Shown: piece after piece, positions 1 through 64,000 of the stretch
Position numbering within the stretch: position 1 is the first letter of the stretch
Layout of the letters: the number at the start of each line of letters is the position of its first letter
Assembly (NCBI RefSeq): GCF_000744735.1
Contig: NZ_JQMM01000001.1
Location: 1,736,001-1,800,000, forward strand
Length of the DNA stretch: 64,000 bases
DNA from: Porticoccus hydrocarbonoclasticus MCTG13d
GTDB taxonomy: Bacteria; Pseudomonadota; Gammaproteobacteria; Pseudomonadales; Porticoccaceae
Reading direction: 5' to 3'
Made by a program: the position numbers and the translations under genes
Notes under the pieces: model-generated
Databases searched by the model: none
The model's input: the letters and a program-made list of their open reading frames with translations, nothing else
What the model was told of the DNA's origin: nothing

Positions 1-34
1 CAGAAAAAGTTCCCGGAAACGATGGTGAAATTGC

Positions 35-1012
35 TCAATCCGGTGTCACATTTTTCAATAATTCGAGACAGCCAATCTGATTCAGCTGTGTGAGTTGCTG
101 GTCATCTTTGACCAGGATGGTGCCGGCAAACCCCAGCGCATTTATCGCCAGGTTGTTAAAGCTGCTTTGGCTTCGTGGAACAACCCAGATGTGTTCTCTG
201 GTCATCAGCAGATTGTGTGCCGGTGCCAGGCTGTCAGCCAGATTGTGCGGCTCAAACTCACTGAGAATCCTATGATAATTGTGGCAGTTGAGCTCGGCGC
301 AGCGTCTGATTTCATCGGACTCGTTGCCAACGGGATATGCTGTTCTTGCAACTCTGTGGGGAAATGGCAGTGTTGACTGCTTGCTGTCTTCTGCAGCCAA
401 GGGCAGGTGTTTGAACAACGGCTCGAAGGGGTAGTTGTTGTCGGTCTCATTTTTGATCTTGGTAAAGGGAATCATCTGCAGGTGTTTGTGGGTAATGCTT
501 GAACCGGCCTCGGGGCCGCCATTAAAAAAAACCAATCCCTGTTGGGCCTGCAGGCAAATCAACGCTGCATGAAAGTCTTCGCTATTGAGTGGTTCACGCT
601 GATGGGCGAATTCCGTTGTTACCATCAGTATGTGATGGTCCATCACGTTAAACTTATTTAACAGGCAGCGGTAATGCTCTGTCAGTTCACCCACATAAAG
701 CGCCGGTTCGTAGGGTAAAAAAGGGTCAAAGTCCTCGGGTTTTTTAATCTGGGAGGCCGCATCTTTGGTCGCCTTCGACTTGCGGGCAAGATTGGCCACA
801 ACTCTGATTTGCAGGTGGAGCGTGTGTTGGTCAAGCATGACCTGTTGCTCGATACAGCGGGTGGGAATCGATTTAAGTGCACCGGATGATAGGGCCGACT
901 TTGTAACCGTCTGTACCTGTTGCCAGAGTGCTGTCCCGGAAAGATTGGTCAATGGGTACTCCTGAATTAAACCGTTGTTGATAAATGGCCGTGTGGAAAT
1001 TATTTTGCGCAT
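35..1012 (-). CDS. Ap4A phosphorylase / ATP adenylyltransferase family protein
   Basis: The 325-residue protein resembles the bacterial and fungal diadenosine tetraphosphate phosphorylases, which split Ap4A with phosphate into ATP and ADP. A HIT-like catalytic triad is visible as H175-x-H177-x-Q179 (THKHLQM), preceded by a glycine-rich NGGPEAGSS stretch. The C-terminal part (HNLLMTREHIWVVPRSQ, then INALGFAG) matches the C-terminal ATP-adenylyltransferase domain of this family. It should be a soluble cytoplasmic enzyme. It is transcribed divergently from trmH across a gap of about 75 bp, so it is probably a single-gene unit. The family call is firm; whether the direction in vivo is phosphorolysis or adenylyl transfer cannot be read from sequence. 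Confidence 0.82.
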   Translation of the reverse strand: MRKIISTRPFINNGLIQEYPLTNLSGTALWQQVQTVTKSALSSGALKSIPTRCIEQQVMLDQHTLHLQIRVVANLARKSKATKDAASQIKKPEDFDPFLPYEPALYVGELTEHYRCLLNKFNVMDHHILMVTTEFAHQREPLNSEDFHAALICLQAQQGLVFFNGGPEAGSSITHKHLQMIPFTKIKNETDNNYPFEPLFKHLPLAAEDSKQSTLPFPHRVARTAYPVGNESDEIRRCAELNCHNYHRILSEFEPHNLADSLAPAHNLLMTREHIWVVPRSQSSFNNLAINALGFAGTILVKDDQQLTQLNQIGCLELLKNVTPD

Positions 1013-1087
1013 GACTCAACCTGCCTGCAAGCATCAGGTTACAATTTGTTGGATTATCAATCCGTCCCCAACCAGGCATGCTAAATA

Positions 1088-1768
1088 ATGACGCCGCAAC
1101 GCTTTGAGAAAATTCAGCACGTGCTGAACCGTCGCCAACCGGATCTGACGGTTATTACTGATCAGGTTCACAAGGGACAAAACCTTTCTGCCATCCTTCG
1201 TACCTGTGATGCCGTTGGTATCCTCCGGGTGCACGCTGTTTATGATACCGGCTATTTTCGTCCACACACGGGGACTGCAATGGGTTCTCAGAAATGGGTT
1301 AAAACCGAGGTTCACCGTAAAATTACCGAGCCCATCGAGCGGCTCCAACAGCAGGATTTTCAAGTCCTTGCTGCCCATTGCGATGGGGATGCCATGGATT
1401 ATCGTGACGTCGATTACACCAGGCCAACCGCGTTGGTTTTAGGCGCAGAAAAGCGCGGTGTCAGTGGGCCGGCACTGGATAAAGTGGACGGTTGTGTGGT
1501 GGTACCGATGATGGGCATGTCTGAATCATATAATGTCTCGGTGGCCTGTGCGATCATCCTTGCTGAGGCGCAGCGCCAGAGGGCTATTGCCGGACTTTAC
1601 CGTCAGTGTCGTCTGCCCGATGAAGAATACCACCGATTATTGTTTGAGTGGTGTCAGCCGGTGATTGCCAGGTTTTGCCAGGCGCGGGATCTTGCCTATC
1701 CTGAACTGGACGACACGGGATACCTGGTGAATCCTCAACAATTTTCAGATTTGGCAAGCCGCTCTTAG
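1088..1768 (+). CDS. trmH: tRNA (guanosine-18-2'-O)-methyltransferase TrmH
   Basis: A 226-residue SPOUT-class RNA methyltransferase that methylates the 2'-hydroxyl of G18 in the D-loop of tRNAs using S-adenosylmethionine. The three SPOUT motifs are present: the N-terminal N-LSAILRTCDAVG segment, LVLGAEKRGVSGPAL, and the knot segment VVVPMMGMSESYNVSVACAI. The C-terminal tail after the knot, about 60 residues, is the TrmH-type extension and separates it from the longer RlmB group. Length fits E. coli TrmH (229). It starts with ATG and lies alone between a divergent gene and the acyl-CoA dehydrogenase, 134 bp downstream. Confidence 0.92.
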   Translation: MTPQRFEKIQHVLNRRQPDLTVITDQVHKGQNLSAILRTCDAVGILRVHAVYDTGYFRPHTGTAMGSQKWVKTEVHRKITEPIERLQQQDFQVLAAHCDGDAMDYRDVDYTRPTALVLGAEKRGVSGPALDKVDGCVVVPMMGMSESYNVSVACAIILAEAQRQRAIAGLYRQCRLPDEEYHRLLFEWCQPVIARFCQARDLAYPELDDTGYLVNPQQFSDLASRS

Positions 1769-1902
1769 TGTAATGTATGTTCGCTCTCCGGTTTTTTTAC
1801 AGTACTAATAAGTCACAAACTTGCCATGGAATATCATTAAAAAGCGATAGAATCGGTCCACTGTATTTATTTTTCGGAAGCATTTTTTAAAAGGTTCAGA
1901 CC

Positions 1903-3681
1903 ATGACAATTTACAGAGCACCCACAGCCGACATGACCTTTTTGCTCAATCACGTTTTGGCGATGGATGAGATCGCGGCATTGCCGGGTTTTGAAGATGC
2001 CACCCCGGATATGGTGGACGCTATTCTGACTGAAGCCGCGCGCTTTTTTGGCGAAGTGGTCGCTCCGACCAATCAGCTGGCTGACAGGCAGGGGACGCAG
2101 CTCGATGGCACTACGGTCATCACTGCCCCGGTACTGGACGGCATCTATCAACAGATGCTGGAAGCTGGCTGGATGGGGTTGGCGGCCGATGTGGATTTTG
2201 GTGGTCAGGGTATGCCGGGTGTGCTGTCCATCGCCGTTGATGAGATGAGCCAGTCTGCCAATATGGCATTCGGTTTGTGCCCCATGTTGACCAAAGGTGT
2301 GGTCACAGCCCTGAGTATTTATGGCAGTGACCAGCAAAAAGCTTTTTACCTGCCGCGACTTATCTCCGGTGAATGGAGTGGCACCATGAACCTGACGGAG
2401 TCTCAGGCTGGCTCGGATCTGGCCGCAGTGCGCACCAAAGCCACGCCAAATGGCGACCATTACCTGCTCAGTGGCCAAAAGATTTTCATTACCTGGGGCG
2501 ATCATGAGTACACGGATAACATTATTCATCTGGTGTTGGCCAGAACTCCGGATGCTCCCGCCGGGGTCAAGGGCATCTCCCTGTTTCTGGTGCCCAAGTA
2601 TCAGTTCAAGGACGATGGCACGCGCGGTGAACGCAATGATGTCTATTGCGTCGGACTTGAACACAAGATGGGTATTCATGCGAGCCCCACCTGCACGCTT
2701 GCGTTCGGTGATAACGGTGGCGCAGTGGGCTATCTGATCGGTGAGGAAAACCAGGGCCTGGTCTACATGTTTGCCATGATGAATGAGGCACGCCTCGCCG
2801 TTGGCTTGCAGGGTGTCGCTGTCAGTGAGCGTGCCTACCAGCAAGCGGTCGCTTTTGCCAAAGATCGGATTCAGGGCGCGATTCCAGGTAAAAACGGGGT
2901 TGCCATCATTCATCACCCGGATGTCCGCCGTATGCTGATGCAAATGCGTGCTCTGACTGAAGGTGCCCGCGCCATGGCCTACTCTTCGTTAGCGCACGAA
3001 GATCGTGCACATAAAATGGAGGATGAGGAGCAGAGTCGCTATCACCAGAGGCGGGTTGACCTTTTGACGCCATTGGTAAAGGGCTGGTGCACGGAAATCA
3101 GTCTGGAGGTTACATCCCTTGGCATACAGGTGCACGGCGGTATGGGCTACGTAGAGGAAACCGGCGCTGCCCAACATCTGAGAGATGCTCGCATCCTGCC
3201 AATTTACGAGGGTACCAACGGTATCCAGGCCATGGACCTGGTGGGGCGTAAAATTGCCAGGGATCAGGGTTTGGGCGCAATGGAGTTGATCAAGGATCTC
3301 CATCCTGTCCTGCGCGAGGCCGGTGACGCAGGTCTGCCGGTAATCGCCGAGTCTTTATCGGCGTCGCTGGCTGATTTAAAAGAGGCGGTCGAGGTGCTTC
3401 TTGCCAGTGCGGCTGATGAAAACTGGGCAACCCCGGGTGCCATGGCGCATAACCTGCTCATGTTAATGGGCACATGTGTGGCCGGAGCCATGCTGGCAAA
3501 AAGCGCCGTGGCAGCCTCTAAATTACAAAAAGCGGATAGTGGCAACCCGCTATTCAACAGCAGCAAGCTGACCACAGCCAATTTTTTTGCAGAGCATGTT
3601 TTGCCGAGAACGGCCTCTTACCTGGCGGCGGTCAAGGCGGGTTCCGATTCGGTCCTGGCGCTGGATATTGATGCATTCTGA
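1903..3681 (+). CDS. acyl-CoA dehydrogenase (long form, DmdC/AcdA-like)
   Basis: A 592-residue FAD-dependent acyl-CoA dehydrogenase, the first enzyme type of a beta-oxidation round. It is about 200 residues longer than classical forms because of a C-terminal helical extension (about 470-592), as in 3-methylmercaptopropionyl-CoA dehydrogenase and its relatives. Visible hallmarks are NLTESQAGSDL for FAD and substrate binding near residue 165, the GVKGISLFLVPK strand, HGGMGYVEETGAAQHLRDARI, and IYEGTNGIQAMDL, which carries the usual catalytic glutamate. The ATG has an A-rich upstream stretch with an AGGTT-type ribosome site. The substrate (medium-chain acyl-CoA or the DMSP product MMPA-CoA) cannot be decided; no dmd genes are adjacent. 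Confidence 0.85.
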   Translation: MTIYRAPTADMTFLLNHVLAMDEIAALPGFEDATPDMVDAILTEAARFFGEVVAPTNQLADRQGTQLDGTTVITAPVLDGIYQQMLEAGWMGLAADVDFGGQGMPGVLSIAVDEMSQSANMAFGLCPMLTKGVVTALSIYGSDQQKAFYLPRLISGEWSGTMNLTESQAGSDLAAVRTKATPNGDHYLLSGQKIFITWGDHEYTDNIIHLVLARTPDAPAGVKGISLFLVPKYQFKDDGTRGERNDVYCVGLEHKMGIHASPTCTLAFGDNGGAVGYLIGEENQGLVYMFAMMNEARLAVGLQGVAVSERAYQQAVAFAKDRIQGAIPGKNGVAIIHHPDVRRMLMQMRALTEGARAMAYSSLAHEDRAHKMEDEEQSRYHQRRVDLLTPLVKGWCTEISLEVTSLGIQVHGGMGYVEETGAAQHLRDARILPIYEGTNGIQAMDLVGRKIARDQGLGAMELIKDLHPVLREAGDAGLPVIAESLSASLADLKEAVEVLLASAADENWATPGAMAHNLLMLMGTCVAGAMLAKSAVAASKLQKADSGNPLFNSSKLTTANFFAEHVLPRTASYLAAVKAGSDSVLALDIDAF

Positions 3682-3712
3682 TCGCTCGTCGACAAGAGCT
3701 GACAGCGAAGTT

Positions 3713-4582
3713 TCAATGATTGGCGTCCAGCAACCTCAAAAAAGCCCTGCCGGCATTGGACAGGCTCTTTTCGCGGTGGTGGATGTAACCGAGCTGTCGT
3801 TCTATGGTGATGCCGGGCAGTTCGATGATTCGGATGCCGGGCTCTACCATGCTGATGGGTAGCAGGCTCCAGCCGAGACTGATGCTGACCATCATCTTGA
3901 TGGTCTCCAGGTAGTTGGTGGTCATGGTGGTTGGCAGAGGTATGCCATGCTGCTCAAACACGTTGCGAAGCATCCGGCCTGTGTAGGTTCCCGGTCCCGG
4001 AAGGATTGCCGGGTAACGTCGCAGGGTCTCGAGTGTCACCTGGGGTTCTTTCAGCAGGCTGTGATCATCCGATACCATGAAAGCCAGAATATCAGGCCAG
4101 ATGATGCGTGATTCAATTTTGGGGTTAGCCTGTGGCGCCAGGGTGATGACAGCCACTTCAAACCTGCCCTGTAAAACCCCCTCATAGGCTTTTTCTGAAT
4201 CCATAAAATCCACCTCCATGGTTACGGAGGGGTAGTGTTGGGCGAATTGTTTTAGCACCGGTGGCAAGCGGTGCAGTCCGATATGATGGCTGATTGCCAG
4301 CCGCAATCGGCCGGCAATGTCCCCGGTGAGGTCGCTGATGGCCTGTTGTGTGTCTGCAACTTCCCGCAGGATACGGGCAGCTCTGGGCAGCAGTGCTTCC
4401 CCGGCCTCGGTCAGGGTGACCGATCGGGCAATCCGGTCAAATAGTCGACATTTCAGCTTTTCCTCAAGCAGCGCAATCCGTTTGCTGACGGCGGGCTGCG
4501 TCATGTGAATGCGCTCTGCCGCGATAGAAAATGATCCTGTCTCGGCCACAGCTATAAACGATTCCAGTAATTGGGTATCCAT
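3713..4582 (-). CDS. LysR-family transcriptional regulator divergent from leuCDB
   Basis: A 289-residue LysR-type regulator. The N-terminal winged helix-turn-helix is clear (LESFIAVAETGSFSIAAERI, then TQPAVSKRIALLEEKL), followed by a periplasmic-binding-protein-like effector domain from about residue 90. It is head-to-head with leuC across 114 bp containing an interrupted TTGATT/AATCAA inverted repeat next to its own start codon. This is the usual layout of a LysR protein controlling itself and the opposite gene. A role in leucine-operon control is therefore a positional inference. The effector is unknown. Confidence 0.85.
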   Translation of the reverse strand: MDTQLLESFIAVAETGSFSIAAERIHMTQPAVSKRIALLEEKLKCRLFDRIARSVTLTEAGEALLPRAARILREVADTQQAISDLTGDIAGRLRLAISHHIGLHRLPPVLKQFAQHYPSVTMEVDFMDSEKAYEGVLQGRFEVAVITLAPQANPKIESRIIWPDILAFMVSDDHSLLKEPQVTLETLRRYPAILPGPGTYTGRMLRNVFEQHGIPLPTTMTTNYLETIKMMVSISLGWSLLPISMVEPGIRIIELPGITIERQLGYIHHREKSLSNAGRAFLRLLDANH

Positions 4583-4586
4583 GATA

Positions 4587-4616
4587 TTGATTATAACTAT
4601 TCTATATAGGAATCAA
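4587..4616. promoter_or_regulatory. candidate LysR operator between the regulator and leuC
   Basis: TTGATT (4587-4592) and AATCAA (4611-4616) form an inverted repeat. It encloses an AT-rich core with a second, shorter dyad (CTAT/ATAG). It lies directly upstream of the LysR start codon and about 20 bp upstream of the leuC -35 element, a normal place for an autoregulatory LysR site. Binding is inferred only from symmetry and position. Confidence 0.35.
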
Positions 4617-4635
4617 AATTATAAAAAAGATGAAT

Positions 4636-4664
4636 TTGTGTTATTTGATGGCGATCCTTAAAAT
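4636..4664 (+). promoter_or_regulatory. sigma-70 promoter of leuCDB
   Basis: TTGTGT (4636-4641) and TAAAAT (4659-4664) are separated by 17 bp, close to the sigma-70 consensus. They would start transcription near 4671, about 25 nt before the leuC ATG. This short leader leaves no room for a leucine-rich leader peptide, so attenuation of the enterobacterial leuL type is not expected here. Confidence 0.5.
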
Positions 4665-4696
4665 ACTCGCAATGATTAATTTTAGTGGTGCTTAAG

Positions 4697-6133
4697 ATGG
4701 CTGGTAAAACCCTTTACGATAAACTTTGGGACGCACACCTGGTGCAACAGCGCGAAAACGGTTCTGCGCTACTGTATATCGACCGTCATATTCTGCATGA
4801 AGTAACCTCGCCGCAGGCATTTGAGGGTTTGCGGTTGGCCGGTCGCAAACCCTGGCGGCTGGATACAAATATTGCCACGCCTGACCACAATATATCGACA
4901 GACCGCGAAGAGCGGGCAGCGGGTGTGGATGCGATCCCGGATGAAACGTCCCGGATTCAGGTGAAAACGCTGGATGAGAACTGTGAATCTTTCGGTATTC
5001 GTGAATTTAAAATGAATGAAATGGGGCAGGGCATTGTGCATGTGATGGGCCCCGAACTCGGTGCTTCGCTGCCCGGTATGAGCGTTGTCTGCGGTGATTC
5101 CCACACGGCGACCCATGGCGCATTTGCCTGTCTGGCCCATGGTATTGGAACTTCAGAAGTGGAGCATGTGCTCGCTACTCAGTGCCTTGTGACCCAGAAA
5201 ATGAAAAACCTGTTGATTAAGGTGGACGGTGAGCTGGGAGTAGGTGTCACTGCGAAGGACGTGATCCTTGCCATCATCGGTGAGATAGGTACTGCCGGTG
5301 GAAATGGCTACGCCATTGAATTTGCCGGCCAGGTTTTTCGTGATATGTCCATTGAGGGTCGCATGACCGTCTGTAATATGGCTATCGAGGCGGGTGCCAG
5401 GGTGGGCATGGTAGCTGTGGACGATAAAACCATTGCCTATTTCAAAGGCCGACGTTTTGCCCCGACCGGTGAAATGTGGGACAGGGCCGTCAGCTACTGG
5501 CGCACGCTACAAAGTGATTCAGATGCTGTTTTTGATAAAACGGTCGTCATCAGTGGCAGTGACATCGTGCCACAGGTCAGTTGGGGTACTTCGCCTGAGA
5601 TGGTTGTCCCGGTCACAGGCAGCATCCCTCGCATTGAAGATGAGACGGATCCAGTCAAGCGTCAGGCTATCGAACGCGCCTTGAAATATATGGGCCTGCA
5701 GGGTGGCAGCTCGGTGACCAGTATTCCCGTAGACCGGGTATTTATCGGCTCTTGTACCAACTCCCGTATTGAGGACTTGCGGGCCGCAGCAGCGATTGCC
5801 GAGGGTCGCAAGGTGGCGTCAACAGTGAAACAGGTGCTGGTTGTCCCGGGCTCGCAAATGGTCAAGGCGCAGGCTGAATCGGAAGGGCTTGATCAAATAT
5901 TTATCGAAGCAGGGATGGAGTGGCGAGAGCCCGGATGTTCCATGTGTCTGGCCATGAATGCCGACAAGCTCGGTGCGGGCGAACACTGTGCTTCAACGTC
6001 CAATCGGAATTTTGAAGGACGTCAGGGTAATGGTGGCCGTACCCATCTGCTCAGCCCTGCCATGGCTGCAGCCGCCGCTATTGCTGGGCATATTACAGAT
6101 GTTCGTTCGTTGAACCAGAGGAGCATGGCATGA
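4697..6133 (+). CDS. leuC: 3-isopropylmalate dehydratase large subunit
   Basis: Large subunit of isopropylmalate isomerase, which with LeuD converts 2-isopropylmalate to 3-isopropylmalate in leucine synthesis. The start at ATG 4697 ([14 protein letters not shown]) is chosen over an in-frame GTG four codons upstream because it matches the family N-terminus. That gives 478 residues (466 in E. coli). The three cysteines holding the labile [4Fe-4S] cluster are C353 (IGSCTNSR), C414 and C417 (GCSMCLAMN). [22 protein letters not shown] is also conserved. The stop overlaps the leuD start in ATGA, indicating translational coupling. Confidence 0.95.
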
Positions 6134-6777
6134 AAGTGTTTACCGTACATAAAGGGCTGGTGGCCCCTATGGACAGGGCCAACGTCGATACCGACATGAT
6201 CATTCCAAAACAGTTTTTGAAGTCGATCAAGCGCACCGGGTTTGGTCCCAATCTATTTGATGAGTTGCGTTACCTTGATGAAGGTCAACCCGGGCAGGAG
6301 GGCCGCGAAAGACCTCTCAATCCGGATTTTCCGCTCAATTGGCCCCGCTATCAGGGGGCTTCCATCCTGTTGGCTCGAGAAAACTTTGGTTGTGGTTCCA
6401 GTCGTGAACATGCGCCGTGGGCTCTGGAAGACTATGGATTCAGGGTGATTATTGCTCCCAGTTATGCCGATATATTCTTTAATAATTGCTTTAAAAATGG
6501 ATTGCTACCTATTGTTTTAAATGAAAATATTGTTGCTGATTTGTTCTGTGAGGCTGAGCAGAATCCTGGCTATCAGTTGACTGTGGACCTGCCTCGCCAA
6601 CGGTTGATCAAGCCGGATGGCGAAGTGCTCTCCTTTGAGATTGACCCGTTTTACAAGCAGTGTTTGCTGGAAGGGCTCGATGAAATTGGTTTGACCCTGA
6701 AAGAAGCCGATACCATTCGTGCCTATGAAGCACAGCAAGAGATACGTTGTCCGTGGCTGTTCCATGCCATCAAATAA
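6130..6777 (+). CDS. leuD: 3-isopropylmalate dehydratase small subunit
   Basis: The 215-residue swivel-domain partner of LeuC. Diagnostic segments are [22 protein letters not shown] near residue 20 and [15 protein letters not shown] near residue 95, which supplies the substrate-binding arginine and serine loop. The start lies inside the leuC stop codon, so both subunits should be made in equal amounts. Codons 115-140 are strikingly AT-rich compared with the rest of the operon but are in frame and conserved in character. Confidence 0.95.
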
Positions 6778-6789
6778 AGGATTCCGGCA

Positions 6790-7863
6790 GTGAGTAGAAA
6801 AGTACTGATATTGAAGGGGGATCATATTGGTCCCGAAATCGTCAATGAAGCCACTAAGGTGCTGCATCGAATTGATGAAAGGTTCCATCTCGGCCTGCAA
6901 TTTGAAGAGGGCCTGTTGGGCGGTGCCGCCTACGACGCGGTAGGGGATCCCTGCCCTGAAGCGACCCTGGAAAAAGCCCGGCAGAGTGACGCTGTTTTGA
7001 TGGGGTCAGTCGGGGGGCCCGAGTGGGATAAGGTTGACAGGCAGCTACGTCCCGAGAAAGGTTTGCTCAAATTGCGCTCGGGCCTGGGGTTGTTCGGTAA
7101 TTTGCGCCCTGCGATTCTCTACCCTCAGCTGGCAGGGGCCTCGTCCCTGAAACCGGAAATTGTGTCTGGCCTGGACATCCTGATTGTTCGTGAGTTAACG
7201 GGTGGGATCTATTTCGGTGAGCCCAGAGGTATCCGGGTGCTGGAAAATGGTGAGCGAGAGGGGTTCAACACCTATAAATATTCGGAATCCGAAATTGTTC
7301 GTATCGGCAAGCTGGCATTTGAGGCGGCCAGAGTGCGCAACCGCCGGGTCTGTTCCGTGGATAAGGCCAACGTGCTGGAGGCCACTATTCTCTGGCGAGA
7401 AGTGATGCAAGTGTTGGCAAGTGACTATCCGGACGTAGAGCTGAGTCACATGTATGTAGATAATGCTGCCATGCAGCTGATCAAGGCGCCCAAGCAGTTT
7501 GATGTGATTGTCACTGGCAACATGTTTGGTGACATTCTGTCAGATGCGGCTGCGATGTTAACCGGTTCGATAGGCATGTTACCCTCTGCTTCGCTCGACA
7601 GGAACGGCAAAGGCCTCTACGAACCCTGTCATGGCTCGGCGCCGGATATTACCGGCCGGGGCATTGCCAATCCGCTCGCAACCATACTCTCCGCCGCAAT
7701 GATGCTGCGTTACTCCCTGCAGGCCCCGGATGCCGCTGTTGCTATCGAACAGGCTGTGAGCGCCGTGCTGGATAATGGACTGCGTACGTCAGACATCTAT
7801 ACTGAAGGGACCCGAAAGGTGAGCACTGCTGAAATGGGCGATGCGGTAGTGGCGGCACTCTGA
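6790..7863 (+). CDS. leuB: 3-isopropylmalate dehydrogenase
   Basis: NAD-dependent oxidative decarboxylation of 3-isopropylmalate, the third leucine-specific step. The 357-residue protein begins with GTG 12 nt after the leuD stop, preceded by a GGATTCCGG ribosome-site region. Family marks are [63 protein letters not shown] and [14 protein letters not shown] (Mg-binding aspartates). One oddity is GDHIGPEI where GDGIGPE[IV] is usual: a His replaces the second Gly. This is at the nucleotide-facing loop and may be tolerated. It closes the leuCDB unit; asd follows after 55 bp. Confidence 0.95.
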
Positions 7864-7918
7864 GGTGTGCTTAAAATTAAAGTATTTTCTCTGATAAATT
7901 TATAATAGGTTGAATTAA

Positions 7919-9037
7919 ATGAATAAAGTTGGTTTTGTAGGTTGGCGAGGAATGGTGGGTTCGGTCCTGATGGAGCGCATGCAGCAGGAGAATGACTTCG
8001 CTCTGATCGAGCCCATATTCTTTACGACTTCCCAATTGGGTCAGCCTGGCCCGCAGGTGGTCGGCGTCGATGTTCCGCCGCTACAGGATGCCAATGATGT
8101 CGAATCACTGGCAAAAATGGATATTATCATCACTTGTCAGGGAGGCGATTACACCAAAGCGGTGTATCCACAGTTGCGAAATGCTGGTTGGCGGGGCTAC
8201 TGGATTGATGCCGCCTCTGCCTTGCGGATGGCCGATGATGCGCTGATTGTTCTGGACCCGGTTAATCTGTCTGTGATTAAAGATGGCATCGGTCGTGGAG
8301 TCAAAAACTTTATCGGTGGCAATTGTACTGTCAGTCTGATGCTGATGGCGATGGGCGGCTTGTTCAATAAAGGACTGGTGGAATGGACCTCTGCCATGAC
8401 GTATCAAGCGGCATCCGGTGCGGGCGCACAGAATATGCGTGAACTGATTGCCCAAATGGGCGTTATCGAACACTCGGTGGCATCAGAACTTGCCAATCCT
8501 GCCTCTGCAATTCTTGAGATTGACCAAAAAGTTGCCGCTGCCATGCGCAGTAGCTCACTGCCGACGGATCACTTCGGCGCACCGTTAGCGGGTAGCCTGT
8601 TGCCCTGGATTGATGTGCAGTTGGAGAGTGGGCAAAGCAAGGAGGAGTGGAAAGGCCAGGCTGAAACCAATAAGGTTCTCGGCCGCTCTGGCAATACGGT
8701 GATTCCGGTTGACGGCATCTGTGTCCGTATCGGTGCGATGCGTTGTCACAGTCAGGCGTTGACCGTAAAGCTGACTCAGGATGTGCCCCTGGATGAAATA
8801 GAGTCCATCATTGCCGAGTCCAATGACTGGGTTAAGGTTGTGCCCAATGAGCGTGAGGCATCGCTGCGAGAATTGACACCAGCGGCGGTTAACGGTCATC
8901 TGCATGTGCCGGTAGGACGATTGCGTAAAATGAATATGGGTAGTCAATATCTCTCTGCGTTTACGGTTGGCGACCAGCTTTTATGGGGCGCAGCGGAACC
9001 ACTGCGTCGGATGTTGCGCATATTACTGGAAGCCTGA
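7919..9037 (+). CDS. asd: aspartate-semialdehyde dehydrogenase
   Basis: Reduces aspartyl-4-phosphate to aspartate semialdehyde for lysine, threonine, methionine and diaminopimelate synthesis. The 372-residue protein carries the NADP fold ([18 protein letters not shown]), the catalytic cysteine C136 in GGNCTVSLM, and the substrate loop [15 protein letters not shown]. It belongs to the E. coli-type (gram-negative) Asd group by length and by the GWRGMVG motif. Position between leuB and fimV is the common Pseudomonas-like arrangement. It is probably essential through cell-wall precursor supply. Confidence 0.95.
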
Positions 9038-9050
9038 CGGTTGAAAATGG

Positions 9051-9105
9051 ACCGGTGTATCGTGTTCAGGACAGCATTAACCGCACTGAACAGAGGCCGG
9101 TTTTG
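9051..9105 (+). terminator. candidate terminator after asd
   Basis: Nested inverted repeats ACCGG (9051-9055)/CCGGT (9097-9101) and GTTCAG (9063-9068)/CTGAAC (9086-9091) end in TTTTG. The inner loop is long and the two stems are joined by unequal single strands, so this is a weak call. It sits 14 bp after the asd stop and before the 250-bp fimV upstream region. Confidence 0.35.
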
Positions 9106-9291
9106 TGCAATCGGTCATAGTTCAGGTTGATCAGTCCGGTTATTTGTCGATATTTGGTTGCCATGGCAGTTGAACAATTCTTATTAGTCATAAATACTTG
9201 CAGACGGAACCTAATAAGGTGTGAACAGTTTTCTGAAAAGTTTCAGATCCGGGCAGGAAACTGTCTCACAAAGTAAAACAGGGAATATCCT

Positions 9292-11820
9292 ATGACGCTG
9301 CGTACCTTGATATTGACCACCGGCTTGCTTGGCCTGTTGCTGACTAATACCGTTTTGGCTTTGGGGCTGGGGGAGATCAAGTTGAACTCATCCCTCAACG
9401 AACCACTTGATGCCGAAGTTCAATTGACCAGCATTGGTGAGTTGACTGATATCGAAATACTGGTTGGATTGGGCTCCCCGAGGGATTTCAAAAACGCAGG
9501 TGTCGAAAGACTGTTTTTGTTGACAGATCTGAATTTTTCAGTAGATCTCGCAAACCGCGCTCAACCTGTGCTTCGGATTACTTCAAAGAAACCTATCCGC
9601 GAGCCCTATTTGAATTTTCTGGTAGAGGTTCAGTGGCCAACTGGTCGTCTGGTGCGTGAATATACCCTGTTGCTCGATTTGCCGATTTATGCCTCGGAGA
9701 GAACCGCTGCAAAAAAGATTGAGGCTGCGAGTTCCGGCCCGCAGCTCCGCAGTACTCCAGCGTCGCCCAAGCCTGCATCAAATACGCCCTCCAGTCAGAC
9801 ACCTGTAGCAGGTGATGGTCAATACAGTGTCAACGCCGGTGATACAGTCTGGGCCATTGCCCAGCGGATTCGTCCCCGGCAGGCCACCATGAATCAGACT
9901 ATGGCGGCTATCAAACAGCTTAATCCCGATGCTTTCATCAATGACAATATTAATCTGCTGAAAAAAGGGGCTGTTCTTCGGTTGCCGGAGGGCAGTGATA
10001 TCCGGGCATTGACCCAAACAGAGGTCAGGACTGAACTCAGTCAGCCTGAATCGATACCGGCTAAAGAGAGCGGGGCATTGGCGCCTGTGCTTGATGCCAC
10101 TGACCAGGATGTAGTGGCAACGGATTCCGGGTCGGCAGGAGAGGGCCGACTCAAACTCGCTGCGCTGGGCGCCGATGATACCAGCGAGCAATCCACCGGA
10201 AACGTGAATGGTGGCGGTGAGGCTGGCAGCTCCTCTGGTTCCGGAGATGAGTTAATAGCCGCACAGGAGGAACTGGACAAGACCCTTCGTGAAAATGATG
10301 ATCTGAAAACCCGTATCGCCAACCTGGAAGAACAGTTGTCTACCATGAATCGTCTGGTGGAAATTCAGGATGATTCCCTGCGCGGTACCCAGTTGGCAGT
10401 TCAGGCAGAAGAGCCCTCAGCCACAGAAGAGCCCTCAGCCACAGAAGAGCCCTCAGCGTCAGATGTTGAAGACAATGCCGAACCTGCACCAGCTCATGAA
10501 GGTGGTCAAGGTGATAGGTCATCGGGGCTGGCTGGATGGATGGACTACTTGCTTTATCCCTTGATTGCGCTACTTGCGCTTTTACTGGCGGTGGTCATGT
10601 TTTTCCGCAATCGGAAAAACGATGATGACGACCAGGACGAAGTCTCTCTTCAAACTCTGACTACCTCTAAAGAACCTGAATTACCTGAAGAAAATCCTGC
10701 CGAAACCTTTACTGAGACAGAAAAGCAGTATGTCCATGAGGTCGCCGCAGAGCTGGATGAGTCAGATTTAAAAGACCTGGAGGAACTCGAGCTCGGTGAT
10801 GGTGAAGGCGTTGACCCCAAGGGTGAAGCAGATATTTATCTCTCGCTGGGAAATTATCGTCAGGCTGAGAATATTCTTCGCAAGGCCATAGAGGCCGACC
10901 CGCAAGACAGCTCGTTGCGTCTAAAATTGCTGGAAGTACATGTCAACGCCAATAACCCGGATGCCTTTGAGGCAGAAAAGGCCTCACTGGCTGAACTCAA
11001 TGACAGTCAGGCCGACGCCCGGGCGCTTGCTCTTGAAGCAGAATTGTTGCCTGGGAAATATACTTCTCCGGATACCTCGGCCGACTCTGATGCGCATGCT
11101 GATATTTCAACCGGGATACCGGATTCTTCAGTGGACTCGGCGGACTTTGAGGCCCCGACACTCGATTACGATCTGGGTGATGTGTCCCCCAATGCCTCCC
11201 TTGAGGATGACACTTACCCGCAAGATGAAGAGGGTGTAACGCCTTCGGCAGATCGTGATTTAAATGACATTGACCTTTTCACTACAAGTGAATTTTCTGC
11301 CGAAGAGAGCTCTGCCGATAAGGTTTCCGCTGATGAAGGTTTGACCTCAACATCTCCGGATACGCAATCATCCGCCGGGGAGTCCGAGCCGGACTTTGAT
11401 CTGGATCTTGACCTCGAGGACATGGACCTGGGTGCACTGTCGACTGAGATCGATGAGGGTATGCAGGATATTGATTTCGATGAAGAAGATCCCGCCAAAG
11501 CACAAAATAAACAGGCAGGAGCTGACAAAACGGAAGACACAGCCCTGTCTGACGACCAGGATTTTTCAATGGCAGAGTCTGAGAGCTCGACCATTGAACA
11601 GGCTGAACCCCGGACAGAAAATGATGGCTTTGATGATCTAGCCAGTGTGGAGGATTCACTGGGTGACGATGACGAGTCCGATACCAAGTTGGTTCTGGCA
11701 GAAGCCTATGCGGATATGGGCGACCCTGACAATGCGCGCGATTTGCTCGAGGAGGTACTTCAGAGTGGTACCGAAGAGCAGCGCAAAAAAGCTAACGATC
11801 TTCTCGAGACACTTTCCTGA
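9292..11820 (+). CDS. fimV: FimV/HubP-family polar inner-membrane protein
   Basis: An 842-residue polar landmark protein that, in relatives, supports type IV pilus assembly, twitching and polar localisation. Order of parts: signal peptide (1-23, ending NTVLA); FimV N-domain starting LGLGEIKLNSSLNEPLDAEVQL; LysM peptidoglycan-binding domain at about 178-235 (QYSVNAGDTVWAIAQRI); coiled coil at about 322-365; a three-copy EEPSAT repeat; one membrane helix at about 420-440; and a very acidic cytoplasmic region with a TPR-like motif (EADIYLSLGNYRQAENILRKA). It ends in the FimV C-terminal signature LVLAEAYADMGDPDNARDLL. Somewhat shorter than the 900-residue-plus Pseudomonas proteins. Confidence 0.92.
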   Translation: MTLRTLILTTGLLGLLLTNTVLALGLGEIKLNSSLNEPLDAEVQLTSIGELTDIEILVGLGSPRDFKNAGVERLFLLTDLNFSVDLANRAQPVLRITSKKPIREPYLNFLVEVQWPTGRLVREYTLLLDLPIYASERTAAKKIEAASSGPQLRSTPASPKPASNTPSSQTPVAGDGQYSVNAGDTVWAIAQRIRPRQATMNQTMAAIKQLNPDAFINDNINLLKKGAVLRLPEGSDIRALTQTEVRTELSQPESIPAKESGALAPVLDATDQDVVATDSGSAGEGRLKLAALGADDTSEQSTGNVNGGGEAGSSSGSGDELIAAQEELDKTLRENDDLKTRIANLEEQLSTMNRLVEIQDDSLRGTQLAVQAEEPSATEEPSATEEPSASDVEDNAEPAPAHEGGQGDRSSGLAGWMDYLLYPLIALLALLLAVVMFFRNRKNDDDDQDEVSLQTLTTSKEPELPEENPAETFTETEKQYVHEVAAELDESDLKDLEELELGDGEGVDPKGEADIYLSLGNYRQAENILRKAIEADPQDSSLRLKLLEVHVNANNPDAFEAEKASLAELNDSQADARALALEAELLPGKYTSPDTSADSDAHADISTGIPDSSVDSADFEAPTLDYDLGDVSPNASLEDDTYPQDEEGVTPSADRDLNDIDLFTTSEFSAEESSADKVSADEGLTSTSPDTQSSAGESEPDFDLDLDLEDMDLGALSTEIDEGMQDIDFDEEDPAKAQNKQAGADKTEDTALSDDQDFSMAESESSTIEQAEPRTENDGFDDLASVEDSLGDDDESDTKLVLAEAYADMGDPDNARDLLEEVLQSGTEEQRKKANDLLETLS
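10408..10461 (+). repeat. 18-nt tandem repeat inside fimV
   Basis: Three head-to-tail copies of an 18-nt unit (codons for E-E-P-S-A-T) at 10408-10425, 10426-10443 and 10444-10461; the last copy ends A-S. The first two are identical at the nucleotide level. It falls in the flexible linker before the membrane helix, so copy number could change by slippage without breaking the frame. Confidence 0.85.
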
Positions 11821-11825
11821 CAACA

Positions 11826-12689
11826 ATGATTCCGGGACTAACCCGAGAGACGAGGTCTCTCGGGCACCCGGCTGAGGACTTTGTTCTTCCTGCCGGGGTA
11901 AAACGCATCGCTGCTGCCGTCGAATATGACGGCAGCGCTTTTTGTGGTTGGCAACGGCAGCGACATAGCCCCAGTGTGCAGGCCTCAGTGGAAGCAGCCC
12001 TGTCCAGGGTCGCCAATGAGTCCATATCGGTCGTCTGTGCCGGGCGCACGGATACCGGCGTACACGGCACCAACCAGATTGTTCATTTTGATACTGCTGC
12101 GAAGAGGCATAATCGCAACTGGCTACTGGGCGGTAATGCCAATTTACCTTACGGGATAAGATTGCACTGGGTGGCCGAACAAACAGCAGGCTTTCATGCG
12201 CGTTTCAGTGCCACAGCCAGGACCTACCGATACCTGATTAGCAATCAGGCTCAGCGTTCTGCGCTTTTCTACCATGGATTGAGTTGGGAGAAGCGGCCGC
12301 TGAATGCGCTTGACATGCATCGGGCCATTCAGCACTTGATCGGAGAACATGATTTCAGTTCCTTTCGAGCTGCAGGCTGTCAGTCCAACTCGCCAAATCG
12401 AAATATCCATCGAGCCAGGGTTTGGCGACAGGCAGACCTTGTCATTGTCGAAATAACCGCAAATGCGTTTCTTCACCATATGGTCCGCAATATTGTTGGA
12501 GCATTGCTCTGTATCGGCCGTGGCGACAGATCAAAAGACTGGTTGAAAGAGCTGCTATTACTGCGGGATCGTACTAAAGCGCCGCCAACAGCCCCACCTA
12601 ACGGTTTGTATCTGGTGAGGGTGAACTACCCCGACTGTTTTGACGTACCTCTGTTTGTACCAGGCCCTCAATTTATTGCAGAAGTCTGA
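11826..12689 (+). CDS. truA: tRNA pseudouridine(38-40) synthase
   Basis: Isomerises uridines 38-40 in the tRNA anticodon arm. The catalytic aspartate is in CAGRTDTGVHGTNQ; other family segments are VEYDGSAFCGWQRQ and FLHHMVRNIVGALL. The 287-residue product has about 25 extra N-terminal residues before VKRIAAAVEYDG. No in-frame GTG, TTG or ATG occurs between 11826 and that point, so ATG 11826, five bp after fimV, is accepted. Codons 6-13 form a perfect hairpin in the mRNA, listed separately. Likely co-transcribed with fimV. Confidence 0.92.
   Translation: MIPGLTRETRSLGHPAEDFVLPAGVKRIAAAVEYDGSAFCGWQRQRHSPSVQASVEAALSRVANESISVVCAGRTDTGVHGTNQIVHFDTAAKRHNRNWLLGGNANLPYGIRLHWVAEQTAGFHARFSATARTYRYLISNQAQRSALFYHGLSWEKRPLNALDMHRAIQHLIGEHDFSSFRAAGCQSNSPNRNIHRARVWRQADLVIVEITANAFLHHMVRNIVGALLCIGRGDRSKDWLKELLLLRDRTKAPPTAPPNGLYLVRVNYPDCFDVPLFVPGPQFIAEV
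11842..11864 (+). other. perfect 10-bp hairpin in the truA start region
   Basis: CCCGAGAGAC (11842-11851) and GTCTCTCGGG (11855-11864) are exact complements around a GAG triloop. No U-run follows, so it is not a standard terminator. It lies 16 nt into the truA reading frame, where it could slow ribosomes or mark an RNase III-type cut between fimV and truA. Function is unknown. Confidence 0.55.
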
Positions 12690-12732
12690 TCGAAGAAGGG
12701 CGGTGTCCAATAGCCGCAATCAGTGCTTTTTT

Positions 12733-12741
12733 TGCTACAAT
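12733..12741 (+). promoter_or_regulatory. extended -10 promoter element before trpF
   Basis: TGC followed by TACAAT (12736-12741) makes an extended -10 box 14 bp before the trpF ATG. The expected -35 position has no good match. It could give trpFBA-accD a promoter separate from fimV-truA, but the leader would be only a few nucleotides long if ATG 12755 is used, which favours the GTG at 12767. Confidence 0.3.
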
Positions 12742-12754
12742 CCTTCCAGAATCA

Positions 12755-13387
12755 ATGGGGCGCATAGTGAAACGAACTCGTGTCAAAGTCTGCGGTATAA
12801 CCCGACCGGAAGATGCACGTGTTGCTGCTGCTGCCGGAGTTGATGCAATAGGTCTGGTGTTTTATGCAAAAAGCCCCAGATTTGTGGGCCTATCAGATGC
12901 CGCAGTCATCTCAGCCGAAGTGGGTCCCTTTGTCACAACGGTCGGTTTGTTTGTCAATGCTCCGCAGCAACAGGTGGCAGGGACACTTGAGAGAGTGGGG
13001 CTGCAACTTCTGCAGTTCCATGGCGATGAGGACGATGAGTATTGCCGGCAGTTTGGCAGGCCGTTTATCAAAGCGATAAGAATGGCGCCGGACCTGAATC
13101 TGTCAAAGGAGCTGGCGCGCTTCCCCAGCGCGAGCGGATTTCTGTTTGATGCCTGGCATAAAGACAAGTATGGCGGTACCGGAGAAACGTTTGCCTGGCG
13201 GCGTCTGCCATCGGGTTCAGATTTCCCGCTGATTCTGGCGGGCGGTTTGAACCCGGGGAATGTGGCCGATGCCATTTCCCAGACCCGACCCTACGCCGTA
13301 GATGTGAGTGGCGGTGTGGAGACGGCTCCGGGTATTAAGTCCGCTCGACTCATTGAACAGTTTATTGCCCGTGCTTCAGCCGGGTAA
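12755..13387 (+). CDS. trpF: phosphoribosylanthranilate isomerase
   Basis: Amadori rearrangement of phosphoribosylanthranilate to CdRP in tryptophan synthesis, as a stand-alone TrpF rather than the enteric TrpC-F fusion. The general-base cysteine is in [12 protein letters not shown] at the N-terminus, and the general-acid aspartate in GFLFDAW. Phosphate-binding loops [12 protein letters not shown] and [14 protein letters not shown] are intact. Length is 210 residues from ATG 12755; GTG 12767 ([10 protein letters not shown]) is an equally possible start. TrpB follows 16 nt later, so trpF, trpB and trpA form one unit. Confidence 0.93.
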
Positions 13388-13403
13388 CACGACGGAGAAC
13401 ACA

Positions 13404-14621
13404 GTGAATAAGAAAGCCTCGATTGACTTTAACCAGATGCCGGATGCGCATGGCCATTTCGGCCCCTACGGTGGACGCTTTGTTTCTGAAACCCTGATTT
13501 ATGCACTGGATGAGTTGGAGAGTATTTATCGCAGCTTAAAGGATGATCCCGAATTTCAGGCCCAGTTTGATTACGATCTCGCCCATTATGTCGGGCGGCC
13601 ATCGCCGCTGTATTTTGCCGAACGCTGGACCAGAGAGACCGGTGGTGCGAAGTTGTTTCTCAAGCGTGAGGACTTGAACCATACCGGTGCACACAAAATC
13701 AACAATACGATCGGGCAGGCGCTGCTGGCCAAGCATACTGGCAAGCAACGGGTAATTGCTGAAACCGGCGCTGGTCAACACGGTGTGGCTACGGCCACTG
13801 TTGCTGCCCGTCTTGGTCTGGAATGCCATGTGTTCATGGGTGAGGAAGACATCCAGCGCCAGTCCCTTAATGTCTACCGTATGAAGCTGCTCGGCGCGAC
13901 GGTCGTGCCCGTGACCTCCGGTTCCAGAACACTCAAGGATGCCATGAATGAAGCACTGCGCGACTGGGTGACCAATGTGGATGACACGTTTTATATTATT
14001 GGTACCTGTGCAGGACCTCACCCCTATCCGGAGTTGGTGAGGAACTTTCAATCTGTGATCGGCCGCGAGGCCCGTCAGCAGTCATTGGCCCAAACCGGTA
14101 AATTACCGGATGCGTTGGTCGCCTGTGTTGGTGGAGGATCAAACGCCATCGGTCTGTTTCACCCATTTCTGGCAGACGAATCGGTTGCTATGTACGGTGT
14201 TGAAGCTGGAGGGTTTGGCCTCGGTACAGGCAAACATGCCGCGCCACTTAACGACGGCATCCCCGGTGTTCTCCACGGTAACCGTACTTATCTGATGGAA
14301 GACGAAAACGGGCAGATTATTGAAACCCACTCTATCTCAGCTGGACTGGATTACCCCGGAGTTGGCCCGGAGCATTCCTGGTTGAAAGATATCGGTCGTG
14401 TCAAATACGTGGCCATTGACGACGATGAGGCAATGGATGCATTTCGTCATCTCACCAGAATCGAAGGTATCATGCCGGCTCTGGAGTCCAGTCATGCGAT
14501 TGCCTATGCTGAAAAACTGGCTCGCCAGATGGATCCAGATCAGACCATCGTAGTGAATCTTTCCGGACGGGGTGACAAAGATATTCTGACAGTTGCAGAA
14601 ATCGATGGCATCACTTTGTAA
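13404..14621 (+). CDS. trpB: tryptophan synthase beta chain
   Basis: PLP enzyme that joins indole with serine. The start is taken at GTG 13404, with GGAG eight bases upstream, although the frame stays open back into trpF. This gives 405 residues, the normal family length. The PLP lysine is K98 in HTGAHKINN, the phosphate-binding loop is GGGSNAIG, and [14 protein letters not shown] is the standard beta-active-site segment. GRGDKD near the C-terminus is also conserved. trpA begins 37 nt downstream, as expected for subunits of one alpha2-beta2 complex. Confidence 0.95.
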
Positions 14622-14658
14622 TCATGCATCAGTAAAAAAAGAAGTTGGAAAATTGTCT

Positions 14659-15474
14659 GTGAACAGGATTAAACAACGTTTTGAAGTTCTTAAACAACAG
14701 GGCCGCAAGGCCTTGATTCCTTATGTAGTATTGGGTGATCCCGCCGCCGATGTGACGCTGCCGGTGATGCATGCCCTGGTTGAACAGGGTGCTGATATTC
14801 TCGAGCTCGGTGTCCCTTTTTCAGATCCGACTGCCGAGGGGCCGGTGATTCAGAAGGCCCATGAGCGGGCTCTGGCCCACGGGAGTAGTCTGCGTGACGC
14901 ATTGACACTGGTAAAACAATTCAGGGAGACCGATTTCACCACTCCGGTCATTCTGATGGGGTATGCCAACCCCATAGAGCGGTTGGGGTATCAGCATTTT
15001 ATTGAGCTGGCTCTTGATGCCGGGATTGATGGGGTTCTGACAGTCGATCTTCCCCCTGAGGAAGCGGGAGAATTCAATCAACAGCTTGGCGACGCAGGTA
15101 TTGAAAATATTTTTCTGTTGGCACCCACCAGCAGTGATAAGCGACAGAAAATGGTTGCAGAAATGGCCGGTGGCTTTATTTATTATGTCTCGCTGAAAGG
15201 AGTGACCGGTGCTGGTAATCTCGATGTGGTGTCAGTGAAACAGCATGTGGACCATATCCGCACATTGACTGACCTGCCAGTCTGTGTAGGATTCGGGATT
15301 AAAGATGGTACCTCAGCGCGCGCTGTTGCCGACCTCTCCGATGGCGTGGTGGTTGGTAGTGTGCTGGTGAGTAAAATGGCTGAGCTGGCTGCGCGCGGTG
15401 AAACGTCACCACAAACTTTTTCAAAGGCAGTTTCAAGCCTGGTCGCAGAAATGCGGGATGCACTGGATAACTGA
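14659..15474 (+). CDS. trpA: tryptophan synthase alpha chain
   Basis: Cleaves indole-3-glycerol phosphate and channels indole to TrpB. The start is set at GTG 14659: it gives 271 residues and puts the catalytic glutamate exactly at position 49 (ILELGVPFSDP), as in E. coli. The second catalytic acid, normally Asp60 in ADGP, is glutamate here (TAEGPVIQ). Glutamate keeps the carboxylate but is longer. The downstream loop VSLKGVTGA and the phosphate-binding GFGIKDGTSA and GSVLV segments look normal. I think Glu at 60 also occurs in related bacteria, but cannot check. Confidence 0.93.
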   Translation: MNRIKQRFEVLKQQGRKALIPYVVLGDPAADVTLPVMHALVEQGADILELGVPFSDPTAEGPVIQKAHERALAHGSSLRDALTLVKQFRETDFTTPVILMGYANPIERLGYQHFIELALDAGIDGVLTVDLPPEEAGEFNQQLGDAGIENIFLLAPTSSDKRQKMVAEMAGGFIYYVSLKGVTGAGNLDVVSVKQHVDHIRTLTDLPVCVGFGIKDGTSARAVADLSDGVVVGSVLVSKMAELAARGETSPQTFSKAVSSLVAEMRDALDN

Positions 15475-15485
15475 CGGAATAAACT

Positions 15486-16379
15486 ATGAGCTGGTTGGAA
15501 AAAATCCGCCCCAAGGGTCCGGCGACCCAGAAAAAAGACCGCACCCAGAGTGTTCCCGAAGGGCTGTGGAAAAAATGCCCTAAATGCAGTGCACCACTTT
15601 ATCGTCCAGAGCTTGAAAAGAATCTCGAAGTCTGCCCGAAGTGCGATCATCACCTCCGTATAGGTGCCCGCCGTCGACTGGACTTCTTTCTTGATCGTGA
15701 GGGTCGTGAGGAACTTGCCACAGAGGTCAAGCCTGTTGATCGTCTCAAATTCAAGGATGTGCGGCGATATAAAGACCGGTTGAATGACGCCCAGAAATTG
15801 ACCGGTGAAGACGATGCACTGGTGGCGATGAAAGGTACATTAAAGGGCATGCCTGTTGTTGCAGTGGCATTTGAGTTTGCCTTTCACGGTGGTTCCATGG
15901 GCTATGTGGTCGGTGAACGCTTTACCCGTGCAGCCCAGGTTTCACTGCAGGAAAATATCCCCTTGATCTGCTTCTCCGCCACGGGTGGTGCCCGTATGCA
16001 GGAGGCACTGATATCCCTCATGCAGATGGCCAAAACCAGCGCAATTATCGAAAGGCTTAAAAGTCAGGGCACGCCCTATATCTCGGTAATGACAGACCCT
16101 GTTTATGGCGGTGTTTCTGCCAGTCTTGCGCTGTTGGGCGATATTAACGCCGCCGAGCCTGCGGCAAGAGCAGGTTTTGCCGGGCCCAATATCATTGAAC
16201 AAACCATCCGTCAGCGCTTGCCCAAGGGTTTTCAGCGGGCAGAATTTCTGCTGGAGCACGGAGCAATCGATTTAATCATTCCTCGCCCTGAGCTTCGGGA
16301 TACGCTGGCGTCACTCATATCAAAGTTTACCCATTGTCCAGAACCTGATCATATCGATGCCCCAGCGCTCACTGAGTGA
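15486..16379 (+). CDS. accD: acetyl-CoA carboxylase carboxyltransferase beta subunit
   Basis: Part of the carboxyltransferase that moves CO2 from biotin to acetyl-CoA, the committed step of fatty-acid synthesis. The N-terminal four-cysteine zinc ribbon is seen as KKCPKCSAP and EVCPKCDHH. The crotonase-type core has [15 protein letters not shown] and the oxyanion loop [18 protein letters not shown]. Length is 297 residues (304 in E. coli). It starts 11 nt after trpA and overlaps folC by 23 nt, the widespread accD-folC pair. AccA is not in the window. Confidence 0.95.
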
Positions 16380-17616
16380 ATGGCTGACCCTGTTACAAAA
16401 CAGGCATCCCAAAGAGATTGAGCTTGGTCTGGGGCGGATTCGCCTGGTTGCGAGGGAGTTGGGGCTGGTGGATGTGCCGGACAGGCGTTCACCCGCTAAA
16501 ACCGTCGTCACCATTGCCGGCACCAACGGCAAAGGCTCTTGCGTCGCTGCACTTCAAGCACTGTTGTCAGCTGCGGGTTACCGCGTGGCCTGCTATACAT
16601 CGCCTCATCTGATCAACTACCGCGAACGGATAGTAATTGATGGCCATTGCGTCAGTGACGAGGCAATCTGTGAAGCATTTGAACAAATAGAGCAGTCCAG
16701 AGGGCAGACGAGCCTGACGTACTTCGAATTTGGTACGTTGGCTGCCTTGATACTGATGGCCAGGGAGGAGCCGGATGTTGCGCTTCTCGAAGTCGGTTTG
16801 GGAGGGCGGCTCGACGCAGTCAATATTCTTGATGCCGATATAGCGATTGTCACAGGTGTAGCGCTGGATCATCAGGAATGGCTCGGTGATGATCTCAACC
16901 AAATAGGGGCTGAAAAAGCGGCCATTGCACGTGCGGGTAAACCGCTGATTTGTGGTGACCCGAATCCAGTTGCAGGGTTAATCGGCACCGCAGAGAAAGT
17001 TGGTGCAAAGCTGATGGTCAATGGCAGGGATTTTTCGGCCAAGCAATTTGTACCGTTGCCTGAGACTTCACTGCCGTCTGCCAGTATTGCCTGTGCCCTG
17101 CAAGCCACCAGTCTGATCACAGGTCTGTCACCTTCTGAAGTAGATACCAGTGCAATCGGTGCTGTTGCGGTACCGGGCCGGTTTCAAAAAGTGACTATCA
17201 ATGGTGTATCCGTGGTGTTGGATGTGGCCCATAACCCCCAGGCAGCGACGCTGTTGGCAGATCGGCTCAATAGTTTCTCGGGCCACTTGATTGCGGTTGT
17301 CGGTCTGATGGCGGATAAAGATATTCCAAATATTCTTGCACCGTTGGGACCGATGGTTAAAAGCTGGTACTTTTGCAATATACCAAACCAGCCTAGAGCC
17401 GCAGATGCAGGTATGCTCCCATCGATGTTGTACAATACCAATGGGTCGGTATCCGTCAGAACGAGGGTCTGTTCTTCTCCGCTGAACGCTCTTGAATCGG
17501 CCTTGCGTGAAGCTACTTCCGACGATCAAGTGGTCGTTTTCGGCTCTTTCTTCACGGTTGGTCCGATACTGGATTGGTGGCAAAACCTGCCAAAAGGAAA
17601 AAAGGATGTTGAGTGA
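16357..17616 (+). CDS. folC: bifunctional folylpolyglutamate synthase / dihydrofolate synthase
   Basis: ATP-dependent ligase that makes dihydrofolate from dihydropteroate and adds the polyglutamate tail. The P-loop is [13 protein letters not shown] near residue 52, and the Mur-ligase-like [21 protein letters not shown] and LDVAHNPQA segments are present. Length is 419 residues. The ATG lies inside accD with no strong ribosome site of its own, suggesting coupling to accD translation. No later in-frame start gives the conserved [13 protein letters not shown]-terminus, so this start is kept. Confidence 0.94.
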
Positions 17617-18142
17617 AAATATGAAACAGCGCATTGTTGGTGGCTTTGTATTGCTGGCGCTGGCTCTGATTCTGTTCGCTTTACTGTTTGATTTTTCTGA
17701 TGTAGCCAAGGTCGATACTCGCTCGCAAATTCCCGACTCACCGGACATTGCTCCGGTGGTCGTTGATGAACCGGATCGCCCGGACAATATTGAAACTGCA
17801 ATAGACGATGAAAATATCTTCCAGCCCGAGGTTTCCCAAGAGATAGAAGCAGAGGTTGAGACTTCCTCACCGCCGCCGCCGGGGTTGACTGAAGAGGGTG
17901 TTGCGGAAGCCTGGGTTTTGCAGGTGGGCAGTTTTCGTGATGCGGAAAAGGCGCAGTCGTTGCTGAAGCAGCTTCTGGCGGATGGTTATAGCGCCTATGT
18001 CCGTGATCAGAAAGGCGAGGTCGGAGAGCTGAACCGGGTTTTTGTGGGTCCCAAGGTGCTAAAGAGTAAGCTGATGGAAGACAAAGCGGCCATCGACAAA
18101 AAATATGGTGTCAATGCATTGATGTTGCACTTTGATCCCTGA
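17606..18142 (+). CDS. dedD: SPOR-domain inner-membrane protein (DedD-like)
   Basis: A 178-residue bitopic protein. It has a short cytoplasmic N-terminus, one membrane helix (about 11-29, GGFVLLALALILFALLF), a low-complexity acidic and proline-containing periplasmic linker, and a C-terminal SPOR domain starting near residue 105 (AWVLQVGSFRDAEKAQSLLKQL). SPOR domains bind denuded septal glycan, so a role at the division site is expected, as for E. coli DedD. The start ATG 17606 overlaps folC by 11 nt and has AGGA upstream; ATG 17621 is an alternative. The folC-dedD-cvpA-purF order matches E. coli and Pseudomonas. Confidence 0.85.
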   Translation: MLSENMKQRIVGGFVLLALALILFALLFDFSDVAKVDTRSQIPDSPDIAPVVVDEPDRPDNIETAIDDENIFQPEVSQEIEAEVETSSPPPPGLTEEGVAEAWVLQVGSFRDAEKAQSLLKQLLADGYSAYVRDQKGEVGELNRVFVGPKVLKSKLMEDKAAIDKKYGVNALMLHFDP

Positions 18143-18195
18143 CCGTAGAACCTCGCTCTGATACACTCTCGGTCATTCTAAAAAATGATGAAAGC

Positions 18196-18690
18196 ATGAA
18201 CTGGGCAGACTGGGCGATTATTGCAGTTTTAGGGTTTTCCGTGCTGATTAGCGCGGTGAGAGGCTTCATCAAAGAAGCTCTGTCGTTGGTGATCTGGCTC
18301 GCAGCGGCAATCATTGCATCCATTTTCCACGATGAGCTCGCATTATGGCTGGTTGATCTCATTTCAACGCCTTCCCTGCGTATGCTGACTGCCTGGATCA
18401 CTCTGTTTATTGTTGTTTTGATCATTGGCGGTATCTGCAGTTATCTATTGGGAAAACTGGTGGAAGCGACGGGTCTGACGGGCACCGATCGGCTCCTGGG
18501 TGTGTTGTTTGGTCTGACCCGGGGCCTGATCATTATTATGGTGGTACTGCTTGTCCTGACGGAAATACTGCCAGTGGCAGAGGATGTATGGTGGCAGGAA
18601 TCACGTTTGATTTCTTTTTTTATGCAGTTTGAACATTTCGCCAGGGAGGCAGGAGCTGCGGTGTTAGGTTTTCTAAAAAATCTGCTCTAG
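18196..18690 (+). CDS. cvpA: CvpA family inner-membrane protein
   Basis: A 164-residue protein with four hydrophobic segments and the CvpA N-terminal pattern NWADWAIIAVLGFSVLISAV, followed by RGFIKEALSLVIWLAA. Relatives are needed for colicin V export in E. coli and for bile or envelope-stress tolerance elsewhere; the molecular activity is not established. It lies just before purF, a conserved neighbourhood that led to its old name. Start ATG 18196 follows the SPOR gene by 53 bp. Confidence 0.88.
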   Translation: MNWADWAIIAVLGFSVLISAVRGFIKEALSLVIWLAAAIIASIFHDELALWLVDLISTPSLRMLTAWITLFIVVLIIGGICSYLLGKLVEATGLTGTDRLLGVLFGLTRGLIIIMVVLLVLTEILPVAEDVWWQESRLISFFMQFEHFAREAGAAVLGFLKNLL

Positions 18691-18746
18691 TGAACAGGCG
18701 TCACAGCGCAGCCAGCAAGTCTTTAAAAAACGAGGTTGTTTAGTCC

Positions 18747-20288
18747 ATGTGTGGCGTTGTCGGAATTGTCGGTAAAAGCGATGTCAAATTGCAGCTCTAT
18801 GATGCATTGACGATGCTTCAACATCGGGGTCAGGATGCTGCAGGCATCATGACCTGTGTAGGTGGCCGCCTTAACCAGAGGAAAGGGGTCGGTCTGGTTC
18901 GGGATGTGTTTCATACCCGCCACATGGCCGAGCTGGAAGGCAACATGGGTATCGGTCACGTGCGTTATCCGACTGCCGGCAGTTCTGGTGCTGCCCTGGC
19001 CCAGCCGTTTTATGTGAACTCTCCCTACGGGATCTGCATGGCACATAATGGCAATCTGACCAATACCGATGAGCTGATGGAGCATCTTTTCAAATCGGAC
19101 CTCCGGCATATCAACACAGATTCAGATTCCGAAGCATTGCTCAACGTTTTTGCCCATGAACTGCACTTGCAGGGTAAGTTGCAACCATTGCCCGCCGATA
19201 TTTTTGAAGCAGTGAGACGTGTGCATCGCCGATGCCGAGGGGCTTACGCGGTAGTGGGTATGATTGCCAATTATGGCATGGTCGCTTTCCGGGACCCGCT
19301 TGGTATTCGTCCTCTGGTATTTGGCCAGCGCGAAACGGCGCAGGGCATGGAATATATTGTGGCATCGGAGAGTGTCGCACTGGATGTGCTCGGCTTTCAG
19401 CTGGTCCGGGATATTGAACCGGGCGAGGCACTTTATGTGGATGAGCAGGGGGAACTCCATTTGCAGCAGTGTGCCGATAACCCGCAGTTGATGCCCTGTA
19501 TATTCGAACACGTATATTTTGCCCGCCCCGACTCCATTATTGACAGTATTTCTGTTTACAAGTGTCGTCTGCGTATGGGTGAGCATCTGGCCGAGAAAAT
19601 TCTCCGGCAATATCCGGAGCACGATATTGACGTGGTGATTCCTGTGCCTGATACCAGTCGGGTGGCTGCCCAGGCGATTGCTGAACATTTGCAGGTTAAA
19701 TTCCGCGAAGGATTCATGAAGAACCGCTATATCGGGCGGACATTTATTATGCCGGGACAGAAGGAGCGCAAGAAGTCTGTGCGACAGAAACTGAATCCGG
19801 TAAGGCTGGAATTCAAAGGAAAAAATGTTTTGCTGGTGGATGATTCTATTGTTCGGGGCACTACGTCCAGGGAAATCATTCAGATGGCCCGTGAGGCGGG
19901 AGCCAGTAAAGTCTATGTGGCTTCGGCTGCGCCGCCGGTTCGCTATCCCAATGTTTATGGTATCGACATGCCATCTGCACGGGAGCTGATTGCCCATGAC
20001 AGAACCGAGCAGGAGGTCGCCACACTGATCGGTGCAGACTGGTTGATTTATCAGGAGCTGGAAGACCTTATCGCCAGTGCCAAAGAGGGTAATTCCGATA
20101 TTGTGTTCTTTGATTGTGCTGTCTTTGACGGTATTTATGTAACGGGCGATGTCAATCAGGCTTATCTGGACAGACTCGAATCAGTCCGCAACGATAAAGC
20201 CAAGAGTAATTCAAAAAAGGGGAAATCGGCATCCTCGGGAAATGGTGAGGTCATTGGCCTGCATAACTCGGAAATGGAACTCAGGTAA
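18747..20288 (+). CDS. purF: amidophosphoribosyltransferase
   Basis: First committed enzyme of purine synthesis: glutamine plus PRPP gives phosphoribosylamine. Cys2, exposed after removal of the initiator Met (MCGVVGIVG), is the N-terminal nucleophile of the glutaminase domain. The PRPP-binding loop is [17 protein letters not shown] in the C-terminal half. [11 protein letters not shown] and HNGNLTN are further family marks. Length 513 is close to E. coli PurF (505); the last 30 residues are a variable polar tail. Stop and the next start share TAATG, so metZ is translationally coupled. Confidence 0.95.
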
Positions 20289-21490
20289 TGAAAGCAGCTG
20301 ACGACATTGATAATTCTCTTGCTGAAGCCGGACTGGACACACTGGCTATCCGTGCTGGCCAGCGTCGCTCTGCAGAAGGTGAGCACAGTGAAGCATTGTT
20401 TCTGACATCGAGTTACGTCTTTGCCAATGCCGCCGAGGCTGCGGCGCGATTCTCTGGCGATCAACCAGGTAATGTCTATTCCCGCTATACCAACCCGACA
20501 GTGCGGACTTTTGAAGAGCGCATTGCGGCTCTGGAAGGGGCTGAACAAGCCGTCGCGACCTCATCGGGAATGGCCGCTATCCTGAGCACCTGTATGGCCT
20601 TTTTAAAAAGCGGCGATCATCTGGTCTGTTCACGAGACGTGTTTGGAACGACCACGGTATTGCTCAATAAATACCTGAGCAAGATGGGTGTGGAAACCAC
20701 CTTTGTGCCGGTCACCGACCTCGCTTTGTGGAAACAGTCGATACGCCCTGAAACGAAACTGCTATTTCTGGAGACGCCTTCCAATCCACTCTGTGAAGTG
20801 GCGGATATTACTGCACTCGCTGAATTGGCCCGCGCTGAGGATGTACTTTTTGTTGTCGACAACTGTCTTTGCACCCCGGCCCTGCAAAAACCGCTCGCAT
20901 TGGGTGCTGATCTGGTGATTCACTCGGCAACCAAATACCTCGATGGCCAGGGACGCTGCCTCGGTGGGGTGGTTTGTGGCCGCAGCGAGCTGGTCGATGA
21001 AGTATTGTCTTTTATTCGCAGTGCCGGGCCCACCATGAGCCCCTTCAATGCCTGGGTATTTCTCAAGGGTCTTGAGACGCTGAGATTGAGAATGGATGCA
21101 CACTCCGTCAATGCACAGCTATTGGCAGAGTGGTTGCAGCGGCAACCGGCCGTTGAACAGGTGTTTTATGCCGGACTGCCCGATCATCCCGGTCACCAGC
21201 TAGCTGCACGGCAACAGCGCGGATTTGGTGGTGTGCTTTCATTTCGGGTACGAGGTGGCCGGGAGCAGGCCTGGAAGGTTATCGACAGTACCCGAATACT
21301 CTCGTTGACAGCCAACCTTGGTGATGCAAAAACGACCATTGTTCATCCCGCAACGACGACCCATGGCCGCTTGAACGATCAACAGAAAAAGGCCTCGGGT
21401 ATCACTGAAAATCTGATCCGTGTTGCCGTTGGCCTCGAAGACATTGAGGATATCAAGAACGATCTGTTGCATGGTTTGACTGCTATTTGA
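20288..21490 (+). CDS. metZ: O-succinylhomoserine sulfhydrylase
   Basis: A Cys/Met-metabolism PLP enzyme of 400 residues. The PLP lysine is K216 in SATKYLDGQGR; YSRYTNPTVRTFEERIAALEG and SSGMAAIL are typical of the transsulfuration family. In Pseudomonas and relatives the gene directly after purF is MetZ, which makes homocysteine from O-succinylhomoserine and sulfide. That position and the long active-site segments favour MetZ over MetB or a Met gamma-lyase, although sequence alone does not exclude them. Its start overlaps the purF stop. Confidence 0.88.
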   Translation: MKAADDIDNSLAEAGLDTLAIRAGQRRSAEGEHSEALFLTSSYVFANAAEAAARFSGDQPGNVYSRYTNPTVRTFEERIAALEGAEQAVATSSGMAAILSTCMAFLKSGDHLVCSRDVFGTTTVLLNKYLSKMGVETTFVPVTDLALWKQSIRPETKLLFLETPSNPLCEVADITALAELARAEDVLFVVDNCLCTPALQKPLALGADLVIHSATKYLDGQGRCLGGVVCGRSELVDEVLSFIRSAGPTMSPFNAWVFLKGLETLRLRMDAHSVNAQLLAEWLQRQPAVEQVFYAGLPDHPGHQLAARQQRGFGGVLSFRVRGGREQAWKVIDSTRILSLTANLGDAKTTIVHPATTTHGRLNDQQKKASGITENLIRVAVGLEDIEDIKNDLLHGLTAI

Positions 21491-21529
21491 TTCCATCCTC
21501 ATAGTCACACTGAAATGGAAGTGAACAAT

Positions 21530-22447
21530 ATGCGTCAGGTGATAGACAAATTGGTCACCTCTATCGGCAGGGTGTTGATAGGCAAGAATGAGCAGATCCG
21601 GCTGGCGATTACCTGTCTGTTTGCCGGTGGGCACCTGCTCATCGAAGATATGCCGGGTATGGGAAAAACCACGTTGGCACAGGGGCTCGCAGCTGTTCTG
21701 GGCCTCTCCTACAATCGAGTTCAATTTACCAGTGACCTGTTACCTGCCGATATATTGGGCATTTCTGTTTATGACCGAAATCGGGGACAGTTTGAATTTC
21801 ACCCCGGTCCGGTATTCAGCCAATTGCTGCTCGCCGATGAAATAAACCGCACGACACCAAAAACCCAGAGTGCATTACTGGAAGCAATGGCCGAGGGCCA
21901 GGTGACGGTGGAAGGTGCAACCCGCCCGCTACCGCATCCATTTTTTGTGATAGCCACCCAGAATCCGCTGACGCAATCGGGGACCTACCCATTGCCGGAG
22001 TCACAACTGGATCGCTTTCTGATGCGTATTGAGCTGGGTTATCCGGATCCGCGCTCCGAACGGGCATTGTTGTCAGGGGTCAATCCCCGCAGTCGATTGG
22101 CAGAGATCAAAACATTATTGCCAGCAAAGCAGCTGTTGCAGATTCAGCAACACGTAGCTGATGTGAAAGTGGCTGAAAATCTGGTGGACTACCTGCAACG
22201 GCTGGTGCAATTTACCCGCGATGATCCCGTTTTTTACTACGGGTTATCTCCACGCGGTGCATTGGCCGCACTGCAATGTGCCCGTGCCTGGGCTCTGATC
22301 CATGGCCGGCAATATGTGATCCCTGAAGATATTCAGGCAGTTTTTCCCTCCGTTGCAGGTCATCGGTTACGTGGTGCTGGAGAATGCGCCAATCACGATG
22401 GCGATGTGCTTGCCAACTTGGTGCTGAACGCAGTGGATATTTTTTAG
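21530..22447 (+). CDS. MoxR-family AAA+ ATPase
   Basis: A chaperone-like ATPase of about 305 residues. Walker A is DMPGMGKTTLA, Walker B is LLADEINR, sensor I is FVIATQNP and the arginine region is LPESQLDRFLMRI. ATG 21530 is preferred because GGAAGTG sits six bases upstream; an in-frame ATG at 21515 would add five residues. It is followed by a DUF58 protein and a membrane transglutaminase, the standard MoxR-DUF58-TgpA grouping thought to fold or activate a membrane partner. The target is unknown. Confidence 0.88.
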   Translation: MRQVIDKLVTSIGRVLIGKNEQIRLAITCLFAGGHLLIEDMPGMGKTTLAQGLAAVLGLSYNRVQFTSDLLPADILGISVYDRNRGQFEFHPGPVFSQLLLADEINRTTPKTQSALLEAMAEGQVTVEGATRPLPHPFFVIATQNPLTQSGTYPLPESQLDRFLMRIELGYPDPRSERALLSGVNPRSRLAEIKTLLPAKQLLQIQQHVADVKVAENLVDYLQRLVQFTRDDPVFYYGLSPRGALAALQCARAWALIHGRQYVIPEDIQAVFPSVAGHRLRGAGECANHDGDVLANLVLNAVDIF

Positions 22448-22523
22448 ACAAACAGCGGACGATGAAGTCGGAGCAGGACGTGGAAGTATTTTTGCCTCGT
22501 GCTGCAGGACAAAAAAGGCCGTC

Positions 22524-23513
22524 ATGATCAGTCGATTCAGGCAATTTTTTCAGCAACTCTACGCACGTTGGTTGGGACACCGATTGCCACCAGCCCGGCA
22601 GGTACAGCTGAATACCCGCAGTTTGTTTATTTTTCCCTCCAAAGCGGGATTTTCATTTCTGTTGCTGGTCGTACTTTGCTGGCTGGTAGCCACCAATTAT
22701 GAAAATAATCTGGTATTTGGTATTACCTGCCTGCTGACATCAATTTTTGTGGTGGCCATACTGCACAGTTTTGCGAATCTGTCTGGTCTCAATATCAGCT
22801 GTTCTCGAGTAAGCCCTGGCCATGCCGGACACCCACTAACGATTGAACTGGTACTTCATCAATCGGGTAAACGTCGGCGCGAAAATCTTATCCTGGCATT
22901 TGCCGGACACGAACCGGTTGCCATTGACATAGAGGCGACAGAAGAAGCTCGGGTAAAACTGGGCTTTGTCCCTTCCAGCAGGGGGCTGATTGATCCCGGT
23001 CGGTTGTTTGTGGAGAGTCTCTATCCGCTAGGACTGTTCAGGGTATGGACACAGATAGATCTGAATATCCGTTGCCTTGTCTATCCATCGCCACAGACAG
23101 CGCTGAATCGGCGAACCACTGCCAGCTCCATGGATGGAGACGAGGAATTAATAGTGCAGATTCTTGAGGGCGGTGAGGATTTTACCGGGCTGAGTGGCTA
23201 TCGTCCTGGTGACTCGCCGAAGCGCATTGCCTGGAAGCAGTTTGCCCGAGAGCAGGGGTTATATACGAAACATTATGGCTCGGTTCAGGACGAGCGGCTC
23301 TGGCTGGATTGGGATGCATTTCCCGGGCTTGATACCGAAGCCAGATTGTCGAGGCTCTGTGGTCTTCTGCTCAGTATTGTGCCATTGGATATCCCCTATG
23401 GACTGAAGCTGCCGGGCCTAACCATTGCGCCAAATACCACGGATCCACATCGACTTCAGGTGCTTCGAGAGTTGGCCCTGTTTGGCCTGCCAGACCGGGG
23501 AGGGGAGCGGTGA
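22524..23513 (+). CDS. DUF58 domain-containing membrane protein
   Basis: A 329-residue protein with two adjacent membrane helices near residues 35-80 and a C-terminal DUF58 region. The signature is GGEDFTGLSGYRPGDSPKRI followed by AWKQFAREQGL. This is the YeaD-type partner found with MoxR ATPases; it probably presents a von Willebrand-like fold on the membrane. The stop overlaps the next gene's start in GTGA. Molecular function is unknown. Confidence 0.85.
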   Translation: MISRFRQFFQQLYARWLGHRLPPARQVQLNTRSLFIFPSKAGFSFLLLVVLCWLVATNYENNLVFGITCLLTSIFVVAILHSFANLSGLNISCSRVSPGHAGHPLTIELVLHQSGKRRRENLILAFAGHEPVAIDIEATEEARVKLGFVPSSRGLIDPGRLFVESLYPLGLFRVWTQIDLNIRCLVYPSPQTALNRRTTASSMDGDEELIVQILEGGEDFTGLSGYRPGDSPKRIAWKQFAREQGLYTKHYGSVQDERLWLDWDAFPGLDTEARLSRLCGLLLSIVPLDIPYGLKLPGLTIAPNTTDPHRLQVLRELALFGLPDRGGER

Positions 23514-25528
23514 CATCGCCTGTCTGGAAAATTCACCGAAATGGCCTGTTCTGGCTGCTGGTAGCCTTTGCTGCTGTGATTGTTCTCCATGCAGATCATT
23601 TGCCCAGCTGGATACTGCTGGCAGCGTCGGTGGCTACAATATGGCGAATCCAGCTTTATCGAAGCGCCTGGCGCCCTCCCTCCCGGCTGATAAAAACGGG
23701 TCTGTTGGGGCTCTGTCTGGCGGGGCTGGTGGTCGAATACGGTAGTCCGATTGGACTTGAACCTATGGTGGCACTGCTGGTTTCGGCTTACCTATTAAAG
23801 CTGCTCGAAATGCACCACCGTCGCGATGCCTATCTGGTGGTTTTCCTGGCCTTTTTTATCACTGCACTGGATGCATTGTTTGATCAATCTATTGGTAACA
23901 CCCTCTATATCATCGGTTGTCTGTCACTGGTTCTGGCAGCATTGCTCGGCTTGCACGGCAGTGACGCTGGCAATAGGCATCTGCGTCCGTTAGGTCAGGC
24001 GATGGCCATCATGGTGCAGGCGCTGCCGCTCATGTTGCTGTTGTTTATCTTTATGCCGAGACTCGGCGCACTATGGTCGGTGCCAATGCAACAGCAAAGC
24101 GCCAAAACAGGTATCACTGATACGATGTCTCCCGGTGACTTCAGCCGGTTGGGCCGTTCCGGTGAGCTGGCTTTCCGGGTGAGCTTTGAAGAGGCGATCC
24201 CCGCCCAGCAAAATCTTTACTGGCGGGGTTTGGTGCTCGCCGAATTTGACGGACGCACCTGGTCCAGGTCTCCGCTTTCCCGTTTTCAGGACAGCGGCCT
24301 TGTCCAATGGTATGGCGAACCCCCTAAAAGCTGGGATCAGCTCATTGAACGGAAGGGTGAGCCCCTGGCATTCAGTGTGGTAATCGAACCCACTCAGCAG
24401 CGTTGGCTCTATGCCCTCGATACACCGAAACCTGACAGTGAGGGTGTTGGCCTGACCAGGGATTATCGCCTGATTTCTGCCTATCCCCTGAGGAGTAAAA
24501 AGCAGTATCGGGTCAACAGTTGGCCTGAGCACCGTCTCGAACCTCAAGGGCTGCCCCCTCAACACCGGACAGTCTATCTACAGCTTCCTGAAGAATTTAA
24601 CCCCCGAACCCGGGAGCTGGCCAGTCGCTGGCGCAAGATGGTCAGCGATGATCTTGAACTGGTATCGAGGGTGTTGACGCTATACAACAGTGAGTTCGTC
24701 TACACGTTGCAACCGCCACTACTGGGCAAACATTCTGTGGACGAGTTTCTGTTCGATAGCCAGCGGGGCTTCTGTGAGCATTTTGCCGGCAGCTTCGTGT
24801 TTTTTATGCGTGCTGCCGGTATTCCGGCAAGGGTTGTTGCCGGCTACCAGGGCGGCGAGCGGCACCCCGACGACTACCTAGTCGTGCGTCAATATGATGC
24901 CCATGCCTGGGCGGAAATCTGGCTGGAGGATAGGGGCTGGGTGAGAGTTGACCCGACAGCCGCCGTAGCACCTCAGCGTATCGAGCAGGATTTGCAGTCG
25001 GTGTTGGGCGACGAAACAGATTTTTTAGCGGATTCACCGGTTTCACTGGTGCGCTTTCGCCATATTGGCTGGCTGAATCAACTGCGTTTGCAGATTGAGT
25101 CACTCAATTACAACTGGGCCCTTTGGGTACTGGGTTACGATCAGATACAGACTGCTTTTCTGCGCAACCTGCTGGGAGACAACTCGCCCTGGCGAATCGC
25201 GCTGGCCCTGACTGGGGTGGGCGGCGGTTTGCTGCTTTTGCTGGGGTTATGGATGCTGCTGCCACGTCGCCGTGAACGGCCCCGGGACCTGTTGGACCGG
25301 GAGTTTCTCCGGCTATGCCAAAAACTCGAAAAAGCCGGTTTTCCCAGGCAGGTGGGTGAAGGGCCGAGGGATTATGCGCAGCGCGTTGCTGAATCCAGAC
25401 CCGAATTGGGCAGGGAACTGGTTGAAGTGACCCGAATGTATGAAACCATGCGCTATGCGGGTGAAACACCTGACGCACGTACCCTCGCCAGGATAATTCT
25501 TAGTCTGCGCATTAATCGTTCAGGATAG
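23510..25528 (+). CDS. tgpA: membrane transglutaminase-like protein (TgpA type, DUF3488)
   Basis: A 672-residue inner-membrane protein starting at GTG 23510. It has about six N-terminal membrane helices (DUF3488), then a large periplasmic region holding a transglutaminase-like core with the Cys-His-Asp triad visible as RGFCEHFAGSF, YDAHAWAEIW and WVRVDPTAA. A late membrane helix near residues 558-580 and a cytoplasmic DUF4129-like tail follow. Pseudomonas TgpA has this layout and is important for viability. The three-gene unit with MoxR and DUF58 is tightly packed. The substrate of the periplasmic domain is not known. Confidence 0.87.
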   Translation: MTSPVWKIHRNGLFWLLVAFAAVIVLHADHLPSWILLAASVATIWRIQLYRSAWRPPSRLIKTGLLGLCLAGLVVEYGSPIGLEPMVALLVSAYLLKLLEMHHRRDAYLVVFLAFFITALDALFDQSIGNTLYIIGCLSLVLAALLGLHGSDAGNRHLRPLGQAMAIMVQALPLMLLLFIFMPRLGALWSVPMQQQSAKTGITDTMSPGDFSRLGRSGELAFRVSFEEAIPAQQNLYWRGLVLAEFDGRTWSRSPLSRFQDSGLVQWYGEPPKSWDQLIERKGEPLAFSVVIEPTQQRWLYALDTPKPDSEGVGLTRDYRLISAYPLRSKKQYRVNSWPEHRLEPQGLPPQHRTVYLQLPEEFNPRTRELASRWRKMVSDDLELVSRVLTLYNSEFVYTLQPPLLGKHSVDEFLFDSQRGFCEHFAGSFVFFMRAAGIPARVVAGYQGGERHPDDYLVVRQYDAHAWAEIWLEDRGWVRVDPTAAVAPQRIEQDLQSVLGDETDFLADSPVSLVRFRHIGWLNQLRLQIESLNYNWALWVLGYDQIQTAFLRNLLGDNSPWRIALALTGVGGGLLLLLGLWMLLPRRRERPRDLLDREFLRLCQKLEKAGFPRQVGEGPRDYAQRVAESRPELGRELVEVTRMYETMRYAGETPDARTLARIILSLRINRSG

Positions 25529-25533
25529 CGCTG

Positions 25534-26208
25534 TTATTTGGTCAGCATATTGCGGGCCCCCTTAACGAAGGAGGTCGCCTTGTCTTCCTGTTCGTATTCA
25601 GCGGCGGGCTGGTTGATCCCCCGATGGAAAGCGGGCCGTTCGTTCAGCCGTTCAACCCATCGTTGCAAGTGAGGGAAGGGTTTGATGTCAATCCCGGACC
25701 AGTCGTAAATTCGTACCCAGGCCCAATTGGCGATATCGGCAATACTCAGCTCATTGGTGAGAAACTGTCTGCCTTTCAGATGGCTGTCCAAAACGCCAAA
25801 GAGACGTTTCACCTCGTTTTGATAGCGATCGATTGCCGGTTGATAGGTTTCATTCCAGTAACGGTACCAGACGTTGGCTTGACCCATCATCGGGCCGATA
25901 CCACCCATCTGGAACATCAGCCACTGCAAAGTACGAGACCGCTCCTTTGGATCACTCGATAGCAATTGTCCGGTTTTCTCCGCCAGATAGATCAATATGG
26001 CGCCCGACTCAAAAACCGTAAAATTGTCATTGGCGCGATCTACAATAGTGGGGATTCTGCCATTGGGATTGAGTGCAAGGTACCAAGGCTGCTTTTGTTC
26101 ATTATCGCTCAGGCTGAGCACGTGCATGTCATAGGGGAGATCCAGTTCTTCAAGTGCGATGCTGACTTTGTGGCCATTGGGTGTGGCAGCAGTGTAGAGT
26201 TCAATCAT
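25534..26208 (-). CDS. glutathione S-transferase family protein (YfcG/Ure2-like)
   Basis: A 224-residue cytoplasmic protein with a thioredoxin-fold N-terminal domain and an all-helical C-terminal domain. The N-terminus [21 protein letters not shown] and the [11 protein letters not shown] turn with the cis-proline resemble the YfcG/YghU class of glutathione-dependent disulfide reductases. [12 protein letters not shown] is the glutathione gamma-glutamyl contact. It converges on the tgpA unit with only 5 bp between stops and diverges from msrA, another redox-repair gene. Confidence 0.85.
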
Positions 26209-26288
26209 GGGTAATGTGCTCCTGATCCAAGTCAGCAGAGATTAGGACAGTAGATCCATGGTGGCAAGCGGAACACAGGAGCCGAGAT

Positions 26289-26936
26289 ATGTTTGATTAT
26301 TCCCATAAAGCACAGATGGTCAGTCCCGAGCAGGCACTGCCTGGCCGCGCTGAGCCGCTGGTGGTTAACAACCGGCATCTGGCTACAGGCCACCCGCTCA
26401 AGGCTCCTTTTCCCGGTGGTATGCAAAAGATCATTTTCGGTATGGGCTGTTTCTGGGGGGCTGAGCGTCTCTTCTGGATGCAACCCGGTGTGTACAGCAC
26501 GGCAGTGGGCTATGCCGGTGGTTACACCGAAAATCCTACCTATGAAGAAGTCTGCTCGGGATTAACAGGCCATACCGAAGTGGTTCTGGTGGTTTTTGAT
26601 CCGGACGTGATCAGCCTGACAACACTGCTTGAGCTGTTCTGGGTATCCCATGATCCCACACAGGGGATGCGTCAGGGCAATGACAGGGGAACCCAGTACC
26701 GTTCAGCCATCTATTGCTTCGATGAAACACAATACCAGTTGGTAGATAAATCACGTGAAGCGTTTCAACGTGAATTGCAACAGCGTGATTTCCTTCCGAT
26801 CACCACAGAAATCAGTTTGTCCTGCCCGTTCTATTATGCCGAAGACTATCATCAGCAATACCTGATCAAAAATCCCGGCGGTTATTGCAGTCTCAAGGGA
26901 ACGGGCGTTTCATTCCGGCTCGATCGGCCGGAATGA
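26289..26936 (+). CDS. msrA: peptide methionine-S-sulfoxide reductase MsrA
   Basis: Repairs the S-epimer of methionine sulfoxide in proteins. The catalytic cysteine is C54 in [12 protein letters not shown], and [22 protein letters not shown] is the standard active-site surround. The long N-terminus (about 45 residues before the core) matches the E. coli-type enzyme. Near the C-terminus one resolving cysteine is kept (GGYC) but the second expected one is serine (GTGVSF), so recycling should use a single resolving cysteine. It is divergent from a GST-like disulfide reductase. Cytoplasmic, no signal peptide. Confidence 0.92.
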
Positions 26937-26948
26937 TCGGAGAGAAAC

Positions 26949-27404
26949 TCAGTTGCTGAACGACTTGATATCGCCCGGCTTGCGCAGCATCTTGTCAACT
27001 TCTGCCGCGTGCATTTCTTCTTCTGCTATTTTTTGCCGGGCATACTCTTCTAGCATGACGGAATTGTCTTTGACGAGCGCCAGTAGTTCGTAATAGAGGG
27101 CTTTCGCCAGGGCTTCCTGCTCCATTGATTCCCGAAGAATGTCGCCGATGTCATGTCGATGGGTTTCAAGCAGTGGCCCGATGGCCAGTGACGGATGGCC
27201 ACCCAGCGCAGTGATCATTTCTCCCGCTGCCTGAGCGTGGACAAGACTGTTATCGGCTTCCTCCCTCAGCCAGCTCACGATGGGAATGCGGTTGTAGCCA
27301 TAAACCATCAGTGCATAGTGGTTGTAACGAACCACACCGGCGAGCTCAAATTCCATAATTTTATTGAGTAGCTCAATAATCTGATCCTGATTTTTCATTT
27401 GCAA
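26949..27404 (-). CDS. ferritin-like (bacterioferritin-family) protein
   Basis: A 151-residue four-helix protein of the bacterioferritin type. Helix 1 carries E18/E20 (MEFELAGVVRY). Helix 3 has an EQEA cluster near 95. Helix 4 has a clear E129-x2-H132 (EEEMH). In helix 2, the usual E-x2-H pair is not intact (DNSLVH, with H56 but no glutamate three before it; E48/E49 are earlier). The di-iron site may therefore be altered. No methionine at the usual haem-ligand position is evident (residue 52 region). It could be a bacterioferritin, a Dps-like or a regulatory ferritin. Confidence 0.72.
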   Translation of the reverse strand: MQMKNQDQIIELLNKIMEFELAGVVRYNHYALMVYGYNRIPIVSWLREEADNSLVHAQAAGEMITALGGHPSLAIGPLLETHRHDIGDILRESMEQEALAKALYYELLALVKDNSVMLEEYARQKIAEEEMHAAEVDKMLRKPGDIKSFSN

Positions 27405-27457
27405 TCCTCGTTTTCATGAACTTCGGTAGTCACAATTTTCATAAAGCATAGGTGATG

Positions 27458-27476
27458 GGCTGCTGTGCAGCCAGTT
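27458..27476. terminator. weak hairpin between the TauE/SafE and ferritin-like genes
   Basis: GGCTGC (27458-27463) and GCAGCC (27467-27472) pair around a TGT loop; TTTT follows on the + strand, none on the - strand. Both flanking genes run on the - strand, so it is at best a weak end signal for the TauE/SafE gene or an mRNA-stabilising hairpin. Confidence 0.25.
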
Positions 27477-27504
27477 TTCCCTTGCCCGCCAGAGGCTTTC
27501 ACAG

Positions 27505-28233
27505 CTAGAAAAAGGCATCCAGTAGCATCGCCACACCACAGATCGGCATGAGAGTGAGCGTATAGACCCGAAAACGATGCTCATCTACCTTTTTCAGGTG
27601 GTGTCGGGCATACCATACACCCAGGGCACCACCCAACCCAATTATCAGGCCATAACCGGCAATTTCCGGGGTCATGGCGCCGAAGCCGGTATAGGCCAGC
27701 AGTTTGGTCAGTTGCAGAACCAGCGAGTTGATTGCTTTTGTGGCAATAAGCTGCTCTTTCTGCAGGCCATAGTTCAGTAGAAAGGGATTTTGAACCGGCC
27801 CGGTTCCACCCACCAGTGCGGACAAGAAGGCAACGCCGAGTCCCAGCGGAAAGAACCACTGGCGCCGCATCTCAAAAGAGCGGCTGGATTTGCCAAAACG
27901 GTACTGAAATACCGTTGAGATCAGAAACAGCGCCAACGCCAGCTGTATCCAGAAAACCGGAATCTGGCTAAAGGTCCAGGCGCCGAGTATCGCTCCACAC
28001 AGGCTGCCTGGAATCATCCAGCGGCATACCTGCCAATCGACACTATGCCTGAACAGCCAGGCGCGGGAAGGGTTTGCCAGAAAGGCGCCCAGGCTGATTG
28101 CCGGTGCCACGGTTTGCGGGCCAAGCAGCAGTGCAACCAGGGGAATCATCAACATGGCTGCGCCGCCAGCGGCGATGGTGCTGATAAACCATGCTGCAAG
28201 TCCTGCAATAAACAGAATCGACGCAATGATCAT
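27505..28233 (-). CDS. sulfite exporter TauE/SafE family permease
   Basis: A 242-residue inner-membrane protein with about seven to eight hydrophobic helices and the TauE/SafE hallmark near the N-terminus, FIAGLAAWFISTIAAGGAAMLMIPL. The second half repeats this pattern (FLSALVGGTGPVQNPFLL). Family members move sulfite, sulfonates or other sulfur anions. Its ATG overlaps the stop of the upstream sulfurtransferase gene (ATGA), which strongly suggests a joint role in handling a sulfur compound. Confidence 0.85.
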   Translation of the reverse strand: MIIASILFIAGLAAWFISTIAAGGAAMLMIPLVALLLGPQTVAPAISLGAFLANPSRAWLFRHSVDWQVCRWMIPGSLCGAILGAWTFSQIPVFWIQLALALFLISTVFQYRFGKSSRSFEMRRQWFFPLGLGVAFLSALVGGTGPVQNPFLLNYGLQKEQLIATKAINSLVLQLTKLLAYTGFGAMTPEIAGYGLIIGLGGALGVWYARHHLKKVDEHRFRVYTLTLMPICGVAMLLDAFF

Positions 28234-29087
28234 GAATGGGGTGATGTCTCAATAATTGAATCGGGGTAACTACACCAGTCGCTCCAGCTACCCGGATAGA
28301 GTTTTGCAGACTCGACCCCGATCATTGCCAGTGATAGCAAATCGACACAGGCGGTTACTCCCGAGCCACAATAAACCACAGGCGATGGCGACAATGTCAG
28401 TTTTTGCCAGACAAGACGCTGCTGTTCGATCGGCAGCATGTTGCCATCCACATCGACAAACTGCTGCCAGGGCACATTGATTGCGCCGGGTATATGGCCG
28501 GCGATCGGATCGATCGGTTCCTCTTCACCGCGATAGCGCGGGGCTTCCCTAGCGTCGATCAGTGCAGATGCGTTATCCCTGACGGATTGTTTGATATCAG
28601 GGCAGGTCGCGGTCATGGCGGCATTTTCAATGGCGAGAAAATCACCCGGCACTGCATTTTTCGGGATGGTTGTATTCGCCGGTAATCCGGCGGCCAGCCA
28701 TGCCTTGATGCCCCCGTCGAGAATGCGCACCTGAGGGTGTCCAAAATAGCGCAAAAGCCACCACAGGCGGGCGGCACCTGCCAGTCGGTTGTCATCATAG
28801 GCGATCACCAGCGAGTCCCTGGTTACACCGGATGCGCGCATGCGGTTCGTGAACGCCACCGGATCGGGTAACGGGTGTCGGCCGCCGTGTAGCCCCCTGG
28901 GTCCGGATAAATCTTTTTCCATATCCAGGTGAACAGCGCCGGGAATGTGGCCCCGTTGATAGGCGCTCAGCCCCTCGCCGGGGTCCGTCAATGAAAACCG
29001 GCAATCAAAAATGACCACCTTGCCTGCAAGGTGCTGTTGAAGTTGTTCCACACCGATTAGCCAACGTTTCATCCACTGTTCCTGCAT
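28230..29087 (-). CDS. sseA: 3-mercaptopyruvate sulfurtransferase
   Basis: A 285-residue two-domain rhodanese. The N-terminal domain is inactive, and the C-terminal one carries the catalytic cysteine C240 in the loop YCGSGVTACV; the CG[ST]GVT loop is characteristic of mercaptopyruvate rather than thiosulfate sulfurtransferases. Other marks are DARFSL-like FDCRFSLTDP and IPGAINVPWQQF. Translationally coupled to a TauE/SafE permease, so the sulfite or sulfane product may be exported. It is divergent from an MFS transporter. Confidence 0.88.
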   Translation of the reverse strand: MQEQWMKRWLIGVEQLQQHLAGKVVIFDCRFSLTDPGEGLSAYQRGHIPGAVHLDMEKDLSGPRGLHGGRHPLPDPVAFTNRMRASGVTRDSLVIAYDDNRLAGAARLWWLLRYFGHPQVRILDGGIKAWLAAGLPANTTIPKNAVPGDFLAIENAAMTATCPDIKQSVRDNASALIDAREAPRYRGEEEPIDPIAGHIPGAINVPWQQFVDVDGNMLPIEQQRLVWQKLTLSPSPVVYCGSGVTACVDLLSLAMIGVESAKLYPGSWSDWCSYPDSIIETSPHS

Positions 29088-29206
29088 AGGTGGTATTTCA
29101 CATTATCATAGTGCCAAATATCCGATGGATTTACGGGTATTTATTTGCATCATCCACGGTCTGCCCCTAACCTTGCCGAGCCCCTTTCAGGAACAACGGA
29201 CCTGCC

Positions 29207-30466
29207 ATGCTGAGATTGATTTTCCCGATCTGCGCGTTGCTGGCCAGTATTGCACTATTGCTGGTTGGTAGCGGCCTGCTCAATACTTTACTGGCCCTGC
29301 GTGGCACGGTTGAAGGCTATTCGGATAGTATGCTGGGTTTCATTATGTCCGGCTATTTTTTCGGTTTTTTTGTCGGCACTCACCTGGCATTGCCTTTGAT
29401 CAATCGTGTCGGTCATATTCGTACGTTTGCCTTTTGTGCGGCATTTACCGCCTGTTTTTCGCTACTGCATGTGCTGTTTCTTGATCCCTACATCTGGCTG
29501 CTGTTGAGGGTCATGACAGGTGCCAGCCTGGTTATTCTCTACACCGTGATTGAGAGCTGGTTGAACGGTCAGACATCCCCCGAGAACAGGGGCCGGGTCT
29601 TTGCCATTTATATGATGGTGACACTGATTGCCCTGGCACTGGCGCAACAATTTCTCCACCTGGCTGCGCCAACCGCTTTCACCCTTTTTGCCGTGTCTGC
29701 GATTCTGATCTGCCTCAGTGTGACGGCAATTACCTGGACGCGGATGGCGCAGCCAGTATTCTCTGATGCTCCGAAAATGAAGCTGAAAAGGTTGTGGGGG
29801 CTGGCACCGGTAGCCCTGATGGCCGCCGTGTTCTCTGGCCTTTCCATGGGAGCTTTCTGGGGCATGGGTGCGCTTTATGCCGGTCGTGTGGGCCTTGATA
29901 ATAGTGGCATTGCCACCTTTATCAGTTGCGTGATTATCGGCGGTGCCATTTTTCAATACCCACTGGGTCGTTATTCTGACCGCCATGACCGTCGCCGGGT
30001 GCTGGCATTTGCCAGCGCCCTGGCTGCCAGTGCTGCACTGTTGATGTCCTTTTTTTCCAATATGATGGGGCTGTTTCTGGCTGCTTCAGTCCTTTATGGC
30101 GGGATGGCATTTTTCATCTATCCGGTGGCGGTAGCCCACCTGGTGGATCATCTGGACCACGACGATATTTTGCCCGGTGGCAGCACTCTGTTGTTGATCC
30201 ACGGGATTGGTGCTGCGTTTGGACCGGCGTTGGCCGGTCAGCTTATGGACTCCCTCGGTCCCCACGCGCTGCCGGTATTTTTTGCGCTGATGCAGATGCT
30301 GTTGGCGCTATATACAGTCATCAAACTTCGCGAGGTGCAAGTGGAGGTACTGGAAAATGCCGGACAGTTTGTTGCCATGGTTCGCACAACGCCCTCGGCA
30401 TTGGAAATGATGCCCGACGAGCCGATTGAAGCTGAACTCAATACAGAGACTGATCATTCGAGGTGA
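29207..30466 (+). CDS. MFS transporter, YcaD-like
   Basis: A 419-residue major-facilitator protein with about twelve membrane helices. The segment TGASLVILYTVIESWLNGQ and the following PENRGRVFAIYMMVT are typical of the YcaD subgroup. The loop between helices 2 and 3 and a second one (YPLGRYSDRHDRRRVL) carry the MFS signature. The C-terminal 40 residues are hydrophilic and acidic. Substrate unknown. It has its own upstream region with the divergent sseA and is followed 80 bp later by an EamA transporter. Confidence 0.85.
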   Translation: MLRLIFPICALLASIALLLVGSGLLNTLLALRGTVEGYSDSMLGFIMSGYFFGFFVGTHLALPLINRVGHIRTFAFCAAFTACFSLLHVLFLDPYIWLLLRVMTGASLVILYTVIESWLNGQTSPENRGRVFAIYMMVTLIALALAQQFLHLAAPTAFTLFAVSAILICLSVTAITWTRMAQPVFSDAPKMKLKRLWGLAPVALMAAVFSGLSMGAFWGMGALYAGRVGLDNSGIATFISCVIIGGAIFQYPLGRYSDRHDRRRVLAFASALAASAALLMSFFSNMMGLFLAASVLYGGMAFFIYPVAVAHLVDHLDHDDILPGGSTLLLIHGIGAAFGPALAGQLMDSLGPHALPVFFALMQMLLALYTVIKLREVQVEVLENAGQFVAMVRTTPSALEMMPDEPIEAELNTETDHSR

Positions 30467-30546
30467 TTCACGGTTGCTGTGTGATGACATAAACAGCCCG
30501 TCAGGCGGGTGGTCGATTACTCTGGAAAAGCAGATCAGGTGAGCTA

Positions 30547-31425
30547 ATGGTTGTTCTATGGATGATGGGCGCGTTGCTGTCACTGTCGCTGATGGCGGTG
30601 GGGGCACGGGAGTTATCCGGTAGTGTCGATACATTCCAGACCCTGTTTATCCGCAGTGTGATTGGTCTGGTCATCATTTCTGTCATTATTTACCGGGTTG
30701 GCGGCAAGAAACACTTCATCACACAGCGACCAAAGCTCCATATTGTAAGAAACCTGTTTCACTTTGGGGGCCAGTATGGCTGGTTTCTGGGTATTGGTCT
30801 GTTGCCGCTGGCCCAGGTGTTTGCACTGGAATTCACAGTACCCTTCTGGGTAGCCATCATTGCAGCGGTGTTCCTGGGCGAACAGCTGACACCGAGGCGC
30901 ATGCTGGCAGTGGCATTGGGTATTGCCGGCGTGGTGGTTATTCTCAAGCCGGGTATTGAAATACTTGAGCTGGCCTCGTTGGTCGTACTGGCCTCGGCGC
31001 TAAGTTTTTCATGTGCGTATGTGGCCACCAAATCATTGTCCCGCAGTGAACATCCACTGACGGTTCTGTTCTATATGTGCCTGGTTCAGATGCCGGTCAG
31101 CCTTGTGCTGGCTTTGCCCAATTGGAGCCTGCCGCGTGCTCCAGAGCAATGGTGGTGGCTTTTTATTGTCGGGGTGACGGCGCTGACGGCCCACTTCTGT
31201 ATAACCACAGCCATGAAAACATCGGATGCGGGTATCGTCGTGACGCTGGATTTTCTGCGTTTGCCGTTAATCGGATTAGTGGGCATTCTGTTTTATCGCG
31301 AGGCTTTTGATATGGTCCTGTTGTTGGGGGCGGGCTTGATGCTTGCGGGCAATCTGATCAATATTTACCGGCCCAGAAAGCAGCGGGCGCTGTTGGTTGA
31401 TACCGTGGCTGCCGATAAAGAATAA
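30547..31425 (+). CDS. EamA/DMT-family transporter
   Basis: A 292-residue ten-helix drug/metabolite transporter made of two EamA repeats (about 1-130 and 145-280). The ends of the repeats show the usual pattern FWVAIIAAVFLGEQLTPRRM and PLIGLVGILFYREAFD. Substrate class cannot be inferred. The ATG has an AGGTGAGC ribosome site. It is on the same strand as the MFS gene before it and the SIMPL gene after it, but gaps of 80 and 39 bp make operon membership uncertain. Confidence 0.85.
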   Translation: MVVLWMMGALLSLSLMAVGARELSGSVDTFQTLFIRSVIGLVIISVIIYRVGGKKHFITQRPKLHIVRNLFHFGGQYGWFLGIGLLPLAQVFALEFTVPFWVAIIAAVFLGEQLTPRRMLAVALGIAGVVVILKPGIEILELASLVVLASALSFSCAYVATKSLSRSEHPLTVLFYMCLVQMPVSLVLALPNWSLPRAPEQWWWLFIVGVTALTAHFCITTAMKTSDAGIVVTLDFLRLPLIGLVGILFYREAFDMVLLLGAGLMLAGNLINIYRPRKQRALLVDTVAADKE

Positions 31426-31464
31426 TGATACTTCAACGGCGATTGATAACCAGTGAGATAGCGT

Positions 31465-32193
31465 ATGACTAAAATGTTGAGTGGTACCCGCTTCAGTGCC
31501 TTGATTCTGGGCGTGGCAATGATCGCAGGGTTGACCTCACTGGGTTACCTACTGGGCAATGCGCTTATTCAATTCAAGGAATACGAGCGAAGCGTCAATG
31601 TTAAGGGGCTTTCCGAGCGGGAATATCCTGCAGATGTGGTTATCTGGCCGATAGTGTTTGCTGAAGCGAGCAATGATCTGGAGCAGCTTTACAACTCAAT
31701 TGAGGACAGTAGCGGCAAAATCCGCCAGTTTCTGCTGGATAGCGGGTTGGAGGCCAGCGAGGTCAGTGTCTCTTTGCCGGCAATTACCGATAAGTCAGCC
31801 CGGGAATACGACAGTGGTACCCGCGCTGAATTCCGGTTCACTGCCAACCAGACGGTGACTATTTATTCTTCCCGGGTGGATCAGGTCAGGTCTTTGATGG
31901 CCTCCCTTTCTGAGTTGGGAAAGCAGGGTATCGTATTTACCGGGGGGAACTATCAGAGCCGCCCCGAGTTTCTTTTTACCCGGTTAAACGAGGTGAAACC
32001 GGCGATGATCGAGGAGGCCACCCGTGAGGCACGTCAGGTGGCGGAAAAATTTGCAGAAGATTCACAGAGCGAGCTGGGCAAAATCAAGCGCGCGTCACAG
32101 GGACAGTTCAGTATCTCGCCAAGAGATACCAACAATCCTCACATCATGAAAGTCAGGGTGGTGTCTACTATCGAGTACTACTTGTCGGACTGA
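31465..32193 (+). CDS. SIMPL domain-containing protein
   Basis: A 242-residue protein with an N-terminal hydrophobic segment (about 10-31) that serves as an uncleaved anchor or signal, then a SIMPL (DUF541) domain in the periplasm. Visible are the RSVNVKGLSEREYPADVVIWPI start and the ARQVAEKFAEDSQSELGKIKRASQGQFSI signature in two parts. Related bacterial proteins form large ring-like oligomers; function is unclear, with proposed links to oxidative-stress tolerance. It converges with the peptide ABC transporter cluster. Confidence 0.85.
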   Translation: MTKMLSGTRFSALILGVAMIAGLTSLGYLLGNALIQFKEYERSVNVKGLSEREYPADVVIWPIVFAEASNDLEQLYNSIEDSSGKIRQFLLDSGLEASEVSVSLPAITDKSAREYDSGTRAEFRFTANQTVTIYSSRVDQVRSLMASLSELGKQGIVFTGGNYQSRPEFLFTRLNEVKPAMIEEATREARQVAEKFAEDSQSELGKIKRASQGQFSISPRDTNNPHIMKVRVVSTIEYYLSD

Positions 32194-32239
32194 TTGCTGA
32201 CGCCTTTGGCGTGCATTAGAGAGTGCATTGGCGTGCTGT

Positions 32240-33883
32240 TTAAGCCAGTTCCCTAGGGGGCCTTGTCGATCGTGCAGGGTTTGTCGAAAGTGCAGGTATT
32301 GCCGATAGCAGTTTGCGGCTGTAGTCGTGCCCGGGATTGGCAAACAGGGTCTCGGTCTCGGCAATTTCCACCAGTTCGCCGTGATGCATCACGGCGATAC
32401 GGTCGGCGATATAGCGCACTACGGACAGATCGTGGGAAATAAACAGCATGGTCAGGTTGTGCTTCTCCACCAGCGCCAGAATCAAGGCCAGTATTTGCGC
32501 CTGAATCGTCACGTCCAGCGCCGAAACAGGTTCATCGGCGATAATCAGTTCCGGTTTGGTGGCAATGGCCCGGCCAATCGCGATGCGCTGTCGTTGGCCC
32601 CCTGAAAACTCGTGGGGGTATTTGCGAATTGCCGCTCTGGCCAGTCCCACATCGTCCATCAGTGCCAATACCTGTGCCGTTACCGTTTTTCGGGTTGCCA
32701 GGCCGTGGTAGAGCAGCGGTTCTGCGAGGCAGTCAAAGACGGTCATGCGAGGGTTAAGGGATGCGTAGGGGTCCTGAAAAATCATCTGCATCCGGCGGCG
32801 CAGTGGAGTCATTCGTTTCTGCCGGAGGCCCACCAGATCCGTGCCATCAAATATCACAGTGCCGCTGGTCACCGGCACCAGCTGCAATATGGATCTGCCC
32901 AGTGTCGATTTGCCGGAACCGGACTCACCCACCAGCCCGAGAATCTCGCCGCGCTGAATAGTCAGGGATACCTCGTTTACAGCTTTTTTGTCCGCTTTCT
33001 GTCGGCTGAGCCATCCTCCGCTGTTATCCGCGAAACAGGTGGTCAAGCGGTCAATCAGCAGCAATGGTTGATCGCTGGGCTGAGACGGATGGGGTTTGCT
33101 GCCCGACGGAATCGATGCCAGTAATGTCCTGGTATAGCCTGAACGGGGTTTCTGGAAAATATCGTTGACCGGCCCTGTCTCAACGATTCTGCCTTCCTTC
33201 ATCACGGCCACCCGGTCCGCCAGACCGGCCACGACAGCCAGGTCGTGGCTGATAAAAATGACGGCGATATTGCGCCGCTTTTGCAGTGCCTTGATCAGGG
33301 AGAGGATCTGGGCCTGTATGGTCACATCGAGCGCGGTGGTCGGTTCATCACAGATCAGCAGTTTCGGTTCGGCAATCATCGCCATCGCGATCATTACCCG
33401 TTGGCGCATCCCTCCCGAGAATTCGTGCGGGTAGCTGTGAATACGCGTTTCTGGGTCGGCAATACCCACTTCATCGAGCATCGTTACAGCGCGTTTCAGG
33501 GCCTGCTGACGGTTCAGGTTTCGATGGTATAAGAGTGGTTCAATCAGCTGTTCGCCCACAGTCAGGTAGGGGTTTAGCGATGTCATGGGATCCTGAAAAA
33601 TGATTCCGATTTCGTTGCCTCTGATCCGGCGCAGAGTGTCCGGTTGCATGCTCAGCAAGTCACGGCCTTCAAACAGTGCAATCCCCGACTCAATTTTTCC
33701 CGGTGGTTGGGGTATCAAGTTCAGCAGGCTGTAACAGGTCACTGATTTGCCTGAGCCGGATTCACCCACGATGGCCAGTATTTCCCCTTGATCCACGGAA
33801 AAACTGACACCGTCCACAGCCTTCATTACCCCCGCACGGGTGTGGAAATGGACGTTCAGGTTATCAACATTTAAAAGTGTCAT
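32240..33883 (-). CDS. peptide ABC transporter fused double ATPase (OppD-OppF / YejF type)
   Basis: A 547-residue protein containing two complete ABC ATPase domains in tandem. Domain 1 has Walker A GESGSGKS, signature FSGGMRQRVMIAMA and Walker B LLICDEPTTALD. Domain 2 has GESGSGKSTLG, FSGGQRQRIAIGRA and LIIADEPVSALD. Each is followed by the oligopeptide-type C-terminal motif. It powers uptake through the OppB and OppC permeases encoded just upstream. A 66-bp AT-rich gap separates it from oppC. Fused DF proteins are known (YejF, GsiA); substrate range here is probably di- or oligopeptides. Confidence 0.92.
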   Translation of the reverse strand: MTLLNVDNLNVHFHTRAGVMKAVDGVSFSVDQGEILAIVGESGSGKSVTCYSLLNLIPQPPGKIESGIALFEGRDLLSMQPDTLRRIRGNEIGIIFQDPMTSLNPYLTVGEQLIEPLLYHRNLNRQQALKRAVTMLDEVGIADPETRIHSYPHEFSGGMRQRVMIAMAMIAEPKLLICDEPTTALDVTIQAQILSLIKALQKRRNIAVIFISHDLAVVAGLADRVAVMKEGRIVETGPVNDIFQKPRSGYTRTLLASIPSGSKPHPSQPSDQPLLLIDRLTTCFADNSGGWLSRQKADKKAVNEVSLTIQRGEILGLVGESGSGKSTLGRSILQLVPVTSGTVIFDGTDLVGLRQKRMTPLRRRMQMIFQDPYASLNPRMTVFDCLAEPLLYHGLATRKTVTAQVLALMDDVGLARAAIRKYPHEFSGGQRQRIAIGRAIATKPELIIADEPVSALDVTIQAQILALILALVEKHNLTMLFISHDLSVVRYIADRIAVMHHGELVEIAETETLFANPGHDYSRKLLSAIPALSTNPARSTRPPRELA

Positions 33884-33949
33884 ATTATTTTATAAATCAT
33901 AAAGTTGCAGGTTTATATTGATAAATCAATTTAACTGTTTTCTGCTCTG

Positions 33950-34834
33950 CTAATCCTTTGATGCTTTGGGGTCCAGGGCATCCCGCAGGCCATCACCGAG
34001 GAAGTTGAGTGCGAAGAGGGTGATGGATAATGCCAGCCCCGGGAATATCAACAGCCAGGGGTATTCCTCCATGCTCTCGACACCGTGGGAAATCAGTAAT
34101 CCCCAGGAGCTCTGGGGTGGTTGGATGCCCAGCCCGAGAAAACTGAGGAAGGCTTCCAGCAGCATCACATTGGGAATGGTCAGGGTGGTGTAGACAATGA
34201 CCGGGCCCAGTGTATTCGGGATCAGGTGTCGGCGAATGATGATCCAGCGGGACAGGCCCATCGAAAAAGCCGCCTCAATAAATTCCTGATGGCGAAGATT
34301 CTGTACCTGCCCCCGGACTATGCGCGCCATGGTGAGCCATTCCACCGCACCAATCGCCAGGAACAGCAACAGAATATTGCGGCCGAATACCACCATAAGC
34401 AGCACAATGAAAATCATAAAGGGCAGGGCATAGAGAATATCTACCAACCGCATCATCACAGCATCGACGCGGCCTCCGGCATAGCCGGCCACGGTACCCC
34501 AGAGCACGCCGATGACCAGCGCCACGCCAGTGGCAACAAAGCCCACCAGTAGAGAGACGCGACTGCCGTACATAATGCGGGTCAGCATATCCCGGCCAAA
34601 GATATCCGTGCCCAGCCAGTGTGCTGCCGACGGCGGTGAGGCCCCCAGTTGCAGGTTCTGCTGCTCGTAGCCGTAGGGGGCTATCCAGGGTGTCAGCAGT
34701 GCGATGACACAGAAGAAGGCTATGACAGCGAGGCCAAACAGGGCCAGATGATTTTTGCGCAGCCGCACCCAGCCATCGCGCCAGAGCGACGTCCCTTTTT
34801 CCGAAGCCGATGCTGCTGGTATGGGATTTACCAT
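33950..34834 (-). CDS. oppC: peptide ABC transporter permease OppC
   Basis: A six-helix inner-membrane permease of the DppC/OppC family, starting with an N-terminal amphipathic stretch and a first helix (NHLALFGLAVIAFFCVIALL). GTDIFGRDMLTRIMYGSRVSL is the diagnostic periplasmic-loop motif, and the EAA-type loop toward the ATPase is AFSMGLSRWIIIRRHLIPN. ATG 34834 (MVNPIPAAS) is selected because it overlaps the oppB stop in TGATG; an upstream in-frame ATG at 34879 lies inside oppB and would add 15 residues. Product about 294 residues. Confidence 0.9.
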   Translation of the reverse strand: MVNPIPAASASEKGTSLWRDGWVRLRKNHLALFGLAVIAFFCVIALLTPWIAPYGYEQQNLQLGASPPSAAHWLGTDIFGRDMLTRIMYGSRVSLLVGFVATGVALVIGVLWGTVAGYAGGRVDAVMMRLVDILYALPFMIFIVLLMVVFGRNILLLFLAIGAVEWLTMARIVRGQVQNLRHQEFIEAAFSMGLSRWIIIRRHLIPNTLGPVIVYTTLTIPNVMLLEAFLSFLGLGIQPPQSSWGLLISHGVESMEEYPWLLIFPGLALSITLFALNFLGDGLRDALDPKASKD

Positions 34835-35769
34835 CAGCGGGACCTGCTCAGTTGGTGGCGCAATTTTGGATTGATCCACACGGCAACAATATCGGATAAC
34901 AGATTAAACAGGACGATAAGCGCCGCGAAAAAGACCGTTGTGCCGAGAATCATGGTGTAGTCACGGTTGAAGGCCGCCTGCACATAAAACCGACCGAGCC
35001 CGGGGATCTGGAAGATGGTTTCGACCACAAAGGAACCGCTCAGCAGTCCCGCAAACGCCGGGCCGAGAAAGGCCACCACGGGTATCAGTCCGCCGCGCAG
35101 GGCATGTTTCAGTACCACCACCCGTTCTGGCAGACCTTTGGCCCGGGCGGTGCGAATATAGTCCTGGGACATGACCTCCAGCATGCCGCCGCGACTCAGT
35201 CTGGCAATATAGGCGGCGTAACCGGTACCGAGGGTAATCGCCGGCAATAGCTTGTCACCGGCGAGCTCCCCCCAACCGGATACCGGCAGCCATTCCAGCC
35301 AGATGCCAAAGATCAGCACCAGCAACGGCCCCATCAGAAAAGAGGGCATGCAGATACCCAGCATGGCCGCCGACATGGGCAGGTAATCCTGGGGGGTATT
35401 GGGTCGCAGTGCCGCTATCACCCCGGCACAGACGCCGATCAGGATAGCCACCAACATGGCATAAAATGCCAGTTCGGCAGTGATGGGCAACCCCCCGGCA
35501 ATCAACTCGTTGACAGTTCGCCCCGGATAGCGGAAGGAGGGCCCAAATTCCCCCTGGGCGAGATCGCCCAGGTAGCTCAAGTATTGTTGCCAGACGGGTT
35601 GGTCGAGCCGGTACTGAGCCTCCAGCGCCCTGACCACTTCCGGCGGCACTGCCTTTTCCGCGCTGAACGGGCCGCCCGGTGCACATCTCACCAACAGGAA
35701 AGTGGCAGTGATAACCACCAGTAATACCGGAATGGCCTGTAATAACCGACTCAGAATAAAGCGCAACAT
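34834..35769 (-). CDS. oppB: peptide ABC transporter permease OppB
   Basis: A 311-residue permease with the OppB/DppB N-terminus (MLRFILSRLLQAIPVLLVVI) and APGGPF loop. The EAA loop is TARAKGLPERVVVLKHALRGGLIPV. Six helices are predicted by eye. It pairs with OppC to form the translocation path. Its start and the oppA stop share TGATG, and its own stop shares TGATG with oppC, so the three are tightly coupled. Confidence 0.92.
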   Translation of the reverse strand: MLRFILSRLLQAIPVLLVVITATFLLVRCAPGGPFSAEKAVPPEVVRALEAQYRLDQPVWQQYLSYLGDLAQGEFGPSFRYPGRTVNELIAGGLPITAELAFYAMLVAILIGVCAGVIAALRPNTPQDYLPMSAAMLGICMPSFLMGPLLVLIFGIWLEWLPVSGWGELAGDKLLPAITLGTGYAAYIARLSRGGMLEVMSQDYIRTARAKGLPERVVVLKHALRGGLIPVVAFLGPAFAGLLSGSFVVETIFQIPGLGRFYVQAAFNRDYTMILGTTVFFAALIVLFNLLSDIVAVWINPKLRHQLSRSR

Positions 35770-37409
35770 CAGTGTGGCAACTCTGCAGCCGGCTTCTTAT
35801 CGAGAGACAGGTTTTTGTACAGGGTGTAGTCGAGGATATTCGGCTCAAGCCCTTTAAGTGCAGGATGCACCAGACTTTTGCTGGTATAGATGTGAATCGG
35901 AATAATCGGCATATCCTCCAGTAACAGCGCTTCCGCCTCACGCATCAGTCGATAGCGTTCCTCGCGCGTCTCTGTCCTCGGCGCCTCCTCCAGTATCAGC
36001 TGGTCGAAGCGGGCACTGGACCAGCCGGTGCGGTTATTGCCACCGTCGGTTATCCACATATCGAGAAAGGTGTTGGGGTCCACGTAATCGCCAATCCAGC
36101 CGGCGCGGGCAATACCATAGTTTCCACTGTCCACCGAGTTCAGAAACACTTTCCAGTCCTGATTGTGGAGACTCACCTTGATACCCAGCTCCTTGTACCA
36201 CATCTGTTGGATAGCCACGGCAATTTTATGGTGTCCCTCTGAAGTGTTGAACAGTAACTCGGTAACCGGAAAACCTTCGCCACCGGGGTAACCCGCTTCC
36301 GCCAGCAGTACCCGCGCCCGTGCCGGGTCATAGGCAAAGCCATCGGGGGCGGTGTAGCCCAGCGTATCCGGCGGCGTAAAGGTGTAGGCCGGCAGCTCAT
36401 CGCCCTTCGTCACCTGCCGGACAATCGCTTCCCTGTCGATACTCATGGCCAGCGCCCGGCGAACCCGTTTGTCGCTGAGGTGTGGCACCTGGGTATTGAT
36501 GCGATAGAAATAATTGCCCAGATACGGATGGGTGTGCAGCAGCCCTGGATGATCCCGCCGATAGACCGCCAGTTTATCGATCGGCACGGTGGCGGTGCGG
36601 TGCAGTTGCCCGGAGCGAAACATCCGCTCCTCGGTGGTGATGTTTTCCGTGGGGTAGAAGTGGATGGCATTGAGCGACACGTTTTCAGCATCCCAATAGT
36701 GGGGATTCTTTTCCACCACCACACGCTTGAACAGTTGCCATCCGGTCAGGGAGAAGGGGCCATTGCCGACAAAGTTGCCGGGCCTGGTCCAGAGGCTGCC
36801 GCGTTGGTCGGGCGGGCCAAATTTTTCAATGGTGGCGCGGTGCAGTGGGAAGTAACTGTAGTGATCGAGCAATTGCAGGAAGTAGGGCGTTGGGTTGGCA
36901 AGCTCAACCTCCAGTGTATGATCGTCGACAACATTGATGCCTACGGCAGAAAAATCACTCAGCTCCTGTCTAAAATACGCCTCCGCATTTTTGATGGCAA
37001 ACAGCATATAAGCGTATTGATTGCCGAGCGAGGGCTGTAATGCCCGCCACCAGGACCAGGCGAAATCCCCGGCTGTGACAGGGTCCCCGTTTGACCAGCG
37101 CGCGTCATCGCGCAGCTGAAATGTATAACGCTTGCCATCGGCGCTTATGTCCCAATGGGTCGCCACACCGGGAACAGGTTCCAGTGTTGAGGGATCTTTC
37201 AGTACAAGTCCTTCAAGGAGGGCCGTGAGGATATTGTGTTCGGGAACCCCCGTGACAATATGCGGGTCCAGCTCCTGGGGATCAGTGCCATTGCCGAGGT
37301 GGAGTATTCCCTGTCGGTTGCCACTGGTGGTGTTGCTCTCCCCCTGACTGCAGGCCACTACCAACAGGCTGAGCAGGAGGCTGGCAGAGACCATTTTCAG
37401 GAACGGCAT
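35769..37409 (-). CDS. oppA: oligopeptide-binding lipoprotein OppA
   Basis: A 546-residue periplasmic solute-binding protein of the SBP family 5. The signal ends in a lipobox (SLLLSLLVVAC), so it should be a lipoprotein. The mature part shows LHLGNGTDPQELDPHIVTG and the AMSIDREAIVRQVTKG helix typical of OppA. It delivers oligopeptides to OppBC and the fused ATPase. First gene of the unit; the promoter must lie in the 75 bp between it and the 4.5S RNA promoter, which faces the other way. Confidence 0.92.
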   Translation of the reverse strand: MPFLKMVSASLLLSLLVVACSQGESNTTSGNRQGILHLGNGTDPQELDPHIVTGVPEHNILTALLEGLVLKDPSTLEPVPGVATHWDISADGKRYTFQLRDDARWSNGDPVTAGDFAWSWWRALQPSLGNQYAYMLFAIKNAEAYFRQELSDFSAVGINVVDDHTLEVELANPTPYFLQLLDHYSYFPLHRATIEKFGPPDQRGSLWTRPGNFVGNGPFSLTGWQLFKRVVVEKNPHYWDAENVSLNAIHFYPTENITTEERMFRSGQLHRTATVPIDKLAVYRRDHPGLLHTHPYLGNYFYRINTQVPHLSDKRVRRALAMSIDREAIVRQVTKGDELPAYTFTPPDTLGYTAPDGFAYDPARARVLLAEAGYPGGEGFPVTELLFNTSEGHHKIAVAIQQMWYKELGIKVSLHNQDWKVFLNSVDSGNYGIARAGWIGDYVDPNTFLDMWITDGGNNRTGWSSARFDQLILEEAPRTETREERYRLMREAEALLLEDMPIIPIHIYTSKSLVHPALKGLEPNILDYTLYKNLSLDKKPAAELPH

Positions 37410-37484
37410 AGATTGCTCAATAGCGTGATAGGAGACAGGCTATGTTAGGCAAGGACGGCATTGAGTGCCAGCCCCCGATCGTGG

Positions 37485-37513
37485 TTGAAATAGCGGTTCC
37501 GAAGGACCATAAT
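37485..37513 (+). promoter_or_regulatory. sigma-70 promoter of the 4.5S RNA gene
   Basis: TTGAAA (37485-37490) and CATAAT (37508-37513) with an exact 17-bp spacer. Start would be near 37520, leaving a leader of about 35 nt before the mature RNA. Such a leader would need removal by RNase P, as is known for E. coli 4.5S RNA. Confidence 0.55.
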
Positions 37514-37555
37514 GCCCACCCTTCGGGAGTTCTGTACAAGACTCCGATTCTTTAT

Positions 37556-37670
<115 letters not shown>

Positions 37671-37702
37671 AGTTTATTTTCAAACATGACTATCCATAAA
37701 AT

Positions 37703-37736
37703 CCGGCGCAGATTCGCGAGCCGGGCGTGTTTTTTT
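37703..37736 (+). terminator. intrinsic terminator of ffs
   Basis: CCGGC (37703-37707) pairs with GCCGG (37720-37724), with a further GC/GC step inside, and is followed by GCGTG and seven T residues ending at 37736. It lies 33 nt after the predicted 4.5S RNA end. Confidence 0.6.
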
Positions 37737-37739
37737 GAC

Positions 37740-37807
37740 GAAAAATAAATCCCCAACTACCACCCGAGCATCTGGAGAAGCGACCATGCTCAGATTGTAG
37801 CCGGGGA
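37740..37807 (-). terminator. intrinsic terminator of the nitrate operon
   Basis: Read on the - strand after the nasA stop, an 11-bp stem (TCCCC-GG-CTAC with GTAG-TT-GGGGA, two G-U pairs) encloses a second hairpin (GAGCAT/ATGCTC). It is followed by a U-rich run at 37749-37740. It ends the nrtA-nasA transcript and abuts the oppositely oriented ffs terminator, insulating the two units. Confidence 0.6.
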
Positions 37808-37839
37808 CCAGTCGTGTCATAAGTGCTTTGCCCTGTTAT

Positions 37840-40494
37840 CTATGCGGCATCGACGTTCAGGGTCTCGTTAATCAGTTTGTTAAGCTCCGGTATGCAGGAG
37901 CCACAGTTGGTACCGCAGTTAAGTTGTTCTCCCAGTGCCTTTGTGGAATTTGCCCCATCGACAATGGCTGCCAGGATCTGTTTTTCGCCGACCTCAAAGC
38001 AGGCGCATATCAATTTGCCCCGGTCGGGCTGGTTCATGTCGATCCCCGCCAGCAATTGCCACGGGGAGGACGTTATCTCCCGACTGAGTAATCCCTGTAA
38101 CCAGCTTGTTGCCGGCATCAGTGTCAGACTGTGATGACTGAAGATGGCCATTTGTACCAATGCGCCCTCGTAGCAGATAAAACGCTCGTCCCTATGTTCG
38201 GTATCGGCGTACTGGGCGCAGTTGCCGGTGAAGCCCTGCTGGCTGATAAAGGCTTGCCAGTCGAAACCCTCGGTGGCAGCAAATCGGTAGCAATAGCCCT
38301 TGTTATCTGTCAGTGGCGTCATTGACCAATCGATGAATTCGTCGCATTCCAGGGGCTCCCTGCTGACCACCATTGCCCAAACCGGTGTCGCCACTTTTTT
38401 CAGTGCGGCGGGGGTAAATTTGAATTCGGGTTGCCCGGACACCGGGTCGGTCAATGGCGCAATCACTGAGCAAACGCGAGCCTGGCGGGCGAATTGGTCA
38501 TTCCAGTGAATCGGCATAAACAGCTGATTTTTCCCCATGCCTTCATCCAGCATCACGCCGACCCGGACGGCTCCATGTGCGGTGCGCACCTCTGCCAGAT
38601 CTCCATCGTGAAGTTCATTTGTATGGGCTGTTTCGGGGTGCACCAGGACAAAGGGCGCATCGATATGATTGAGCAATCGTTGGGCGCGGGCGGTGCGCGT
38701 CATGGTGTGCCACTGGTCACGGATTCTTCCGGTATTGAGCGCGTACGGGTAGGCAGCATTGAGGGACTGAACCGGCAGGCGGGGCGCAATGGCAATAAAC
38801 CGGGCTTTACCGGATGCCGTCACGAACCCGCCCTCAGTGAACAGGCGCGCTGTTCCCGCGGGAGATTCAGCCGTGACGGGCCATTGGATGGGTGAGAGAT
38901 CATTGTATTGTTGTTCAGACAGTTCGCTGAGGCCGCTGATATTGAAAATGCGCTTGCCGTTGTTTTTGAAGCCACTTAGTGCCGCATGTTCAACAAACAC
39001 ATCCCGGGCAGATTGATAGGGAAACGCTTCCGAGAACCCCAGCCTTTGTGCGACCTGGGTCATGATCCACCAGTCGTCCTTTGCTTCACCCACGGGTTTT
39101 ATCAGTGCTCGCTGTCTTGAGATGCGGCGCTCGGAGTTTGTGACGGTGCCGTTTTTCTCCCCCCAACCGGTAGCTGGCAGCAAAATATCAGCGGTGGCGG
39201 TCGTGTCTGTGGCTGCCACGCAGTCGGAGACAATCACGGTTTCACAGCGCTGCAGAGCCTCTCTGACACGATTGGCATCCGGCATGCTGACCACCGGATT
39301 GGTCGCCATAATCCAGATTGCCTTGATCCTGCCGTCGGCGACGGCATCAAACAGGTCCACTGCTTTCATGCCCGGCTGCTGGCAGAGTTGGTCGGTAGCC
39401 CAAAAGTCGGCCACGGTTCGCAAGTCCCCGGGGTTGTAGTCCATATGGGCAGCCAGCTGGTTGGCCAGACCGCCCACTTCCCGTCCACCCATGGCATTGG
39501 GCTGACCGGTAATCGAGAACGGGCCTGCGCCGACCTTGCCGATTCTTCCGGTGGCAAGGTGGCAATTGATAATGGCATTGCCCTTGTCAGTGCCGGAAGA
39601 GGATTGGTTGATCCCCTGTGAGTAGAAGGTGATGGTTTTATCCGTTTCGGCGAACCATTGGTAAAAGGTTTCCAGTACGTCCGTCTCAAGCCCGACCAGA
39701 CGGGCCGTTTCTGCAAAAGAGATGGCATTGGCGGCTTCCAGTGCCTCCCTATAGCCTTCGGTGTGCTGCGCTATATACTCAGAACGGCTGGCCCCCGTTT
39801 GCTGTAACCACGCCAGTAAACCGGCAAATAAATAGCCATCGGCACCGGGGTTGATCGGCAAATGGAGGTCGGCGAGATCACAGCTGGCTGTGCGGCGTGG
39901 GTCGATAACCACCACCCGCATGGTGGGATTTCGTTTTTTGGCAGCGGCCATCCGGCGATAGAGTACCGGGTGGGTCCAGGCAGCGTTGGAGCCAACCAGA
40001 ATCAGCAGATCGCAGTGATCCAGGTCTTCGTAACTGCAGGGCACTGCATCGGCACCAAAAGCCCGCTTATAGCTGGCGACGGCAGATGACATACAGAGCC
40101 GGGAATTGGTATCCACATTGCCAGTGCCCAGAAAGCCCTTGGCCAGCTTGTTGGCCACGTAGTAGTCCTCGGTGAGCAATTGTCCGGACAGGTAAAAGGC
40201 GATGGCGTCGGGGCCGTGTTCCTCGCGAACCTCGTTCAGTCGCTCTGCCACTGTATCGAGGGCGGTGTCCCAGTCGACCCGCTGACCGTTGACAGACGGG
40301 TAGAGCAGCCGGCCGTGGTCGCCCATGGTTTCGTGGAGCGCTGAACCTTTTACACAGAGGGCGCCGTAATTGGCGGGGTGGGTTTTGTCGCCGGATACGG
40401 CGATGATACTGTCGTCCTGTAACTTTGCAGAAACACCACAACCAACCCCGCAGTAGGGGCAGGTGGTTTCCAGGTTGGAGGTGGATGCACTCAT
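37840..40494 (-). CDS. nasA: assimilatory nitrate reductase catalytic subunit
   Basis: An 884-residue cytoplasmic molybdoenzyme that reduces nitrate to nitrite. The N-terminal [4Fe-4S] site is C12-x2-C15-x3-C19 with C47. The bis-MGD domain follows (SRLCMSSAVASYKRAFGAD, GQPNAMGGREVGG), then a molydopterin dinucleotide-binding C-domain (NTGRIRDQWHTMTRT). A BFD-like [2Fe-2S] module follows at about 805-880 (ICACFEVGEK and CGTNCGSCIPEL). No Tat signal is present, which excludes the periplasmic Nap type. Electrons probably come from the FAD protein at 43434-44654. Last gene of the operon. Confidence 0.95.
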   Translation of the reverse strand: MSASTSNLETTCPYCGVGCGVSAKLQDDSIIAVSGDKTHPANYGALCVKGSALHETMGDHGRLLYPSVNGQRVDWDTALDTVAERLNEVREEHGPDAIAFYLSGQLLTEDYYVANKLAKGFLGTGNVDTNSRLCMSSAVASYKRAFGADAVPCSYEDLDHCDLLILVGSNAAWTHPVLYRRMAAAKKRNPTMRVVVIDPRRTASCDLADLHLPINPGADGYLFAGLLAWLQQTGASRSEYIAQHTEGYREALEAANAISFAETARLVGLETDVLETFYQWFAETDKTITFYSQGINQSSSGTDKGNAIINCHLATGRIGKVGAGPFSITGQPNAMGGREVGGLANQLAAHMDYNPGDLRTVADFWATDQLCQQPGMKAVDLFDAVADGRIKAIWIMATNPVVSMPDANRVREALQRCETVIVSDCVAATDTTATADILLPATGWGEKNGTVTNSERRISRQRALIKPVGEAKDDWWIMTQVAQRLGFSEAFPYQSARDVFVEHAALSGFKNNGKRIFNISGLSELSEQQYNDLSPIQWPVTAESPAGTARLFTEGGFVTASGKARFIAIAPRLPVQSLNAAYPYALNTGRIRDQWHTMTRTARAQRLLNHIDAPFVLVHPETAHTNELHDGDLAEVRTAHGAVRVGVMLDEGMGKNQLFMPIHWNDQFARQARVCSVIAPLTDPVSGQPEFKFTPAALKKVATPVWAMVVSREPLECDEFIDWSMTPLTDNKGYCYRFAATEGFDWQAFISQQGFTGNCAQYADTEHRDERFICYEGALVQMAIFSHHSLTLMPATSWLQGLLSREITSSPWQLLAGIDMNQPDRGKLICACFEVGEKQILAAIVDGANSTKALGEQLNCGTNCGSCIPELNKLINETLNVDAA

Positions 40495-40520
40495 GAAAAT
40501 CTGCCGGTTCCGAGCATCAC

Positions 40521-40874
40521 CTAGGGGGTGAACACCACTTGACTGTCCACCAGTTCAACGGTGTAGGTGGGCACCGTCACGGCTTCGTTTTCCAGGCACT
40601 GGCCAGTGGTCAGATCATAGTGCTGTTTGTAGAGCGGTGAAGCGACCACCAGTCTGCCCTGTACATCGCCAACCACGCCCCTGGACAGCACGTTGGCCTT
40701 GCCGATGGGATCCCAGTTGCCAATGGCATAGACCTGAGGCGCTTCATCGGGCAGGTAAAAAACGGCCACCTGCTGGCCGTCGATCAGTGCACAGATGCCG
40801 GAATTTGGTATCAGGTCTTCGTGTTGGCAGATCACCAGCGGGTGTTCAGAAACTCTGTTTTCTGCGGTATTCAT
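40521..40874 (-). CDS. nirD: nitrite reductase (NADH) small subunit
   Basis: A 117-residue Rieske-fold protein without the Rieske cysteine/histidine ligands, as in all NirD proteins. The fold marks are SGICALIDGQQVAVFYL and VYAIGNWDPIGKANVLSRG. The frame stays open for another 65 codons into nirB, but that part is the shifted reading of NirB's end. ATG 40874 (MNTAENRVSEH), 13 nt after the nirB stop, is the start. It stabilises NirB and is needed for NADH-dependent activity in relatives. Confidence 0.92.
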   Translation of the reverse strand: MNTAENRVSEHPLVICQHEDLIPNSGICALIDGQQVAVFYLPDEAPQVYAIGNWDPIGKANVLSRGVVGDVQGRLVVASPLYKQHYDLTTGQCLENEAVTVPTYTVELVDSQVVFTP

Positions 40875-40887
40875 CAATAAAGCCTCA

Positions 40888-43413
40888 TTACGCCGATTTG
40901 GCCAACAGTTGGTCGGTTTCCTCTTCGGTGGCCGGCCGCGGTTGGCCACGCTCCTGCACGAACACAACCCGTTCATCCGCCGCATCAGCGTTGACGAACT
41001 GGCGGAAGCGTTTGAGTTTTTCCGGGTCTTCAATGGTGGTTTTCCACTCGCACTGGTAAGTGCCGACAATGCTGATCATCTGTTCCTCCAGTTCGGCACA
41101 GATACCCAGCCGGTCGTCGATGACCACCTCCTTCAGATAGTCGAGACCACCCTCCAGATTGTCCAGCCACACCGAGGTACGCTGCAGACGGTCGGCGGTG
41201 CGTACATAGAACATCAGGAAGCGGTCGATGTACTTGATCAGAGTTTCGTCATCCAGGTCGGTGGCGAACAGATCGGCGTGGCGAGGTTTCATGCCGCCAT
41301 TGCCGCACAGGTAGAGGTTCCAGCCGTGCTCGGTGGCAATTACCCCGAAGTCCTTGGATTGCGCCTCGGCACATTCCCGGGTACAGCCGGAAACTGCCGA
41401 CTTGATCTTGTGGGGGGAACGCAGACCCTTGTAGCGGTCCTCGATGTAGATCGCCATGCTGACGCTGTCCTGTACCCCGTAGCGGCACCAGGTGCTGCCG
41501 ACACAGGATTTGACGGTGCGCAGGGCCTTGCCGTAGGCGTGACCGGTTTCAAAGCCGGCGTCGATCAGTTCTTTCCAGATGTCCGGCAACTGATCTACTC
41601 TGGCGCCAAACAGGTCGATCCGCTGCCCGCCGGTAATCTTGGTGTAGAGGTTGTATTTTTTGCCCACCTTGCCGAGCACAATCAGTTTCTCCGGGGTAAT
41701 TTCGCCGCCCGGCACCCGCGGCACCACGGAATAGGTGCCGTTTTTCTGCATATTGGCCAGAAAGGTGTCGTTGGTGTCCTGCAGGCCCACATGCTTCTCT
41801 TCGAGAATATAGTCATTCCAGAGGGAAGCGAGGATGGAGGCGACCGTCGGTTTGCAGATCTCGCAGCCGCGACCGCTGCCGTGGTGCTTGATGAGATCCT
41901 CGAAGGATTTGATGGATTCCACTTTAATAATGTGGAACAGCTCCTGGCGGGTGAACTGGAAGTGCTCGCAGATGGACTTGTTCACCTCCATGCCCCGGGC
42001 CGCCATTTCGTCATCCACAATATTTTTCAGCAGCGCGGCACAGCCGCCACAGCCGGTGCTGGCTGCGGTGCAGGACTTCACATCCGCCAGCGAGCAGCAA
42101 CCGCCGTCGATGGCGCTGATGATGTCGCCCTTGCTGACATTGTGGCAGGAGCAGATCGTCGCCGTGGCGGGCAGGGCCGCCGCGCCGAGCAGTGGTGCGC
42201 CACCCTCGCTGGCGGGCAGAATCATGGTTTCTGGGTTGGCGGGCAGTTCGATGCCGTTGAGGTAATACTGCAACAGGGTGTCGTAGTCTGAGCAGTCGCC
42301 CACCAGTACTGCGCCCAGAGCGCTCTTGCCGTCTGCGCTGACAATCAGGCGTTTGTAGACTTCCTCGCGTTCGTCACTGAAGGTATAGGCGATGGCACCC
42401 GGAGTTTTACCGTGGGAATCGCCGATGGAACCCACGTCGACACCCAGCAGTTTCAGCTTGGTGCTCATGTCGGCGCCCTGAAAAGCACTGTGTTCGCCGG
42501 TCAACTGACTGACAGCCACTTCTGCCATGCGGTAGCCGGGGGCCACCAGACCGAAAATCATGCCGCCATACAGGGCACATTCACCGATCGCAAAAATGTC
42601 GGAATCACTGGTGCGACAGTGGTAGTCGATGGTGATACCGCCGCGCGGTCCCACCTCCAGGCCGCAATCTCTGGCCAGCTGGTCCGAGGGGCGAATTCCG
42701 GCGGAGAACACGATCACATCGGTGGCCAGGGTTTCGCCATCGGCAAAGTTCATCACCAGGCGGGTGTCCTTGCCACCGGTTGCTGAAATGGTCTGGGTCG
42801 CTTTATTGGTGTGTACCTGAACGTCCAGTGCTTCGATTTTGCGGCGCAGCATGGCACTCCCGCCATTGTCGAGCTGCACACCCATCAGGCCGGGGGCAAA
42901 TTCCACTACGTGGGTTTTCAGGCCGAGATTCTGGAGGGCATTGGCCGCCTCCAGACCCAGCAGGCCACCGCCGACCACGACGCCGACTTTGGCCTTCTTG
43001 CTTCTGGCCTGAATCATGCCGAGATCGTCGATGGTGCGATACACCAGACAGTCGGGCAGGTCGGCCCCGGGAATCGGCGGTACAAAGGGGTAGGAGCCGG
43101 TGGCCAGTACCAGTTTGTCGTAACGGAAGCTGCGGCCACCCTCGGTGGTGACTGTTTTGGCTTCCCGGTCAATGGTTGCCACGGCATCGCCGAAGTAGGC
43201 ATCCACGCCGATGGATTTGTAATGCTCGCGGGTAGTCAGTGCCAGCTCTTCCGGTTTCCGGCCTGCGAAGTATTCCGACAGGTGAACCCGGTCGTAAGCG
43301 GGGCGGGGTTCAGCCCCGAGCACGGTGATTTTGGCGGTAACGCCGGATCCGGCCAGTTGTTCCACGTAGTGGTGGCCCACCATTCCATTTCCTATAACGA
43401 CAATTTTCAACAT
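40888..43413 (-). CDS. nirB: nitrite reductase (NADH) large subunit
   Basis: An 841-residue cytoplasmic enzyme that reduces nitrite to ammonium with six electrons from NADH. Parts in order: FAD/NAD reductase domain (VIGNGMVGHHYVEQL; VVVGGGLLGLEAANAL near 150); BFD-type [2Fe-2S] domain near 420-470 (CSCHNVSKGD, STGCGGC); ferredoxin-like half; and the sirohaem-[4Fe-4S] domain with ligands C637-x5-C643 and C677-x3-C681. Length matches E. coli NirB (847). It lies between a second NirB-like FAD protein and nirD in the nitrate operon, indicating an assimilatory role. Confidence 0.95.
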   Translation of the reverse strand: MLKIVVIGNGMVGHHYVEQLAGSGVTAKITVLGAEPRPAYDRVHLSEYFAGRKPEELALTTREHYKSIGVDAYFGDAVATIDREAKTVTTEGGRSFRYDKLVLATGSYPFVPPIPGADLPDCLVYRTIDDLGMIQARSKKAKVGVVVGGGLLGLEAANALQNLGLKTHVVEFAPGLMGVQLDNGGSAMLRRKIEALDVQVHTNKATQTISATGGKDTRLVMNFADGETLATDVIVFSAGIRPSDQLARDCGLEVGPRGGITIDYHCRTSDSDIFAIGECALYGGMIFGLVAPGYRMAEVAVSQLTGEHSAFQGADMSTKLKLLGVDVGSIGDSHGKTPGAIAYTFSDEREEVYKRLIVSADGKSALGAVLVGDCSDYDTLLQYYLNGIELPANPETMILPASEGGAPLLGAAALPATATICSCHNVSKGDIISAIDGGCCSLADVKSCTAASTGCGGCAALLKNIVDDEMAARGMEVNKSICEHFQFTRQELFHIIKVESIKSFEDLIKHHGSGRGCEICKPTVASILASLWNDYILEEKHVGLQDTNDTFLANMQKNGTYSVVPRVPGGEITPEKLIVLGKVGKKYNLYTKITGGQRIDLFGARVDQLPDIWKELIDAGFETGHAYGKALRTVKSCVGSTWCRYGVQDSVSMAIYIEDRYKGLRSPHKIKSAVSGCTRECAEAQSKDFGVIATEHGWNLYLCGNGGMKPRHADLFATDLDDETLIKYIDRFLMFYVRTADRLQRTSVWLDNLEGGLDYLKEVVIDDRLGICAELEEQMISIVGTYQCEWKTTIEDPEKLKRFRQFVNADAADERVVFVQERGQPRPATEEETDQLLAKSA

Positions 43414-43433
43414 GTCCTGTTACCTGCTATTGC

Positions 43434-44654
43434 TTATTTCATTTCGCGTACGATGTCCTGACCGGCCAGGTCACTGAACATCAATTGATTTGCATTGGTG
43501 CCCAGTGGCTGCCCGCCGCTGATCAGGGTCTCGTAATGGCTGCACAGACTTTTGTCACCAAACAGCAGGGCAGCCTGCAAGCGGTCATTCTCAATCACCA
43601 GACGTCGATAAATACCGGCAGACGGGTCGCTGATCACAATATTGCGTTCACGGCTTCCCGTGTTTAGACGTCCCGCCGAAAACACATCAATCCCCGATAC
43701 CTTGAGCTGGGTAGAGTGTTCTCTGGGGCGATAACAGGCGGCGTTGCCCAGCAGGGTTTCGGCGAGGACTTTTGCCTGTTCCCAGATCGGCGCAACAATA
43801 CCCACGGTGGTGTTGTTGTGTTCCGAACACTCACCGAGGGCATAGATATGTTTGATAGACGTATGCATCTGGTCGTCGACGACGATGCCACGGTTGATTT
43901 TCAGATCGCTGTCCCTGAATGCCTGCACATTGGGTGAGATACCGGTAGCAAAGATCACCAGCTCGCCCGGTAACCAGTCTCCGTTATCCAGCATCAGGCC
44001 GTCTGCCCGTTCGCTGCCGGTAACGGCTTTGGTTCTTACCCCCGTGAGGACAGAGATACCGCGATCTTCAAGGCTTTTTTTCAGCATGGCAGCGGCGGTT
44101 GCATCGAGTTGCCGGTTCATCAGGTTGTCGCTGTTGTGCACCACGGTGACATCCAGGCCGAGATGATTCAGGCCATAGGCAGCTTCGAGTCCCAGCAGCC
44201 CACCGCCAACTACTACGGCATGCTGACCCTGCCGGGCGAATTCCTGCATGAGAGCGACATCATCAAGGGTGCGAAAGGACATGACACCGGGCAGGTTGTT
44301 TCCCTGAATTGATGGCACAACGGGTCTCGAGCCGGTGGCAATCACAATACGGGAAAATTGTGTCTGCCACCCTGAAGCGGTGGTTATGGTCAGATTGCCG
44401 GTATCCAGCTGAATCAGCGGGTCGCCGCAACGCAAACGAATATTGTTGACGCGATACCAGTCATCGCTGAGCAATGGCAGACAATTCAGGGTCTTGTCGC
44501 CGGTGAGTAACGAGGATAACTGGACGCGGTTATAGGCCTTGACCGGTTCTTCACCAATCATGGTGATTGACCCGGAAAAACCGCTATTTACCAGCGCCTC
44601 GGCGAGGCGTGCGCCTGCCATACCGGTTCCGACAATCGCAATAGAATCTGACAT
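43434..44654 (-). CDS. FAD/NAD(P)-dependent reductase of the nitrate operon (NasC-like)
   Basis: A 406-residue protein similar to the first half of NirB but without any Fe-S or sirohaem domain. It has the FAD Rossmann start GTGMAGARLAEALVNSG and the NAD-binding HAVVVGGGLLGLEAAYGL near 150, plus the second FAD contact in SIKHIYALGECSEH. Encoded between the transporter ATPase and nirB, it most likely passes electrons from NADH to NasA, as Klebsiella NasC or Bacillus NasB do. It lacks the C-terminal BFD module of NasC; NasA carries one instead, so the electron relay seems to be split differently. Confidence 0.82.
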   Translation of the reverse strand: MSDSIAIVGTGMAGARLAEALVNSGFSGSITMIGEEPVKAYNRVQLSSLLTGDKTLNCLPLLSDDWYRVNNIRLRCGDPLIQLDTGNLTITTASGWQTQFSRIVIATGSRPVVPSIQGNNLPGVMSFRTLDDVALMQEFARQGQHAVVVGGGLLGLEAAYGLNHLGLDVTVVHNSDNLMNRQLDATAAAMLKKSLEDRGISVLTGVRTKAVTGSERADGLMLDNGDWLPGELVIFATGISPNVQAFRDSDLKINRGIVVDDQMHTSIKHIYALGECSEHNNTTVGIVAPIWEQAKVLAETLLGNAACYRPREHSTQLKVSGIDVFSAGRLNTGSRERNIVISDPSAGIYRRLVIENDRLQAALLFGDKSLCSHYETLISGGQPLGTNANQLMFSDLAGQDIVREMK

Positions 44655-44657
44655 TGC

Positions 44658-45578
44658 TCAGGCTGCTCTGGTTTTGTCGGTACCAGTCGTTGTCTTACCG
44701 GTATCGACAGCGGCATCGTCATGTGACGAGGCCGGTTTACATGCCACTTCCTGTAACTTTCTGGCAGCGTCGGTGGGCTTTTTTTCAATTTGCGGGTTTT
44801 TCTGCTTGTCGTAGAGAAATTCCAGAACCTGCTGACGGTAGTGAATGAAATCGGCGTCTTCAGCCAGGGCCAGCCTGTTGCGTGGGCGGGGCAACTTGAC
44901 GTCGAGTATTTCGCCAATGGTGGCGGCGGGGCCGTTGGTCATCATGACGATTCGATCCGACAACAAAACGGCCTCATCCACATCGTGGGTAATCATGATC
45001 ACGGTGTTGCCCAGACTGGTCTGGATTTCCATCAGTGAATCCTGCAGGTGGGCACGGGTGAGGGCGTCCAGGGCGCCGAAGGGCTCGTCCATCAGCAACA
45101 CTTTGGGTTGCATGGCCAGACAGCGGGCGATACCGACGCGCTGTTTCATGCCGCCGGATATTTCTCCGGGTAGTTTGTGCAGGGCGTGGTCCATGTGAAC
45201 CAGGGAGAGGTTGTGTTCAATCCACTCGTGCATTTCCGCCTTGTTTTTGGTCTTGCGGAAGACCCTTTTTACTGCCAGTTCGACATTCTGGTAGACCGTT
45301 AGCCAGGGCAACAGGGCATGGTTCTGGAAGACCACTGCCCGGTCGGGTCCCGGTTTGTCGACTTCGCGTCCCTCGAGAATGACCCCGCCTTCACTGGCCT
45401 CATAGAGACCGGCGATGATATTCAATACCGTGGATTTACCGCAGCCGGAATGGCCAATCAGCGAGACAAACTGGCCCTTGTCGATTGATAGGTCGACATC
45501 CTGCAGGGCGCGAAACGGTTCACCATCGGTGGTAAATTCGATACCGATATGGCTGATTTCCAGATAGGGGGTTTTCAT
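44658..45578 (-). CDS. nrtD: nitrate ABC transporter ATP-binding protein
   Basis: A 306-residue single-domain ABC ATPase of the nitrate/sulfonate/taurine group: Walker A GHSGCGKST, signature ISGGMKQRVGIARC, Walker B VLLMDEPFGALD, H-loop MITHDVDEAV. The last 45 residues are a hydrophilic tail unrelated to the core. It works with NrtB and NrtA. Unlike cyanobacterial systems, there is only one ATPase gene and no NrtC fusion. Three bp separate it from the downstream FAD reductase gene, so the two are coupled. Confidence 0.9.
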   Translation of the reverse strand: MKTPYLEISHIGIEFTTDGEPFRALQDVDLSIDKGQFVSLIGHSGCGKSTVLNIIAGLYEASEGGVILEGREVDKPGPDRAVVFQNHALLPWLTVYQNVELAVKRVFRKTKNKAEMHEWIEHNLSLVHMDHALHKLPGEISGGMKQRVGIARCLAMQPKVLLMDEPFGALDALTRAHLQDSLMEIQTSLGNTVIMITHDVDEAVLLSDRIVMMTNGPAATIGEILDVKLPRPRNRLALAEDADFIHYRQQVLEFLYDKQKNPQIEKKPTDAARKLQEVACKPASSHDDAAVDTGKTTTGTDKTRAA

Positions 45579-45608
45579 GGGTTGCTCCTTGACTGATGTC
45601 TGCCGCGG

Positions 45609-46610
45609 TTAGCGTAGAATGGCCTGTTTGTCCCAGCTGATGCGTTTCTGAAGGATCAACATGAGGCGATCCAGCAGAAAACCGATCAGTCCAATGGTCA
45701 CCACGGCCACCATGATGCGACCCAGTGAATCCGATGAGCCGTTCTGAAACTCATCCCAGATAAATTTGCCCAAACCGGGGTTCTGGGCCAGCATCTCGGC
45801 GGCAATCAATACCATCCAGCCAGTGGCCAGTGATAACCGCATACCGGTGAAAATCATGGGTATGGCGGAGGGGATAACAATTTTTCGGACGTGCACCAGC
45901 GAAGGCAGTTGCAGAACCCGGCTGACGTTGACCAGATCGCGATCAATACTGGTGACGCCCACCGTGGTGTTGATCACGGTCGGCCAAAGGCAACACAGCG
46001 CCACAGTAAATGCGGAGGTCAGAAAGGCCTTTTCAAACATGGGATCGTCGGTGACATAAAGGGCCGATACCACCATCGTCACCAGCGGCAGCCATGCCAG
46101 GGGTGAGACCGGCTTGAATGTCTGGATGATCGGGTTCACCGACTGGTAAACTTTTTCGCTCAAGCCACAGATGATGCCCAGAGGCACTGCAATCACTGTG
46201 GCGATCAAAAACCCGAAAGACACGGTATAGAGGCTGGTTATCACCTGATCCAGGAAGGTGGCTTTACCGGTATAGCTGCGAATTTTCACTTCCGCATCAG
46301 GATTCTGGGCCAGCCGTTTGGCATTTCTCTCTTCCTGCCGCTGATAGAATGCGGCTGCTTTTTTTCGTTCCCGTTGGTGCTCGGCCAGCAAGCCCTTTGA
46401 TTGCTCCCAGACTTGAACCGGTCCCGGAAACTGCCCCAGTGAGGTATCGATGTTGTTGGCGACACCCTGCCAGAGCATTAAGAAAATCAGGATACCTGCA
46501 AGGGGCAGGGCGAGGGTTTTACCCACTGCGCGGGCAATACTGCTCAGTTGTGAGATAGAGAAGTGGGCGATTCCCTGTTCATTCCTGAAAATGGCAGCAA
46601 GGTCAGTCAT
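45609..46610 (-). CDS. nrtB: nitrate ABC transporter permease
   Basis: A 333-residue BPD-type permease with an EAA-type loop toward the ATPase (NVSRVLQLPSLVHVRKIVIPS). Compared with typical NrtB it has a hydrophilic, charged insert of about 55 residues after the first helix (about 70-120, rich in R, K, E and Q). The same insert type is seen in some gammaproteobacterial nitrate permeases as far as I recall. It forms the inner-membrane channel for nitrate and possibly nitrite. Starts 71 nt after nrtA. Confidence 0.9.
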   Translation of the reverse strand: MTDLAAIFRNEQGIAHFSISQLSSIARAVGKTLALPLAGILIFLMLWQGVANNIDTSLGQFPGPVQVWEQSKGLLAEHQRERKKAAAFYQRQEERNAKRLAQNPDAEVKIRSYTGKATFLDQVITSLYTVSFGFLIATVIAVPLGIICGLSEKVYQSVNPIIQTFKPVSPLAWLPLVTMVVSALYVTDDPMFEKAFLTSAFTVALCCLWPTVINTTVGVTSIDRDLVNVSRVLQLPSLVHVRKIVIPSAIPMIFTGMRLSLATGWMVLIAAEMLAQNPGLGKFIWDEFQNGSSDSLGRIMVAVVTIGLIGFLLDRLMLILQKRISWDKQAILR

Positions 46611-46681
46611 GTAATAGATCCTTCGGTGGCTAATGGGCAGCCTGAACTGCCCATGTTTTACTTAAGATTTAGTGTTGCCCA

Positions 46682-48073
46682 TCAGAGCGTTTCGTCTTTC
46701 AGGCCAATGGAAAATGTCTCCAGGTATGCGTTGGGTTGTGTGCCATCGAACGTGATGTTGTCGATAAATTCTGATTGAGGCGGTTTGAAGCCGGATTCAC
46801 TGTCCAGGTCCGGGAAATCCTCCGCAGACATGAGTCCTTCTGCAATCAATGCTTTGGCAGCAGTGGCATAGATGCCCGGGAGATAGACTTTCCTGGCGGT
46901 CTCGAAATACCACTCATCGCTTTTGGGCTCGGCAATCTGGCCCCAGCGGCGCATCTGGGTTAAATACCAGACGGCATCGGAGTAATAGGGGTAGGTGGCA
47001 AAATGACGGAAGAACACGTTGAAGTCGGGTACGTCGCGTTTGTCACCCTTTTCGTATTCAAAGGTTCCCGTCATGCTATTGGCAATGACGTCATAATCCG
47101 CGCCGACGTATTCCGAGCGGGAGAGAATTTCAACGGCTTCCGGGCGGTTGGCATTGTTGTTCTCATCCAGCCACTTGGCGGCACGCAGCATGGCCTTGAC
47201 CAGGCGGGCAGTGGTGTTCGGGTACTTCTCGGTAAACTCCTTGGTCATGCCAAAAACTTTTTCCGGGTTGTTTTTCCAGATCTCATAATCCGTGATGACT
47301 GGAACCCCGATGCCCATGAATACCGCTTGCTGGTTCCATGGCTCACCGACGCAGTAGCCGTGAATGGTGCCAGCCTCAAGGGTGGCGGGCATCTGGGGAG
47401 GAGGTGTGACAGAGAGCAGGGCTTCGGCATTGATATTGCCGCTGGTATCGCCCTTGTGTGGTGCGTAGAAGCCGGGGTGAATACCACCGGCTGCCAGCCA
47501 GTAGCGCAACTCGTAGTTGTGCGTCGAGACCGGGAAAACCATGCCCATTTTAAATGGTGTGCCCTGCGCCCGCATCTGATCGACCACCGGCTTGAGATAG
47601 TCGGCTTTGATCGGGTGAACCGGTTTACCGGCAGCCATCGGTACGTGGGCTTTCATTTTCTCCCAGACAGCATTGGAAACGGTAATACCATTTCCGTTGA
47701 GGTCCATACTGAACGGTGTAACGATGTGGGCTTTGGTGCCAAAGCCGATGGTGGCCGCCAGGGGCTGACCGGCGAGCATGTGGGCGCCATCAAGTTTGCC
47801 GTCGATAACCCCATCCAGCAGTACTTTCCAGTTAGCCTGTGCCTCGATGGTGACGTAGAGCCCCTCATCCTCGAAATAGCCATTTTCGTAGGCGATGGCG
47901 ATAGGTGCCATGTCCGTGAGCTTGATAAAGCCAAACTTGAGCTCGTCCTTTTCAGGTGGCCCCAGTTCAGCGTGTGCCCAGCTGGCCATGACCAAAAAGG
48001 ATAGGGTCAACAGGATCCATTGTGAAACTTTCAATCTTTTCTGTACCGGAGAGTTTTGAAGATTGCTATTCAT
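46682..48073 (-). CDS. nrtA: nitrate-binding periplasmic protein
   Basis: A 463-residue solute-binding protein of the NrtA/CmpA family. An N-terminal signal (about 18-35, [16 protein letters not shown]) should export it to the periplasm. The ligand region shows [35 protein letters not shown] and [16 protein letters not shown], all shared with the cytoplasmic sensor NasS encoded just upstream. First gene of the nrtA-B-D-FAD-nirB-nirD-nasA unit. Its leader holds a sigma-54-type promoter, an ANTAR-type hairpin and a terminator, described separately. Confidence 0.93.
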
Positions 48074-48108
48074 TTAACGGGTACCTCAGCTATGAATGTC
48101 ACTTGCAT

Positions 48109-48146
48109 AAAAAAAGCCCACCTGCAGGTTTTATGTGCAGGGGGCT
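48109..48146 (-). terminator. leader terminator upstream of nrtA
   Basis: Read on the - strand, AGCCCCCTGCA pairs with TGCAGGTGGGCT across a nine-nt loop and is followed by seven U. It lies between the promoter and the nrtA ATG (end 36 nt before it), so by default the operon would be shut off. Its 5' arm shares bases with the AAUGAA hairpin at 48142-48155; the two cannot form together. Confidence 0.75.
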
Positions 48147-48155
48147 TCATTGCCC
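48142..48155 (-). promoter_or_regulatory. ANTAR-type antiterminator hairpin in the nrtA leader
   Basis: On the - strand GGGC-AAUGAA-GCCC: a four-bp stem with a six-nt loop carrying A at 1 and G at 4, the loop rule of ANTAR-binding RNA. An eight-bp hairpin (TTAATACC/GGTATTAA, 48156-48179) lies immediately upstream and could be the partner stem, although its eight-nt loop does not follow the rule. The likely ligand is NasT, encoded 1.4 kb upstream. Confidence 0.6.
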
Positions 48156-48212
48156 TTAATACCATTGGACAGGTATTAACCGGTGCGTTATTGATGTCTT
48201 ACCAAATAGATA

Positions 48213-48228
48213 TACAAAATATATGCCA
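48213..48228 (-). promoter_or_regulatory. sigma-54 (-24/-12) promoter of the nrtA operon
   Basis: On the - strand TGGCA, six bases, then TTG-TA: GG at -24 and GT in place of GC at -12, with the correct ten-base spacing. The start would be roughly 95 nt before the leader terminator's U-run. Sigma-54 dependence fits nitrogen assimilation genes; the -12 mismatch may lower strength. Confidence 0.5.
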
Positions 48229-48277
48229 AATAATAAAGTCGGCAAAAACAGGGTGTTGATATGAGCGGTTAGGGGGC

Positions 48278-48296
48278 CGCCGGACCCGGCGGCACA
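48278..48296 (-). terminator. GC-rich hairpin after nasS
   Basis: A seven-bp perfect stem (GCCGCCG/CGGCGGC, loop of four) lies about 70 nt after the nasS stop and upstream of the nrtA promoter. There is no U-run directly after it, so it may only pause polymerase or protect the nasTS mRNA end. Confidence 0.35.
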
Positions 48297-48321
48297 ATTA
48301 TGGGGCGCTTTTCAATCGAGT

Positions 48322-48337
48322 TGCACCAAGAGGTGAA
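48322..48337. promoter_or_regulatory. NtrC-like site upstream of the nrtA promoter
   Basis: TGCACC-AAGA-GGTGAA resembles the NtrC dyad (TGCACC-N5-GGTGCA) with one base less spacer and one mismatch. It lies about 95-110 bp upstream of the -24/-12 element, the usual enhancer distance. Confidence 0.35.
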
Positions 48338-48363
48338 CTCGGGCCTGGTTGTTGCGGGGAGTG

Positions 48364-49587
48364 TTAGTCGTTGCGATTTTTTTGCAGCACCTGGGGAGAT
48401 ACCATCAGATCGCTACCCAATTTAATCTGATCATTAAACCAATAGGGTTCAGCGTGAGATCCTTCACTCTTGTGATCCTGATCCGGTGTGGGGTAACCCA
48501 GCAACCGGGCAGCTTCGCGGTATAAATCCGTCCGGAAACATTGTTGCGTAATAGACACAATTTTGTCGCGATCAAAAACCTTGCCCAGCAGCGGCTCACA
48601 GTGATGGAGAAGAAACTCCGCCTGAGACCGCCATGGAAAGCCGGCATTGTAACTGGCAAAAACGTGGAAATTCGGGTGATGTTCAGCCGCACAGCCGCGG
48701 TCATAGACCAGGTTGCCGGTCAGTGAAGGCCGCAAATAGTTGGTGGGCAAGTCCAGGTAGTCCCGGCGAGTCAACATTTGCACAGTGGCTTCACGATTGG
48801 CCATGTCGGCCAGCCACTGACAGGCCTCCATCAATGCCAACCGCAACCGGAGGTGAGTGGCGGGATTGCGGGTATGCCATTCCTCCATGACACCCAATAC
48901 TTTTTCCGGTGCATTGTTCCAGACATGGAACCCCGTGGTAGCCAGTACACCGACACCATATTCCACCGCGATACTGTTCCAGGGTTCACCGGCACAGAAA
49001 CCGTCGATTACGCCCTGAGCCAGGCTATCCACCATCTGCTCCGGTGGCAGTACGATGACCCTGACATCGCGATCCGGATCAATACCGCCCGCCTCAAGGC
49101 ACATGCGAAGCAATTGTGTGTGTGTGGAGAAAGAGTGAACAGTGGCGAGGGTAATTGTCTGGTTGCTGGGCAGTTTATCCAATACTTTTTTGAGTGCTCT
49201 GGCACTTGCCAGGGGTTGATTGGCCAGCAATGGAGTTTCCGACTGGTTGAGCATTTGTTCCCATAGGGGGCGGGACAGGGTAATCCCGTTACCATTGAGC
49301 GACAGCACCAACCCGGTGACAATCGGCGCGCGTATCCCCGCAGCCCCCAGCGTTGTTACCAGCGGCATGGGTGCCAGCATCTGACAGGCGTCAAAATTGC
49401 CGGCAATCAGTTTATCGCGGATATTGGCCCATGAGACCTCCCTGCAAAGCGTCACATCCAGGCCGTATTTGGCAAAAAGCCCAAGTTCCTGGGCGATGAT
49501 CAACGGCGCGCTGTCACTCAGTCGCATATAGCCGATATTAAGATTTTGCCGTTCGCCGGTTGGTAATTTATGGGTAGTTGTCTGCAT
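48364..49587 (-). CDS. nasS: cytoplasmic nitrate sensor of the NasS type
   Basis: A 407-residue NrtA/CmpA-family binding protein with no signal peptide: the protein starts directly with a polar N-terminus and LNIGYMRLSDSAPLIIAQELG. The binding-site segments parallel those of NrtA (CQMLAPMPLVTT, LNGNGITLSRPLWE). In Azotobacter, Pseudomonas and rhizobia, NasS holds the antiterminator NasT inactive until it binds nitrate. Its start is two nt after the nasT stop, so sensor and effector are co-translated. This makes a periplasmic transport role unlikely. Confidence 0.9.
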   Translation of the reverse strand: MQTTTHKLPTGERQNLNIGYMRLSDSAPLIIAQELGLFAKYGLDVTLCREVSWANIRDKLIAGNFDACQMLAPMPLVTTLGAAGIRAPIVTGLVLSLNGNGITLSRPLWEQMLNQSETPLLANQPLASARALKKVLDKLPSNQTITLATVHSFSTHTQLLRMCLEAGGIDPDRDVRVIVLPPEQMVDSLAQGVIDGFCAGEPWNSIAVEYGVGVLATTGFHVWNNAPEKVLGVMEEWHTRNPATHLRLRLALMEACQWLADMANREATVQMLTRRDYLDLPTNYLRPSLTGNLVYDRGCAAEHHPNFHVFASYNAGFPWRSQAEFLLHHCEPLLGKVFDRDKIVSITQQCFRTDLYREAARLLGYPTPDQDHKSEGSHAEPYWFNDQIKLGSDLMVSPQVLQKNRND

Positions 49588-49589
49588 GA

Positions 49590-50201
49590 TTATCTCGCGC
49601 TGCGACTGGGCTTTCCCAGAATATTAATCACTGACCGAGCCGCCTCGGGCAAACTCTGGTTGGTGTCCATCGAGAGTGTCCGCAAGGTTTTATGTGCCTT
49701 GTCCTCGCTGATGCCGCGTTGATCCATCAATAGTTGTTTCGCCTCTTCTATAACAGACTGGCTGGCAAGCTTGGTGCGTGCGTCATCCAGGGCTCTGCGC
49801 AGTGACTGGTAGGACTTGAACTGGGCAATGGCCAGATCAATAACCGGTTTGACGCGGTCCGGGTTCAGTTCATCCATCAGGTAGGCGGTCACTCCGGCGT
49901 CCACGGCCTGTTCGATAAAAGCGGGATCTTCTTCATGGGAAAACATGACCACTGGTCGTGGATTATGGTGGTTGACCACCGAGAGACTCTCCAGCACATC
50001 GCGACCGGGTGACTGAATATCGATTAATACCAGGTCTGGTTGATGCTGTTCAATCTGGAACAGTAATCCGGTCGCCGATGGCAACCGCGAAATGACTTCA
50101 AAACCGGAATCCCGGAGCTTTTCTTCGACACTAGCGGAACGTTCGACATGATCATCGACCAGCATGATGCGGATGGGGTCCCTGACTGAAGGTGGTGTCA
50201 T
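49590..50201 (-). CDS. nasT: ANTAR-domain transcription antiterminator NasT
   Basis: A 203-residue RNA-binding regulator. The N-terminal receiver-like domain has the acidic DD pair (IMLVDDH) and a possible phospho-acceptor Asp (LVLIDIQ). The conserved lysine of true receivers is absent (TAYLMDEL where a K is normal), so regulation by NasS binding rather than phosphorylation is expected. A coiled helix leads to the C-terminal ANTAR domain (about 140-195: SVIEEAKQLLMDQRGISEDKAHKTLR). It should bind the leader hairpins at 48142 and 51592 and prevent termination. Confidence 0.93.
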   Translation of the reverse strand: MTPPSVRDPIRIMLVDDHVERSASVEEKLRDSGFEVISRLPSATGLLFQIEQHQPDLVLIDIQSPGRDVLESLSVVNHHNPRPVVMFSHEEDPAFIEQAVDAGVTAYLMDELNPDRVKPVIDLAIAQFKSYQSLRRALDDARTKLASQSVIEEAKQLLMDQRGISEDKAHKTLRTLSMDTNQSLPEAARSVINILGKPSRSAR

Positions 50202-50249
50202 GGTGCTCTATTTGAAGTAATTCGTTGGAAGGATAGATTTAAAAATGCG

Positions 50250-50286
50250 AAAAAATCAGTGGCAGGAGAATCATAGCCCGCCACTG
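50250..50286 (-). terminator. intrinsic terminator of the porin gene
   Basis: On the - strand CAGTGGCGGG pairs with CCTGCCACTG (ten bp, one G-U) around a ten-nt loop, followed by A and six U. It lies about 28 bp after the porin stop and 50 bp before nasT. The porin mRNA should therefore be monocistronic, and nasTS should have its own promoter. Confidence 0.8.
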
Positions 50287-50314
50287 AGAGAGATGCCACG
50301 GTGATGTTCCGGGA

Positions 50315-51523
50315 TCAGAACTTCACATTGACTGAAAACCAGATTTTGTCAGTGTCCTGAGAGAACTCATCGGCATCGTATTTGGCGTACTTCAGCTCGA
50401 CGCCGACATATTTGTTGATCGGGTAGCTTGCCACGGCATTATATTCCTCGCCATAGTCGGCGCTGCCCTCGTCGGCGGAATAATCGTGGTAGAAAAAGGC
50501 CAGATTGGTTTTGCCAATGCTGCCGGTCATTTTGAAGTAAATGTCCTCGATACCATCGGCAGGTGTGACCAGAAACTGATCCGCCCATCCCTGAAACTTG
50601 TGCAGGGTGGCGAGGGGCGTGCTGAAGGCTTTCATCCCGTCATCACTGCCGAGTAATTCATAACCGATGCCCAGACCGACGCCTTTGATCTTTGTACCGA
50701 TTTCGGCCATGTAGTAGTCGGCGTCGTAATCAATTGGCCCATCGGCATAATCGGTCTGGCTGGCGGCACTGGCTGCCAGAGTGACGGGTCCAACGGCACC
50801 GCTGTACTCAATACCATAGGTTTGTGATGAATTGGCTGCTGCATTGTCGAAATCCAGCAGATAGGCAAAGGCGGCCAGCTTGTGACCTTCAATTGGCGAA
50901 AATGACAGGTAGAGTGCGTGAGAGTCAGAGTCGTAGCGACGCGGTTGTGCACCACCGGTATCGGGTCCAAAAATTCGGTTTACATCCCAGATATAGCTGT
51001 AATCCAGTGTGACTGGCCCGATGGGCAATTGCACTCGTACTGAGTCATAGGTCTGTTCGTTCTGGCGCCAGCCCACGCCGCCGATAAACCGCTGGCCGGA
51101 ATGGAGAATGCGTTGGCGACCAGCTGTACCGGTAAAGCCATCTTGTTGATACTTGAGATAGACCTGATTGATATCGGTACCATCCGGATCGGCAACAATG
51201 GGATATTCACCGACTTTCCCGTTGGAGGGTGTCGCGTAGTTTTCGCCGCCAATATGGCTTACGTCATCGACTTCCAGTAAGCCGGAAAAGCCATGATAGC
51301 TGGCCGAAGTCCAGGTTATGCGGGACTTTAGTGTGGATGCATTGGCATTTTTCTCGGCATTTTCATCATCCACATGCTCAAATCGATAACGAAAAGTAAA
51401 ACTGGTATCACTCTTGGTGAATATTTCTGAAAGACTGGTGGCCTCTTCGGCATTTACCATCAGAAAAGGATGGAGGCCAAACAGTAATGCAAAAGCTGAA
51501 AGTCGAAAAGATCTCGGTTTCAT
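50315..51523 (-). CDS. outer-membrane porin, alginate-export (AlgE-like) family
   Basis: A 402-residue beta-barrel protein with a cleavable signal (about 1-25, ending MVNA). It has alternating amphipathic strands and a C-terminal aromatic residue (WFSVNVKF), as needed for BAM-dependent insertion. The YRFEHVDDENAEKNANASTLKSR opening, in two parts, and the GTAGRQRILHSGQRFIGG segment are typical of the alginate-export porin family, members of which are often nutrient-specific. Its 5' leader copies the control elements of the nrtA operon, so I infer that it admits nitrate (or nitrite). Alternative substrates are not excluded. Confidence 0.85.
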   Translation of the reverse strand: MKPRSFRLSAFALLFGLHPFLMVNAEEATSLSEIFTKSDTSFTFRYRFEHVDDENAEKNANASTLKSRITWTSASYHGFSGLLEVDDVSHIGGENYATPSNGKVGEYPIVADPDGTDINQVYLKYQQDGFTGTAGRQRILHSGQRFIGGVGWRQNEQTYDSVRVQLPIGPVTLDYSYIWDVNRIFGPDTGGAQPRRYDSDSHALYLSFSPIEGHKLAAFAYLLDFDNAAANSSQTYGIEYSGAVGPVTLAASAASQTDYADGPIDYDADYYMAEIGTKIKGVGLGIGYELLGSDDGMKAFSTPLATLHKFQGWADQFLVTPADGIEDIYFKMTGSIGKTNLAFFYHDYSADEGSADYGEEYNAVASYPINKYVGVELKYAKYDADEFSQDTDKIWFSVNVKF

Positions 51524-51560
51524 GTGAAATTCCTCGAGTTTGTTTTCCCCAAAACAAAAA

Positions 51561-51596
51561 TAAAAAAGCCCGTACGCAGGATGGTGCGTACGGGCT
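51561..51596 (-). terminator. leader terminator upstream of the porin gene
   Basis: On the - strand a perfect twelve-bp stem (AGCCCGTACGCA/TGCGTACGGGCT, six-nt loop) is followed by six U. It lies between the porin promoter and its ATG, ending about 40 nt upstream of it. The 5' arm overlaps the AAUGAA hairpin, as in the nrtA leader. Confidence 0.85.
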
Positions 51597-51605
51597 TCAT
51601 TACCC
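51592..51605 (-). promoter_or_regulatory. ANTAR-type antiterminator hairpin in the porin leader
   Basis: On the - strand GGGU-AAUGAA-GCCC, identical in loop and nearly in stem to the hairpin at 48142-48155; the shared string is AATGAAGCCC. No convincing upstream partner hairpin is visible in the short leader, so either the element is minimal or the first stem is degenerate. Confidence 0.58.
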
Positions 51606-51632
51606 AGTAGGATGTAGTGTCAAAAAGTTATA

Positions 51633-51648
51633 AGCATAACGCGTGCCA
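51633..51648 (-). promoter_or_regulatory. sigma-54 (-24/-12) promoter of the porin gene
   Basis: On the - strand TGGCACG, four bases, then ATGCT: invariant GG and GC with exactly ten bases between, and a full match to the -24 half. The start would be near 51619, a few nucleotides upstream of the antiterminator hairpin. Confidence 0.7.
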
Positions 51649-51881
51649 TATATCGAATAATGGCTATTTCAGTTGTTATGGGTGGCCTGTAGGGCGTCGG
51701 GCGGGGAGTTTTTGTTTGAATTTGGTGCGATAAAGATGCGGGTGCGGAGTAATTTGGGGCAAGAAGCAGCCTCTGATCTTTGGTGCTTGTCCGATAGCAA
51801 CAGCGGAGAATTTGGCGGGATGATACATGTACCCATGGTTGCCATGGGTGAGGCATGGCCGAGTTAACAATGATGGGCTAT
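51649..51881. promoter_or_regulatory. upstream region of the porin gene with two NtrC-like half-sites
   Basis: No gene is seen here. Two identical TTTGGTGC octamers occur at 51721-51728 and 51779-51786, roughly 75 and 130 bp upstream of the -24/-12 promoter. They match half of the NtrC dyad and share the GCACCAA core with the site upstream of nrtA. Spacing suits enhancer binding; the second half of each dyad is poor. Confidence 0.35.
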
Positions 51882-51913
51882 AAAACAACCCCGGCTATCT
51901 GATAACCGGGGTT
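51882..51913 (-). terminator. intrinsic terminator of the EF-hand gene
   Basis: AACCCCGG-TATC and GATA-CCGGGGTT (51887-51913) form a stem of twelve pairs with one mismatch; on the - strand it is followed by GTTTTA. It lies 17 bp after the stop of the EF-hand gene and separates it from the porin control region. Confidence 0.7.
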
Positions 51914-51930
51914 ATCGGGCACTGGCAATC

Positions 51931-52260
51931 CTATTTATCGGTTTTGTTGCAATGCAGGCGACGTTTTTCCTTCCATTCTGCTTTCATTCGCGTCCTGGCT
52001 TCCATAGCTTCGGTTTTGCTCACCAGTCCATTGCCATCGGCATCCATTGCGTTGAAGTGGGCCATGCGTTCTTCCATTTTTTTCCGGAGGCCCGCTTCAT
52101 GCTCTGCTCTTGATATATTGCCGTCCTGGTCAGTATCCATTTTTTGAAACATGGAACCGGTATAACTTTTCCTGGTATCGGACTGATCGGATTTTATTGT
52201 TGTCTCGGCGAAGCTGGATGTGGCGAGAACAATGCCCGCCAGTAATACTAGTCGTCGCAT
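51931..52260 (-). CDS. exported EF-hand calcium-binding protein
   Basis: A 109-residue protein with a signal peptide (about 1-18, ending SSFA) and two EF-hand loops: DTDQDGNISRAE and DADGNGLVSKTE. Both have acidic residues at positions 1, 3, 5 and 12. The spacing of about 30 residues is right for a paired EF-hand. The rest is charged and helical. Such small periplasmic EF-hand proteins are common in gammaproteobacteria with no fixed role; calcium buffering or sensing is only a guess. Confidence 0.83.
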   Translation of the reverse strand: MRRLVLLAGIVLATSSFAETTIKSDQSDTRKSYTGSMFQKMDTDQDGNISRAEHEAGLRKKMEERMAHFNAMDADGNGLVSKTEAMEARTRMKAEWKEKRRLHCNKTDK

Positions 52261-52376
52261 GGTATTTCCTCATTGGTGATTAAAGACGTGATGCTTTTAA
52301 CGCCAGCATAAGGATTCGGTTGACCTGCGGGCTGTATAAATTTCGAAGAAAGGGTTTCGTCGATACAACAGTATGC

Positions 52377-54272
52377 TCATGGGGACGTGTTCTTTGTATC
52401 CTGCCGGTCGAGAATATGCTCAACCTCGTCCATCAACCGGGTCATTCGTTGAATCATGGGACGATACGTGGCTGGATCGGCCAGATCCACTCCCGAATTT
52501 CTGAGTAGCTTGTAGGGGTAGTCAGACCCGCCCGCCTGGAGAAGGGCAAGGTATTGTTGTCGTGCGTCTTCGTCACCGGTTGTAATGCGATCAGCCAGAT
52601 TGTAGGCGGCAACCATGGAGGTCGCATACTGGTATACCGAAAAGTTGCGGTAGAAATGTGGAATGGAGGCCCACTCCACCGTATAGGGTTCACTAACTTG
52701 CATGATACCCATGCTGTGGCCGGCATGACGTTTCTGGATAGACCCATACAACGTATTCAATTTATCGCCCGACAGATTGCCGCCGCTCTCAATCTGCTCA
52801 TGGATAGCCAGTTCGAATTCGGCAAACTGGGCCTGTCGAAAAAAAGCACTTCGCAGAAGATTCAGTTCGCGAAACAGGTAAAACAGTTTTTCATCGTCAC
52901 TTGATGCGTTGTCACGTAGATAATCAAAAAGCAGTAGTTCATTAACCGTCGAGGGGATTTCCGAAATAAAACTGGAATAGGCCGACTTGCTGAAGGGTTG
53001 ATGACTGTTGGCCATCAGGGAGTGTATGGCGTGCCCCCATTCGTGAGCGTAAGTGCTGACAGAGTCAAAAGTACCCTCAAAATTCAACATCAGGAAAGGG
53101 TGGACATCATAAGCGGCACCCATCACATAAGCTCCCTTGCGCTTGCCTGGTGCGGGATAGGCATGTAGCCAGTGTTGTGTCAGCGCCTTCCTGAGGGCTT
53201 CACCATAATTCCTGCCCAGGGGCTTGAGCGCGGCCTGTGTCAGGGTGGCGGCCTCCTCCAGTGTAAATTCTCGGGGCAGAGTGACCACGGGTGTGTATAG
53301 GTCGTAGTAACGGGATTCCCCGAGGCCGAGTATTCGTTGACGCAGCCCAAGCAGGCGGTGGAGAGATGTGAGGTGCTCATTGGCGGTCGACAACAGTGTC
53401 CGGTAAACCGCTTCAGGGATGTTGTCCTGGGACAGGGCGCGATCCAGGGATGAGTCGAATCCGCGGACCCGGGCTACCATCGCCTCTTTTTTTATCTGCC
53501 CCTCCAGGGTAATGGCAAGGGTCTGACGAAAATGCTGGTAGGTACCCCAGAAGCTCTCAAATACCCGTTTTCTGTCGTTGCGGTTTGCCGATGCCCGGTG
53601 GACTTCATAGGCCATCGGGTCGAGAGTGACTTTTGCGCCATTTGACAGGGTGATTTCCGGCCAGGGGATGTCGTTGTTGACCAACACACTGTAGGTGCTT
53701 GAGGTGGACTGCAGCGCGTCTGAGGCCGCTCTGAGGACGTGTTCCCCCTCTTCACTTAGAATATGTTCAGATTGACGCAGGGTATTGCGGATAAAAAAAT
53801 CGTGCTCTTGAAGTCGTGTGCTTTCATTGAGGTAGTGGTTAAGGGTTGCTTCTCCGATATGGCTGAGTTCCTGCTTTACAAAGCGTGTGGCTTCTGTGAA
53901 CTCGAGAAGCAACTCCTGGGCAACCGATGCCCGTTCCTGATGCTGGATATTGCCCTGATTGGTGTCTTTGTTCAGAAAGGCATAAACGTAAAGCCTGAGC
54001 AGGGCTTTGTAGGTGTCGCTAACCTGGCTCAGGCAATCAGCCAACACACTCGCGCTGTCATCGAGAATACCTTCGCACTCACCGATGGCGCTTATTTGTG
54101 CGGTGGCATAATCCCGTGCGTCATCCCAGCTGGCGATATCCGGATACAGGTCAGAGATATCCCAGACAGAAGCAGTGGGTTCCGGCTGGGATAACGGCAG
54201 GGGTTCATCAGTTGATTCAGCCGGTGTCTGCATCGTAATCGCGAGCAGACAAAGACCGAGGTATCGTTTCAT
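52377..54272 (-). CDS. pepF: oligoendopeptidase F-type M3 metallopeptidase, exported
   Basis: A 631-residue M3-family zinc peptidase. The active site is H410-E411-x2-H414 (YAHEWGHAIHSLM), with the third ligand glutamate expected in FISEIPSTVNELLLFDYL. An N-terminal signal peptide (YLGLCLLAITMQTPAES) suggests a periplasmic enzyme, unlike the cytoplasmic PepF of lactic bacteria. It should cut short peptides. Its start codon overlaps the xseA stop (ATGA), but the two functions are unrelated. Confidence 0.88.
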   Translation of the reverse strand: MKRYLGLCLLAITMQTPAESTDEPLPLSQPEPTASVWDISDLYPDIASWDDARDYATAQISAIGECEGILDDSASVLADCLSQVSDTYKALLRLYVYAFLNKDTNQGNIQHQERASVAQELLLEFTEATRFVKQELSHIGEATLNHYLNESTRLQEHDFFIRNTLRQSEHILSEEGEHVLRAASDALQSTSSTYSVLVNNDIPWPEITLSNGAKVTLDPMAYEVHRASANRNDRKRVFESFWGTYQHFRQTLAITLEGQIKKEAMVARVRGFDSSLDRALSQDNIPEAVYRTLLSTANEHLTSLHRLLGLRQRILGLGESRYYDLYTPVVTLPREFTLEEAATLTQAALKPLGRNYGEALRKALTQHWLHAYPAPGKRKGAYVMGAAYDVHPFLMLNFEGTFDSVSTYAHEWGHAIHSLMANSHQPFSKSAYSSFISEIPSTVNELLLFDYLRDNASSDDEKLFYLFRELNLLRSAFFRQAQFAEFELAIHEQIESGGNLSGDKLNTLYGSIQKRHAGHSMGIMQVSEPYTVEWASIPHFYRNFSVYQYATSMVAAYNLADRITTGDEDARQQYLALLQAGGSDYPYKLLRNSGVDLADPATYRPMIQRMTRLMDEVEHILDRQDTKNTSP

Positions 54273-55612
54273 GATTGTGAATCCGGAAAAATTTTATCGA
54301 CTTTGCATTCCAGGGAACCGTTCGCCAGCCGTGTGGTAATGCTGTCGCCGATTTGTACGGTTGCGACGCCCCGCAATATGTTGTGCTGCTGGTCTGTAAC
54401 AATAGCATACCCGCGTTCCAGCGTTTTCAGCGGGCTCACGGCGTTGAGCAGTTGTAACGCGTTGTGCCACCGGATTTTCTTTTGCTCGAGCAGGCTACCG
54501 ATGGCGCGTTCCAGCCGGTGAGTCAGCAAATTCAGTCTGTCGTTCAAATAGTCGATTCGATAACCGGGGCCCGCTTGCTCCAGGCGTGCACACAAATGCT
54601 GCAGGTGCATATCCAGCTGTTGATGTTGTCCCCAGGTGGTTCGGACCAGTCGCGCTTGCAGGGCCTGCAGCTGTTCCTCCTGCTGCTTGAGGCGCTCTCC
54701 GGGATCTCGCAATTGACGAGTCAGGCTGTCCAGGCGTTGCGAAGTAGATTGCAGCCGCCGCGAAATGGTTTCGCAAAGTAACTTTTCATAACCGCGCAAT
54801 TGGTCGAGCAGTTTGTTGCCGTCGGGACTCAATACTTCGGCAGCAGCGGAGGGGGTTGGCGCGCGGTAGTCAGCAACGAAGTCGCTGATCGTGAAATCAA
54901 TCTCATGACCCACCGCGCTCACAATCGGGATCCGGCTGCGGTAGATCGCTCTGGCAACGATCTCTTCGTTAAAAGGCCAGAGATCCTCGATGGAACCACC
55001 GCCACGGCCGACAATCAGTACATCACAATAATTATCGTCATTGGCCAGCTCAATGGCCGCTGCGATCTGTGCGGCAGCGGCTTTTCCCTGAACCAGCGCG
55101 GGGTAAACCCTTACTGCGATGGCCGGAAAGCGCCGTTTCAGCACCGAAAGAATATCCTTAAGCGCCGCGCCGGTGGGGGATGTGATAATACCCAGCCGCT
55201 GCGGTTGAGTTGGCAGTGGCTGTTTGTGAAAGTCGTTAAAGAGTCCTTCGGTATACAGGCGCTGCTTCAGTGCATCAAATTGACGCTGCAATGCCCCGAA
55301 CCCGGCTTCTTCGAGGTGCTCAACAATCAACTGGAAGTCACCCCGGCCTTCATACAGGCTGACCCTGCAGCGTGCCAGCACATGGTTGCCATGCTCGGGG
55401 CTGAAACGGACATGGGTATTTCGATTGGCAAACATCGCACAGCGAACCTGGGCCTGTTCATCCTTGAGCGTGAAATACCAGTGTCCGGAGCCGGGACGGG
55501 AGAAATTTGATATTTCTCCCTCGACCCAGACCAGAGGAAAATGGGTTTCAAGCAACTGTCTGGCGCGACGGTTCAGTTGGGTAACGGTCAAAGTGGTTGG
55601 AATGTCAGGCAT
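54269..55612 (-). CDS. xseA: exodeoxyribonuclease VII large subunit
   Basis: A 447-residue subunit that, with XseB, degrades single-stranded DNA to acid-soluble oligonucleotides. It has the N-terminal OB-fold (FPLVWVEGEISNFSRPGSGH, GHWYFTLKD), the catalytic core (VGRGGGSIEDLWPFNEE, SAVGHEIDFTISDFVADYRAPTPSAAAE in two blocks) and a C-terminal coiled coil. ATG 55612 (MPDIPTTLTV) is chosen; the frame extends to a TTG at 55645 without support. XseB is not in the window. It is divergent from guaB across 215 bp, a conserved arrangement. Confidence 0.94.
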   Translation of the reverse strand: MPDIPTTLTVTQLNRRARQLLETHFPLVWVEGEISNFSRPGSGHWYFTLKDEQAQVRCAMFANRNTHVRFSPEHGNHVLARCRVSLYEGRGDFQLIVEHLEEAGFGALQRQFDALKQRLYTEGLFNDFHKQPLPTQPQRLGIITSPTGAALKDILSVLKRRFPAIAVRVYPALVQGKAAAAQIAAAIELANDDNYCDVLIVGRGGGSIEDLWPFNEEIVARAIYRSRIPIVSAVGHEIDFTISDFVADYRAPTPSAAAEVLSPDGNKLLDQLRGYEKLLCETISRRLQSTSQRLDSLTRQLRDPGERLKQQEEQLQALQARLVRTTWGQHQQLDMHLQHLCARLEQAGPGYRIDYLNDRLNLLTHRLERAIGSLLEQKKIRWHNALQLLNAVSPLKTLERGYAIVTDQQHNILRGVATVQIGDSITTRLANGSLECKVDKIFPDSQS

Positions 55613-55722
55613 AGCGCATTGTCCATCACCGGCGAATCGAGTCAATTTAAATAATAGCTATTGGCTATAACCGATGGTCACCAGACCTATTGAAAAAAGT
55701 ATTTTTTAGCCGACCATGCCTT

Positions 55723-55728
55723 TATAAT
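55723..55728 (+). promoter_or_regulatory. -10 element of the guaB promoter
   Basis: A perfect TATAAT about 100 bp before the guaB ATG; the -35 region at 17-18 bp spacing (TATTTT) is poor but AT-rich. A leader of about 90 nt would result. Confidence 0.4.
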
Positions 55729-55827
55729 AGCGCGCTTACTTTTATCCTTGAGCTATGGCACGGTAACGATCCGCTGTCTGATGCACAAGCGCTGAAATCC
55801 ACTCCCCTGACGAGGTAAGCCATCCTG

Positions 55828-57297
55828 ATGTTGCGAATCGCAGAAGAAGCTCTCACCTTCGATGACGTATTGCTGGTACCCGGTTATTCCGACATTACCG
55901 CAAAAGATGTTTCTCTTAAAAGCCGCCTGACGCGGAACATTGGACTGAATATTCCGCTCGTCTCTGCCGCGATGGATACCGTTACCGAGGCGCGACTCTC
56001 CATCGCGCTCGCCCAGGAAGGTGGTATCGGTATTATTCACAAAAGCATGTCCATTGAAAAACAGGCCCTGGAAGTGCGCGCCGTCAAGAAGTTCGAAAGC
56101 GGTGTGGTCAAAGACCCGATTACCATAGATGCTTCCGCCCCCGTCAGTGCATTGCTGTCCCTGACCCGTGAACACAATATCTCCGGTGTGCCCGTGCTGG
56201 ATAATGGGGAGCTGGTGGGTATTGTCACCCGCCGCGACGTTCGCTTTGAACCCAGTCTGGATTTGCCGGTATCGGCCATCATGACCCCCAAGGATCGACT
56301 GGTAACCGTGCGGGAAGGGGCCAACGCAGACGAGATCAAAGCACTTCTGCACAGGCACCGTATTGAAAAAGTACTGGTCGTAAACGCCGATTTCGAGCTG
56401 CGTGGACTGATTACCGTCAAGGACATCGACAAGGCTGAAAAATACCCCAATGCCTGTAAGGATGATCAGGGCAGGTTGCGGGTAGGGGCTTCAGTGGGTA
56501 CCAGTGCCGATACCGATGAACGTATTATTGCCCTGGTTCGGGAGGGGGTCGATGTGCTGGTGGTCGATACTGCCCACGGCCACTCTCGCAATGTGCTCAA
56601 TCGGGTACGTCAGATCAAGGCCCAGTTCCCTGAGGTCGATGTGATCGGCGGCAACATTGCCACGGCCGAAGCCGCTTTGGCGCTGGCCAAAGCCGGTGCG
56701 GATGGCATCAAGGTGGGTATTGGCCCCGGGTCGATTTGTACCACGCGGATTGTAACCGGCATTGGCGTGCCACAAATTTCTGCCGTCGCGAATGTGGTTG
56801 AAGCATTGGCAAGTTATCAGATACCTGTTATTGCCGACGGGGGTATCCGTTTTTCAGGTGATATCGCCAAAGCGCTGGTTGCCGGTGCCCATGCGGTCAT
56901 GATGGGCTCGATGTTTGCCGGCACAGAAGAAGCGCCTGGTGAGATAGAGTTGTATCAGGGGCGAACCTACAAATCCTATCGTGGCATGGGATCCATGGGG
57001 GCAATGTCCCAGACCAGCGGTTCCAGTGATCGTTATTTTCAGGACGCAAGTCAGGGTACTGAAAAACTGGTACCCGAGGGCATTGAAGGCCGTGTTCCCT
57101 ACAAAGGCCCGTTATCGGCGATCATCCACCAGTTGATGGGCGGCGTGCGGTCAGCCATGGGTTACACCGGCAGTGTTGATATTGAAACCCTGCGCAGCAA
57201 ACCCAGTTTCGTCAGGGTGACCTCTGCGGGTATGAGCGAAAGTCACGTACACGATGTATCAATCACCAAGGAAGCTCCAAATTACCGGCGCGAATAG
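55828..57297 (+). CDS. guaB: inosine-5'-monophosphate dehydrogenase
   Basis: Oxidises IMP to XMP, the first step toward GMP. The 489-residue TIM-barrel enzyme has the catalytic cysteine C304 (GSICTTRIV), two CBS domains inserted at about 95-205 ([20 protein letters not shown]), the flap region [12 protein letters not shown], and the N-terminal [15 protein letters not shown]. Length is the same as E. coli GuaB (488). It forms the guaBA pair, 73 bp upstream of guaA with a hairpin between. Confidence 0.96.
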
Positions 57298-57331
57298 CCC
57301 GGTTTTCCGGTGTGTTGAAAACGACCCGACA

Positions 57332-57354
57332 GGGCTGCCTAGAGCAGCCCTTTT
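57332..57354 (+). terminator. hairpin terminator/attenuator between guaB and guaA
   Basis: GGGCTGC (57332-57338) and GCAGCCC (57344-57350) pair perfectly around CTAGA, followed by TTTT. It has the shape of an intrinsic terminator but a short U-run and ends 16 nt before the guaA ATG, so partial termination would set the guaB:guaA ratio. No ribosome-site sequestration is apparent. Confidence 0.55.
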
Positions 57355-57370
57355 AGATTGGTAACTGACT

Positions 57371-58945
57371 ATGACAGATATTCATTCTCACAAAATCCTG
57401 ATACTGGATTTCGGCTCCCAATATACGCAGTTGATTGCCCGCCGTGTACGCGAAGTCGGGGTCTACTCGGAAATCCGCGCCTGGGACATGGATGAAGCCG
57501 AGATCATTGCCTTCGATCCCAAAGGCATCATCCTGGCGGGGGGGCCGGAGTCGGTTACAGCCGGTGAATCGCCCCGGGCTCCCCAGCTGGTTTTCGAGCT
57601 GGGTATCCCGGTTCTGGGTATCTGTTATGGCATGCAGACCATGGCTGCCCAGCTCGGTGGCGCCGTGGAAGGCTCTTCGATTCAGGAATTTGGCTATGCC
57701 CAGATCAAGACCCACGGCAACAGTCGCCTGTTTCAGGATGTGGCAGACCATGTGGATCATGACGGGGGCACACTGCTCGATGTCTGGATGAGCCATGGCG
57801 ATAAAGTAGTTACCTTGCCGGCGGGTTTTGAGCTTATGGCATCGACGGGTTCCTGCGCCATTGCGGGTATGTATTGTCCCCAAAAAGACTTTTATGGTGT
57901 CCAGTTTCACCCGGAGGTGACACACACCCTGCAGGGCATGCGGATGTTTGAACACTTCGTGCTTGATATATGTGGCTGCGAGGCACTCTGGACACCCGCC
58001 CAGATTATTGAAGACAGCATTGCCAGGGTGCGTGCCCAGGTCGGCAGTGACAAGGTGTTGCTGGGGCTTTCAGGAGGCGTCGATTCCTCAGTGGTCGCAG
58101 CGCTGCTGCACAAGGCCATCGGCGACCAGCTTACCTGTGTTTTTGTCGATAACGGCCTGCTGCGCAAGCACGAAGGCGATCAGGTCATGGACATGTTTGC
58201 CAAAAACATGGGGGTGAAAGTCATCCGTGTGGACGCAGAAGAACAGTTCCTGAGTAAACTGGTGGGGGAGGCTGACCCGGAGAAAAAGCGCAAAATCATT
58301 GGCAACACGTTCATCGATGTTTTCGATGTGGAGGCCACTACCCTCAAAGACGTCAACTGGCTGGCCCAGGGCACTATCTACCCCGATGTCATTGAATCGG
58401 CGGCGGCCAAGACGGGCAAAGCCCATGTGATCAAATCCCACCACAATGTCGGCGGCCTGCCCGAGACCATGAAAATGGCGCTGGTAGAACCCCTGCGGGA
58501 ACTGTTCAAGGACGAAGTCCGCAAAATCGGGTTGGAACTGGGTCTGCCCTACGACATGGTGTATCGACACCCATTCCCTGGACCGGGGTTGGGTGTGAGA
58601 ATTCTCGGTGAAGTAAAAAAAGAGTATGCCGACATTCTTCGCGAAGCCGATGCCATTTTTATCGAAGAACTCCACAAAGCCGACTGGTACCACAAAACCA
58701 GCCAGGCGTTCGCAGTCTTCCTGCCGGTCAAGTCCGTGGGTGTGGTGGGCGATGCCCGTCGCTATGAATGGGTGATTGCCCTGCGCGCGGTGGAAACCAT
58801 CGACTTCATGACGGCCCGATGGGCGCATTTACCCTACCAACTCCTGGAGCAGGTATCCAATAGAATTATTAATGAAATCAGTGGGGTATCCAGGGTTGTT
58901 TATGATGTTTCGAGCAAGCCGCCAGCCACGATCGAGTGGGAGTGA
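57371..58945 (+). CDS. guaA: GMP synthase (glutamine-hydrolysing)
   Basis: Aminates XMP to GMP. The 524-residue protein has an N-terminal class I amidotransferase with nucleophile C85 ([10 protein letters not shown]) and the His-x-Glu pair in VQFHPEVTH. The ATP pyrophosphatase P-loop is [14 protein letters not shown] at about 232, and the C-terminal dimerisation domain ends in the standard KPPATIEWE. Length equals E. coli GuaA (525). The 3' end is intact; the guaA 3' end is a known integration hotspot for genomic islands in many bacteria. Confidence 0.96.
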
Positions 58946-59027
58946 TCGGTACCCGAAGGCAATGTCTGGCACTGGCTATCCAGCCAAAAGATTTTGACGG
59001 AGGTTTTGTGCCGCCATGAGTACCGAT
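58945..59027. other. structured inverted-repeat element directly after guaA
   Basis: An 8-bp closing stem (ATCGGTAC 58945-58952 with GTACCGAT 59020-59027) encloses GGCAC (58968-58972)/GTGCC (59008-59012) and an inner TGGCT/AGCCA hairpin. The element begins on the last base of the guaA stop codon. It lacks T-arm and anticodon features, so it is not a tRNA, and no U-run marks it as a terminator. A further CCGCAAG/CTTGCGG stem follows at about 59053-59082. It could be an mRNA 3' structure, a REP-like repeat or a recombination remnant. Confidence 0.4.
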
Positions 59028-59157
59028 CCTTGCCATCTTTGGTGATGTGCCAACCGCAAGAAAAAATCGGCTGCGCTTGCGGTACGGGAAATCGAGCACA
59101 GCCCAGGTGAGCTAGAGGTGCAGCTTCAACTTTTTGTCTGGTGAATGCATTGAATTA

Positions 59158-60123
59158 TTAACCTCTATATTCTGCAGCTAATGTGGTATGTCCTTGACAG
59201 GCTTTTGAGCCATGCAACATACAGATAATCCCAGCAACCACAAATAAAGCGCTAACGAGAAACACAGGAGCTATTGCCTCATCCAACAGAATCACTGCGA
59301 TGGGCACACCAAATATGGCACTCACGCCACCCATAAGGCTTAGCAACACGGGGCCACCGAGTTTTTGCAGCGTAAACAATAGCAGGAACTGAGCGGCAAA
59401 AATGATGGCCTGAATGCCAATCAGTGACATTGCATGGGGAGCTTCATTGGGAATATTGAGATTCTTGCCGGGTAGTAATGAGAAAATAATTAGTATTGTC
59501 AGGGCGCTCAGCAGCATCCCGGGAGCCAGTGATTCAGCACTGGCCCCCAGAGGCCAGCGGTGTGTACGGTAGAGGTTGCCAATCGCCAGCAGAATGGGGC
59601 CAGTCAGGGTAATTAATATCCATGCTGGATCAGCATTCGGGGAGATCCATTTCTGCATCACCAGAACTACGATTCCGATCAGCGCCAGGCTTACGCCCAT
59701 CGCCCGCCACCAGCAGAATTGTTCTATGCGCAATAACAAGGCTCCGACATAGGTCAGTAACGGGGGCAATGCCATCATCAACGCGACAAAACCCACGCCC
59801 ATATGCCTTACGGCAGAAAAAAAGATCAGGTTTGACGCCGCAGTGGTAAGAAAGCCCGAGACGATAAAATATTCGAGGGTTTGTCGGTTTAATTGAATCG
59901 ATTGTCCTCGTAAATAGCTCATGGTTGTCAATAGGAATGAGGCGCCAGCCAGTGACCAGACAAGGTAGGAAAGGGATGTGAAGCCGATTCCCAGGGCTAC
60001 TTTTGCCAGGTTGGTTGATATGGCGAGTGATAGTCCCGCCAGCAGTAAAATCAGCGGTGCAACATAGCGCGGGTGATAGGGCAGAAGTTGCTTGTGTGAT
60101 TCTGAGGTGGGGAGGATATTCAT
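59158..60123 (-). CDS. EamA/DMT-family transporter
   Basis: A 321-residue ten-helix transporter with two EamA halves; the first half ends in VGFVALMMALPPLLTYVGALLL and the second in VLLSLMGGVSAIFGVPIAVILLDE. A 20-residue polar N-terminus precedes helix 1. Its ATG overlaps the stop of the cyclase-family gene (TGATG), so the two products are made together and may handle related compounds. Substrate unknown. Confidence 0.83.
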   Translation of the reverse strand: MNILPTSESHKQLLPYHPRYVAPLILLLAGLSLAISTNLAKVALGIGFTSLSYLVWSLAGASFLLTTMSYLRGQSIQLNRQTLEYFIVSGFLTTAASNLIFFSAVRHMGVGFVALMMALPPLLTYVGALLLRIEQFCWWRAMGVSLALIGIVVLVMQKWISPNADPAWILITLTGPILLAIGNLYRTHRWPLGASAESLAPGMLLSALTILIIFSLLPGKNLNIPNEAPHAMSLIGIQAIIFAAQFLLLFTLQKLGGPVLLSLMGGVSAIFGVPIAVILLDEAIAPVFLVSALFVVAGIICMLHGSKACQGHTTLAAEYRG

Positions 60124-61145
60124 CAGTCAATACTCCCAAATCCAGTTATTTCTTGTGACTTTTCGAGCGGTATTGCGATGGGCCGAATCGGAGCGGCATC
60201 AGCCCCACGCAATTTTAGCGATCCACCGATAAAGGCGAATTCATAGACTTTGTCACGGGATAACTCCTCCAGAAAGACCAGTTCGATAATCGGCGTACCC
60301 TGTTCCGCCAGTAGATAGGTGTGCACGGGCACATAATCCGTTTCCAGTTCAGAGGGGAAAGACTCGAAACTCAGATTATCGGCGCCCACCACCATGGCAC
60401 CGTTTTCTTCCACTAGAAAACGTGCCGCCGCCAGTCCGAGTCCAGGAGGGTTCGCCATATAGGCTTGAGTATCGTTGTAGAGTTTCATTCGACCTGTGCG
60501 GATTAACACGATATCGCCTTGATGGAGTGTGGTGTTTTGATGTTTCAGTGCATGAATCAGGTCTGGGCGAGTGACACGATAGCCTTTGGGTAACATCTCC
60601 AGTCCTTTGGCACCTGCGACATCGATCAGCACGCCGCGAGCGATGAGTGTTGGAATATTCTCGGCACCGCCCACACGCCAGCCGCGATCACCAAGATGAT
60701 CGGCAGCACTGAATCCATTCCAGATCTTTCCATCCAGGCCAAAATGCACCAATGCATCGATATGAGTGCCCGTATGGGTATACATGGAGACAGCTGCGCC
60801 GGTATAGCTGACGTGTTCGTTCATTCGGGTGCCAACCCCCATGGGATCATCGATGACAGTACCGTGAGGGGTATGCGTCATCCAAATGCGGTAGTGTGGG
60901 TCACCGGCAGCCTGCCAGCTCGGCATGCCCATGAAATACTCCACAGACAAATCATAGACTGGGCCACCCGTTACTCGTGAGAGGATATCCGCTTGCGATG
61001 CAGCAGTGATTAGATTTAAGCGGCCAATTTCATCATTCGGCCCCCAAGGGCTGGTGCCGGGTTTTCTCTCTATAGCCTGTGCGCCGAAAGCCAGGCTGGT
61101 CAGAAAGGTGGCAGCAATGATTGCTTGTGAGACGATGCGTTTCAT
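60123..61145 (-). CDS. exported cyclase-family (KynB-like) metal-dependent hydrolase
   Basis: A 340-residue protein of the cyclase/kynurenine formamidase superfamily. A signal peptide (about 1-24, ending FGAQA) points to the periplasm, unlike cytoplasmic KynB. The metal site is seen as HTGTHIDALVHFG; other marks are YDLSVEYFMGMPSW, GDIVLIRTG and GADNLSFESFP. It probably opens or forms a lactone, amide or ester ring. It heads an operon with an EamA transporter and follows a NAD(P)-binding protein gene by 30 bp, possibly a small degradative unit under the LysR gene at 61937. Confidence 0.82.
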   Translation of the reverse strand: MKRIVSQAIIAATFLTSLAFGAQAIERKPGTSPWGPNDEIGRLNLITAASQADILSRVTGGPVYDLSVEYFMGMPSWQAAGDPHYRIWMTHTPHGTVIDDPMGVGTRMNEHVSYTGAAVSMYTHTGTHIDALVHFGLDGKIWNGFSAADHLGDRGWRVGGAENIPTLIARGVLIDVAGAKGLEMLPKGYRVTRPDLIHALKHQNTTLHQGDIVLIRTGRMKLYNDTQAYMANPPGLGLAAARFLVEENGAMVVGADNLSFESFPSELETDYVPVHTYLLAEQGTPIIELVFLEELSRDKVYEFAFIGGSLKLRGADAAPIRPIAIPLEKSQEITGFGSID

Positions 61146-61175
61146 TTTGCGTGTCCTCGTTGGTTGGATTGCTGA

Positions 61176-61817
61176 TCAGTAGGCAGCGGTAAAGCGGGTT
61201 TGGTGATGCCCTGGTTGTTCAGCTTCATCCAGAACGACAATCGCGAGATCCTCAATGGATATTGATGAATTGCCTTGGCTATCCACTATCAATTCATCTC
61301 GCCCTAACCGGTATTTGCCTGTGCGATTTCCGGCTTTTAGGTCGGCCGGTGGGCTCAGATAGCTCCAGTCGATTCGCACCTCCTGGAGGCAGGCTTCGTA
61401 CTGAGCAAAACTGGCTTCACCTATGTGTCGCAGGGATGCGGACAGGAACTGAGGGGAATCAATGACTTTTTTGCCGTTAGTGCCAGGTACTGTAAGACTT
61501 GCTGCACCACCAATAATCATTAGTCGGACTCCTGTACGGGCCAGCCCTTCCATAATGGTTTTTGTCACCATGACCACTTCATCAACATTGCTGATGGCAG
61601 AGCGGGTCGCATTGATCACCAGATCCTGACCAACGCTTAGTCGGACAATGTCGTTAAGATTGCTGGCGTTGCCGATTTGGACATTGGTACCTGCCGGTAA
61701 CTCTTTAATACGCTCTGGACTGCGAACGACGGCTGTGACTTCATGACCTCTCGACAAGGCTTCATTGACGATACGGCGGCCGACATTTCCGGCTGCACCC
61801 AATATGGTAATTTTCAT
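61176..61817 (-). CDS. NAD(P)-binding Rossmann protein (NmrA/SDR-like)
   Basis: A 213-residue atypical short-chain dehydrogenase-type protein. The nucleotide loop is ITILGAAGNVGRRIVNEALSRGHEVT (in two blocks), and later LMIIGGAASL matches the YwnB/YhfK-type family of small NAD(P)H-binding oxidoreductases. No catalytic Tyr-x3-Lys of classical SDRs is evident; KSY-type residues are absent. It is divergent from a LysR regulator with palindromic sites between, so it is likely the main target of that regulator, with the cyclase and EamA genes downstream. Confidence 0.8.
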   Translation of the reverse strand: MKITILGAAGNVGRRIVNEALSRGHEVTAVVRSPERIKELPAGTNVQIGNASNLNDIVRLSVGQDLVINATRSAISNVDEVVMVTKTIMEGLARTGVRLMIIGGAASLTVPGTNGKKVIDSPQFLSASLRHIGEASFAQYEACLQEVRIDWSYLSPPADLKAGNRTGKYRLGRDELIVDSQGNSSISIEDLAIVVLDEAEQPGHHQTRFTAAY

Positions 61818-61837
61818 CGTATTAAGCTCCTTGGTTT

Positions 61838-61910
61838 GAACAATTACTGAGACTTCATACTACTGATTTACTTTTGTTCTATAATCTCGCTAATTGGAAC
61901 AATATTGTTC
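61838..61910. promoter_or_regulatory. GAACAAT palindrome operator region between the NAD(P)-binding and LysR genes
   Basis: A perfect 14-bp palindrome GAACAATATTGTTC sits at 61897-61910, 26 bp before the LysR start. Additional half-sites are GAACAAT at 61838-61844 and TTGTTC at 61874-61879. The alternating GAACAA/TTGTTC units across the divergent promoter region are what a LysR dimer pair would contact. The spacing between units is about 20 and 35 bp. Confidence 0.5.
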
Positions 61911-61936
61911 ACAAATATTGATTAATGAGGCGGGAA

Positions 61937-62860
61937 ATGGATTCACTGTCGGATATCGCGGTGTTTATTCAGGTGGTGGATAGTGGCAGCTTTACTGCGG
62001 CCGCCGAGCGACTGTCATTGTCGAAGTCGGTGATCAGCAAGTACGTAACGCGGCTAGAAGACCGGTTGGGTGCACGGTTACTGAATCGCACGACGCGAAA
62101 GCTCAGCTTGACCGAGGTGGGACGGGCGTTTTATGAGCGCAGCGAGCGGGGTCTGCAAGAAATCGCCGAAGCAGAAGCCGAAGTTTCACGACTGCAGGGG
62201 GAGCCTCGAGGGACTCTGCGCATCAATGCACCGATGTCTTTTGGTGTGCTGCATATCGCGCCTGTCTTACCAGAATTTCTGGAACGATATCCCCAACTCA
62301 CCGTGGATATGAATCTCGACGATCGAAAAGTTGACGTCATAGAGGGCGGCTTTGATGTCTCTGTGCGCATTTCAGATCTTGGAGACTCGTCCCTGGTTGC
62401 CCGGCGAATAGGGCCATGCCGCCATGTAGTGGTGGCATCACCAGCCTACCTTAAACGCTATGGAATACCTCGCACTCCCGAAGATCTGGAGGATCACAAT
62501 GTGATTACCTACCAGTATCAAGACTCAGCAAAAGAATGGGAGTTTCGGTTACCTGGTCAAAAACCGAGCATGGTTTCTGTGTCTGGATCAATTCAAATGA
62601 ACAACAGCCTGGCACTGCGGGAAGCATTGTTAAATGATGCGGGAATCACGAGAACGCCAACATTTGTCGTTGGCAGGGATATACAGGAAGGGAGATTGCA
62701 ATCTGTTTTGACAAACTACGAATTACCCGAAATATCAATCTACCTTGTATTTCCACAACGTAAGTATCTTTCACCAAAGGTACGGGTGTTTGTGGAATTT
62801 ATGAGAGAGTATATTTCGGATACTCCGAGCTGGGATCAAAAAACTAAAGTAGACCGGTAG
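61937..62860 (+). CDS. LysR-family transcriptional regulator
   Basis: About 307 residues. The N-terminal helix-turn-helix is SDIAVFIQVVDSGSFTAAAERL followed by SLSKSVISKYVTRLEDRLGA, each shown as separate blocks, and the effector domain begins near 90 (GTLRINAPMSFGVLHIAPVL), typical of the PA2220/DsdC-like CrgA subgroup of LysR proteins. ATG 61937 is preferred because GAGGCGGG lies just upstream; ATG 61925 would add four residues. It is divergent from the NAD(P)-binding gene and probably controls it and itself. Such regulators often respond to electrophiles or quinones; this is not shown here. Confidence 0.88.
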   Translation: MDSLSDIAVFIQVVDSGSFTAAAERLSLSKSVISKYVTRLEDRLGARLLNRTTRKLSLTEVGRAFYERSERGLQEIAEAEAEVSRLQGEPRGTLRINAPMSFGVLHIAPVLPEFLERYPQLTVDMNLDDRKVDVIEGGFDVSVRISDLGDSSLVARRIGPCRHVVVASPAYLKRYGIPRTPEDLEDHNVITYQYQDSAKEWEFRLPGQKPSMVSVSGSIQMNNSLALREALLNDAGITRTPTFVVGRDIQEGRLQSVLTNYELPEISIYLVFPQRKYLSPKVRVFVEFMREYISDTPSWDQKTKVDR

Positions 62861-63524
62861 CTGAGATTGTCAGGTATCTGATTATGTTTCTGGTTTTGCT
62901 TATGAGAGTGCGTGTTGATTTCCGAGCGCTCAGTTATCCGAGAATAGTAAAAGAATTTTAAGAAATTTCTGAGCATGGCATTTTTCATGGTATTAGCGAT
63001 TATAAGGAAAATAAGCTATTGAAAATAAAAGATGAAAAATGCGTATTGATAATAGAGTGAGAGTAGGCGCGCAGTACCGCCAGCTTTGGTCAGGTCGCCG
63101 CCGGCTAAGTTGAGACTCAGGATGACCTTACAAAGATGCGAGCATTTTGCCATTGGCGGCTGGCCGTTTGACTGGCATGGCTCGAAACAGTGCGCTGGCG
63201 CGGGAGGCCATTTCGGTGGCAAGGACTGAATGGAGCAGGATTTAGACGGGCTAGTGGGCCCGCCTCCACCCGTGAATAACCGGTTGACCGGCTCGGAAAA
63301 GGGTGTTTATCCTACTACCCCCAACTCAACACAAGACCAAAATCCTTTTGCCTTTTTTGCATTATTAAGCGCCTCAAGCCTAGCTACGAAAAAAGACTTG
63401 ATTTTACGCCAGTGAAGGATAAAGACCGCGCTTTTCGCCTTCAACTAATAGGCCACTTCGCGTTATTTGGTACGCCTACCGGGTTTGATTCAGCTATAGT
63501 TGAAATTTAATAGAGGAGTCCTAC
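62861..63524. other. 664-bp stretch without a recognisable gene
   Basis: The first 190 bp and the last 200 bp are AT-rich; a GC-richer block at about 63065-63235 stands out between them. Open frames of 60-70 codons exist on both strands but show no family features, start signals or composition typical of genes. The GC-rich block may be the remnant of a lost gene or mobile element; I could not assign it. No tRNA, terminator or clear inverted repeat ends are visible. Confidence 0.5.
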
Positions 63525-64000
63525 GTGTCAAAATTTTTTCCCCAACATCTTGCAGCATTTACAATTGCCGTTTTGTTGATGACAACATTTTCGTTCAGTG
63601 CGTTTGCAGAAAACCCGCAATGTTATAAAAAGATCGAAGGGATTTCACTTGATCAAAGCGTTGGCGACATTACAAATAAGTTGCAGCAATTGGGACTGCA
63701 AGACATTACCTGCAAACAAAGATCAAAGATGCCTTGTGCCGCCAGAAAAAAACAAATGCAGACTTATGCCACGAACGATCAAGGTTCTCTGCATAAGGTC
63801 GGTGATAAACTGGCGAGACTGACATTTGATAATACGGGAAAGCCAAGAAGCTTTGCGTATGAATATTATACTGACGGCCCTTCGACGCTACAGGCACATG
63901 ATGAAAACAGAAGCTGGGAAGGCTGGACATATAAGGATACGATCGAATCCCGCATCAATGAATATTGCAAAGGCTCCACACCAGAGGGCGTCAGAGTTGG
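63525..64000 (+). CDS. secreted protein of unknown function, cut by the window end
   Basis: At least 158 residues, open at the right edge. It starts with GTG 63525, with a strong GAGGAG ribosome site seven bases before it. A signal peptide is clear (about 1-28, FTIAVLLMTTFSFSAFA), with cleavage expected before ENPQCYKK. The mature part contains four cysteines (near 33, 65, 72 and 149), which may form disulfides, and many Lys, Gln and Thr residues. Codon use is more AT-rich than the housekeeping genes upstream, suggesting recent acquisition. I recognise no family. Confidence 0.75.
   Translation, partial: MSKFFPQHLAAFTIAVLLMTTFSFSAFAENPQCYKKIEGISLDQSVGDITNKLQQLGLQDITCKQRSKMPCAARKKQMQTYATNDQGSLHKVGDKLARLTFDNTGKPRSFAYEYYTDGPSTLQAHDENRSWEGWTYKDTIESRINEYCKGSTPEGVRV

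Follow-up and report, generated by a model that had tools for sequence, protein, structure and literature searches.

Why should the gene for an outer-membrane porin carry the same upstream control region as an operon for nitrate assimilation? The question is raised by a 64-kb window (the whole stretch of Porticoccus hydrocarbonoclasticus MCTG13d DNA that was analysed), in which a porin gene, nasT, nasS and a nitrate operon are arranged in this order, with the following features.

51634-51648, minus strand: predicted -24/-12 (sigma-54-type) promoter of the porin unit, TGGCACGCGTTATGC, consensus match
51592-51605, minus strand: P2 hairpin of the porin leader, GGGU-AAUGAA-GCCC, GGGTAATGAAGCCC, loop 51596-51601, exact motif
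51562-51595, minus strand: intrinsic terminator and U-run of the porin leader (stem 51568-51595, U6 51562-51567)
50315-51523, minus strand: porin, 402 aa, predicted 18-strand barrel (Pfam Alginate_exp 9.5e-10, Porin_4 1.4e-6)
50202-50314, minus strand: porin-nasT gap with terminator-like hairpin and U-run (-17.9 kcal/mol, value from the near-identical locus L036)
49590-50201, minus strand: nasT, receiver and ANTAR domains (Pfam ANTAR 2.6e-17, Response_reg 1.9e-13)
48364-49587, minus strand: nasS, NrtA-like nitrate sensor (Pfam NMT1_2 2.5e-75), ORF beginning 2 nt past the end of nasT
48214-48228, minus strand: predicted -24/-12 promoter of the nrtA operon, TGGCATATATTTTGT, consensus match
48142-48155, minus strand: P2 hairpin of the nrtA leader, GGGC-AAUGAA-GCCC, GGGCAATGAAGCCC, loop 48146-48151, exact motif
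48109-48145, minus strand: intrinsic terminator and U-run of the nrtA leader (stem about 48116-48145, U7 48109-48115)
46682-48073, minus strand: nrtA, nitrate-binding protein of an ABC transporter (Pfam NMT1_2 1.2e-95)
45609-46610, minus strand: nrtB, permease (NCBIfam TIGR01183 1.7e-46, under its cut-off)
44658-45578, minus strand: nrtC, ATPase (NCBIfam TIGR01184, 343.8 bits against a cut-off of 291.8)
43434-44654, minus strand: NAD(P)H/FAD reductase of the NirB N-terminal type (Pfam Pyr_redox_2; TIGR02374 partial, under cut-off)
40888-43413, minus strand: nirB, nitrite reductase large subunit (NCBIfam TIGR02374, 1095 bits)
40521-41069, minus strand: nirD-like Rieske protein, start provisional (Pfam Rieske_2 1.7e-36)
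37840-40494, minus strand: probable nasA, assimilatory nitrate reductase, so named from its Molybdopterin (Pfam 3.6e-74) and Fer2_BFD domains and its operon

The nrtA and porin leaders share one design

The first-pass annotation had described four features common to the two leaders in the same order, namely the promoter, the P2 hairpin, the overlapping terminator and the spacing to the start codon, and all four were located on the minus strand with their coordinates confirmed. The sigma-54 promoter consensus is TGGCAY-N5-NTGY, and this element is found at both predicted promoter sites. In both leaders the 3' arm of P2 (GCCC) is also the foot of the intrinsic terminator, and the distance from U-run to ATG is 35 nt for nrtA and 38 nt for the porin gene. 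The terminator stretches fold at -17.5 kcal/mol (nrtA; 4 of 200 shuffles equally stable) and -25.1 kcal/mol (porin; 0 of 200). Each leader has the P2 of an ANTAR target, that is, a stem of at least 3 bp with a hexaloop bearing A1 and G4 beside a terminator, and in each the two structures are mutually exclusive through the shared GCCC, both pairings being supported by pair counts. Across 23 leaders, P2 is paired in 96.7% of cells, and the terminator pairs covary, being paired in 96.2% of cells with 38 double-changed, a level reached by none of 500 shuffles.

The motif is also rare. Exact GGGYAATGAAGCCC occurs at two places in the 2.47-Mb genome, which are the nrtA and porin leaders, and with at most one mismatch at five, versus one for a reversed control pattern. 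A scan of both strands of the window for terminators overlapped by an ANNGNN hexaloop hairpin gave seven matches, compared with 5, 4 and 4 in three Markov copies; an AAYGA loop was present only in the nrtA and porin leaders and in none of the copies.

The leader follows linkage to the nitrate genes

The order porin-nasT-nasS-nrtA recurs in Porticoccaceae, Halieaceae and relatives. Loss of the hairpin-terminator overlap upstream of orthologous porins had been set beforehand as grounds for abandoning the idea, and this test was run without refuting it, the leader being kept across genera. A strict scanner found it in 19 of 24 nas-linked porin leaders (window included), whereas it matched 1 of 57 other porin leaders and 3 of 240 Markov sequences; counted by tree rows, the figures are 18 of 22 and 1 of 58. 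The linked count is favoured, because 3-bp stems were admitted after inspection of mostly linked-locus upstreams: the first version of the scanner, requiring stems of at least 4 bp, matched the window, a single unlinked locus (L092) and 11 linked ones, and the final version, in which 3-bp stems were allowed and terminators scored by folding, missed L092. Eight phylogenetically independent pairs were compared: leader and linkage agreed in 6.0 of them on average and conflicted in none (median p 0.03, range 0.016-0.063). A relaxed scan, with no U-run demanded and G4 optional, matched 22/22 linked and 12/58 unlinked loci (sign test median p 0.06). The single strict match among unlinked loci, L112, has a -24/-12 site and may be a real leader.

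Such a -24/-12 site lies upstream of 20 of the 22 nas-linked porins versus 7 of 58 others, and in 18 of 20 nrtA upstreams of relatives; strict leader matches were obtained for 14 of the 20 nrtA leaders, and several Halieaceae-clade nrtA terminators have no U-run. The enhancer consensus of NtrC is TGCACC-N5-GGTGCA, and sites agreeing at 9/12 or more were present in 24 of the 35 upstreams kept from 38 rows, versus 11% of shuffles; in the window, agreement is 9/12 at nrtA and 7/12 at the porin promoter, which has no good site. Two Porticoccus paralogues, L045 and L078, are 70-71% identical to the window porin, are not nas-linked and have no leader. Monophyly of the nas-linked porins was considered and rejected, given 10 label changes on the tree. 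As judged from these comparisons, the leader tracks nas linkage, not porin phylogeny.

The porin belongs to a nitrate-associated family

The label "AlgE-like" in the first-pass annotation proved loose. The AlgE alginate exporter is an 18-strand barrel, as the window porin is predicted to be, and the porin does match Pfam Alginate_exp (38.2 bits, cut-off 25.2), over 135 of 395 positions only, whereas Porin_4 is covered over nearly its whole profile. Occ channels outrank AlgE in the fold search with the AF2 model (pLDDT 83.7, pTM 0.81), the best Foldseek match being OccAB4 (E 1.2e-16); other Occ channels also match, among them OpdQ (3t24) at 13-15% identity in the structural alignment. The NCBIfam Opr family (Occ/OprD) scored 30 bits against a cut-off of 150, and a sequence search against the PDB gave no match up to E 10.

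The predicted fold would suit an ordinary porin, general or of the carboxylate (Occ-like) kind, that has come under nitrogen control and whose pore serves no purpose specific to nitrate. This is also what one would read from the charged residues: in the alignment, no site shows a difference of half or more between the nas-linked porins and near unlinked ones, and the idea of an obvious nitrate filter in the pore was dropped, as the conserved charges are the same in both. However, nar, NarK-type, nnrS, moaA, nir, nrt or nas genes (narHJI, NarK-type MFS, nnrS, moaA, nirB, nasA and nrtA-like neighbours being included) were found near 36 of the 58 unlinked relatives and in none of 20 arbitrary control windows, which were hand-placed at rounded positions of nine Pseudomonadales genomes, many of the unlinked porins coming from other orders; this would be unexpected for a general porin. 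The nnrS, nar, NarK-type and moaA markers were picked after viewing the neighbours of 12 loci (L045, L046, L060, L063, L065, L067, L068, L069, L083, L087, L089 and L114), and without these a marker remains in 26 of 46 unlinked loci, 8 of the 26 via moaA alone or weak nasA/nrtA matches. We regard an ordinary porin as unlikely, though it deserves to be kept in view. The earlier proposal of a dedicated nitrate entry channel is favoured by genome context, which turned out broader than first claimed, and gains nothing from pore residues. Since the porin carries the switch of the nitrate-uptake genes, in an arrangement kept in relatives, its channel probably passes nitrate through the outer membrane.

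The porin is probably not a passenger of nasT-nasS

The porin leader could conceivably serve mainly to autoregulate nasT-nasS, in which case porin, nasT and nasS would form one operon, NasT would permit readthrough of the leader of its own gene, and the porin would be a passenger. The three genes are codirectional, and in L055 the start of nasT, as aligned, overlaps the stop codon of the porin gene. A search of the porin-nasT gap in 22 loci gave no terminator-like hairpin in 9; none was seen in the Halieaceae-clade loci L050, L054-L057 and L071. Yet the window-type gap does have such a hairpin with its U-run, members of the porin family also lie near nitrate genes where there is no nasT, and L058 retains a porin adjoining nrtA with no nasT match. 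We consider autoregulation as the main purpose of the leader improbable, and return to a porin that is itself a target of control.

NasT is the best candidate for reading both leaders

The window has the NasS-NasT arrangement, with a receiver-ANTAR NasT and an adjacent NrtA-like NasS, and NasT is the sole ANTAR match detected in the genome. The claim that AAUGAA obeys the A1/G4 rule of ANTAR targets holds for P2; the canonical upstream P1 hexaloop (A1, G4), sought between predicted start and P2, was recognisable in neither window leader. The nrtA leader does form a long UUAAUACC/GGUAUUAA hairpin, which was rejected as P1, having no A1/G4 hexaloop. Overall, an upstream P1 hexaloop occurs in 12 of 55 leaders versus 7.4% of shuffles, a weak enrichment, with well-formed examples in the porin leaders of L047 and L048 and the nasA leaders of L149 and L151.

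Library models gave no confirmation of an ANTAR-family RNA: at Rfam gathering thresholds SRP RNA was the sole match in the whole window, and all matches from a permissive search of 48000-51700 fell far under their gathering scores. We therefore built a custom covariance model, R1, which scores the porin leader at E 4.2e-9 (the sequence itself is within the model) and the nrtA leader at E 1.1e-6 (close relatives are within it). R1 matches 17 of 58 relatives, comprising 17 of 25 that bear NasT (8 of 25 have no match) and 0 of 33 that lack it, although many positives arise by construction, since R1 was trained on nas-linked leaders, many of them from the same genomes; a third leader in the host's own genome and the nirB, nasA and SBP matches do not. 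In 390 genomes of the host's order, the leader search found 29 places, of which 22 precede nitrate/nitrogen-type genes or a window-type porin, 6 lie beside nirB (ORF not read) and 1 has no ORF.

In the wider leader set A1 and G4 were selection criteria, but positions 3 and 5 were not, and these are conserved as Y in 31 and A in 28 of 36 leaders, a table that omits the L057 nrtA leader, missed by the scanner, and six leaders (four of porins, two of nrtA) that nearly duplicate rows kept. Loop position 2 carries no independent weight, because among several matches in one leader preference was given to an AA loop. That a factor other than NasT reads the leaders, as ordinary attenuators with a coincidental hexaloop, is very improbable: the window leaders' want of a recognisable P1 and the loss of G4 from the porin and nrtA leaders alike in L057 and L071 would fit it, but the conservation of unselected loop positions and the confinement of R1 matches among relatives to NasT-bearing genomes speak against it. 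NasT control of both units, as first suggested, is supported by comparison, the leaders being conserved across genera and tracking nas linkage and the presence of NasT, the only ANTAR protein found in the genome; antitermination of both units by NasT is thus well supported on comparative grounds.

A proposed two-step switch

Taken together, we think it likely that the two units share a two-step switch with NasT antitermination and that the porin is most likely the outer-membrane entry for nitrate or nitrite. One transcription unit would be that of the porin, from which some transcription probably runs on into nasT-nasS; the other would comprise nrtABC, the FAD reductase, nirBD and nasA. First, nitrogen shortage would lead sigma-54 RNA polymerase, presumably with NtrC, to initiate each unit. 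Second, if nitrate is absent, the leader would fold into the intrinsic terminator; if nitrate is present, NasS would free NasT to hold the AAUGAA hexaloop hairpin, withholding GCCC from the terminator and permitting readthrough. With sigma-54 initiation and nitrate-dependent antitermination combined, the porin would be made when nitrogen is limiting and nitrate is present.

We further suggest, with slightly less than even confidence, that the family as a whole consists of nitrate/nitrite outer-membrane channels, used in respiratory settings (nar, NarK-type, nnrS, moaA) under other control and in assimilatory nas settings, where a sigma-54 promoter and one-hexaloop NasT leader would couple permeability to nitrate sensing and make the outer membrane a regulated nitrate-uptake step in marine Gammaproteobacteria. 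Nitrate passage across the outer membrane is usually ascribed to "general porins". If our model is correct, this step gains a named gene, wired to nitrate sensing and near respiratory nitrate genes, and the NasT regulon reaches the cell envelope, which raises the question of whether one hexaloop suffices for NasT.

Comparison with known systems

NasR/nasF of Klebsiella and EutV/eut share with our leaders the A1/G4 hexaloop and a hairpin mutually exclusive with an intrinsic terminator, but have two hairpins and a short linker where the window leaders have the terminator-proximal one only (PMC3369931, PMC8934654). It speaks against our model that EutV antitermination requires both hexaloops (PMC3369931, PMC8934654), although the minimal ANTAR binding site has been defined as one hexaloop (PMC8934654).

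Precedents also exist for a wider NasT regulon and for nitrogen-responsive porins. In Bradyrhizobium diazoefficiens, NasT targets extend beyond the nas operon to further nitrogen genes, and include nap, nos, coxS, nirA and amino-acid transport, with no porin named in the available part of that report (PMC6759348). In Burkholderia cenocepacia, nasT and several outer-membrane porins drop in an ntrC mutant, although the part of the report available describes neither a NasT link nor a leader for these porins (PMC5491218). OpdQ of Pseudomonas aeruginosa is an OprD-family porin raised by nitrate, but, as its abstract has it, through NarXL and not NasT antitermination (PMC4694141).

A close likeness is to Paracoccus denitrificans, where NasT and NasS are encoded beside the nitrate assimilation operon, which has leader hairpins, and where nitrate frees NasT for leader RNA (PMC3795266, PMC5424462), as we suppose by analogy for the window. 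There, the NasS-NasT complex is dissociated by nitrate or nitrite, and in the presence of nitrate NasT binds the leader RNA of nasA (PMC3795266). The word "porin" is absent from the available text of one of these reports (PMC5424462). The locus described here differs from the Paracoccus system in that a leader of this kind also precedes a porin gene, in the order porin-nasT-nasS-nrtA, and the new element is a porin, probably NasST-controlled, inside a nitrate-associated channel family.

Results

The window lies in a 2.47-Mb single-contig genome (99% complete). Of its named relatives the nearest are MAGs of Porticoccus, and one of these encodes a 100% identical porin. The same type of leader heads two units, those of the porin and of nrtA, and the first-pass annotation was right that they match: its features are present in both, and the exact hairpin 14-mer occurs just twice genome-wide.

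Gene order, downstream direction, all (-): porin, nasT, nasS, nrtA-nrtB-nrtC-FAD reductase-nirB-nirD-nasA
Porin leader (-): TGGCACGCGTTATGC, hairpin GGGU-AAUGAA-GCCC, terminator, U6, 38 nt, ATG
nrtA leader (-): TGGCATATATTTTGT, hairpin GGGC-AAUGAA-GCCC, overlapping terminator, U7, 35 nt, ATG

In the porin leader, the GCCC of the hairpin is the start of the terminator's first arm. Among seven matches of our hexaloop-plus-terminator scanner within the window, only these two leaders have an AAYGA loop, and in three Markov copies of the window no match had such a loop. Upstream of the porin unit, at about 51913-52261 (-), lies a gene for a small protein that is probably secreted and in which EF-hand-like motifs for calcium binding were recognized by eye.

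The genome collection gave at least 593 pattern matches to porin relatives, 581 of those listed being confirmed, and the best 80 loci were kept; a nasT match follows the porin in 22 of these (weak in L103; L062 is cut off by the end of its contig). In its strict form the scanner requires an ANNGNN loop, a stem of 3 bp or more, a 3' arm placed at the terminator foot, and a U-run; the 3-bp rule was fixed after reading upstream sequences mostly of linked loci. It matched 19/24 upstreams of porins with nas genes alongside (window and nasT-less L058 counted), as opposed to 1/57 others and 3/240 Markov controls; L055, L057, L071, L103 and L058 gave no match. When the count is made over the 80 rows of the tree and L058 is placed with the unlinked loci, the leader that was expected upstream of orthologous porins is matched in 18/22 linked and 1/58 unlinked members. 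Fourteen of 20 nrtA upstreams also match; five of the remaining six pass relaxed rules only, four of these through a poor U-run, and that of L057 fails even these.

In the promoter layer, a -24/-12 site lies upstream of 18/20 nrtA genes and of 20/22 linked versus 7/58 unlinked porins. After 3 of 38 rows were set aside, 24/35 upstreams contain an NtrC-like site that scores 9 or more out of 12, versus 11% of shuffles, but the best such site at the window's porin promoter reaches only 7 of 12. Sigma-54 control is thus likely. A terminator-like hairpin separates porin and nasT in 13/22 loci (including L036-L044, L047 and L048) and was not found in 9/22, six of them in the tree's Halieaceae clade, where porin-nasT-nasS may form one NasT-autoregulated operon.

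Linked and unlinked members are interleaved in the porin tree, with 10 label changes. Eight independent pairs were compared: leader and linkage agree in a mean of 6.0 and are opposed in none (median p 0.03). The leader is also absent from the unlinked Porticoccus porins L045 and L078, which share 70-71% identity with the window porin. Judged from the tree, the leader's distribution is not accounted for by porin descent.

Across 23 leaders, the terminator-proximal hexaloop hairpin, P2, is 96.7% paired. Its pairing and covariation score were equalled in 4/500 shuffles; its covariation is modest, because double-changed pairs were reached by 33/500 shuffles and pair types by 240/500. In the terminator, 96.2% of cells are paired and 38 are double-changed; no shuffle of 500 was as high, while 37/500 reached its number of double-changed pairs. 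Loop conservation over 36 leaders is A1 36, A2 34, Y3 31, G4 33 and A5 28. Independent evidence comes from positions 3 and 5 alone, since leaders were selected on positions 1 and 4 (with A or G accepted at 4 in rows failing the strict scan) and an AA start settled ties. In L057 and L071 both loops have lost G4 (porin AATAAA and AACAAG; nrtA AATCGA, by eye, and AATAGA, respectively), and by eye the NasT ANTAR helix is altered at its LLM and LR positions; protein and leader RNA have possibly co-changed.

NasT is the sole ANTAR match in the genome. Our covariance model R1, built from the 23 leaders, recovers three places in this genome at E 1.3e-4 or better, two of which are the window leaders (one in the model, the other with close relatives in it); the next matches, at E 0.4 and 0.6, look by eye like ordinary terminators. 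R1 (E up to 1e-3) matches 17/58 relatives, all among the 25 with NasT (E up to 1e-10), and is without match in 8 of those 25 and in 33/33 relatives lacking NasT. This last result is the telling part, because the training leaders are nas-linked and many come from the genomes searched. Across the order, 24/390 genomes match at E up to 1e-4, in 29 places.

Downstream genes at the 29 R1 places (names of SBPs, FAD-like ORF and NasA assigned by eye)
Porin: 5
nrtA: 7
Nitrate-binding-protein-like SBP: 2
Amide/urea-type SBP: 1
FAD-reductase-like ORF: 1
No ORF found: 1
Beside nirB, in one genus: 12 (NasA-like in all 6 ORFs read)

The third place in the genome is a further leader:

G000:C1:1520591-1520651 (own contig; locus L118/L188) (-): R1 match outside the training set

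It has its own -24/-12 site and the hairpin AGGU-AAUGAA-GCCU, and precedes an FAD reductase that has a NirB-like N-terminal domain and a BFD domain and that adjoins genes for a multihaem cytochrome, a Tll0287-like protein and a cytochrome c. NasT control of this cytochrome module, if true, would be unexpected. R1 also matches outside the porin/nrtA locus in seven further genomes of the genus (E 1.7e-5 to 4e-4); in L148, the one of these that was read, the leader precedes the same reductase.

The porin has no match among PDB sequences. Its AlphaFold2 model is an 18-strand barrel (pLDDT 83.7), for which Foldseek places OccAB4 first (E 1.2e-16, TM 0.71), then MOMP and other Occ channels, with AlgE from rank 14. 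The proposal of a dedicated nitrate channel draws support from gene context but not from the pore: narHJI, NarK-type MFS (TIGR00886, above cut-off in 2/6 MFS proteins), nnrS, moaA, nirB, nasA or nrt genes flank 36/58 unlinked relatives within up to 6 kb (26/46 without the 12 marker-source loci), against 0/20 arbitrarily placed 13.2-kb windows, whereas conserved charges do not differ between linked and unlinked porins, so that the pore sequence carries no nitrate signature. In L060, L066, L074 and L098 narHJI directly precedes the porin relative, with nnrS next in L060 and L074; these would represent the channel family in a respiratory role. Elsewhere in the genome, G000:C1:1187022-1187330 (-) carries a short, degenerate piece of a porin gene that has 38% identity and two stops in frame.

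Discussion

Comparison across genomes supports the proposal that NasT antiterminates both units. According to PMC3369931 and PMC8934654, published ANTAR targets carry two hexaloops, both required for EutV antitermination, while one suffices as the minimal binding site. Both window leaders have the A1/G4 hexaloop P2 overlapping the terminator, but no A1/G4 hexaloop on a 3-bp stem that could serve as the upstream one, P1, lies between P2 and the predicted start of either leader. They are thus predicted to work like ANTAR attenuators, short of the full dual-hairpin definition because P1 is absent. Overall, a P1-type hexaloop occurs in 12/55 leaders versus 7.4% of shuffles, and is well formed in the L047/L048 porin leaders (GAC-AUUGCA-GUC) and the L149/L151 nasA leaders. 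In L041-L044 the first 20 nt past the predicted start contain GACATTG in porin leaders and AATGTC in the same genomes' nrtA leaders, and in L041, L043 and L044 these starts are longer reverse complements, GACATTGC versus GCAATGTC; they are candidates for an RNA hairpin or a DNA operator.

While the mechanism of the leader switch is already known, the porin as a NasT target and the breadth of its nitrate association appear to be new. No NasT-porin tie was found in titles and abstract openings of the open-access papers listed, subscription journals being mostly outside this scope, and a paper on nitrate use in Alteromonas mentions neither porin nor NasT (PMC4899447). NtrC dependence has been described for nasT and several porins of Burkholderia cenocepacia, the relevant part of that report stating no link between them (PMC5491218). 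The nrtA leader is the classical kind of NasT target, yet it lacks P1 just as the porin leader does. The closest earlier case is OpdQ, a porin of the OprD family, which the part of the source concerned describes as raised by nitrate via NarXL (PMC4694141).
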